DNA of 34,237 nt, from IMG/VR virus record IMGVR_UViG_3300032083_001639, positions 1-34,237 of that record. The stretch is one strand, 5' to 3'. Source of the stretch: a virus. Positions 1 to 34,237 of the stretch are shown piece by piece; position 1 is the stretch's first letter, and every line of letters starts with the position of its first letter. The notes under the pieces are model-generated. The model made no database searches. It was given only the letters and a program-made list of their open reading frames with translations, and was not told the DNA's origin. Both the position numbers and the translations under genes were made by a program.

Positions 1-421
1 GATCAGACACGGGGAGGATGTAGCCGCTTGTGCCTTCGCAGGTCGTTTTGTACTCTCCGAAGGAACAGAAGGCCCGCAAATCTGACGTTTCTATGTAGCA
101 GTACACCCATTCTCCGTGCCAGTAAAAGCCGAGACACCAATGCGTAGCTTTCGAGAGGGCTATTCCGCACGGGCTTTTACCATCGCTGTTTTGCGATTCG
201 ATGAACAAATTCCCGGTATCCTTCGATTTCTTATCGAACTTGCACTCGATGAATTTGCCGACCTCAGGGACGGCGATATCGAAATCCTCCCGTTCCTCGG
301 TGGTGCATTTCCTCGCAAGCGGATACTTCGCTTTAATCCGTTCGAGAATCCAGTCCTCGAATCCTTCCCCGATCCGCCTGTGCGCATCCCACCGCTTCTG
401 TCTCTCCATGCCTCGAATCAT
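1..421 (-). CDS. PD-(D/E)XK nuclease-like protein, 3' end cut by window edge
   Basis: This open frame runs off the left edge, so only the first 140 residues are seen. It begins at ATG 421-419, which overlaps the stop of the preceding initiator gene as ATGA, and has GGAGG seven bases upstream, so coupling is likely. A motif around residues 49-63 reads DFDIAVPEVGKF then IECKF, which matches the D...ExK core of the PD-(D/E)XK fold, followed by a Q/N-rich stretch and a Trp-containing segment as in small phage resolvase-like or restriction-like nucleases. I infer a role in replication or recombination from the neighbour. The exact subfamily cannot be set without the rest of the gene. Confidence 0.65.
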   Translation of the reverse strand, partial: MIRGMERQKRWDAHRRIGEGFEDWILERIKAKYPLARKCTTEEREDFDIAVPEVGKFIECKFDKKSKDTGNLFIESQNSDGKSPCGIALSKATHWCLGFYWHGEWVYCYIETSDLRAFCSFGEYKTTCEGTSGYILPVSD

Positions 422-936
422 TTCCTGACCTCCATTTCAATTCCTCTGCTTTCAAGATACGCCCGCACCTGTTCCTCCGGGTCTTCCACAGTCTTACTGT
501 TTACTAAGTAATTCTCTTTTCTTATTTCTGGTTTATGATTTATGATTTCTGATTTATGGTTTATCGTGGTATCGCTAGGGTATGGATAGGGTATCGATAG
601 GGTATCACGAATTGGCTTAGGTATGCAGTTGAACTCGTTTATACAGGCTTTGTCGTTTTTTGGGCCTTTATAGTTTCCATATGACCTCGCTTTTGGAATC
701 CAGACCCACCCGTTATAAAAAATCGCCTTTGGGTTAATCTCCTTTTTTGCCATTTTCAGTTCTTCGGCGGTAAACCCGGTATCGAACATAATCGTCCGAT
801 CTGAAATTTCGTAGCATCCGAGAAGGTTAATACGGTAGTTTGTCAGTAAATACATCCAGAGATAACGGGAGTTTCGGGATAGTGCGATATACCAATCGTC
901 TTCCCATATTTTCGTGTGAATAATTCGAGTTTTCAT
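418..936 (-). CDS. Phage replication initiator-like protein
   Basis: A 172-residue protein. An in-frame extension to 999 exists, but I chose ATG 936 because AGGAAGG sits nine bases before it and the upstream part is the structured leader. The first 75 residues (start KTRIIHTKIWEDDWY, then a stretch like LWMYLLTNYRINLLGCYEI) resemble the N-terminal winged-helix region of phage O-like or DnaD-like replication proteins. The middle turns low-complexity (Pro/Tyr then repeated INHK units) because the DNA there is made of short tandem repeats. The C-terminus is a short acidic-basic helix. The overlap with the nuclease gene fits an early replication operon. Function is inferred from fold resemblance and the repeats; no catalytic motif is present. 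Confidence 0.6.
   Translation of the reverse strand: MKTRIIHTKIWEDDWYIALSRNSRYLWMYLLTNYRINLLGCYEISDRTIMFDTGFTAEELKMAKKEINPKAIFYNGWVWIPKARSYGNYKGPKNDKACINEFNCIPKPIRDTLSIPYPYPSDTTINHKSEIINHKPEIRKENYLVNSKTVEDPEEQVRAYLESRGIEMEVRK
524..565. repeat. Six tandem 7-bp AT-rich repeats
   Basis: On the plus strand the units are ATTTCTG, GTTTATG, ATTTATG, ATTTCTG, ATTTATG, GTTTATC, back to back. A less exact unit (TTTTCTT) precedes them. They lie inside the initiator gene and give its repeated INHK peptide. The run is adjacent to the 11-bp repeats at 576-608 and sits in an AT-rich stretch starting near 501. Confidence 0.9.
576..608. repeat. Three tandem 11-bp repeats (iteron-like)
   Basis: Plus-strand units are TAGGGTATGGA, TAGGGTATCGA and TAGGGTATCAC, with a degenerate in-phase fourth unit at 565-575 (CGTGGTATCGC). 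Eleven is not a multiple of three, so the same DNA word is read in three different frames by the initiator gene. The conserved object is therefore the DNA word, not a peptide repeat. Spacing of about one helical turn is typical of protein-binding iterons. Confidence 0.88.
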
Positions 937-1047
937 TGCGGTATACCTTCCTCCACCTTTGGGGGTGGCGTACACCGCAAAGTGGAACCACCCCCACAAG
1001 TGGGCTAATCGATTAGCTATTCGTGAAAAACGTCTGCGGTGTACTCA
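937..1047 (-). promoter_or_regulatory. Structured 5' leader of the initiator mRNA
   Basis: The leader between the predicted promoter and ATG 936 holds several exact inverted repeats: a 10-bp pair (970-979 with 1035-1044), an 8-bp pair (961-968 with 988-995), a competing 5-bp pair (953-957 with 964-968) that overlaps the bases just before the ribosome binding site, and a perfect 14-bp palindrome GCTAATCGATTAGC at 1004-1017. The 8-bp and 5-bp pairs share bases, so they exclude each other. That could switch access to the ribosome binding site. The palindrome could instead be an operator just downstream of the promoter. Confidence 0.5.
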
Positions 1048-1054
1048 TGACTTC

Positions 1055-1083
1055 AAGATACAATGTTAAAAAGAGAAAGTCAA
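1055..1083 (-). promoter_or_regulatory. Sigma70-type promoter for the replication operon
   Basis: On the minus strand TTGACT (1083-1078) is followed after exactly 17 bases by TATCTT (1060-1055). The first box matches TTGACA in five of six positions and the second matches TATAAT in four. Transcription would start near 1047 and run into the initiator gene. It sits in a gene-free stretch, which supports it. Confidence 0.5.
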
Positions 1084-1152
1084 GTGCAGTCCCACGACCC
1101 CAGAAACGCCTTATCAGCGCACCAGAATCGGGGGAGTACACTCGACCTTCGG

Positions 1153-1230
1153 TAACAAGCAGGACTCACAAAACTGCCAGTTCGTGTATTGCTAATCTCG
1201 TATATCGCAACGGGACAGTCCTGCTTGTTA
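1153..1230 (-). other. Long-range 14-bp inverted repeat, possible structured RNA
   Basis: A perfect 14-bp inverted repeat (TAACAAGCAGGACT at 1153-1166, its complement at 1217-1230) encloses 50 bases. The enclosed part has its own weak pairing. No convincing reading frame with a ribosome binding site lies here. It sits in the gene-free stretch 1084-1285, between the small basic gene and the initiator promoter. It could be a small RNA, a processing site or an elongated terminator. I see no tRNA features such as a T-loop consensus. Confidence 0.45.
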
Positions 1231-1239
1231 TGAAAGAGA

Positions 1240-1278
1240 GGGAGGCAGCAGCCAGATGAGTGCAGGACGCCGCCTCCC
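1240..1278 (-). terminator. Possible terminator after the small basic gene
   Basis: In minus-strand RNA a 10-bp helix with one G-U pair forms between 1269-1278 and 1240-1249, with a 19-base loop, followed by UCUCUUUC. A smaller alternative hairpin CCGCCT/AGGCGG (1270-1285) sits right after the stop of the small gene. The U-tract is mixed, so termination strength is uncertain. Confidence 0.4.
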
Positions 1279-1285
1279 AAGGCGG

Positions 1286-1405
1286 TTACGGATTGCGCTT
1301 CTGACGCTTCCTGCGGCGGTGCTGTTCCTGCCGACTTGCGGTTGGCGGCTTCTTCTCCGGCGGCGGCTTAGGTAGCTTCTTCTTCCGTGGAAACCTCTTC
1401 CACAC
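1286..1405 (-). CDS. Very basic 39-residue protein
   Basis: A GTG codon at 1405-1403 has a near-perfect ribosome binding site, AAGGAGGTGAG, with nine bases between GGAGG and the start. The frame encodes 39 residues, about half of them Lys or Arg, with a Lys/Pro-rich first half and an Arg-rich second half, and ends in TAA followed at once by a hairpin. Such a peptide could bind nucleic acid, but no family is recognised. A small hairpin (1387-1403, GTGGAA with TTCCAC) covers the start codon and may tune translation. A longer overlapping frame in the same stretch has no ribosome binding site and is rejected. Confidence 0.55.
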   Translation of the reverse strand: MWKRFPRKKKLPKPPPEKKPPTASRQEQHRRRKRQKRNP

Positions 1406-1469
1406 CGTTCCTCACCTCCTTTGTGATTGAAAATGAACACCTTCAATATACAACCGTCACCACCGTCCG

Positions 1470-2498
1470 TCAATGACCTATAGCGTGCTTCAAACAGACC
1501 TCCTGTGCTAACATTCCCACCTCAAACGATAAATGTGCATCCAAGGCGTCTATCTGTGGCAGAATGGTAACGCTTTGTCCTCCCGGTTCCCCGGTAGTAC
1601 CGTAGTTATCTACCGCAAACCGATCGTCAACGCCGCTTACCCCCTTATAGCAGCCACTCCTGACGTATGCTACCTGCTTTACCCGCCTCCCGGTACCTTC
1701 GTAGACAACCTCTGCTGCTGCGAAATGCTTGTGCGCCCCCACTACGATGTCTGCCTCCATGTTCTGCCTTAACCGATTCATCTGCCTGAGGCCGTGCGTC
1801 TCGTTAAAGTTACTCTCGAACGGCCCAATCTTGTGGTATGGTACACAGACATATTCACGGGATGGAAACTGTAAGTGTAGCCTGCCCCCGTTTTGAAGCA
1901 CAGGAAACCTTCGATTTGGAAAGCCGAATATCAAGGCGTTTATATCCTGTCCCGTATGTTTGTATGTCCATCCCTCGTGGCACGAACTTGTGACTGCGCC
2001 TAGAACTTTGCCCCTGCTATTTAATTCTTCAGCAACGTGGCGCATATACACTACCTGCTTGTCTGGTGGAAGGCCGTTGACCAGCATATTGCTTGGAAAC
2101 TGAGAAGGGATGGCGTTATCAACAAGGTTACTCATAAACACGATGTATGCGTTTGGCATCTCTGCGATGCGTCTCATATGTTCCATGAACAAGTCGTGGT
2201 CGGTATAGTACGACCCTATATGCACGTCCCCAATGAAGAACACGGTTACTGGCAAATCGTTTGCAAACTGCACGAACCCCTCTGCCTGGCTTAGCCTGCC
2301 CTCCTCGTAAATCTCTGTAGCCCTGCGTGCGTGTGCGGTTAACTCCTCAATATCCGCAATCTGCGCTTTCGTTCCTACAAACTCTGGCGTGAAATGCTGC
2401 CAATGGGAAACGTCTACGCCCTCCCGGTATAGACCCTGTGCCTCCTCATCAGATAGACCGAAAAATTCCGGCGGTATGTATGTACCACTCTTACTCAT
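1470..2498 (-). CDS. Calcineurin-like metallophosphoesterase, divergent
   Basis: A 342-residue protein of the metallophosphoesterase superfamily. The first motif IGDVHIG (D91, H93) is intact, as are a central YH (221-222) and the final GAHKH (254-258). Two usual motifs are altered: GDxxD reads SNLVD at 123-127 (Asp to Asn) and GNHE reads SCHE at 172-175 (Asn to Cys). Family members cleave phosphoesters, including cyclic nucleotides, nucleic acid ends and phosphoproteins. The first 80 residues are an extra helical part. Position after the lysis-like genes gives no clear role. A weak AGGGA precedes ATG 2498. The family call is firm; activity and substrate are open. Confidence 0.75.
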   Translation of the reverse strand: MSKSGTYIPPEFFGLSDEEAQGLYREGVDVSHWQHFTPEFVGTKAQIADIEELTAHARRATEIYEEGRLSQAEGFVQFANDLPVTVFFIGDVHIGSYYTDHDLFMEHMRRIAEMPNAYIVFMSNLVDNAIPSQFPSNMLVNGLPPDKQVVYMRHVAEELNSRGKVLGAVTSSCHEGWTYKHTGQDINALIFGFPNRRFPVLQNGGRLHLQFPSREYVCVPYHKIGPFESNFNETHGLRQMNRLRQNMEADIVVGAHKHFAAAEVVYEGTGRRVKQVAYVRSGCYKGVSGVDDRFAVDNYGTTGEPGGQSVTILPQIDALDAHLSFEVGMLAQEVCLKHAIGH

Positions 2499-2533
2499 GG
2501 ATTTCCCTATTGAGATTATTTTGTTTTAATCGA

Positions 2534-2551
2534 AGGGGTAAACGTACCCCT
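2534..2551 (-). other. Hairpin in the leader of the phosphoesterase gene
   Basis: AGGGGTA and TACCCCT form a perfect 7-bp stem with a 4-base loop, about 36 bases before the start of the phosphoesterase gene. No T-run follows on either strand, so it is not a simple terminator. It may stabilise or be a processing point in the mRNA. Confidence 0.4.
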
Positions 2552-2593
2552 CATACGGTATCGTTACAAACAGACCCCTTACAGCCCCTCACG

Positions 2594-2839
2594 TTAGCCT
2601 TGTGACCTCTCCACCTCGTCTGCCCGGCCTTCCATATAAATAAACAGGGCGATTATTGCAGCTATTAGTAATAAATCCTTCCACTCCATACCCACCGGGC
2701 CAACACATCCGAGAACAGGAACACATAGTTGGGTATGGTTTACAATAACTAACCAGAAAAAGAACACCACGCATAGAAACTTTCTCGATACTAGACGCCA
2801 GACGATATCTTGTGGCATATCCGACCAGTTCCAACTCAT
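2594..2839 (-). CDS. Small membrane protein, holin or lysis-accessory candidate
   Basis: An 81-residue protein with two hydrophobic segments, roughly residues 21-33 and 54-69, separated by a Cys/Gly/Pro-containing loop and ending in a charged tail. No ribosome binding site is seen, but its ATG overlaps the stop of the upstream 25-residue gene as ATGA, so it is probably translated by coupling. Two membrane helices, small size and placement after the endolysin-like gene suggest a holin or lysis accessory protein. An overlapping frame (2589-2834) is also open but lacks coherent helices. Identity by family is not established. Confidence 0.5.
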   Translation of the reverse strand: MSWNWSDMPQDIVWRLVSRKFLCVVFFFWLVIVNHTQLCVPVLGCVGPVGMEWKDLLLIAAIIALFIYMEGRADEVERSQG

Positions 2840-2913
2840 TTTGAAAACAGAAACAAATTAACTATCGCAGCCACCCATAGCAGGGTTGCCAAAATAAATA
2901 GTAATACATCCAT
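2836..2913 (-). CDS. 25-residue single-helix membrane peptide
   Basis: The frame encodes 25 residues that are almost entirely one hydrophobic helix (start MDVLLFILATLL, Trp and Ala in the middle, end LFLFSK). A purine run (AAGAAAGAGAAAA) precedes ATG 2913. The TGA overlaps the start of the next membrane gene by four bases, which explains that gene's missing ribosome binding site. It may be a holin regulator, a tiny holin, or a leader peptide for coupling. No database family is claimed. Confidence 0.5.
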   Translation of the reverse strand: MDVLLFILATLLWVAAIVNLFLFSK

Positions 2914-2923
2914 TTTTCTCTTT

Positions 2924-2983
2924 CTTACTCTGTAAGACTGGTTATTCCACCAGCGGCATTGCCCTCGTCTCAACGAGTCTTAC
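2924..2983 (-). other. Competing inverted repeats before the tiny membrane genes
   Basis: GTAAGACT at 2932-2939 can pair with AGTCTTAC at 2976-2983 (8 bp), while its GTAAG part can instead pair with CTTAC at 2924-2928 (5 bp, 3-base loop). The two structures exclude each other and lie between the coiled-coil gene and the 25-residue membrane gene, so they could affect lysis gene translation or mRNA ending. Confidence 0.35.
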
Positions 2984-3215
2984 GAAATAGTTTAATGAAC
3001 TTCGCCCATAACGCAGACAAAAGTTCCTCAGTTGTATAGTCGTTTAGCTTTTTCATTTCTACTCTCTTTCTTGCAACAAGCAATTCAAACCTTCGACTCA
3101 ACTTATTGTACATCTCCGAACACATCCGCAGACGTTCTTGCGTCTTATTCTTTTCCGCAATCGCCCTGTCCCTCTCTCCGATCAGGGCGTTTTGTATTTT
3201 CATCTGCAACTCCAT
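2970..3215 (-). CDS. Small charged coiled-coil protein
   Basis: An 81-residue protein rich in Glu, Lys and Arg with a long predicted coiled coil over about residues 1-60 and a basic tail. It starts at ATG 3215, sharing one base with the upstream TAA (TAATG), so it is coupled to the M23-SH3 gene. There is no signal peptide or membrane helix, which argues against a simple Rz-type spanin. I do not recognise the family. Location between endolysin-like and membrane genes suggests an accessory lysis or tail role. Confidence 0.6.
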   Translation of the reverse strand: MELQMKIQNALIGERDRAIAEKNKTQERLRMCSEMYNKLSRRFELLVARKRVEMKKLNDYTTEELLSALWAKFIKLFRKTR

Positions 3216-4033
3216 TACAGTGCCTTCAGCCGACTAGCTGAACCCTCCAATACGGGCACCTCTTCCTTCGCCTTCGCCTTCACGTCCGCAACCTGCTTCT
3301 CGTAATCCACCTTCTGGTCTGCCAATTTCTTCTCGTACTCCGCCTTCTGTGCGTCCAGTTTCAACTGACACGGGTCTGGCGGAGGAGGTAGCGTACCGTC
3401 TGGATAGGTCACGACCTTGTTGGTAACCTTCATGTGCGAATCTATACACCACCCGGTACCGCTTAGAAACACGCAATCGAACCAGGTATACCCGTTTCCC
3501 GTGCGTGGGCCGTCCCTGACCTCAGCAACACTTCCCATCTTCGCCACATCTTGAATCGGATACGAAGTACCGTTCCCCTGCCGTATGTTCGTATCTGACG
3601 TAAATTCCACCTTTACGCCAACATGAATGCCGCTATCGTAGATAATGCTTCGGATGGGATACTCGCCATCGTTCTTTCTGGCACTACAGTGCAAATGCAC
3701 AGCGTACCCGCCGTTCTCAGAGGTCGGGGCTATCCTGCAAATCACACCCCCCGCCTTGACCGTAGACCCTACGGCAGCGTGTTCGTTAACGTGTACGAAC
3801 ATCAGCTTGTACTCCCCGACCTGCACTACGATATAGTTACCCTGGTACTTTGAAGAATACGTCACCTTGCAATCCACATCGAGAGTAATCGGATACACCA
3901 CTCCCTGGTTTCCGAAATCGAGGGCAAGCTGTCTGACTCCGCTTGCGTACTTGAGATTGATATGAGAAGGCCCCGTTTCGTCCTGACTAATCGGATATGA
4001 CGATAAGGGCTGCCAATTCGAGTATATTACCAT
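3215..4033 (-). CDS. M23 peptidase-like plus SH3 protein, endolysin candidate
   Basis: A 272-residue protein. Residues about 30-120 match the LytM/M23 fold: D39, H81 in the FVHV strand, and H113-L-H115 near the end. The first zinc ligand, normally His in HxxxD, is Gln35 here, so zinc binding may be weak or lost. Residues about 145-205 form a bacterial SH3-like domain (NIRQGNG start, GTGWC near the end). A Pro-rich link then leads to a Lys/Glu coiled coil at about 222-265. M23 enzymes cut peptide cross-links of the cell wall. It follows a coiled-coil membrane protein, fitting a lysis module, but a structural wall-binding role is equally possible given the missing ligand. Confidence 0.7.
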   Translation of the reverse strand: MVIYSNWQPLSSYPISQDETGPSHINLKYASGVRQLALDFGNQGVVYPITLDVDCKVTYSSKYQGNYIVVQVGEYKLMFVHVNEHAAVGSTVKAGGVICRIAPTSENGGYAVHLHCSARKNDGEYPIRSIIYDSGIHVGVKVEFTSDTNIRQGNGTSYPIQDVAKMGSVAEVRDGPRTGNGYTWFDCVFLSGTGWCIDSHMKVTNKVVTYPDGTLPPPPDPCQLKLDAQKAEYEKKLADQKVDYEKQVADVKAKAKEEVPVLEGSASRLKAL

Positions 4034-4037
4034 CGGC

Positions 4038-4394
4038 CTACTTGACCAATTTATCTATCGCATACGTTATCACCGTAAACAATACCACCAATATCGCACC
4101 TGCACCAGCAAGCCAAGCTTTAGCCTCTCCGATAGTATCGCTTAGCTTCTCAATCGACTTCTGGTGTCCCTCGAACCCCTTTTCCATCTCTTTCAGTCTA
4201 CCACGAACGTCTATTATCGCCTTGCTATTATCGTGAACGTCTATCTTCCACGGTTCTAAAGATGTGTTCAAGCTGTCGAGTTTTATACAAACCTCATCCA
4301 GTTTTTTCTCAATCGAGTTCAACCTCTCTGTCATAGTGCCGTAGCTTAATTCAAGTGCGCTTATTCTCTTTTGACCATCTTTAGAACTTGGCAT
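4038..4394 (-). CDS. Coiled-coil protein with C-terminal membrane helix (XhlA/holin-like)
   Basis: A 118-residue protein. I chose ATG 4394 over the longer frame from 4433 because AAAGGAG lies nine bases before it. Residues about 10-85 are a heptad-rich coiled coil, and residues about 92-113 are one hydrophobic helix (AWLAGAGAILVVLF), with a short basic tail. This plan is shared with XhlA-type hemolysin and holin-associated phage proteins. Its place right before the endolysin-like gene supports a lysis role at the inner membrane. Confidence 0.6.
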   Translation of the reverse strand: MPSSKDGQKRISALELSYGTMTERLNSIEKKLDEVCIKLDSLNTSLEPWKIDVHDNSKAIIDVRGRLKEMEKGFEGHQKSIEKLSDTIGEAKAWLAGAGAILVVLFTVITYAIDKLVK

Positions 4395-4408
4395 TTCATA
4401 CTTCTCCT

Positions 4409-5095
4409 TTATACACTTAATAGATGCACACACATATAGGTATACGCAGGGGATGCAATTAGATCAACTGTTGACGCCCCAACATATAGATATACATATT
4501 CCTCGATGTACTGTCCAGCCGTTACTGGGCAAACAGCAGACCCATTTAATTGAAGAGTAGATGTACCAGCCGCACCAGGTTGTTGCACCCCCAAATAAAC
4601 ATACGCAGACCCGTTTACATATATCATTCCATAATAGTTCTTGTCAGCAATAACACTTGAAAAGGCAACACCAGCGGTAACAAGGTAATATCCCGTAACA
4701 GGTGCTGTAAACCTGTTATTGGAAGTATCGAAGTCTCCCCCAATGTCATAACTTTCAGCATTTAGCGTAACCTTCACATTCGTATCATCCGCAATATTAT
4801 TCTGTGAACCAGTCAAGTACGCCTTGCATTTACTCATTACCTTCACCTGCACCTCGTTGAAGTTTGTACCGTCCCCAACTACCAAGTTGTTACTGGCATC
4901 CACGTTTACACACGCCCTAGCGGTTCCTCCGCTGTCCTTCATGTAAAAACCCGTGTTGTTGTTCAGCGATAGGCCGTTTGCAGCGTGGCTGTCATGCGCC
5001 TGGTCGTTTGCAACCATAGCGTCCAACTTCGCCTCCGTAATAACGTCCCCTGTCGTCCAGGTCACGCTTGAATATGTTGTTGCACCTAATGCCAT
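4409..5095 (-). CDS. Tail protein with C1q/TNF-like head domain
   Basis: A 228-residue protein. The first 60 residues look like a phage tail-fibre attachment segment (TTGDVITEAKLDAMVAND). From about residue 90 to the end the pattern of beta strands, including NNRFTAPVTGYYLV and a final aromatic-rich strand, fits a C1q/TNF jelly roll, a trimeric module used by phage receptor-binding proteins. It follows another fibre-like gene and precedes the lysis genes, the usual position for host-recognition proteins. The start has only an A/T-rich leader. Receptor type is unknown. Confidence 0.65.
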   Translation of the reverse strand: MALGATTYSSVTWTTGDVITEAKLDAMVANDQAHDSHAANGLSLNNNTGFYMKDSGGTARACVNVDASNNLVVGDGTNFNEVQVKVMSKCKAYLTGSQNNIADDTNVKVTLNAESYDIGGDFDTSNNRFTAPVTGYYLVTAGVAFSSVIADKNYYGMIYVNGSAYVYLGVQQPGAAGTSTLQLNGSAVCPVTAGQYIEEYVYLYVGASTVDLIASPAYTYMCVHLLSV

Positions 5096-5117
5096 AGAAG
5101 TAAATATAAAAAGTTAT

Positions 5118-5885
5118 CTAGGATTCAATATAAAGTATACTGTAACATCCACTGAATGATGCGTTAATATACGTTGACGTAAAATTACCACCACCATACT
5201 TTTCAAAGACAACGGTCACAGCTGTTGAGTTTGACGATATGTGACACGCCATAACGTCTTCAACGGCACTCGCTGCTTTTATGCCATGAACTGGTATGAT
5301 GGAAAAGTATGTATTATATCCAACCGTGCTTCCCACAGCTTCTGCCGCTGGGTTTTTTATTGTCGTTTCGGCCTCAATATAGCTGCCACTTCCAGAGTAA
5401 ATTCCAGTGATGTTTATGTATAGATATACCATGTTTCCAACCATTGACCAAACATCCCCCACGTTAAACGTGGAGTCGAAGGCAAGTGTCCCGTTTCCGT
5501 CAATTCGGCTGCCATCTCCTCCGTTCCCATAACCCATGAAATCTTGAAATCCATATGGGGTTATCCTGTTTGAAACATAGATTTCGTCAAGACTAGCCGG
5601 AAGGTCATCTCCCGCAGTAGTTATGTAGGTATTATAAACACAGTAAACGTATGTCCAGTACGAGTTTCCGCTGCTAATTATTTTAAGTTTGTCGCCAGGC
5701 TTAAAAATATATTTAAGATTAGATATCGTACAGGTCATCGTATTGTCGTTGTATCTCGTAAACTTCGTCTCGTCCAATCTTGTCCAATCCTCTATTGCAA
5801 ATACGTCTGTTTGGCCACTTTCGGTCTGATCAACCGAAACGCTTCTTGACTGTAAACCGTCTTGGACGCTTCTTTCCTCAGCCAT
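5118..5885 (-). CDS. Putative tail fibre or receptor-binding protein
   Basis: A 255-residue protein. I place the start at ATG 5885, overlapping the end of the upstream Cys-rich gene by eight bases; an open extension to 6041 would run deep into that gene. The sequence is rich in Gly, Ser, Thr and Tyr, with regularly spaced beta strands and no helices, as in virion surface proteins. No clear domain is recognised. Placement between the hub module and the C1q-like protein suggests a baseplate or fibre component. Confidence 0.55.
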   Translation of the reverse strand: MAEERSVQDGLQSRSVSVDQTESGQTDVFAIEDWTRLDETKFTRYNDNTMTCTISNLKYIFKPGDKLKIISSGNSYWTYVYCVYNTYITTAGDDLPASLDEIYVSNRITPYGFQDFMGYGNGGDGSRIDGNGTLAFDSTFNVGDVWSMVGNMVYLYINITGIYSGSGSYIEAETTIKNPAAEAVGSTVGYNTYFSIIPVHGIKAASAVEDVMACHISSNSTAVTVVFEKYGGGNFTSTYINASFSGCYSILYIES

Positions 5886-6330
5886 GTTGTTTGTCGATTT
5901 TAACCTTAGAATAGCGGCCCTCAATACCGATACTGCCACACGCACACTCGAACCGAGGTTCGCTAGTAAACGGATCAACATTGAACCCAAAGCACCCCCT
6001 CCACGACTTTGCATCAAAGTAACTGTAATAATGTAAATCAAAGTACTCTCCCGTCAGCTTACCGTCCCGTGCATAAAAGCTACCCAACAGGTCTCCACAC
6101 GCAGCGCATACCACCTCGTACTTACTCAATCCTTCAGCCTTCCAGTTCTCCGCCTTCGGACAATGGTACATCCGAAAATCCTTCGACATAATCCGAGTCG
6201 GTATGATTAACTCGCACAAACAGTCGGGCCTGTCGTACGGCCTCCACGACCATTTCTCAATCTTTTTCTTTTTCGACAAGCGTAACTCGCTTAGCGCAGT
6301 CTCGCTTGGCCTGATTATTCTTCGCTTCAT
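5878..6330 (-). CDS. Cys-rich, probably zinc-binding protein in the tail module
   Basis: A 150-residue protein with a basic N-terminus (KKKK near residue 20) and Cys pairs CLC, CAAC and CAC plus a lone HC and CFG, suggesting one or two zinc ribbons. Its start overlaps the end of the hub gene by four bases (ATGA), so it is coupled. I do not recognise a family. It may be a small baseplate part or a protein folding helper. It is an odd member of a tail operon. Confidence 0.6.
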   Translation of the reverse strand: MKRRIIRPSETALSELRLSKKKKIEKWSWRPYDRPDCLCELIIPTRIMSKDFRMYHCPKAENWKAEGLSKYEVVCAACGDLLGSFYARDGKLTGEYFDLHYYSYFDAKSWRGCFGFNVDPFTSEPRFECACGSIGIEGRYSKVKIDKQHG

Positions 6331-7910
6331 ATCCAGACTACATCTAAACTATCTACTAAAGACGTGCCTACAATCGCCGGAGTATCCGCCTCGTCACTCG
6401 TAATCTCTCGCAGCGTTAGTGTCTGCACAAACTGTCCGGGACTCATCTTAGTGCGTATCTTCATGACTCGGTAGTACGAACTTGAAGAGGTGTCCCTGTC
6501 CTCCACATACACCTTATCACCAATCTGTAACTGGGGCAATCCTGGCACAGTTATCCTTATGCGGCGCAGTTGAGATTTGTACTTTCTCACTAACGCCCGT
6601 GCCATATAGTATGCAAAACTATCATCGTCTATGAAATCGTTATTTATCTTCAACTCCATCGTGCCGTAATCCTCGATACTGTCCTCGTCCGTGTACGTCT
6701 GTTCTATCTCAGAAGTTATTACCGCCGGGGTGCCTCGCAGACGCAACAGCGTCAGATATGCGATTCCGCCATAGTTATTCGTGATAGTCAGCTTCGCAGA
6801 CGTGGCAAACTCATCCACCGCAATGCTGACCTTTGTGGATATATCCGTGCCAGACCCATCGCTTTTCGTGTTTGCGATGTAATCTGTGGTTACCGTAATG
6901 GCTGTAATATCGCTACACGGGTTCTCGAAATTAGCCCAGACCTCTTTCGCCTCTCCCTTGTTAATCTCCTCCACGATTCCGTCTCTCCAGATTTCCTGGG
7001 TCGGCTGTACCGACCTCGGCTTGGAAGTCACCGTGCAGCTATTGATAATCGGTACCGACCTGTCCTCTTCCCATTGCAGTATATCCTCAGCGTTAATCGT
7101 CCACTGGCTAGTCGTATGCGGGGCGACCAAATAGTGCCTCCTGTTCTCGAACCGCAATACGCCGTGTTCGTCCTGGTAGAAATGACCTTCCTCGGCCTCA
7201 CACAGACGCCGTATAGCGTCCCCGGCACGAGTGCCTTTGTCAAACCATGCGTAGCCGATGACGTTCAAGCCCTCGTCTAAAGAATACTGGTTTACGTTAA
7301 ACCCAAGTGTAGTCAGCAAATCGGCAATAATCTCGTCTGCCCTCTGGTTTGTATAAATCTCCTGGCTGCCAAGCACATACTCGTTAATATAGTTCAAATA
7401 ATCGTACACCTGAAACGAGTAGCGAGAGGTAGTCTTGTCCTCGATCATGTTATCCGTCAGGCCGTACAGTACGGGAAGGTTCTTGTTCTGAGATAGCACC
7501 CGAAGCCCCATGAATATCTTGCACGGCCTTCTGGGCTTTAACGCCGTGCCGATTGTATCGGATACGCCAAACGTGAACCTGTTAGTGACGTTATCCAGCA
7601 TTACATCCCCCATAGCGTAGGAAATGCCACCCAGAGGTTCTTCCCTGACCCTCTCGTACGTCAGCGATATCGCCCTCTCCGCCTCGTCAAAATAGTAGAA
7701 ATAATCCATCGCCGTAATGGTTGCTGGCTGGCCGTCTATAATATCGGTTCCCCCGACTATCGATGTCCCTACTATCGCATAGTCGAGGGAGGTATCCTTC
7801 ACACGAGTCCAGGCTACCTTCAAATCGTACACAGGCTGCCTGGTAGTAGCCGTGCATTCCGTATCGAAAACTGTCCAGATGCTTGCAGAAGATAGTCCAG
7901 AACCCTGCAT
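6327..7910 (-). CDS. Tail hub / tail-tip structural protein
   Basis: A 527-residue protein. Start ATG 7910 shares one base with the upstream TGA, and GGAGG lies seven bases before it. The central part (about residues 185-270), with RADEIIADLLTTLG, GDAIRRLCEAEEGHFY and a following GVLRFENR strand, is typical of phage tail hub proteins of the gp27-like kind. The C-terminal third ends in LQIGDKVYVEDRD and a strand-rich domain, also seen in these proteins. It would sit at the tail tip, link the distal tail ring to fibres and form the exit channel. Its place just after the distal tail gene supports this. Confidence 0.7.
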   Translation of the reverse strand: MQGSGLSSASIWTVFDTECTATTRQPVYDLKVAWTRVKDTSLDYAIVGTSIVGGTDIIDGQPATITAMDYFYYFDEAERAISLTYERVREEPLGGISYAMGDVMLDNVTNRFTFGVSDTIGTALKPRRPCKIFMGLRVLSQNKNLPVLYGLTDNMIEDKTTSRYSFQVYDYLNYINEYVLGSQEIYTNQRADEIIADLLTTLGFNVNQYSLDEGLNVIGYAWFDKGTRAGDAIRRLCEAEEGHFYQDEHGVLRFENRRHYLVAPHTTSQWTINAEDILQWEEDRSVPIINSCTVTSKPRSVQPTQEIWRDGIVEEINKGEAKEVWANFENPCSDITAITVTTDYIANTKSDGSGTDISTKVSIAVDEFATSAKLTITNNYGGIAYLTLLRLRGTPAVITSEIEQTYTDEDSIEDYGTMELKINNDFIDDDSFAYYMARALVRKYKSQLRRIRITVPGLPQLQIGDKVYVEDRDTSSSSYYRVMKIRTKMSPGQFVQTLTLREITSDEADTPAIVGTSLVDSLDVVWI

Positions 7911-8251
7911 CAAATCACCTCCGTCAGAAGTAACGTCAAGTCCTCCCGGTACTCGTCCCCTTTATAGAAAGACCTGTTCTTAATATCTATATGCACAGGC
8001 GTAGCCGCAATCGTCAGGTTCGTCTCGCTAACGGTAAAATTGCGGGTAGTTAGCAGATTGTACTCAGACATAATCTCAGATACCTGCGCTTGCGTCAGGG
8101 CACGAAACTCAAGAGAAAACTGTTCCTTCCGACAGAATATATCCTTCGTAGACCTCCCCTCGATGCTAGTGTTTTCAGAACTAATCTCAAGAGGCTGCCT
8201 GGTAAACTTTACCGGGTTCTTTAGCGTTATACTTCCGAGTGTGTACGACAT
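7910..8251 (-). CDS. Small distal tail-associated protein
   Basis: A 113-residue, beta-rich protein directly between the tape measure and hub genes. The tape measure stop overlaps its start as TAATG. In siphoviruses this slot encodes the distal tail ring or an adaptor. This one is shorter than full distal tail proteins, which are often over 200 residues, so it may be an N-terminal ring domain alone. The call rests on gene order and general composition. Confidence 0.5.
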   Translation of the reverse strand: MSYTLGSITLKNPVKFTRQPLEISSENTSIEGRSTKDIFCRKEQFSLEFRALTQAQVSEIMSEYNLLTTRNFTVSETNLTIAATPVHIDIKNRSFYKGDEYREDLTLLLTEVI

Positions 8252-9792
8252 TATGTAAACGATAACATTTCATTAGGTGTCTTTCCACGCTGCGCTGCCA
8301 GATCGACTATGGCTTTCCAAATCTCCTCCCCAATTCTGCGCTTCTCCATATCGCTGCCTGCAAATAACGGGACGTGGACATTAATATTTACGTTTGCAGT
8401 AGAGTTGTTCGTGGTCATCATTTGCGACTGCGGGTTTGAAAACACACGGCTTCCCTCAGGCAGCTGCACTAACTCCGGGCCTGCCTCCCCAACAAGCGTA
8501 GTGCCTCCTGCTAACCCGCCAAACTGTCTGCCTGGCGCAAACGGCCCCAGACGCCAGATGCCAAGCGTTGATAAGTCCATCGCCACCCGGTAAATCTTTT
8601 GCAAAGCATCGTAGATTTTGTTCAAATTGTCAGTAAACGTCTTCAAATCTCTCGCCGTGCCCGCTGCCTGGCTGCTTATCTGTTTAATATCCTCTATGAA
8701 ATTCTTTACCGCTTTCTTTCCGTCTTCTGACATTAGCCAGGTAATAATGTTTCCGATAGAAAGGGCGATATCCTTTAGCCCCTGTATCATGTCCTTTGTT
8801 ATCGAGGTTGCCAAGTCGTCAAACGCAGACGCCTGGTCTTCCGTGGGCTTGAACAGCCCGACAATTCTATCCATAACGATAGTAAACATATCCCTTAACT
8901 CCCGAAGTTGAGGTATTATCCACGACTGGTTATCCTGCCACCATTTCCAAAACGCCTCCTTGGCGAGATTGATTACCTCGGTCAGTCTCGGCACTACCAC
9001 CGAGGAAATCTCCTTCATGACCGTGCCTACCGGGCCTGCCAAATCGTCCTTGAGGTTCTGCCAGATAGTCTTGTACTGCGCTATAGAATCGCTTGCGGTT
9101 TCTATCGCAGGCGTAGTCGTAGACGAAAGCACCGTAGAAATCAACATCTGCTTCTTCTCGGCGTCCGTCATAACGATTCCCATCTCTTCGGCTGCGGCCA
9201 CTTGCGCCTGGTACGCTTTCGTAGTGATACCCAGGTTATCAAGTATCAGAGGCGACATTCTACCGATACCAGTAACGATGTCTTCAAACGCTTGCGTGGT
9301 AGAAATACCAAGCTGCTGTCCCCTAGCCCGTGCGGCTTCCAAAATCTTCGCAAGCTGCGCAGAATCCGTAGTCACGCCAAGCATAGCCGCCTTGTTAGCA
9401 GATAGCATCAAGTTGAAATCGTCTACGGTGTTATTGCTTGCCTTCCGAAGCTGATCCATCGCCTCGGCGGAGTTTGTGAAGTTGTTCGTAAACCCCTGCG
9501 TGATACCCTCAATCTGACCTCCCCGTTCTGCGAGTTCTATAAACTGGTTTCCTAACTCCTTGGCCGTGCTTATCATAAAGCCAACAGCCTTCCCGGCCAA
9601 CTCTATCGCCTTCTTGAACGCCTCGAATACGAACATTCCCTTCGTAACCGCAAACGACATACTGCCCGTGCTTTTCGTGTTCTCGTTGACACTGCTTGAG
9701 AGTTCCGTGATTTCCTTAGCTACCGCCTTGATATCCTTGGTAGCCAGGTCTTTTGCTTCAATTATGATGGATATCGGTATTTGTGTGGCCAC
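8251..9792 (-). CDS. Tail tape measure protein
   Basis: A 513-residue protein starting at GTG 9792. It has an N-terminal Ser/Thr/Ala-rich helical part, hydrophobic helices near residues 50-80, a conserved-looking stretch ARARGQQLGISTTQAFEDIV near 160, and a C-terminal GGLAGGTTLVGEAGPELV motif near 430, which is common in tape measure proteins. Length of this protein sets tail length; at about 1.5 angstroms per residue the tail would be near 75-80 nm. The start lies inside the end of the frameshifted chaperone frame, as expected. Confidence 0.85.
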   Translation of the reverse strand: MATQIPISIIIEAKDLATKDIKAVAKEITELSSSVNENTKSTGSMSFAVTKGMFVFEAFKKAIELAGKAVGFMISTAKELGNQFIELAERGGQIEGITQGFTNNFTNSAEAMDQLRKASNNTVDDFNLMLSANKAAMLGVTTDSAQLAKILEAARARGQQLGISTTQAFEDIVTGIGRMSPLILDNLGITTKAYQAQVAAAEEMGIVMTDAEKKQMLISTVLSSTTTPAIETASDSIAQYKTIWQNLKDDLAGPVGTVMKEISSVVVPRLTEVINLAKEAFWKWWQDNQSWIIPQLRELRDMFTIVMDRIVGLFKPTEDQASAFDDLATSITKDMIQGLKDIALSIGNIITWLMSEDGKKAVKNFIEDIKQISSQAAGTARDLKTFTDNLNKIYDALQKIYRVAMDLSTLGIWRLGPFAPGRQFGGLAGGTTLVGEAGPELVQLPEGSRVFSNPQSQMMTTNNSTANVNINVHVPLFAGSDMEKRRIGEEIWKAIVDLAAQRGKTPNEMLSFT

Positions 9793-10036
9793 TTTGCTGC
9801 GTTAGCTTTTGCAATATTAGGTCGATGTTCAGGTTTGCATACCAGACGCTGGCGGGTTCTTTACAGAACTCCTCCCAACTCAGTCCAAACAGCTTCCTGT
9901 AATAGAACTGCGCCATCCAGTACTGCGCCCATTGCGCTTCTTCGTTTCCGTCTTCAACCTTTCCGTATAGGGCAAGGTCAAGAAGTGCCGATTTTCTCTT
10001 CTTTCCTATTTTGCTTCCTCGGCCTGCCCACCTAGT
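9758..10036 (-). CDS. Tail chaperone -1 frame extension (gpT-like part of gpGT)
   Basis: A -1 frame open from before the slip region to TGA 9760-9758, giving about 92 residues with no start codon of its own until deep inside. The encoded peptide is protein-like (SALLDLALYGKVEDG, WAQYWMAQFYYRKLFG, SWEEF) and ends within the tape measure start. Long tailed phages make a gpG and a frameshifted gpGT in exactly this slot. The fusion would be about 184 residues. Coordinates begin where the -1 frame would start if slippage occurs at 10042-10036. Confidence 0.7.
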   Translation of the reverse strand, partial: TRWAGRGSKIGKKRKSALLDLALYGKVEDGNEEAQWAQYWMAQFYYRKLFGLSWEEFCKEPASVWYANLNIDLILQKLTQQSGHTNTDIHHN

Positions 10037-10311
10037 AAAAACCGTCCGACCCTTGAGACCAGAGATACGGGAAACTCGTCAATCGGCAATACCTTCAACT
10101 CCTCTTTCTCCTTCCCGTTCCAAATCGTACCGTTTACAAAGCATTTCTTGTACACCTCCAGAACCGCCTCTATGGCCTCCTTCTCTCCGTCTGCCGTAGC
10201 TTCCTGTATTTGGTACACCTCGTGAATGGTCGGTTCTCGAAACCTCAAGAAGCAATCCTTCCACTCGTCTCCAAGGTCGTCCAGCTTTAACGTCTTGTAA
10301 AGAACAAACAT
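10006..10311 (-). CDS. Tail assembly chaperone (gpG-like)
   Basis: A 101-residue acidic protein between tail tube and tape measure genes, the fixed position of the lambda G gene. It is helical, with VYQIQEATADGEKEAIEAVLEVYKKC near the middle, and ends in TAG shortly after a slippery run. These proteins bind the tape measure during tail assembly and do not stay in the virion. The start is preceded by an A/T-rich leader containing TTTAATAA, not a Shine-Dalgarno box. Confidence 0.75.
   Translation of the reverse strand: MFVLYKTLKLDDLGDEWKDCFLRFREPTIHEVYQIQEATADGEKEAIEAVLEVYKKCFVNGTIWNGKEKEELKVLPIDEFPVSLVSRVGRFLLGGQAEEAK
10036..10042 (-). promoter_or_regulatory. Candidate -1 frameshift site GTTTTTA
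   Basis: The minus strand reads G TTT TTA in the zero frame, one base off the classic T TTT TTA heptamer. The -1 frame is open on both sides. A second option is the A-AAA run right before the TAG at 10008-10006. Which one works cannot be told by eye. Confidence 0.4.
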
Positions 10312-10332
10312 CGTAGGGACTTATTAAATTAG

Positions 10333-11313
10333 TTAATAGCTTGCCTGTGCGTTGATCAATGTCGCAGTAGACACTATCTGGTTTCCGCCGCTAACATCGT
10401 GGTTACACTTGAAGCTAACCGTCTGTACCGTCAGGTCATCGTTACTGTAGTTCGGTTCCCAGGTAATGAAATCTACCCTCGGAAACTGAAACGTCAATGA
10501 CGGACTCGTACTCGCACCGATTACCGCACCAGAATCCGTATTCGTCCACTTCACTTCCATCGCCATATAGGTGTTCCCTCTCATATACTCTTTCCACGTC
10601 TCCGCCTCGTACGGCAGTACGAACTGTCCCTCGATGCTGATGTTCTGGTTTAGCAAGTCCTCAGGTTCGGCAGTTCCGATATAGTCGTCTAGCAGTATAT
10701 TCTGGCTGAAGGTGATGTTCATCGACTTCAGACTTATCGTAGACGCTGCTGCCAGTCCTGCGAGGTTTGTAGCAACCTTAAACGTCATATGCTTTTTCGT
10801 GAACTTGTTCTCTGCCGCATAAGACGCCGTAGCACTCGCCCCCTTTGAGGTCTTACCCATAAAGTCGGCACTGACTCGTAGCACATCGTCAACCGTCTGG
10901 CTTAACTCCAACTTATCAAGCATGACCAGCCGATACTGTTCCGTAGTATTCTTGTCCACCACCGTAAACGTCAAGCTATCATGCTGCATGGAATCGTCCA
11001 GCGAGAAAGCGTGTGTATACGCACTATCCGTAGGCCCTGTGGTCGCAACCGTGCCTAGAAGAGAGTACAGCAATAGCCCGATAGATTTATCCCGTGCCTC
11101 ACACCCGATTGACCCTTGTGCATACTTAGTCAATACATGAACCTGTTCGCTGTCTGCCAAGGTACCGACCCCAGACTGTATGCGTGCGCTGTTTACCTTC
11201 TCGTCAAACGAGAAGTCCACAAACGGTAGCCAAAAGGATGGGGCAACCCCGGTACCACGAGACGATTCTCTGGCTATTCCTAGCTTAACCTGCCTGCCTG
11301 TAAATTTCGACAT
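10333..11313 (-). CDS. Major tail tube protein
   Basis: A 326-residue, beta-rich protein placed between the tail terminator and the chaperone. The N-terminus (TGRQVKLGIARESSRGTGVAP) and the DISLK-like middle (STISLKSMNITFSQNI) match phage tail tube proteins of the lambda V / Phage_tail type. It would stack in hexameric rings to form the tail tube. A further C-terminal domain may be exposed. The start has a TTTAATAA-containing leader seven bases upstream. Confidence 0.75.
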   Translation of the reverse strand: MSKFTGRQVKLGIARESSRGTGVAPSFWLPFVDFSFDEKVNSARIQSGVGTLADSEQVHVLTKYAQGSIGCEARDKSIGLLLYSLLGTVATTGPTDSAYTHAFSLDDSMQHDSLTFTVVDKNTTEQYRLVMLDKLELSQTVDDVLRVSADFMGKTSKGASATASYAAENKFTKKHMTFKVATNLAGLAAASTISLKSMNITFSQNILLDDYIGTAEPEDLLNQNISIEGQFVLPYEAETWKEYMRGNTYMAMEVKWTNTDSGAVIGASTSPSLTFQFPRVDFITWEPNYSNDDLTVQTVSFKCNHDVSGGNQIVSTATLINAQASY

Positions 11314-11330
11314 CTTAGATTTATTAAACT

Positions 11331-11771
11331 TTAAGTAATATCCACGCTAATTCTCACCCGAATGGTCAGCGTGGCAACCGCTAATTCTTCTCCTGGAATC
11401 TCCCCGATTGCGCCAGGAACCGCCATGATATTCAAAAACGTGTACCCAGTCGGCAGTGTCGCCCCGATAGTGCGTGTCGCAGACTGGTCTTCTTTATCCA
11501 TTTTGTCTAATACGGTATCTACTACGTTCTCAAGCCGATCAATGGCCTCTCCGACCCCGGTATCTTTCGTCTCGTAAAATATCTGCACGTCAAACGCATA
11601 CGTCCTGATGTTCTCGGAAGTGGTTTCATAGGCGTTCTCGTGCGCACTCGGTACCACCACCGCAGCCGGGTATCCGTCAAACTTCAACTTCGGCGTGCCG
11701 GATACCTCCTGTAAATCAGAGATACTCTCAAGTACTGTTTTAATTTGGCTTCGAAGCGAGTTAAAACTCAT
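11331..11771 (-). CDS. Tail terminator protein
   Basis: A 146-residue alpha/beta protein (LRSQIKTVLESISDL start, YPAAVVVPS, then TYAFDVQIFYE) at the position of tail terminators such as lambda U or phage SPP1 gp17. These cap the tail tube and join it to the head. Its start overlaps the upstream gene's stop (ATGA). The call combines order and fold pattern. Confidence 0.65.
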   Translation of the reverse strand: MSFNSLRSQIKTVLESISDLQEVSGTPKLKFDGYPAAVVVPSAHENAYETTSENIRTYAFDVQIFYETKDTGVGEAIDRLENVVDTVLDKMDKEDQSATRTIGATLPTGYTFLNIMAVPGAIGEIPGEELAVATLTIRVRISVDIT

Positions 11772-12163
11772 TTATTAAAATGTTCAGCTAATCTTTTCTC
11801 AAGCTGCCTGGTAAGCGTAGACTCTATATTAAACATACGCTGCGCATATGCCAAGCCCCACTCCATGAACGGACGGGGACGAATATATCGAGTCCCCTCG
11901 TGTACATAGAAGTTATACGGCGCAGCACCTCGAACGGTAGATATCACCTCGTAATACGTTGTATCGGCCCGTTTCTTTTTCGATGTCTGAATCATGCTTG
12001 CCATATGTCCCGTCCGCTTCGGGGCCAGCGTCTTTGCACCTCGTTCTACAGCGAACGCAAACTCCCCAAGGTCGGCATCCAGGGCGTCCTGTACGGACAA
12101 CGTATCCAGCTGCCGTGCAAGCTGATCCAATCTGGCGTCTTTAATAAGCGACATATTAAGCAT
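11768..12163 (-). CDS. HK97 gp10-like head-tail protein
   Basis: A 131-residue protein. ATG 12163 has GGAGG six bases upstream, better than the longer frame from 12187. The motif APKRTGHMASMI near residue 50 and YNFYVHEGTRYIRPRPF near 90 are hallmark features of the HK97 gp10 family (basic, then VHEGT..RP.PF). These proteins complete the neck or tail. It sits in the standard slot between head closure and terminator genes. Confidence 0.8.
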   Translation of the reverse strand: MLNMSLIKDARLDQLARQLDTLSVQDALDADLGEFAFAVERGAKTLAPKRTGHMASMIQTSKKKRADTTYYEVISTVRGAAPYNFYVHEGTRYIRPRPFMEWGLAYAQRMFNIESTLTRQLEKRLAEHFNK

Positions 12164-12479
12164 TAAACTCCTCCAATAACACTTCAAGATGCTGGTTTGT
12201 TGCGAAATGGTAGTCCTTTAGCGTGACCTCACGCACCCGGTACTGCCGAGACGTATCGCTATCGACCAACTTATCCCCTTCCTTAATAGTAGCATCCACA
12301 TCGAAATAGGCTACCCAGGCACGTTCCTCAACTATTCCTAGTGCGGTTCGTGCCTCCGGGGATGCCTCCTGAATGTGCGTATCTACTGTCGCAGTCGTAG
12401 AAAAAGCCTTCTTGCTTCCGCTTACCGTTTTCAAGCGGCTTACTATTACCTCTCTGTCAAAGAACCGTGCGATGGTCAT
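12156..12479 (-). CDS. Head closure (stopper) protein
   Basis: A 107-residue protein, beta-rich, with GDKLVDSDTSRQYRVREV near residue 70, which is typical of phage head-tail joining proteins of the SPP1 gp16 / Phage_H_T_join kind. It overlaps both neighbours by a few bases. The role would be to seal the connector after DNA packaging. Confidence 0.65.
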   Translation of the reverse strand: MTIARFFDREVIVSRLKTVSGSKKAFSTTATVDTHIQEASPEARTALGIVEERAWVAYFDVDATIKEGDKLVDSDTSRQYRVREVTLKDYHFATNQHLEVLLEEFNA

Positions 12480-13126
12480 GTGTTTACTGGTGAAATTACA
12501 CCAAACACTACGTCCCTCTTATACTTATCTATAATAGCTTTAATATCCGGGTCTTCAAACATCGCTACCTGACCGTACGTTACTGCATAATCTCCAATCC
12601 TCTCGCTTTCCACCCCAGGGTCTCCACGGCGTCTGTTCCAGGCAGCAGCGCATAGCTTCCAGGTAGCAAACTCCAAGTCCCCGGCTTCCGTATCCGACAG
12701 AAACGTGGTCGTGTTATTAAAATCGTACCCGGCTGTGTAATCAATCGAGTAGAAAAACCTCTCCTTCCTGAAATCCCCGCCCCAAGTCGGATAGATAATT
12801 CCGGCATCGTAGTCTATAAAGTAGTCCTCGCTATCTATATCGTCCCATTCGTCCTCGTTCTCGGGGGTGGTATGGAAGTCCAAATCGAATGTAGCGGTAG
12901 TAGATACCGGGAAGTTCTTCAGTAGAATCTTGTCCGTACCGAAGCCGTGATACTTCTCGTTGGTATACGCCGTCTGCTTGAACCGTCTTCCTGTATACTT
13001 CTCAACATACTCGGTAACCATGTTGATAATAGACTCCATAATGGAATCCTCGGTAGCATCAAACGACTCTCCCAGAAACGCCTCGACCCGGTTTACTGTT
13101 GTTAAAGCGTACGCTTTTAGTGCCAT
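12476..13126 (-). CDS. Head-tail connector (adaptor) protein
   Basis: A 216-residue protein starting ALTTVNRVEAFLG with helices MESIINMVTEYVEKYTGRRF, the pattern of gp6-like / phage_QLRG adaptor proteins, which bind below the portal. A strand-rich insert (about residues 75-140) is acidic, then a last helix ends the protein. Follows the capsid gene as in HK97-like phages. Confidence 0.75.
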   Translation of the reverse strand: MALKAYALTTVNRVEAFLGESFDATEDSIMESIINMVTEYVEKYTGRRFKQTAYTNEKYHGFGTDKILLKNFPVSTTATFDLDFHTTPENEDEWDDIDSEDYFIDYDAGIIYPTWGGDFRKERFFYSIDYTAGYDFNNTTTFLSDTEAGDLEFATWKLCAAAWNRRRGDPGVESERIGDYAVTYGQVAMFEDPDIKAIIDKYKRDVVFGVISPVNT

Positions 13127-13129
13127 GCT

Positions 13130-13327
13130 TTATTTAGTAACATATAATTTCCGCTTCCTGGCAACCATTTCTTTCGTCTTTTTCAGCTTCAGCTTCTCCT
13201 GGCCTACTACTCGTACATACTCGGCTATCCCCTCGTTTACCAGGTACCACGACTCGTTATTGCCTAACTCGTAGACTTCGCCTACTAGCATCTCCTTGGT
13301 CTGTTTCAGAATGCGTACCTTTCTCAT
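13130..13327 (-). CDS. Small basic protein between capsid and connector genes
   Basis: A 65-residue protein. The first part (VRILKQTKEMLVGEVYELG then WYLVNEGIAEYV) resembles small phage proteins that sit next to capsid genes and are of unknown function, with a compact beta fold. The C-terminal third is Lys/Arg-rich and may bind nucleic acid or capsid. Its TAA lies only three bases before the next start. Confidence 0.6.
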   Translation of the reverse strand: MRKVRILKQTKEMLVGEVYELGNNESWYLVNEGIAEYVRVVGQEKLKLKKTKEMVARKRKLYVTK

Positions 13328-13353
13328 TGACTGTTGGATTTAACTTATCCATT

Positions 13354-13386
13354 GCTGAGAGGGTGTGCCCTATACACCCACTCAGC
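13354..13386 (-). terminator. Strong hairpin after the capsid gene
   Basis: A 12-bp stem with one A-A mismatch (GCTGAG, then GGGTGT, paired with ACACCC, then CTCAGC) and a 7-base loop begins eleven bases after the capsid stop. No T-run follows on the minus strand. It may be a partial terminator or an mRNA 3' end protector that keeps capsid mRNA abundant. Confidence 0.55.
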
Positions 13387-13396
13387 CATCGGTAGA

Positions 13397-14605
13397 TTAA
13401 ACTCCAGTAGCGTAAGCGAATGCGCTGGTAAGAACAGCTTTTCCATCCACTCGTTCAACTGCACGAACTTCAGTACTGTCACGCCTCCAAGCGTCACCTC
13501 CCTCTCTGGTGGTATCAACAGTAAGCTGCTGCCTGTCTCCAATGATGTAGTATCTCCAGTCACCGAAGTAAAGTCTGTTTTGATTCAGGTGGTTCACTTC
13601 ATAGATCGGGTACCCCATGATGGTATCCACAGGTCGCTGCGTCATCGGCGAGGTAATACCTTGCCAGATGTAGTTGTTGTTCGAGTCCTTTACCTTTCTG
13701 AGTTGCCGGATGACCTTCTTGTGCGCACAAAACGCTGCACTCGAAGCACCCCGTACCGCCTGCGGTACCAAATCAATAAGGTCGATCAAATCATCGAAGT
13801 TAAAGGTTCCCCCCACATCAATGTTTGAAAGCGTTTCCTGATTGATACCAGTCGGCTGTGTCGTACCGTTTCCAATGAAGAACGCCTCGTCCTCCTTCTC
13901 TGCAAACACTTCAGCGAACAGTTCGATGATGAACCGTACGATGTCGATATTTGCGTCTGCGATTAACTCGTCAGCAGCAGGCAGGATTACAGCAAGTTTT
14001 CGTGCCGTAAGCGTGACCTGGCTGAACTCAGCAGACGAAGTGGTCTTAGACGCATACTCGGTTGTCCAGTATGCAGTCGGCTTGGCTGCCAATGAGTTGA
14101 GTTTCAACGTCTCGGCAGACATTGGAATGGTGCGTGCGATTCTACGCATGACACTCATATCAGGAAGAATGCGCCACACCTCCGTGGCAAGAGGGGTCGG
14201 TACCAAGTACCCACCGTCTCCATCCGTACCTTCTACTAGTGCCTTAAAGACTTTCTCAGAATCCGAATCTGCGTGTTTCAGCATGAGTGATTTGAAGAAC
14301 AGAACTATCTTCTCTTCAGGTGACAAGTCACCGATTTTGTCGAGTGTAGGATAGACTATTGCTTTCACGCCGTTCCCGTAAGAGAACATTTCGGATTTGA
14401 TTTCCTCCGCAGCCTTTTCAGGTTTGCTTTCTCCCATGGCTTTTGCGATTGACTCGGATATAGATGACCCAAGTTTCTCGACCAGTTCCTCAACTGATTT
14501 ATTAGCCTCGATTTTTGGTTCGGCGTCTACGTTCTTTTCTTCAGACGACCCCTCCTCATTCATCACTTCTCGGATAAGGTCTTTTAATTCTTTCTTATCG
14601 TCCAT
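13397..14605 (-). CDS. HK97-type major capsid protein
   Basis: A 402-residue protein with AAAGGAGG nine bases before ATG 14605. The first ~110 residues are a charged helical delta domain, which the prohead protease would remove. The rest has the HK97 fold order: GDGGYLVPTPLATEV near 130, a strand with ARKLAVILPAADELIAD, an E-loop region, FIGNGTTQPTGI near 245, and a late DWRYYIIGDRQQLTV. The stop is followed by a strong hairpin. Capsid follows protease and connector genes in the usual order. Confidence 0.9.
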   Translation of the reverse strand: MDDKKELKDLIREVMNEEGSSEEKNVDAEPKIEANKSVEELVEKLGSSISESIAKAMGESKPEKAAEEIKSEMFSYGNGVKAIVYPTLDKIGDLSPEEKIVLFFKSLMLKHADSDSEKVFKALVEGTDGDGGYLVPTPLATEVWRILPDMSVMRRIARTIPMSAETLKLNSLAAKPTAYWTTEYASKTTSSAEFSQVTLTARKLAVILPAADELIADANIDIVRFIIELFAEVFAEKEDEAFFIGNGTTQPTGINQETLSNIDVGGTFNFDDLIDLIDLVPQAVRGASSAAFCAHKKVIRQLRKVKDSNNNYIWQGITSPMTQRPVDTIMGYPIYEVNHLNQNRLYFGDWRYYIIGDRQQLTVDTTREGGDAWRRDSTEVRAVERVDGKAVLTSAFAYATGV

Positions 14606-14607
14606 TT

Positions 14608-15570
14608 TTATATTCCTCCTTTCTTTTGTGATTTCACCCTGTTAAGGGCATACCCAGTCGCTTGGTTAAGTAATCTTAGGGCCTTAACCAGGTCGTGGTC
14701 AGAATAGTTGATTGCCTGCACGGATTTTTCTCTCCTCATCTCCGCCCTCACCGCCCGAATAGCGTGCAGGATTTCCTTAACTTGCAACCGCATCTTTCCC
14801 AACTCTGCGGCATCGTCTCGTTTTACTGCTTTCTTCTTAGCCTTTTTCGGCATATTCAAATACGATGACAAATCCTTCTCCTTAATACCCAACTCCTTCG
14901 CCCTGGCTATAACCGTAGCAGTAGCCAACGCAGGTACAGGCACCGCACTCACCTCCAATAACTCCTGCTTCGTATATCGGTTTCCCTCCCTCTCAAGCGG
15001 CAGGAAGCCAACCGAAAAGCCGTCCAATAGGGGCGGGTTGGCTTCGTACATAGCCTTCACCGTTTTGTTAAACTCTGTCGACTCGTCAAATACGGGTTCA
15101 AATACCAGCTTCTCAGTCTCTCCGAATTTCTCCACTCTCATGTTCTCAGCACGCCCGACTGGCAGCCCGTTATGCGCCGGGTTACGGTTGTGCATCCACA
15201 GCAGGCGAGGCGATTTGTTAAAGTTCGATAAGTCCCATCCCTTCACGCTGATAACCTCTCCCTCCCTGTCCTCGACCTCCTCGGAAGCGATAGCGACTAT
15301 TTTACCGTCACTCTTTTCCGTCTTCGCACTGATCCGTTTCATCTCCATATCCTCCCCGGCATCCTTATTATGTTCGGCAACCCATTTTGACGCTTTCTCC
15401 ATATCCCATTTGTCCTTGTCGAACAGGTACGTCATAATCATCTTCTTCGGAATACAAAACAACCCCTTAATGCCAGCTTCCGCAGATATATCTATAGTGC
15501 GTACCTCTGCGCATTCCCCCTCGAATTTCGGGTTCGGAACTCTCACATACTTATCGGTAATTTCTGGCAT
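14608..15570 (-). CDS. Prohead protease (S78/U35-like)
   Basis: A 320-residue protein. I chose ATG 15570 (MPEITDKYVRVP) because this N-terminus fits known phage proteases that carry an extra domain; an open extension to 15636 runs through a hairpin. The catalytic pattern is clear: His in LLWMHN (about residue 127), Ser in GFSVG (about 186) and the EVSAVPVPA strand (about 206-214). It would cleave the capsid delta domain. A C-terminal Lys/Arg-rich helical tail of about 90 residues may act as scaffold. Its last codons hold the capsid ribosome binding site. Confidence 0.85.
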   Translation of the reverse strand: MPEITDKYVRVPNPKFEGECAEVRTIDISAEAGIKGLFCIPKKMIMTYLFDKDKWDMEKASKWVAEHNKDAGEDMEMKRISAKTEKSDGKIVAIASEEVEDREGEVISVKGWDLSNFNKSPRLLWMHNRNPAHNGLPVGRAENMRVEKFGETEKLVFEPVFDESTEFNKTVKAMYEANPPLLDGFSVGFLPLEREGNRYTKQELLEVSAVPVPALATATVIARAKELGIKEKDLSSYLNMPKKAKKKAVKRDDAAELGKMRLQVKEILHAIRAVRAEMRREKSVQAINYSDHDLVKALRLLNQATGYALNRVKSQKKGGI

Positions 15571-15585
15571 TTCGTGGTAGATAAC

Positions 15586-15630
15586 AAATAAAAAACCCGA
15601 TACCAACAGAGAATCTCTGTAAGCATCGGG
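15586..15630 (-). terminator. Rho-independent-type terminator just before the protease start
   Basis: On the minus strand CCCGAT pairs with ATCGGG, enclosing a second stem ACAGAG/CTCTGT with a 3-base loop, and TTTTTTATTT follows at once. This is a textbook intrinsic terminator. The T-run ends about 15 bases before the protease ATG at 15570. It may limit or attenuate flow into the protease and capsid genes, or be controlled by the Com-like protein encoded just upstream. Confidence 0.75.
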
Positions 15631-15663
15631 CATCATTGCCTCATTCCAGCGTCTTGCGCTTTC

Positions 15664-15864
15664 TCAATTTTCCGTGTTTTCAGTATTGCACGCAGGCTTT
15701 CCCGTGTCAATAGCGGAAACAACCGTTCCGCCCCGGATGATAATAATCTCCCGTTCTATAAGGTTAAACGTATTGCACCGAGGACACTTTATCTCAATGC
15801 AACCCGACTTAATAGACTCCTTCATCAATAGTGTCCCGCACTTCTTACATCTATACTCAATCAT
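15664..15864 (-). CDS. Mu Com-like zinc-ribbon protein
   Basis: A 66-residue protein with the two-Cys-pair ribbon of the Com family (YRCKKCGTLL at residues 4-13, IKCPRCN at about 25-31). In phage Mu, Com binds an RNA stem-loop to allow translation of the mom DNA modification gene. Here the gene is followed by a strong hairpin at the start of the protease gene, so an RNA-binding role is reasonable. A 13-base dyad (AGTCTT, T, AAGACT at 15869-15881) lies right before its start. The homologous target of Mu is not adjacent, though a DNA methyltransferase exists in the same operon. Confidence 0.75.
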   Translation of the reverse strand: MIEYRCKKCGTLLMKESIKSGCIEIKCPRCNTFNLIEREIIIIRGGTVVSAIDTGKPACNTENTEN

Positions 15865-15881
15865 ATGCAGTCTTTAAGACT

Positions 15882-16670
15882 TTATTTAGTTCCGATCAAC
15901 CGACTCCCAAGCGTGTCTACCTGGTAGTGTATACCCAAAGAAGCAACTAACGCTTCTCCCCCAAAAGCGTCTCCAGCGGCGGTTATCCTCATCAGCGTAA
16001 AGAAAAACTGGTCTCCTATTTTTATATTCGTTCCTGTAATCGTAGCTACATCCGTTCTCAACCACTCGTACTGAGTATCATACGCTACGTCGTTAGAGTC
16101 CACAGTAGTAGAATCTGCAAAGGTGGTATCGTCTCGCTGAATCGTGTAAATTAACCTCCACTCTACCTGGTCGGTTCCTGTAGGTGCATCGTTTGAACCC
16201 CAATGCACGTGAAACACTACATCCGTTCCCTCCTTGTAATCGTGAGGAATCTCAAATACGCCAGACCCCTGTTCCCCATCTGCAAATCCCAAGGTATAAA
16301 TGCCCGTGTTGTCCCCATCGTTATCTAAAATCTGTACCGTGCCAGGAAGCGTACCTCCCGTTTTCAATATCAATGCACCCACATTGCAATCCTGGTACAC
16401 GGGAACCTCTAATACCAACGTCTTTGCCGTACCACAGTCTACGGTTAGGTCGGAAGCGGCTACGAGGTCGGTGTCTATGTTCCCATTCGTGCCGTCATAA
16501 TAGATACCCATATCCTGACCCTCTCCCGTTTTCAACATCTTCGAGTCCGAATCTATAATGACATCCCCACCGTCAAACGTGTTATCTGCGGTAAACGTGT
16601 TCGTATCATCCGCCATCGGGACATTACTCACGTCAGCTGCACTGTACACAATAATTTCTGGCTGCGACAT
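15882..16670 (-). CDS. Virion-type beta protein, unknown role
   Basis: A 262-residue, Asp/Thr/Gly-rich protein. The N-terminus resembles phage fibre attachment segments (NTFTADNTFDGGDVIID). The second half (EIPHDYKEGTDVVFHVHW, then VEWRLIYTIQRDD) is a beta-sandwich seen in phage structural proteins. It is encoded between the large beta-helix gene and the Com gene. It may decorate the capsid or be a fibre-like part. Its start follows directly on the upstream stop with no gap. Confidence 0.55.
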   Translation of the reverse strand: MSQPEIIVYSAADVSNVPMADDTNTFTADNTFDGGDVIIDSDSKMLKTGEGQDMGIYYDGTNGNIDTDLVAASDLTVDCGTAKTLVLEVPVYQDCNVGALILKTGGTLPGTVQILDNDGDNTGIYTLGFADGEQGSGVFEIPHDYKEGTDVVFHVHWGSNDAPTGTDQVEWRLIYTIQRDDTTFADSTTVDSNDVAYDTQYEWLRTDVATITGTNIKIGDQFFFTLMRITAAGDAFGGEALVASLGIHYQVDTLGSRLIGTK

Positions 16671-19166
16671 CTACAGTAACGCCTTAATAAAGGTTAGTGC
16701 CTTTTTGATCTGCTTCCCCATCGTTCCTGCCGTGACATGACTGCTTTGCAAATCCTCCCAAACTGCGTTTGCTATTGTATAGGCACTAACAGGAATCGCT
16801 AGGGGTGGAACAACCGGCAGGGCGTTTGCCCAGTAGTCCATACCTCCCAAATCAAGGGCTACGGAAGGTGGATACATCACCGTAAAATCGTCAAAGTACA
16901 CATCTGCGTTTGTGGTGGTAGCATCCGTCTTTCCCGTCAATGAAACCGTAATCTGCCCGTATGTGGTCAGCGGTGTGAATGTCACAAATAGCTGCTGCCA
17001 ATCTGTATTCTGCGCAGCCTGACAATACGCGGTACTGGCGTTATCATAGTAAATAGACAACCTCGGAAGCTGGTGAGTAGCACCATAATAGGTAGCATTG
17101 TTTATCTTGCACCATACCGCTACGGTCATGGTTTTGTTCTGAATGTTTCCAGTAGGTACGTCAAACGAGTAGGAGTTAAACGTAGTCGTAGACGAAATAG
17201 GTCGCAACCTTAACGCAAACTTGCCAGTACCAGCGGTGTGAACCGTGGTGTCAGACAAAGAGTCCCCCGTAGAATATGATTTCCCGTACACCCAGTACAC
17301 TCGGTGGTCGTTTGCGGTCTGGTCGAAAGTATTGAGTTTCAGGTACGACCCAAGCGTCATAGAACCTATCGTGTCGCTAGTAATAATGGTCGGGTCAAAC
17401 AGGCAGTTATCGTAGACATCCTGCACAAGAACCCCAGAAGCGTATGCGATTGACGCACCGTTTGCCGCCTCGCTACCGAAATCGCAACTAACAAACCTGT
17501 TTCCCGTTGAGGTGGCATTGTAATATATGCCCCCAGTAGCATTAGAATCTGAGGTACAACCCGTAAACGTGCAGTTGAATACCGCACCCAACTTGAACCC
17601 CTGTCCCGACGACCCGCACTTGCAACTCGTAAATGTTGACGCTACCGCAGTAATAACAATGGTTCCGTATGAACCACTCCAGGTGGTCGTTCCTTGAACA
17701 TTACTAACCGTCAGGTTGTTTCCCAAACCTGTGCCACCTATCGTTATCGGATTGACATAGCTTCCACCATAACAGTTTGAGATAGTTGCGTCATCACATC
17801 TGAACTCGAAACAGCCACCGCTTGAGTTGTTCTTCCATAAATACCGATATATCTGCTTGTTAGCATAACTTGTTCTTGCTGCTGTCGGAATAGAAACACC
17901 TATTGACCCAGCAGCGTTTATCACAAAATGTTCAATAAGTACGTTTCTCGTTCCCGTCCCAATCGCAGTTCCGCTTGGGTCGTATCCGTTTATAGCAATC
18001 CCCGTAGCATTTGTGCAGTACACTCCCGAATACTCAAAATTATTAGGAAACGCAGATGCACCAGTAGTTCCAGAAGAACCGCCTGGGCCACCTAACTTGC
18101 CAGTTGCGGCTATTCCGAAAGCGTTGATAACTCTCGTTAGATTCATCACACCCCAACCGTCACAGTGCTTTCCAGAAAGATTTGTGGTAAATGTAACCGT
18201 GGTTCCAACGATAGTATCTATAATCTTACTTTCAATTCCAGAGGAGGATGCCCCCCATACCCAACAGGTATCTCCCGCTTGCCAAACCGCACTCCTGTCG
18301 TCAGAGGTTACGATAACCTTCTGTGTAGGATTTGCATCTGCTGCCAAGGTGGAATAATAGGTAGTCGTGTACGCACCATACACATAATCCTCATACTCGG
18401 TATCTCCGTTCCAATGGAACGAGGTCGCCCACTGGTTTGTAAACGCTAATGTCAGTTTGTTCGCATAGGTTACTGGCACGCCAGACGTACCAGCCACAAA
18501 CACGGAATTATTAGAACGATAATAATATCCAGTAACCGTCCAAGTGTACGCAGCAGCAGGTGCACTGTTTCCGAATGTAGAATTAACTCCCGCAAAAATA
18601 TCCGTAAGAGTGACCGTCTGGTCTACCGTTAATACCACATCTTGCTTGATAGCTACCGAATCTGTTGCAGAGTAAGTCGCTGCTGTTACGACAGGAATGA
18701 CATAACAGTATCCTGACGTTCTGTGATTGCATAAACGACACGATGCGTTAGTAGAAAGCACCCGCAATCTCCAGGTGGAAGCGTCTGTAGTAAGGGCGAC
18801 TGGATAAGTACCAGTATCAAATACAAAAGAAACAATAGCCATTCCCGCAGACGACATTTCCGCCTGGTCGGTTCCGATGACTTGCTGATAGGTCAACGTC
18901 TTTTGCGCCTGTGTAACCCACGCCCCCGTAACATACTTTTGCAATTCTACTGTTACCGACTGTGCTGCGGTGTTTGATGTAACAGACAACGCAACCATAA
19001 CCTCAGTGCAATTAGCCGCTACTGAGGGAGTAAAAGCAATCAATCGTTCCGAGTTCGCAGCAGTAACCGCACCGTTTGCACAGTTGATATCCAAGGCACT
19101 AGCCGCTACCACCTTAAAAGGATTTGTAGAAAACGCGGCGGTTGTGTCTGCGTACAGTACGGCCAT
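16671..19166 (-). CDS. Large beta-helix-like surface protein
   Basis: An 831-residue protein, rich in Thr, Ser, Gly and Asn. Residues about 380-570 hold repeating short units with regular Cys and Asn (for example TFTSCKCGSSGQGF and NCTFTGCTSDSN), typical of a right-handed parallel beta-helix. Before it lie immunoglobulin-like strands, and the tail has a jelly-roll-like part with a late helix. This is a surface adhesin or depolymerase-type protein. Its place among head genes, between portal and protease, is unusual for a tail spike, so it may decorate the head. No catalytic residues can be set by eye. Confidence 0.6.
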   Translation of the reverse strand: MAVLYADTTAAFSTNPFKVVAASALDINCANGAVTAANSERLIAFTPSVAANCTEVMVALSVTSNTAAQSVTVELQKYVTGAWVTQAQKTLTYQQVIGTDQAEMSSAGMAIVSFVFDTGTYPVALTTDASTWRLRVLSTNASCRLCNHRTSGYCYVIPVVTAATYSATDSVAIKQDVVLTVDQTVTLTDIFAGVNSTFGNSAPAAAYTWTVTGYYYRSNNSVFVAGTSGVPVTYANKLTLAFTNQWATSFHWNGDTEYEDYVYGAYTTTYYSTLAADANPTQKVIVTSDDRSAVWQAGDTCWVWGASSSGIESKIIDTIVGTTVTFTTNLSGKHCDGWGVMNLTRVINAFGIAATGKLGGPGGSSGTTGASAFPNNFEYSGVYCTNATGIAINGYDPSGTAIGTGTRNVLIEHFVINAAGSIGVSIPTAARTSYANKQIYRYLWKNNSSGGCFEFRCDDATISNCYGGSYVNPITIGGTGLGNNLTVSNVQGTTTWSGSYGTIVITAVASTFTSCKCGSSGQGFKLGAVFNCTFTGCTSDSNATGGIYYNATSTGNRFVSCDFGSEAANGASIAYASGVLVQDVYDNCLFDPTIITSDTIGSMTLGSYLKLNTFDQTANDHRVYWVYGKSYSTGDSLSDTTVHTAGTGKFALRLRPISSTTTFNSYSFDVPTGNIQNKTMTVAVWCKINNATYYGATHQLPRLSIYYDNASTAYCQAAQNTDWQQLFVTFTPLTTYGQITVSLTGKTDATTTNADVYFDDFTVMYPPSVALDLGGMDYWANALPVVPPLAIPVSAYTIANAVWEDLQSSHVTAGTMGKQIKKALTFIKALL

Positions 19167-19429
19167 TATAATTCCTTAATTGCTAAAAGAATTGCCTCTA
19201 TCCTAGCCAACTCTGCAATCTCTGCATCGTGATTTACATACGGATAGTTAGCTTTAGCCCACGCTTTCCAACCCTCGCCGTCAGTCGGCATATCGGGGTC
19301 TGCCTGTGCGATTCTCTCCTCCAACGCCAATTTCTGGGCTTGTAAATCCGACTTGATAATAATGACAGCACGTTCTGTAGTCTCATCGTACTGAATAAAC
19401 TTACCTGTCCCTATCTTAAAGTATGTCAT
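19166..19429 (-). CDS. Small helical protein before the beta-helix gene
   Basis: An 87-residue protein with an N-terminal beta part (TYFKIGTGKFIQYDE) and two C-terminal helices around a conserved-looking GWKAWAKANYPY. It may be a fibre or spike chaperone or attachment piece. Its stop shares a base with the next start (TAATG). Function unknown. Confidence 0.6.
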   Translation of the reverse strand: MTYFKIGTGKFIQYDETTERAVIIIKSDLQAQKLALEERIAQADPDMPTDGEGWKAWAKANYPYVNHDAEIAELARIEAILLAIKEL

Positions 19430-20322
19430 TAGAAGGCGGTCTCATAAATGTTATATGTAGCCGTAGTTCTGGCGGCGTATGCCAGTGTGTAGGTAGTTAG
19501 TGTCGGATTGTTCGTAATCGAGGCGTATGTAAACACCGGGAAGTTTCCCGTCTCGTCTATTTTGCAGATATACCAGACCCCACTACTGTCCTCTTTGCAG
19601 ATATACGTTACGTTGGTAGTCGTGTAGTCGTCAATCGCATTCGTCTTGAACCGAGAATCGGTATTGATCAAGTCGCCCACTACCACATCTGCGTCTATTT
19701 GCAGGTGACCATCGCTATCGACTAACGCCTGCTTCGCCTCTCCCGTAGACGTAACAAACGGAAACGTCTGCCGTGTGGCTGAGGACACGGCGGTTACCAA
19801 GGTATCTATGAACTTCTTGCCATCGCTTAGGCGTACCGCAATCGGACGCTTCGCATCTCCGCTTCCTTCGATTTTAACCGCTTGCACATCCTTTTTGAGA
19901 GATAATACAGCCCCTAGAAGGCCCTTAAAATGCACGGAAAGCCACGAGGACTCCCGTAGCCCCACCTCTTCGGGAAACTTTTCAGCCTTCGGGAACTCTA
20001 TATCCTTCAGGTTGCTTACCGTTACAGAATCGGGAAATGCCTGCTGGTTCTCAACGTATACTTTGTACAACTCAGGCAGGTTTACCTTGCCATCGTTTAC
20101 CAATACTTTCAGGTCGTATAGCAGGTCGGATAGCTTCGTAGTCTCGGAAGATAGCGACTTCTCAAGAGACGACAACGCATTCTGTAATTCTTTCGTGTTT
20201 TCAACTGCCGTGTTTCTGGTAACCTTTTCGGATAACAGCAACTCTTTCAGCAGTTCCTTCTGTTCGTCTCCCAGTACCGCATCAGCTTGCCTCTTCAGTT
20301 CCTCGCTGTTCATAGAGTGCAT
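19429..20322 (-). CDS. Structural protein with N-terminal coiled coil
   Basis: A 297-residue protein. Residues about 5-90 are a coiled coil; a middle part with KKFIDTLVTAV and DSDGHLQIDADVVV looks like a phage structural fragment; the end is beta-rich with aromatic residues. It overlaps the portal-MuF gene by about 40 bases; ATG 20313 is an alternative start. It may be a scaffold or minor head protein, or a stalk for the neighbouring surface proteins. Family not recognised. Confidence 0.55.
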   Translation of the reverse strand: MHSMNSEELKRQADAVLGDEQKELLKELLLSEKVTRNTAVENTKELQNALSSLEKSLSSETTKLSDLLYDLKVLVNDGKVNLPELYKVYVENQQAFPDSVTVSNLKDIEFPKAEKFPEEVGLRESSWLSVHFKGLLGAVLSLKKDVQAVKIEGSGDAKRPIAVRLSDGKKFIDTLVTAVSSATRQTFPFVTSTGEAKQALVDSDGHLQIDADVVVGDLINTDSRFKTNAIDDYTTTNVTYICKEDSSGVWYICKIDETGNFPVFTYASITNNPTLTTYTLAYAARTTATYNIYETAF

Positions 20323-22825
20323 TTCTCAAGTTATCTCGCAACTCCTGAATCTCAGATAGTATAGCTTCCTTTTCAGATTGCGCCTCTGCAACCGCCTTTT
20401 CGTGCATCTCCTTCGATTCCTTTTTCAAGTCTTTCTTTTTCGCATCGTGTGCAGCGTCCAACTCTTTCAGCTTCTCCTCGGCCTCTTTCTGTTTTTCCTC
20501 AAGATTCTTGATTTCCTTCTCGTATAGCTTCTGCGTTACCGCCTTGTAGACGTTGTTTACCTCCTCATGCGTATGTGCAGCCTCCTGTCCCCGTCTCATG
20601 CTGCGAGTCACGGGAACAATAGTGCAGCGACACCGTGGATGAAGCGGCGGGTACTGTACGCTGGAAACCTTGATATCCATCTTTCCACCACTCGTCTCGA
20701 ATGTGTCCCCCTTATCGAAGAACACCTCCTCCACACCGACCACCTTACCGTCCATTTCTGCACAGTACGGACACGTTCTCTCGTCAGCAGCGGTCAGCCA
20801 TTCCTTAGAAACAACGATGCCAGACTGTCGATACGCCTCGTTTGCGCTGAAGTTTGCAGCCCGCAACACCTCCGTGCGTGAAATCATGGCGGCACGCACC
20901 TCCATGAAGTCAGTATACACGGCAGCTACCCGGTCTCGTAACTCGTTTATTCCCTCTCCTTTTCTCAATCCTTCAGACAGCGTGGCTATCACATCGCTTC
21001 GAGTAGTCGAGTTGACCTCCTTGATAAAAGAATAGCCGAGGTTCTCAAGATACGAGACTACCTCTTGCGCCTCCATATTGAAGTTCCGCATCAACCCGTA
21101 ATCGTAAAGCACCTGGTCTCCTTGCGCTTTTACAATTCTTTCAAGATACGGTTCTATATCTTTGTACCACCTCTGGTTCTCGCTTCTGCTTGAATACACG
21201 AAGTCTTGGCCAGTCATTTTCTGATGCGCCAGCTTCAGAGACTTCGGCTGAGAGTACTTGGACAACTCGTCCAGTATCAGGCGGTGCTGTTCCTCAGCAA
21301 GATGGATCAACTGTATCCGAAGGGCATCCTCCCAGACATCAGTTCGTGCGACTAGCTGCTTCCACTTCGCCTCTTTAAGAACCTGCTTCTCCTCCTCGGT
21401 CTGTACCTCCTCGTATTCCTTGTCCTTCATTAGCGCACCGACCAGCTTTACCAAATCGTGCTTGATAGTCTGCTTGATACCGTCCTTGATAACCTCAAGC
21501 GGTTTTTTCGGGGGCGCACCTACAGATAGCTTCAGCTTCTTTACCGGGGTCTTTCCCTGCATCTTTGCAAACCTCTGCTGCGGCACCTCTGGAATCGGGT
21601 TTCCCTCCTCGTCCAGTCTCGGTTCTTGCGGCTGTGACGGTTCTTCCTCAGGTACTTCCCCGATTGCGGGCTTCATACCGAACGGCAGGTAGATAGTATC
21701 TCCCCCCTCAAGCGGTTCGTAGCCCTCCTCGTCCCTGACCTCGTTTGGTGTCAGCCAGCCGTATTTAAGTCCAGACTCGTAGATGCGTAGCTTCATATCC
21801 ACATCCTCAGGAACCGGGTCTTCAAAATCGAAAAACAACGCCCCGCTAGTATCGAAGTTAGGCAGGTAGAACTCGGTCAGGTATTGAACAAACGTAGTCA
21901 ACATCGGCTTCACAACCGACTTCATCAGTCTAGCGTCTGTAGCCTCCTGGTTGGCCCGGTTCACATCCTCAACCACCCCGATATTGGCCTTGCTAACCCC
22001 GAAGGTGGCCAGTATCTCGTCCCTGATATACTTCTTCGTTTCCAGAAAGTCCATCTCGTGCATCTTGCCGCCGATTTCTTGTATATTCCATTCCCCGCCA
22101 GTCAGCAGGGCCACCTTATGCGCATTCGCAGTACCTCCGAACTTCTGATAGAAACCCTCAAGCAGCCGGGTCGCAGTTGCCTGGTCTACGTTCTTGTCGG
22201 TCATTAGAAACAGGTACGGAAGCGCAGAATTGAAAAAGAAGTTCCTGTTCCACTCGCTTGAGAACTGGTCGATATCCATCGGCATCGCCCCTGCCCTGAC
22301 GGCACCGTATCCACGGTACGGGTTAGTCGGTGAGAAGTCCTTAAAGAATAGCAGGTCTTGTACTTCTATCCGCACGCTTTTGAAATCGGAACCTCCCGGC
22401 TTGTACTCGTAGTGGTCTATAAATCTATCCTTGCTTGGTATCACACTGATCCAATCTGGCCGAAGCGGCCAAATCTGTTCGATTAGCTTCCCCTTACGAA
22501 TGAACGCCCACGCAGCCTCTCCCAAAAGGCACATATACGCTACATACATCCGCTTCATCAAGTCCATCGTCATGAAGTCGTTAACGTAGTACAGAGAGGA
22601 TAACGCAGCGTGTTCTTTTACCTCCTCGATATCCGTATCGCCACCCTTTTTCGTTACGGTCTTGTACAGCTTGAGAGGTACCGCAGCGAACATATTCGCT
22701 ATCGTATTGATAGCAGAATACGACCAGCCCTGGTATGCGTTCAGGTAATCTGAAGCTTTTTTAGCGGGAGGTTCTGGGAGGTTTATAACGGAGTCGCTTC
22801 GGTATTGCGGGATTTCAGTAGCCAT
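20282..22825 (-). CDS. Portal protein fused to MuF-type head morphogenesis domain
   Basis: An 847-residue protein. I chose ATG 22825 (MATEIPQYRSD) over the upstream TTG. Residues about 15-390 fit an HK97-type portal (for example NPYRGYGAVRAGAM, FGVSKANIGVVED, LTPNEVRDEEGYEPL). After a Pro/Glu-rich link, residues about 605-740 fit MuF: RTEVLRAANFSANEAYRQSG, then WLTAADERTCPYCAEMDG and LHPRCRC with Cys at about 685, 688, 732, 734. The last ~95 residues are a Lys/Glu coiled coil. Portals pass DNA; MuF proteins are minor head proteins injected or bound inside. Fusion into one chain with a coiled-coil tail is unusual but known in some phages. Confidence 0.85.
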   Translation of the reverse strand: MATEIPQYRSDSVINLPEPPAKKASDYLNAYQGWSYSAINTIANMFAAVPLKLYKTVTKKGGDTDIEEVKEHAALSSLYYVNDFMTMDLMKRMYVAYMCLLGEAAWAFIRKGKLIEQIWPLRPDWISVIPSKDRFIDHYEYKPGGSDFKSVRIEVQDLLFFKDFSPTNPYRGYGAVRAGAMPMDIDQFSSEWNRNFFFNSALPYLFLMTDKNVDQATATRLLEGFYQKFGGTANAHKVALLTGGEWNIQEIGGKMHEMDFLETKKYIRDEILATFGVSKANIGVVEDVNRANQEATDARLMKSVVKPMLTTFVQYLTEFYLPNFDTSGALFFDFEDPVPEDVDMKLRIYESGLKYGWLTPNEVRDEEGYEPLEGGDTIYLPFGMKPAIGEVPEEEPSQPQEPRLDEEGNPIPEVPQQRFAKMQGKTPVKKLKLSVGAPPKKPLEVIKDGIKQTIKHDLVKLVGALMKDKEYEEVQTEEEKQVLKEAKWKQLVARTDVWEDALRIQLIHLAEEQHRLILDELSKYSQPKSLKLAHQKMTGQDFVYSSRSENQRWYKDIEPYLERIVKAQGDQVLYDYGLMRNFNMEAQEVVSYLENLGYSFIKEVNSTTRSDVIATLSEGLRKGEGINELRDRVAAVYTDFMEVRAAMISRTEVLRAANFSANEAYRQSGIVVSKEWLTAADERTCPYCAEMDGKVVGVEEVFFDKGDTFETSGGKMDIKVSSVQYPPLHPRCRCTIVPVTRSMRRGQEAAHTHEEVNNVYKAVTQKLYEKEIKNLEEKQKEAEEKLKELDAAHDAKKKDLKKESKEMHEKAVAEAQSEKEAILSEIQELRDNLRNALYEQRGTEEAS

Positions 22826-22837
22826 AGATAGCAAGTA

Positions 22838-24157
22838 TTAAATATAAATGTTCACTTCTGCTACCGATGGCGAGTAATATGCAAGTGCTAGGGCATCTGC
22901 CATATCTGGACTTTTCAGTCCTCTTTTTTTCATATCGTCCTTACTCTCGATAATCGTCTGGCCTCGGCTGTTATATCCGTACTTGATATTCGCCAGCTGA
23001 CCGATCAACGTATCATCGTTCGGAATCGAAATCGCCTTATCCCGGAACCTCTCTCTCAGTCCCCAGTAAATCTCGCTTCTTAGGGACTGGAACTGTTCCG
23101 TGTTGCTGGCAGACTCGGCAACATTGACTCCAATTACATCGTATCCCAACTCTTTCAACCTGTCAACTACGCCAGCACCCATTCCGATAACGTCTATCTT
23201 CGTACGAATCGGTTTGTATTGTTCGATAAGGTTTTTCAGACGCCCTACCGTTTCCATAGTATCCTGCTGCGAGTAGGATTGTAGGTCGACTACGTTCTCT
23301 CCGTTCCTGACGATAAAGACAGTCATATCCGATCCGAAGCGTGCTACATCGCATCCGATTTCCACAGCCCCGGTAACTCCTTTTCGGTTCACACAGTTCT
23401 CGACCCACTTTAGCGGTATTACCAAGTCCTCCCCAGACTGAGAGAACTCCCCCTTCACACGGGTCTGGTACAGGGGCGACTCCTCACCCCAATCTGCCTT
23501 GCGAGACTCTATCCACTCCCGGCTTACCCGTGGCGAGTCCTCGCTATTCGTATGGAATAGCTGGTAGTTACCCTTCTTGCGGGCGAATATATCGTAGAAA
23601 TACCCGGCAGTTTCCGGGGGCGGTGTAGATATCACTAGCTGCTTTGCGCCTACCGTGGTTAAGGCACCCTCACACGCCTCAAACGTACCTTCTGGAATAG
23701 ACTTCGCCTCGTCAAACACAAAGAACAGATGTTTCGCATGAAACCCTTCCATCTTTGCCGGGTCGTCTGAAGCCTCTCCTGTAGCGAACCATTCCTCGCC
23801 ACGCTTCAGCATCAGGTTTAGCGACTCGTATTCTTGCGCCCCGATCAATTCCAAATTCGCCTTGCGCCTCCATTTATGAATCTCCGGCCATAACTGCTTG
23901 CTGACCTGCCTCCACGCAGACGCCGTAGTAATGATACGAGAGTTCGGAAAGCAATCGAAATACCAGTTTACCGCAACCGCAGCCGTAGTGGTTTTCCCGA
24001 CTCCGTGTCCGCTGCGCCACGCTACCTTCTGGTTATTCTGAATAGATACCAAGACATCCTTCTGGTACTGTTCCAACTCGACACCGAGAATATCCTGTGC
24101 GTAATACAGAATATTATTGCGTGCCGTCTGTAAGTTGTGGAGTTGTTCCCTGGTCAT
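22838..24157 (-). CDS. terL: Terminase large subunit
   Basis: A 439-residue DNA packaging motor. Walker A is GHGVGKTT (50-57), Walker B is LFFVFDE (144-150), and the coupling motif ISTPP is at 176-180. The nuclease half has D270 (IGCDVAR), D322 (TKIDVIGMGAG) and the late DMADALALAYYSP (418-430). It overlaps the small subunit by 44 bases. The set of acidic residues of the nuclease appears intact. Confidence 0.92.
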   Translation of the reverse strand: MTREQLHNLQTARNNILYYAQDILGVELEQYQKDVLVSIQNNQKVAWRSGHGVGKTTTAAVAVNWYFDCFPNSRIITTASAWRQVSKQLWPEIHKWRRKANLELIGAQEYESLNLMLKRGEEWFATGEASDDPAKMEGFHAKHLFFVFDEAKSIPEGTFEACEGALTTVGAKQLVISTPPPETAGYFYDIFARKKGNYQLFHTNSEDSPRVSREWIESRKADWGEESPLYQTRVKGEFSQSGEDLVIPLKWVENCVNRKGVTGAVEIGCDVARFGSDMTVFIVRNGENVVDLQSYSQQDTMETVGRLKNLIEQYKPIRTKIDVIGMGAGVVDRLKELGYDVIGVNVAESASNTEQFQSLRSEIYWGLRERFRDKAISIPNDDTLIGQLANIKYGYNSRGQTIIESKDDMKKRGLKSPDMADALALAYYSPSVAEVNIYI

Positions 24158-24461
24158 CTTTGTCCTCTAACATTTCTAACGCCTGTTCGTAGGTAAGATG
24201 TATCTGCCCGCTATGTTCTACCGTCTCTTTCGGCAAGCCGTCCATATACGCCCAGATGGCTTTCTGCATCTGCACATCCCCCTCGACTATGGCTTTATGA
24301 AACATACGCTTAACAAGCAGCATCGCATACGTTTCTTTCTGTTCTTCAGGAACCTCGGAAAGCATATTCCGAACTATCTCCGTAATAGATATCCCCTTCG
24401 GCCTTCCGTTCCTGTTTATGTTTTCCGGGTGCTTATTAAACCCCGCTACTGGTGGTGCCAT
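24114..24461 (-). CDS. Terminase small subunit-like protein (DUF5681-type)
   Basis: A 115-residue protein starting GFNKHPENINRNGRPKG, the mark of DUF5681-type DNA-binding proteins in the small terminase slot. A helical region with IVRNMLSEVPEEQ and MQKAIWAYMDGLPKETVE follows. It would bind the packaging site. It has no Shine-Dalgarno box. A G-rich repeat spacer sits directly upstream. Confidence 0.7.
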   Translation of the reverse strand: MAPPVAGFNKHPENINRNGRPKGISITEIVRNMLSEVPEEQKETYAMLLVKRMFHKAIVEGDVQMQKAIWAYMDGLPKETVEHSGQIHLTYEQALEMLEDKDDQGTTPQLTDGTQ

Positions 24462-24491
24462 TGTAAATCATTGTATATCTATCTAACTATG

Positions 24492-24571
24492 ACCCCTCCC
24501 CTACCCCACTGCGCCCCTGTCCAAATATGCCGAAAACGCCCACATATTAAATAAAAACCCCTCCCCTACCC
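24492..24571. repeat. Direct repeat and G-rich spacer upstream of terS, candidate packaging site
   Basis: A 15-bp direct repeat ACCCCTCCCCTACCC occurs at 24492-24506 and 24557-24571. On the minus strand the first copy belongs to four runs of four G (24493-24517, loops of 1, 2 and 6 bases), which fits a G-quadruplex motif. The spacer carries no gene and lies right before the terminase genes, the common location of a pac or cos site. Confidence 0.5.
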
Positions 24572-25767
24572 TACTCTACCGACTGTTCAACTTTTGTCCT
24601 CGTTTTTCCCGTTAGCTTCTCCCATCTCTGGCATATAACCTCGCAGTACTTCTGGTCTATCTCCATCATATAACAGATACGGTTTGTTTGTTCACAAGCT
24701 ATGAGGGTGGAACCGCTACCGCCAAACACATCCAATATAATATCATTGTCTATTGTGCTATTATAAATTGCCCGTGAAATCAGTTTTATAGGTTTCATTG
24801 TCGGATGTAAATATGTGCCGTGCGTTTCTTGTTTTTCTTCCCAAACATCAGATTGATTTCTTCCACCATAGAAAGCGTGTGCGTTTCCGTCTTTCCAGCA
24901 ATATATTATAAACTCCCATTGAGTATGATAATCAGAACGTCCAAGTACAAATTGGTTTTTTACCCAAATAATCCTGGAACTTATTTTGTACCCCATCTCG
25001 CTTAACAAAGGTGCGAGTAGGTGGTATTTCTTTCCACCAAAGCAAATATAAAAAATTGCCGAATCTTTTGTTACACTTAACTGATTAATAAGAAAAGAGG
25101 AAAGAAATCTGCTAAATTCTAAATCATTTAAGTCATCATTCAACACTTTTCCCAAACTTTTTTTAGGTTTGCCAGACGGACGGGTGTCCGTATCATATCC
25201 TACCCCATACGGAGGGTCGGTGAACACCATATCCGCCTTCTTGCCGTCCATCAGCTTCTCGACATCTTCCTTGCTGGTACTATCCCCACACATCAACCGA
25301 TGCTTTCCAAGAAGAATAACATCGCCCCTCTTTATCTCGGTGACAACCTCTTCTGGTTGTTCGTAGTCGTCCTCGTTCACTTCAATAACAGGTTCTGGCA
25401 TCAGGTTAGAAAAGTCTAACTCTTTCAGAATGTCCTGGTAATCGTTTGCGAGGATATCCATATCGAACTCTCCCCGGTGTTCGTTATCCAACACGATTAC
25501 CTTCTTCTTCTCCCCCTCAGACAGCTTTCTGCTTGGCAGGGACACCTCGATTTCCACGTCACCTGATAGATCAGCGACCCGTTTCCTCTGGTTTCCGCCC
25601 AGTACGGTCAGGTCGGTATCGCATACCAACGGCCTGAACTGTCCTAACTCGTCTATATCTTTCTTGAGTTTCTCGAATCCTTCCTTCGTAATCGTGCGTG
25701 GGTTATTCTCCAACAGTCTTAACTCGGACACCTTTCTTTTTTCAGTATGCCACGTTAGTTTTTGCAT
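24571..25767 (-). CDS. ParB-like nuclease domain fused to DNA methyltransferase
   Basis: A 398-residue protein. Residues 1-125 are a ParB/Srx-like domain (LLENNPR at 19-24, LGGNQRKRVA near 57). Residues about 145-390 are a beta-class N6/N4 methyltransferase with catalytic DPPY at 184-187, HPTMKP at 321-326 and SAM motif FGGSGS at 348-353. Such fusions are common in phages and methylate DNA, perhaps to escape restriction. The methyltransferase half from about 24600 to 25170 is far more AT-rich (about 25-32 percent GC in sampled 60-base blocks) than the ParB half (about 57 percent), so the halves likely have different recent origins. Confidence 0.88.
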   Translation of the reverse strand: MQKLTWHTEKRKVSELRLLENNPRTITKEGFEKLKKDIDELGQFRPLVCDTDLTVLGGNQRKRVADLSGDVEIEVSLPSRKLSEGEKKKVIVLDNEHRGEFDMDILANDYQDILKELDFSNLMPEPVIEVNEDDYEQPEEVVTEIKRGDVILLGKHRLMCGDSTSKEDVEKLMDGKKADMVFTDPPYGVGYDTDTRPSGKPKKSLGKVLNDDLNDLEFSRFLSSFLINQLSVTKDSAIFYICFGGKKYHLLAPLLSEMGYKISSRIIWVKNQFVLGRSDYHTQWEFIIYCWKDGNAHAFYGGRNQSDVWEEKQETHGTYLHPTMKPIKLISRAIYNSTIDNDIILDVFGGSGSTLIACEQTNRICYMMEIDQKYCEVICQRWEKLTGKTRTKVEQSVE

Positions 25768-26630
25768 AGTTTCCGTAATAACCGTTTATATTCAGCAACC
25801 GATTGTTTCACGTCCCAGTTTTTCAGTACCTCATTGTACATCTTTTCAGCTTCCTGTATGCGTGCCGCCTTAGTGGACAGTCTGACAAAATCTTCCGGGA
25901 ACTGTATGACTGGCACCTTAAGTGCAGCGCAGGTTAGCACCTTGTTATTGCTTTTGAAGCCTCCCTTATAGTCGATGCGTCTCATAGGTAGTATAGCCAC
26001 ATCCGCTTCTGTCAGTTTGCTATGTATGTCTGGATACGAGTATTTATAGAACGCAAACGGCAGGGAACGGTACTCGGTAGGCAGGGATACCGAGGTATCC
26101 GAGATAGCGGTCAGCTTGATATTGTACTGCTTGAGAAATGGCAGGGCGTCTGTAATGTACCTGAAGTTCTGGGCGTAACCGAACCAGACGGCGTTTTGTA
26201 TTTTGTCGCTATGTACTTTCTTGTACGGCGTATGTTCCTCAAGATTCACTCTATCGGGAATGCACAGACACGGCTTGTCGATCAGCTTGGCAACATATTC
26301 CGCTAACGCCGGGGTGGACGTGGTTACTGCGTCTGCCAATTCGCAGTATTTAATAACATCCCGCTTATCCTGCCAGTCTGGGTCGCACAGGTCGAGAATC
26401 TTGATAGCAGACGTGTTCGTCATCATCATTTCCCAGTACACTTTTTGGAATATGAGGACATCGTACTGCTTTCCTATCTTCCATTCTTCTGCGTTTTTCC
26501 ACTGTTCCCACAGCCACCGTGCCCGAATCCTGGTAGACCCGATAGAGTCTACAGGTCGGTTATCTGTTTTCTCGAAGGTAATAAATCCAACCTTCAGAGA
26601 ATCGACATCTCTTTCAGCATAGTCCGCCAT
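25755..26630 (-). CDS. Glycosyltransferase, GT-B fold
   Basis: A 291-residue protein. The N-terminal half has KVGFITFEK and an SIGSTRIRARWL segment as in glycosyltransferase family 1/4-like proteins. Near 145-235 are VWFGYAQNF, ADVAILPMR and a KSNNKVLTCAALKVPVI motif, which is the donor-binding pattern of GT-B enzymes. It overlaps the methyltransferase start by 13 bases and the upstream transferase end by 37. The natural start may be a later codon near residue 12. Sugar and acceptor are unknown. Confidence 0.7.
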   Translation of the reverse strand: MADYAERDVDSLKVGFITFEKTDNRPVDSIGSTRIRARWLWEQWKNAEEWKIGKQYDVLIFQKVYWEMMMTNTSAIKILDLCDPDWQDKRDVIKYCELADAVTTSTPALAEYVAKLIDKPCLCIPDRVNLEEHTPYKKVHSDKIQNAVWFGYAQNFRYITDALPFLKQYNIKLTAISDTSVSLPTEYRSLPFAFYKYSYPDIHSKLTEADVAILPMRRIDYKGGFKSNNKVLTCAALKVPVIQFPEDFVRLSTKAARIQEAEKMYNEVLKNWDVKQSVAEYKRLLRKLCKN

Positions 26631-27637
26631 TGCATCTCGAAGTGTGAAAAGTTAAATCTCTGCTGTGCCGTTTCTTTACCTTTCTGTCCCACCTTGATGG
26701 CAACGTCCGGGTAGTCCCTGATGAGTATCTTGATAAGGTTAGCCGTATACTCCGGGTTATCCATCATTCTGGGGTCTTTAATCGCAGACAGGGACGTTAG
26801 AAAGCCGTTCGTCTCATCGTTGTATACCAACTCTCCGCTATCTGACAGTCTTCCAGAGGTGATAAACGTGGAGGCGTCCTGGTACGGCGTAGTCACAACG
26901 CAGCACCCAGACAGCATCGCCTCGGTTCTGACCCGTGGCATCGGGGAGTTCCAAGTCGGCATAAAAAACACTAGCGACCTACCAAGAAAATCCTTGTACT
27001 CGTCAAACGTATCGAATTGCTTTCTAGTGACCCCGATCCACTCGAACGGAATCTCCCAGTCCTCTAGGTATCTCAAAACCGCTTTCGGGAACTCACGCCG
27101 ATACGCTTTCTCCATGCCAGCTGGCGACAGCACGATAATGACCCGTGGTTCTTTCGGCAGGTCTAGCCAGTCTTCTGCGTTCATGCCGTGCGTGATAGTT
27201 CTACCGAAGCCCCACTGTTTGCGTGCCTCGTGAGAGTTCACTACCATGGTATTGTTTCCGATAAGTTTCTTGAAGTATCTCACTACATACGCAGAGTCGT
27301 ACTTATCGTGGAACGGCGTCATGTGGTTGATAACGATTTTCGGGATATCCGTAATCACCTCGTTTAACTCCTGGTAAATCCTACCCTTTGCGATTCGGTC
27401 ATCGTCTTGCGGCGAGTAGATGCACTGTTGGTCTACATGAAGAATGGCAAAATCGTAGTATCCCTTCTCGTAATGGTCGACATACTTGAACTTATCCGAA
27501 ATCTCCCGCTGAGACGCTGCCAGACCTTTCTTGAAGGGTTCTATTTGCAGGGCGTACTCTTTGATAAACGGAAGCTGAGAGAGGGCTGCCTGGTGCGCCG
27601 TATGCCACGGGTGTCCGAATACCTTTAGTTTTTTCAT
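26594..27637 (-). CDS. Glycosyltransferase, GT-B fold
   Basis: A 347-residue protein with a GT4-like C-terminal donor site (SPMPRVRTEAMLSGCCVVTTPYQDA at about 231-255; VIIVLSPAG near 168). The N-terminus has GHPWHTAHQAAL, and IVINHMTPFHDKY near 100, resembling acceptor-side loops. Its ATG overlaps the upstream TGA (ATGA). It likely adds one sugar in a phage-encoded glycan. Confidence 0.7.
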   Translation of the reverse strand: MKKLKVFGHPWHTAHQAALSQLPFIKEYALQIEPFKKGLAASQREISDKFKYVDHYEKGYYDFAILHVDQQCIYSPQDDDRIAKGRIYQELNEVITDIPKIVINHMTPFHDKYDSAYVVRYFKKLIGNNTMVVNSHEARKQWGFGRTITHGMNAEDWLDLPKEPRVIIVLSPAGMEKAYRREFPKAVLRYLEDWEIPFEWIGVTRKQFDTFDEYKDFLGRSLVFFMPTWNSPMPRVRTEAMLSGCCVVTTPYQDASTFITSGRLSDSGELVYNDETNGFLTSLSAIKDPRMMDNPEYTANLIKILIRDYPDVAIKVGQKGKETAQQRFNFSHFEMQWRTMLKEMSIL

Positions 27638-29211
27638 CCGTAGAGTTTATACAATATTAACTTCGCCTTTCGGATACTATCTCTTTTTTTCGATTTCGAG
27701 ATATTTTTCGCAAGCGTATCCGCCTTGGCATCGTAGTTTAAGACCAGATCAAACGAGTTCCACGAGAAGCGAGTCCGTAACTCCTGCGAGGTTCCCCCGT
27801 AATAATTGATTCTCTCGTTAAACATACCGAACTTGGTCAGGTCTACTCGCATAATCGCAGACAGGTTTTCCACAAACCCTTTCTCCACATCGTCTTTGAT
27901 TCCCCATTGCCAGATGCCAGGTGCGTGCTTTGTTACAAACGATAGCAAGCATCCCTGCCTCATGCCCATTCTCTCATCGCAAAAGACGAGTAGTTCTCCT
28001 TGAGACTCTACAACCGCCCGGTTTCTAGCCTGCGCCAGCGTCCATTCCCCATGGTTATCGAAGCGTATGTATCTAATAGGCACATCCGACTGTTTCCGAA
28101 ACTCCTCAACAATAGGCTGCACCGAGGTGTTTCCGCTATCCGATATGATTATCTCCTTGCAATCGTAGTTCTGGGACAGTATTTTAGATATGCACTCTAT
28201 AAGAACGGCTGGCCTATCGAATGTAGGCACGATAACCGATACGAACGGCTTGTCATCGTTCGTCATCATCTTGTAATAGAGTGCGCAGAACTTCCAAGCC
28301 ATCCTATCGTCTCCCCAGTTTTTCACGGTATCCCAAGCCTTATCCCGCAGCTTATCCCGCCGGGCACGGTTTTCCAATAACTCGGATACCTCCTTTTTCA
28401 AGTCCTCGATATCGTCCTCTTTCTTCAAGCGCACGACCATATTGCCGCCGTCCCCTTCGCTGTACAACTCGGATACATGACCGATATTTCGGGTCAATAC
28501 GGGCACTCCGCACGCCATCGCTTCGAGAATAGGTAAGGTTCCCGACTCGAAGTTATCTATCGAGTTACAGACGTGGAGTGCGCTATCGTAGTAATGCCGA
28601 GGCAACTCATCGTCCGGGACGTTCTCGTAAAACTCCATCTCTGGACAGACGGTTTTAATCTGGTCAAAGTACTCCTGTGACGAGATACGTCCTACCAGGC
28701 GGAAGGGTACCTGCAAGTCGTGGCACACCTGTGCTACCTCTCGGACTCCCTTCTTTCCCTCTATTCTGGCTACTACCATCAGTACTCGGCTGCTTTCGGT
28801 ATACTTCTCGTTGTATACAAACTGTTCCAGGTCTACCCCGTAGTTGATCAACTCCGCAGAGGGCATCTTTTCCAACATGGTCTTATTGCCGACTATGATG
28901 CGTTCATACTCTTTTCCCCATTCTTTCTCTTCCAAATCGTACGGATTGTAATGGCACAGTATCTTCTTTTTACTAGTCCACGTTGCGAAGTCGATAAACT
29001 CTTTCAGCTTCTCCCCACTTTTCCAATACGCAATCTGAACGATATCCGCCCACTTGAACGCTTCCACGGCATCTGCAATTTGCAAAGCGTCCGGGCGTTT
29101 CGGGTGGAACGCCACCAGCTTAATCTTGAGGTGCGGGTTATGCCGGACGATAGCCTTACTCAGCCTGCCGATTGCGCTGTCATACTTGTCTACAATTATA
29201 GCGATTCTCAT
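27634..29211 (-). CDS. Two-domain glycosyltransferase (GT4 then GT2)
   Basis: A 525-residue fusion. Residues 1-315 are a GT-B enzyme with VARIEGKKGV at 147-156 and the donor motif FESGTLPILEAMACGVPV at 221-238. Residues 322-525 are a GT-A enzyme of family 2, starting SVIVPTFDRPAVL with LAQARNRAV near 392 and metal site CDERM at 411-415. Fusing two transferases lets two sugars be added by one chain, in order. It lies between a kinase-like/methyltransferase gene and another transferase. Confidence 0.8.
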   Translation of the reverse strand: MRIAIIVDKYDSAIGRLSKAIVRHNPHLKIKLVAFHPKRPDALQIADAVEAFKWADIVQIAYWKSGEKLKEFIDFATWTSKKKILCHYNPYDLEEKEWGKEYERIIVGNKTMLEKMPSAELINYGVDLEQFVYNEKYTESSRVLMVVARIEGKKGVREVAQVCHDLQVPFRLVGRISSQEYFDQIKTVCPEMEFYENVPDDELPRHYYDSALHVCNSIDNFESGTLPILEAMACGVPVLTRNIGHVSELYSEGDGGNMVVRLKKEDDIEDLKKEVSELLENRARRDKLRDKAWDTVKNWGDDRMAWKFCALYYKMMTNDDKPFVSVIVPTFDRPAVLIECISKILSQNYDCKEIIISDSGNTSVQPIVEEFRKQSDVPIRYIRFDNHGEWTLAQARNRAVVESQGELLVFCDERMGMRQGCLLSFVTKHAPGIWQWGIKDDVEKGFVENLSAIMRVDLTKFGMFNERINYYGGTSQELRTRFSWNSFDLVLNYDAKADTLAKNISKSKKRDSIRKAKLILYKLYG

Positions 29212-29227
29212 TTCTCGGAAAATAAAG

Positions 29228-30268
29228 TTATTTGTAACAGTGATAAATAGGCTTATCTCCGTGGTCTTTCGCCTGTCCTACCAAATCCACTCTTGAGAAC
29301 ATTCTTTGCAGCGTATCTATAGCGTCCCGTTCCTTAGAGTTATCCTCGAATATGCAGACCTCGTTTGTGACATCGGCAAGCCATTCCGGCACGCCGTGCA
29401 GGTGCAAGTTGATACTGAGAAAGAACACGATATCCGCAGCGTCTCCCCGTTCCGTTCTCAAGTCTTTAGAAACGTAGTCGATATCCCAGTATCCTAACTC
29501 CTGAGACACCAAGTACGCTGCCAGACACGGGTCGCTGCTACCGTGTCCCGCATGGTCGTATCCGACAACCTTCGATGCGAGATGGTTTTTAGCGTACCGA
29601 CAGAAGAACCCGCCAGCGCATCCGTAATCGGCAACGCTTTTATTTGCAAAGTTGATCCGCTTCAGTCCCAGGTACTCGATTCTATCAAGCGATTTTCGGG
29701 GGCCTCCCGTCAGGTTGAACTCGGGCACGTCCTGATAGTACACCTTACCGTACTTACCGAGGTCGCAATAGAACTCCCGCATCTTTTCCCGATGGGTATC
29801 CGTGAACTGAAACGTGTTGAAGTCTACTAGCATACCTCCGACAACATCGTGCATAGACACATCGTCCCGTTCGTTTTTCCAGCCGTACTTGATGCCCAAG
29901 TCTTTTACCGCATCGTACACCTTTTGCGCCTCCTCGTTGCTTTCCGCCAAGTCGTTCCCGGCATCCTGCTGTAGCTGTCCCCAATACCTAGTGCGCTGAA
30001 TAATCACGCCTACGATATCGTACACACGGGGCGCAAGACCGTGCCAGGCGCACATATTCTGAATAAACGTAGCCTCTACTAGACGGGACGACTTGTTCGG
30101 CCCATCGTCTTTCGGCAGGTCTCCCCAGCGAAACGATTCCAAGTTATCGAACTCCTCTTGCGGATACACGTTAAACACCTTGATAAGGCGTCCCTCTCCG
30201 TGCGGAATCATGATGCAATGCTTGCCGCATTGCGGGCGGATGATATGCACCTCTCTCAAATCTTCCAT
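29228..30268 (-). CDS. Kinase-like domain fused to SAM methyltransferase (copy A)
   Basis: A 346-residue protein. The C-terminal half (about 205-346) is a class I SAM methyltransferase with VADYGCAGG at 212-220. The N-terminal half has kinase-like elements: a lysine strand GRLIKVFN (26-33), a helix with AWHGLAPRVYDI (74-85) and a DFG-like VDFN (148-151); the catalytic loop is degenerate. It is a clear paralog of the protein at 33003-33992. The E. coli O-antigen terminator WbdD also joins a methyltransferase and a kinase, in the other order, and caps chains. It overlaps the deacetylase gene by 13 bases. Kinase assignment is inference. Confidence 0.65.
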   Translation of the reverse strand: MEDLREVHIIRPQCGKHCIMIPHGEGRLIKVFNVYPQEEFDNLESFRWGDLPKDDGPNKSSRLVEATFIQNMCAWHGLAPRVYDIVGVIIQRTRYWGQLQQDAGNDLAESNEEAQKVYDAVKDLGIKYGWKNERDDVSMHDVVGGMLVDFNTFQFTDTHREKMREFYCDLGKYGKVYYQDVPEFNLTGGPRKSLDRIEYLGLKRINFANKSVADYGCAGGFFCRYAKNHLASKVVGYDHAGHGSSDPCLAAYLVSQELGYWDIDYVSKDLRTERGDAADIVFFLSINLHLHGVPEWLADVTNEVCIFEDNSKERDAIDTLQRMFSRVDLVGQAKDHGDKPIYHCYK

Positions 30269-30813
30269 TTCAGAACCTTAAAAAACTCAGATGCGTGGAC
30301 GGTTAAGTATGGACGCTGCCATTGCGAGGTGAACAGGTTCAGTATCTCCTGTTTCTTTTTCGGACACACGGACACTTCCAAATCGTATTCTTGAGACAGG
30401 TACGACCAGGAATGGTACCCTAGTACCAGGCCGTTATAGTTTCGTACGGCAGACAGTGTAGCCTCGCAGACGCTTCTGTGGTCTTGATGGTGGTCGCTTT
30501 CTATATGCGTGAATATGATATCCGGCCTTTGTTTAGAAATTACCTCAGTTAATGTTCCGATCAACTCGAACAGTTCCGTATACAGCTTTCCATCCGTGAA
30601 GTCCAGAAAGGACACATCGGCCCCCAGCTTTTGACCTGCGCTATCCGCCTCTACCACCCGGTCTATAGCGTTTCCACCCGTATGTCCTGCCGTACAGACG
30701 ACAAAATGCTTCCTCGACCTCTTGAATAGACGCAGCAACGTACCGCCGCATCCCAACTCGATATCGTCTGGATGCGCCCCGATGCAAACTATGGTAGGGT
30801 TGTTCGGAATCAT
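30256..30813 (-). CDS. PIG-L/LmbE-family deacetylase
   Basis: A 185-residue protein with start ATG 30813 (ATGA overlap with the upstream methyltransferase stop), preferred over the longer frame from 30858. The zinc site AHPDD (13-17), followed by ELGCGG, and the second His cluster SDHHQDHR (106-113) are the family marks. These enzymes remove the N-acetyl group from GlcNAc-type sugars, freeing an amine. In this cassette it would modify an amino sugar before or after transfer. Confidence 0.88.
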   Translation of the reverse strand: MIPNNPTIVCIGAHPDDIELGCGGTLLRLFKRSRKHFVVCTAGHTGGNAIDRVVEADSAGQKLGADVSFLDFTDGKLYTELFELIGTLTEVISKQRPDIIFTHIESDHHQDHRSVCEATLSAVRNYNGLVLGYHSWSYLSQEYDLEVSVCPKKKQEILNLFTSQWQRPYLTVHASEFFKVLKWKI

Positions 30814-31319
30814 TTTATAAAGACGCCAATTTGTTTTTCTACCTCCGCAACTTCCCACGGGTAGAAGCTGGCAACGTCCCCGAACGTCCAGTAGCTGATA
30901 TGCTTCTCAAACGGGTTCCCGAAGTGTTCTGCACCCTCATACGGTTCGCTATCTGATAGCGGAATAGACAGCACCAGGTGTTTTCCAAGTGCCAATACCT
31001 GGTGAAGAAGCCGTATACCCTCAATAAGCCGTATATGTTCCAACACGTCCCCGAAGATAACGCAATCGAACAGGTTATAAAACTCCATAGACACGATAGA
31101 ACAGTCTGCTATACGCACCGATTTGTAGATGCTTTCGAGATTGAACCGTTCTTTATACGGATAGAAGATGTCCAGGCCTGTCCATTTGTATCTATCCACG
31201 CCCAGCAGTTTCGGATAGGTACCCTGACCGCACCCGACATCGAGAACGGTTACGATATCGCTTCTCTTATCGAACCACTCTTTTACGATATGCTTTCCAT
31301 GCGATGTAGAACTTGGCAT
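30810..31319 (-). CDS. Class I SAM-dependent methyltransferase
   Basis: A 169-residue protein with SAM motif VLDVGCGQG (25-33), motif II-like LDIFYP, and DVLEH near 91, as in small methyltransferases that act on sugars or lipids. The ATG directly follows the upstream TAG. It is shorter than full enzymes but has all main motifs. Its neighbour is the deacetylase, so an amino sugar substrate is possible. Confidence 0.8.
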   Translation of the reverse strand: MPSSTSHGKHIVKEWFDKRSDIVTVLDVGCGQGTYPKLLGVDRYKWTGLDIFYPYKERFNLESIYKSVRIADCSIVSMEFYNLFDCVIFGDVLEHIRLIEGIRLLHQVLALGKHLVLSIPLSDSEPYEGAEHFGNPFEKHISYWTFGDVASFYPWEVAEVEKQIGVFIK

Positions 31320-32153
31320 CTAGGCGGTAAACTTTCCAAACAGGTTATACCCGAATTGAGAATCTGATAGCGAGTTTAGCCTGGGCTGCATAATTGAGGG
31401 GTGAGAGGATATCGGCATCGGATTTTTCTCTCCCTTCTTATCGTAGTTCGCCAATAGGTCGGTTATGTAGACCTCGTAATACTCGTCATCGGTTAGCAGT
31501 TCCTTATGGTGCTGCGTATCTATCATCCTCCCGTAGCGGGCTGCCTTGGTCTTGATAACGTCCTGCGTATCGAATGTATGTTCGTACCCGAACAGGTAGA
31601 CCCCGGTGTTTACGGACTTCTCCTGTTCTGTCTTATGAATCATGCCCCAGCTAGGTATGCCTCTTCCGTCATCGTTATAGAAATCGAACCTATCTCCCAT
31701 TCTCTTCTTGTTATAGATTCCAGAATGCTTATGCTGCGCCCAGTACAGTTTCGGAGTGAATATACGGTACTTCTCCCAGTATGCGTTGTGCCAATCGTTA
31801 TCTGCCGAGAGACGGCTTAAGGTGTTTCTCAAGCCGTCTACGTCCTTCTCGTGCAGCACGCCGTCCGCATCGAACATCAGCACGATATCTCCGTGACACG
31901 CCTGATACCCGGTAGTCCTAGCGATACCGTACGATTTCCAGCCAAGCTGTTCTATATTGAAGTAAGTATGCACTACACGCACTTTCGACTCGCTTGCAAA
32001 CGTCTCCCGAATAACCGTCTCGGTATCGTCCTTCCCGTACGGGTTTACTATAACTACCAACTCGTCCACAACGGGCAGAAACGAGGTTACCGACTCGATA
32101 AAGGGATAGCATCCCCAGATAGCCTCGCTTATCACGCACATTCCGCTAACCAT
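31320..32153 (-). CDS. Glycosyltransferase, GT-A fold
   Basis: A 277-residue protein with a GT2-like start, DELVVIVNPYGKDDT, and metal-binding DAD in VLMFDADGVL (95-97). A later acidic/aromatic region (YNDDGRGIPSWGMIHKTE) could hold the catalytic base and acceptor site. The start is preceded by an A/T-rich leader with no Shine-Dalgarno box. Donor and acceptor unknown. Confidence 0.72.
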   Translation of the reverse strand: MVSGMCVISEAIWGCYPFIESVTSFLPVVDELVVIVNPYGKDDTETVIRETFASESKVRVVHTYFNIEQLGWKSYGIARTTGYQACHGDIVLMFDADGVLHEKDVDGLRNTLSRLSADNDWHNAYWEKYRIFTPKLYWAQHKHSGIYNKKRMGDRFDFYNDDGRGIPSWGMIHKTEQEKSVNTGVYLFGYEHTFDTQDVIKTKAARYGRMIDTQHHKELLTDDEYYEVYITDLLANYDKKGEKNPMPISSHPSIMQPRLNSLSDSQFGYNLFGKFTA

Positions 32154-32169
32154 GTTTTTAATAAATCAA

Positions 32170-33006
32170 TTAAGATAGCATTCCCCAGCCGTTATATCCG
32201 AACATCTCTGGAGTCATATTCCGCACGGCCTCCCTAATAAAGACCGGGTGTTCTTCAATCGTAATGGGCCGGATGTTTCTCGTAAGCCTCATCTTCATCA
32301 TGTTCACGAAGTAATCAAACGATTCTTCCTCAGTCGATCCGAACCTCCACTCTTTGAAGTATCGGTAGTACGCCTGCGAGAACCTCCAGAACTCTCTGCG
32401 AGTCTCCTCTTTCGTCTTAAACGTATAGTCGTAGTTATAAAACGGAAGGCGCACTGGGACTATCGCTTCTTCCCGGAACCTGCCGTACGGTACTCCGTCC
32501 TCGCTAATATCTTTAACATAAATCGGATAGCACAAGTCCGTTCTCATATTGTCCGCCTTTCCGAACTGAATCCTGTCTGAAAACTGTCCCTTGTTAATCG
32601 CCATCGGCACGCTTCCTTTAACATAGTATCCATCCCGTGTGACCAGGCTGTTTTTGTGAAACGAACCTATCGGCACCAGACCACGCATCGCAAGGCGTTT
32701 CCTGATAAGCGGTATATCGTTCTCGTGGAATATGTAGTCGATATCGCAGCGTATTACCCAGTCCCCGGAAGCCGCTTCCAGACCCTTATTCAGATGCTTC
32801 GGCAACTCCTCCCAACTCCAATCCCACGGCCAATGGTAATGCACGACCTTCATATCGCCATCGCTTTTTAACGTGCAGCTGCCGTCCACTACGATAATCT
32901 CGTCTGCAAACTGACGATACGATTCCAAAGCAGCCTTCCAATTCGGGTCTCGGACGTCTACGGTTTCCTTTTCGTTTCCGACACAGGTCAGTATGGTAAC
33001 CTTCAT
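32170..33006 (-). CDS. Glycosyltransferase, GT-A fold
   Basis: A 278-residue protein if started at ATG 33006, which overlaps the upstream stop as ATGA; ATG 33015 is the alternative. It has a family 2-like core: DEIIVVDGSCT near 36, then WVIRCDIDYIF with DID metal site at about 88-90. The second half is rich in aromatic and charged residues. It lies between a kinase-like/methyltransferase and another GT-A gene. Confidence 0.72.
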   Translation of the reverse strand: MKVTILTCVGNEKETVDVRDPNWKAALESYRQFADEIIVVDGSCTLKSDGDMKVVHYHWPWDWSWEELPKHLNKGLEAASGDWVIRCDIDYIFHENDIPLIRKRLAMRGLVPIGSFHKNSLVTRDGYYVKGSVPMAINKGQFSDRIQFGKADNMRTDLCYPIYVKDISEDGVPYGRFREEAIVPVRLPFYNYDYTFKTKEETRREFWRFSQAYYRYFKEWRFGSTEEESFDYFVNMMKMRLTRNIRPITIEEHPVFIREAVRNMTPEMFGYNGWGMLS

Positions 33007-33992
33007 ACCTTGCATTTATAAAGTAACCTCTCACTCCTATCGTCTGTAGTACCCAAGTACTCAACTATCGGAAACAGGCGGTATAGCTGCGTCTCGGTCT
33101 CCTGCTTGGAATCGTGTGCGTGACCCTCGTAGTACAACGTATTCGTAGTGATTTCTTTCAGCCAGTCTGGGAACCCTAGGTACTCACTCATAGCCAGGTA
33201 GAACACGATATCTGCCGTCTGCTTCACACCGTCTATTGGCAGCACATCCAGCGTGATACCGTAGCGGTTGGTAAGACCCAGGTATTCCTGCGCTACCTGG
33301 ATAACCGGGTACAAGTCGTACCCGAAGCAGGTTGCACCCCGGTCAAACGCATAATGCAGGAACACTCCCAGATTGCATCCGATATCCACTACCGTCTTTC
33401 CCTTGAAGTCTATACTGTCTAACCCCATCGTTTTAATTCGGTACGAGGTAGCCCGCTTGCCGACAATAGAGGCCTCTGGAACACTCTGGTACGATACCCG
33501 CCTGCCGTCTATTAGCTTTCCGAAATGTGTTATCTCGTCTATACGGGAAAACAACATCTCCTTGTACTCGCTGTACTCTCTGAAAAAGCAGCCCCCGAAG
33601 TCCACATACTTCCCGTCAAACCAGTTCTCTTCGTTACTTTGCGTCTCGCTGTGGTCTCCTTCGTACAAAACGATGCCGTACTTGTCCGCAACCTCGAATA
33701 GACGCTTCTCGTTTTGTACACCCATCTTCTGAAGACGTTCCTGAACGATATAGGTGTACCCATGAGATTCCCCCACCTCGTATGTGCGTGGTGCCAAGCC
33801 GTGTGCGTAGAAGATATTGCTAATCTGTACCGCCTCTTTCACGTCCGTACCCTGCCAGGTAGGCTTCCTGATAAGTTTCACTACCTGAGAATCAAAGGCC
33901 TGTATACCCAACTCGCTTACCTGGGACGGCGTGAGTAGTATCGTATGCTTCGACCATTTCTCGCAGTTTGCTAATAAATCGGACTCATTCAT
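33003..33992 (-). CDS. Kinase-like domain fused to SAM methyltransferase (copy B)
   Basis: A 329-residue paralog of the protein at 29228-30268. The kinase-like half keeps clearer marks: a Lys strand QVVKLIRKP (36-44), helix with YAHGLAPRTYEV (62-73), hinge-like YIVQE (81-85), an acidic loop with D113 and N120, and a true DFG at 131-133. The methyltransferase half has VVDIGCNLG at 201-209 and ADIVFYLAM near 259. Shared words with copy A include GLAPR, VP in the linker, and ADIVF. It overlaps the dehydrogenase fragment by eight bases. Role in capping or decorating a glycan is inferred. Confidence 0.65.
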   Translation of the reverse strand: MNESDLLANCEKWSKHTILLTPSQVSELGIQAFDSQVVKLIRKPTWQGTDVKEAVQISNIFYAHGLAPRTYEVGESHGYTYIVQERLQKMGVQNEKRLFEVADKYGIVLYEGDHSETQSNEENWFDGKYVDFGGCFFREYSEYKEMLFSRIDEITHFGKLIDGRRVSYQSVPEASIVGKRATSYRIKTMGLDSIDFKGKTVVDIGCNLGVFLHYAFDRGATCFGYDLYPVIQVAQEYLGLTNRYGITLDVLPIDGVKQTADIVFYLAMSEYLGFPDWLKEITTNTLYYEGHAHDSKQETETQLYRLFPIVEYLGTTDDRSERLLYKCKV

Positions 33993-34237
33993 GTTCTCCC
34001 TGCATGGTATCGTTAATATCGTAGCCGACCTCTAATCCCTTCTCCTCTCGCAGCTGCTGGTTATACTCAAGCACGTCTATGATCAATCTCGGTTCGTAGC
34101 CGCTTTCCTGACACGCCCTTGCGAAAGCGTTCAAGTCCTTCGGCAAACACTTACCTCCGAACCCGGCAGCGTCCTTAAACGCCAGCGTATGAAAATACTC
34201 CATTCTTGGGTCTGCAAGCCAGCCCTCTCTGACTGCG
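33985..34237 (-). CDS. UDP-glucose/GDP-mannose dehydrogenase family protein, 5' end cut
   Basis: The frame is open to the right edge, so the N-terminus is missing. It has DPRM, then GFGGKCLPKD, the strongly conserved active-site Cys motif of the UDP-glucose dehydrogenase family, and a helix YEPRLIIDVLEYNQQ. The protein then stops about 53 residues after that motif, whereas family members usually carry a further UDP-binding domain of around 100 residues. So it may be a short form. It would make a uronic acid donor for the transferases downstream. Confidence 0.72.
   Translation of the reverse strand, partial: AVREGWLADPRMEYFHTLAFKDAAGFGGKCLPKDLNAFARACQESGYEPRLIIDVLEYNQQLREEKGLEVGYDINDTMQGEHE

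Follow-up and report, generated by a model that had tools for sequence, protein, structure and literature searches.

In bacterial O-antigen and flagellin glycosylation loci, a conserved core is combined with highly variable sugar genes. A conserved core with variable decorations is also known from the capsid glycans of the chlorovirus PBCV-1, which are made outside the host pathway (PMC4691112, PMC7826918). In mycobacteriophages, phage-encoded transferases are described to glycosylate the capsid and the tail tube (Freeman et al. 2023, as reported in PMC12619734). Here we analysed a window of 34,237 bases, which is the complete record of an uncultivated virus of bacteria and carries a block of ten sugar-related genes beside its head genes. 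We suggest, with a probability of about 0.55, that this block serves as the glycan locus in a large uncultivated tailed-phage lineage, which would glycosylate its own virion protein or proteins in the cytoplasm with phage-encoded enzymes.

General features of the gene block

An earlier note on this DNA had described a ten-gene cassette packed head to tail. All ten open reading frames were found, co-directional on the minus strand, from 33985-34236 back to 25755, and neighbouring genes overlap or are at most 16 bases apart. Profile searches with each gene, a check proposed in that note and made here with Pfam, support the sugar enzyme classes, with several weak matches: the dehydrogenase fragment, five glycosyltransferases, a PIG-L deacetylase, and one free and two fused methyltransferases were all recovered, the fused part being an N-terminal domain. 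All features given below are on the minus strand.

The first gene, udh (33985-34236), encodes the C-terminal part of a UDP-glucose/GDP-mannose dehydrogenase (PF00984, 4.8e-9). Because the window is the entire viral record, its truncation reflects the contig end and not a mutation; the gene is also present in 27 related loci, with about 280 amino acids. It is followed by kmt1 (33003-33992), with an N-terminal domain without family match and a class I methyltransferase in its C-terminal half (weak Pfam match to Methyltransf_23), and by two GT-A (GT2-like) glycosyltransferase genes, gtA1 (32170-33015; PF00535, 1e-4, just under the cut-off), whose cluster is present in 20 loci, and gtA2 (31320-32153; PF00535, 1.8e-7). 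Then come a free class I methyltransferase (30810-31319; PF13489, 2.7e-9) and a PIG-L family de-N-acetylase (30256-30858; PF02585, 2e-23), which belongs to this family with 83.7 bits against the Pfam cut-off of 28.2 and most likely starts at 30813, in an ATGA overlap with the preceding gene. kmt2 (29228-30268; model pLDDT 86) again combines an N-terminal domain without family match with a methyltransferase. The last three are the core genes: gtBA (27634-29211), with a GT4 (GT-B) and then a GT2 (GT-A) domain (PF00534, 1.7e-17; PF00535, 7e-14), gtB2 (26594-27637), a GT-B transferase (PF13692, 5e-5, weak), and gtB3 (25755-26630), a GT-B (GT4-fold) protein (PF13692, weak; model pLDDT 94). Pfam and the predicted fold of gtB3 give six transferase domains in five proteins, three GT-A and three GT-B, in agreement with the first reading.

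Downstream of the cassette are a ParB-type DNA methylase (24571-25767; phrog_498, 1.6e-118), which is probably outside the glycan pathway, TerS, the probable small terminase subunit (24114-24461; by position and DUF5681, 4.5e-4), the terminase large subunit TerL (22838-24157; phrog_2, 1.1e-38), a portal fused to a MuF-like head morphogenesis domain (20282-22834; phrog_2662, 3e-111), the head maturation protease (14608-15636; phrog_80, 1.9e-21) and the major capsid protein (13397-14605; phrog_10, 2.8e-77), a candidate acceptor. The cassette was said to lead straight into the terminase genes; the operon direction is indeed the same, but the methylase and TerS come before TerL. GC content and strand bias are unbroken across the cassette. 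Promoter-like and terminator-like matches within the block were fewer than the shuffled expectation, and these counts are compatible with one transcription unit.

Conserved core among uncultivated viruses

About 100 related uncultivated viral contigs carry the same core, with gtBA-gtB2-gtB3 repeatedly upstream of packaging and portal genes. The gtB2 profile found 117 relatives in IMG/VR. Of 81 gtB2 loci, 79 had gtB3 and 73 had the portal, and gtBA was present in 41 of the 42 gtB2 loci that offered 4 kb or more of upstream sequence. Scans with the portal only or with kmt only added further core-carrying loci, and nine gtB3-bearing contigs from the portal scan were absent from the gtB2 set. In the portal-only scan, all six loci that scored 640 or more and had 4 kb or more of upstream sequence carried the core, whereas none of the 23 with a portal score below 640 did. 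Because both the genes and their order recur in divergent relatives, the cassette is not a product of chance, and this recurrence bears out the earlier view of a genuine phage cassette in a structural, probably late block.

Tree distances of gtB3 followed those of the portal (Spearman 0.79, n=49) and the capsid (0.83, n=14), while the relation to the accessory dehydrogenase was weak (0.31, n=22). TerL of the relatives splits into separate clusters and the core is retained throughout, so the linkage of the core is not mere proximity to the terminase. The linkage with the portal may come from common ancestry of the gene block and not from function. Against 50,697 named phages, tblastn with gtB2 and gtB3 found no homologue, megablast of the whole block gave no match, and gtBA gave a single weak match, in its GT2 domain. 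Such a set had been called uncommon, which is right for cultured phages, as these searches indicate, but not for uncultivated ones.

Core transferases and kmt proteins

gtBA, gtB2 and gtB3 all have the GT-B fold with a GT4 C-terminal domain. The gtB2 profile matches GT4 chains at 7e-8, and the best PDB match of the gtB3 model is BshA (Z 22.3 over 268 residues). Both glutamates of the EX7E motif are present in all gtBA sequences (54/54), the second only in gtB2 (76/76) and neither in gtB3 (46/46), in which a KSxNK motif is invariant (46/46). Only gtBA is a canonical GT4, because the EX7E pair is complete there alone, and the activity of gtB3 is uncertain since the usual GT4 glutamates are missing.

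kmt1 could be aligned with kmt2 and 10 relatives. As a single query kmt2 recovered no relatives, and its family alignment recovered 37. In the predicted structure, the methyltransferase half of kmt2 matches the methyltransferase domain of WbdD (Z 16.0, 174 aligned), and several other methyltransferases match equally well; matches in the fold search with whole kmt2 were dominated by methyltransferases. The N-terminal domain of kmt1 and kmt2 had no match in Pfam or in PDB sequences. A kinase identity was considered for this domain from a residue pattern only and was dropped, the profile search of PDB sequences being empty up to E 10.

Accessory genes and hosts

Accessory sugar genes formed 140 clusters in 57 loci, and 86 clusters were seen once. 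In the relatives they include NodB deacetylase, epimerase, GDP-mannose dehydratase, DegT aminotransferase and nucleotidyltransferase. Judging from the relatives, genes for a NodB deacetylase, a GT4-like transferase and a methyltransferase would be expected ahead of the dehydrogenase, beyond the right end of the contig. The lipid-carrier initiating phosphoglycosyltransferase (PF02397) and the flippase (PF01943) were each found in 0 of 50 records, mostly fragments, with positive controls detected, and only 3 of 695 upstream proteins had more than one predicted membrane span. The membrane machinery required by lipid-linked surface glycans is absent from these fragmentary records. Counts of N-x-S/T and of Ser/Thr in the structural proteins singled out no clear acceptor candidate.

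In one case the relative shares a contig of Candidatus Magasanikbacteria with chromosomal genes, possibly as a prophage. gtB2 was found in 1 of 380 Patescibacteria genomes, the starting one, so the link to Patescibacteria hosts comes from a single contig. The MAG labels of L162, L163 and L164 were set aside as untrusted; the L163 contig carries genes of phages, and none on it is obviously from a host.

Possible function of the locus

Because about 100 relatives share the core of the kit beside the shell genes, the lineage probably sugar-coats its own particles. The phage would itself provide enzymes for nucleotide sugars (in this window the dehydrogenase), transferases that are soluble and cytoplasmic, and a de-N-acetylase and methyltransferases as modifying enzymes. 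Late in infection, the gtBA-gtB2-gtB3 set probably assembles the core of a short glycan on at least one virion protein, or transfers it there, and the rapidly exchanged neighbour genes may extend and decorate it by methylation and deacetylation, and in relatives by epimerisation, amination and possibly sulphation. We infer that the acceptor is a virion protein and that the genes are expressed late, and the identity of the sugars and the benefit of the glycan (as a shield, for stability or for adsorption) are likewise our inference. A bolder form of this proposal, which we consider doubtful, is that a widespread phage lineage, at least some members of which infect ultra-small Patescibacteria, would paint its particles with fast-changing glycans from an O-antigen-like core-plus-serotype locus, and that the gtB2-gtB3 pair, one catalytic and one acceptor-binding like GtfA-GtfB, would attach the initial sugar to a head protein.

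The earlier note had named virion, DNA and host surface as possible targets; the last two are weakened since the expected partner genes are lacking across about 50 relatives. These absences are soft, because most of the records are fragments. LPS, capsule or S-layer precursors could be altered in infection or lysogeny, with the help of the host flippase and lipid carrier, thus blocking superinfection or changing the receptor. Nucleotide-sugar genes of groundwater Patescibacteriota phages were interpreted in this way by others (PMC12911398), and the relative among host genes would suit a lysogen. We think this unlikely, since initiating transferase and flippase are missing from the 50 records, membrane proteins hardly occur upstream, there is no GtrA/GtrB/GtrC arrangement (the GtrB-like match of gtA2 is very weak, 0.0048), and the block adjoins the head genes, with core distances that follow those of portal and capsid. 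Less probable again is DNA hypermodification, with an oligosaccharide placed on modified bases for evading restriction. It would fit the DNA methylase gene adjoining the block, the GT-B fold that gtB3 shares with T4 alpha-glucosyltransferase (Z 19.2, one among many GT-B matches) and a TET-associated glycosyltransferase (TAGT; PF20691, 2.5e-51) beside TerS in relative L029. However, TAGT is present in just 1 of 50 terminase-relative records, no thymidylate-synthase (ThyA) family hydroxymethylase was found in the viral records tested (mostly fragments; control positive), C5-methylase is in only 6 viral records, and the DPPY motif of the window methylase is of the amino-methylase type, not C5. 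Tet_JBP gave no match in the window or the viral relatives tested, in a search whose positive control was also silent.

The enzymes might also make a soluble product without any glycoconjugate, a small free sugar or modified polysaccharide acting as compatible solute, inhibitor or signal, and every enzyme does look soluble, with small-molecule transferases such as BshA among the closest folds of gtB3. Those matches are, however, common to the whole GT4 group, and the strong accessory diversification and the linkage to portal and capsid are unexpected for a metabolite, which makes this quite improbable. Bacterial surface loci commonly contain relatives of such genes, so a host region mis-assembled into the contig, or a chance pile-up of unrelated morons, had also to be considered; the same core in so many viral contigs and the continuous GC and strand bias already refute it.

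If glycosylation is directed to the virion, as we prefer, tailed phages would here have a genetically autonomous pathway shared by a whole lineage, as against one or two stray transferases, and "auxiliary metabolic" nucleotide-sugar genes in these phages would probably serve particle decoration and not host metabolism. A conserved core amid such variable neighbours suggests that the particle surface is under diversifying selection, as it is in bacterial serotypes and chloroviruses. The core genes are a concrete marker for locating cultivable members.

Comparison with known systems

The locus resembles O-antigen and flagellin loci in its core plus variable sugar genes and its common enzyme classes, but lipid-carrier initiation and flippase were not found and membrane proteins are nearly absent in the relatives. 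kmt2 resembles the kinase-methyltransferase WbdD of E. coli O9a in its methyltransferase half, whereas its second domain is N-terminal and without any sequence match, and a kinase there would be a guess. With phages carrying TET-associated glycosyltransferases it shares the TAGT gene of one relative; unlike in those phages, searches of the window and of the other viral relatives gave no base-hydroxylating enzyme, the control of the TET search being silent. The likeness to chlorovirus PBCV-1, which is formal, is in virus-encoded nucleotide-sugar enzymes and multi-domain transferases (PMC4691112, PMC7826918). PBCV-1 is a eukaryotic giant virus with scattered genes and proven capsid linkage, whereas the present locus is a compact tailed-phage block with a putative acceptor. 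As in the mycobacteriophages, so far as the citing report describes them, the transferases are encoded by the phage, here near structural genes. The difference from that description is that gtB2 and gtB3 are without tblastn match in named phages, and that five transferases stand together with donor and modifying enzymes and are conserved lineage-wide.

Organization of the glycan cassette

The window is a complete viral record of 34,237 bases, yet only a fragment of the genome, and its minus strand carries nearly all long frames with known function. By assignment from Pfam and PHROGs, the genes leftwards from the right end are a dehydrogenase remnant, kmt1 (an N-terminal domain fused to a class I methyltransferase), the GT-A transferases gtA1 and gtA2, a free methyltransferase, a PIG-L deacetylase, kmt2 (of the same fused type as kmt1), gtBA (a two-domain GT4 and GT2 transferase), and the GT-B proteins gtB2 and gtB3. 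These are followed by ParB-DNA methylase, TerS, TerL, portal-MuF, three uncharacterised proteins, head protease, capsid and tail genes. The ten-gene glycan cassette (25755-34236) described in the earlier note was confirmed. Its neighbouring genes overlap or are at most 16 bases apart, base composition and skew show no break across the block, and promoter-like matches (10 found, 15.7 expected from shuffling) and terminator-like matches (5 found, 11.1 expected) were both below expectation. This spacing and the few matches are compatible with one transcription unit, but are not proof of it.

The 109-base gap before TerS (24461-24571) contains a G-rich motif like GGGTAGGGGAGGGG on the minus strand, repeated about 60 bases apart, which is possibly a packaging site or quadruplex. 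In the sibling contig L002, TerS, TerL and portal showed 90-93% identity to the window while ParB-methylase showed only 56%, which suggests a recombination boundary directly upstream of TerS.

Conserved core in the phage lineage

TerL relatives at 57%, 53% and 37% identity carried gtB3 upstream, and some also gtB2 and gtBA. With a gtB2 profile built from four sequences, 117 IMG/VR relatives were identified and 80 retained. gtB3 was found in 79 and portal in 73 of 81 loci, and gtBA in 41 of the 42 gtB2 loci with at least 4 kb of sequence upstream of gtB2. As the loci were selected by gtB2, its own presence proves nothing and the co-occurring genes are informative; profile scans with portal and kmt served as other entry points, lowering this selection bias. 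The core (gtBA-gtB2-gtB3) was present in 6/6 loci with portal score at least 640 and in 0/23 below 640, all with at least 4 kb upstream, in a scan that is only partly independent, since the gtB2 set already included four of these six contigs and the profile came from core-carrying loci. Nine new contigs with gtB3 were also obtained. When the upstream requirement was eased to 2.5 kb, 13 of 16 loci had the core; in the other three, upstream sequence amounts to about 2.6 to 3.5 kb, possibly not enough to include it. The kmt scan found the core in 20 of 37 loci, ten of these on new contigs. No tblastn match to gtB2 or gtB3 was found among 50,697 named phages. Judged from these sequences, the core is a trait of the lineage; a search of openly licensed papers found no published description of it.

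Pairwise tree distances of gtB3 correlated with portal distances (0.79, n=49) and capsid distances (0.83, n=14), similar to gtB2 (0.72 and 0.65, respectively), and distances of the dehydrogenase correlated weakly with the core (0.31 to 0.33). TerL of the relatives belonged to several clusters (terL, c18, c20), across which the core was constant. On these correlations and the changing TerL, the core appears to be inherited together with the head genes.

In gtBA (27634-29211), the full EX7E pair was found in 54/54 sequences, and the GT2 domain had an invariant DxR (54/54) where DxD is usual. Of the EX7E glutamates, gtB2 retained the second only (76/76), and gtB3 had neither, with an invariant K-S-x-N-K instead (46/46). 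The predicted gtB3 model (pLDDT 94) matched GT4 enzymes over its full length (BshA: Z 22.3, 268 aligned, 2.8 A). Because the matched enzymes act on acceptors as varied as small molecules, proteins, teichoic acid and DNA, the fold is uninformative on the acceptor. In the predicted kmt2 model (pLDDT 86), the methyltransferase half resembles many enzymes, with WbdD among the best matches by aligned length. The N-terminal half had no match among PDB sequences; its residue pattern alone gives a lead to a kinase-like domain.

Accessory genes

The 57 loci with gtBA and gtB3 carried 140 accessory clusters, 86 of them confined to one locus. Class I methyltransferase (c5), dehydrogenase, a further GT4-like transferase (c8), NodB-type deacetylase (c12), gtA1 and kmt were frequent, and by analogy the missing right flank of the window probably holds NodB, c8 and c5 genes. 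Epimerase, GDP-mannose dehydratase, DegT aminotransferase, sugar nucleotidyltransferase, APS kinase and a weak sulphotransferase match were rarer. The APS kinase gene (PF01583, 8.2e-21) and the weak sulphotransferase match lie in relatives' cassettes (L124:5583-5942 and L122:3008-3619), and some phages may thus make a sulphated glycan. Several relatives' cassettes contain ClpP-like proteases (c34, PF00574; L082:1965-2522, L138:4391-4975) distinct from the head protease gene. HNH/NUMOD3 homing endonucleases (c9, c14; e.g. L087:1892-2506) occur repeatedly inside several cassettes and are a plausible driver of accessory exchange.

Host

Two 99.98% identical loci (L161 and L112) represent a phage with the core that lies on a contig of 78.6 kb, assigned to a genome bin of Candidatus Magasanikbacteria. 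The first 43.8 kb are chromosomal, with DnaG, RpoD, ATP synthase, MreB, GreA and FtsQ read by eye, and the remainder is phage. The chromosome of a close relative can be aligned (84-88%) as far as 43,790 and is divergent beyond, the same point as the chromosome-phage junction after ftsQ (G094:C48:43790-44058). This arrangement is consistent with either a prophage or a joined contig. Among 380 genomes of the phylum, gtB2 was found in this bin only.

Candidate acceptors of the glycan

The earlier note proposed a glycan on the virion, DNA or host surface; this interpretation was partly supported and could be narrowed. Lipid-linked surface glycans require an initiating transferase and a flippase. 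Each was found in 0/50 records with positive controls, and of 695 proteins encoded upstream of gtB3 just 3 had more than one membrane span, which argues against a lipid-linked glycan on the surface. A pointer to DNA as a possible acceptor is the TET-associated glycosyltransferase (TAGT, PF20691, 2.5e-51) that one relative (L029:7837-8724) encodes between its ParB and TerS genes. However, known DNA glycosylation requires a hydroxymethylated base, and thymidylate-synthase-family genes were absent from the viral records, the single match being in a bacterial genome bin; the Tet_JBP search gave no match, with its control also silent. Six viral records have C5-methylases. From position, linkage and elimination, a virion protein is the best-supported candidate acceptor.

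Between portal and head protease, the window encodes an 831-aa protein (16671-19166) with 22.7% Ser+Thr and a weak beta-helix match. It may decorate the head or form a fibre on it, and is a candidate for carrying the glycan. The phage on the Magasanikbacteria contig has a different 583-aa protein in this position.

Comparison with known systems

For phages of groundwater and of Patescibacteria, surveys have classed such nucleotide-sugar genes as host-directed auxiliary metabolism (PMC10980836, PMC12911398). Virion glycosylation is established in mycobacteriophages, according to work cited in PMC12619734, and in chloroviruses (PMC4691112, PMC7826918). Chloroviruses combine a conserved core with variable decorations, a pattern which the gene content of this phage lineage resembles.
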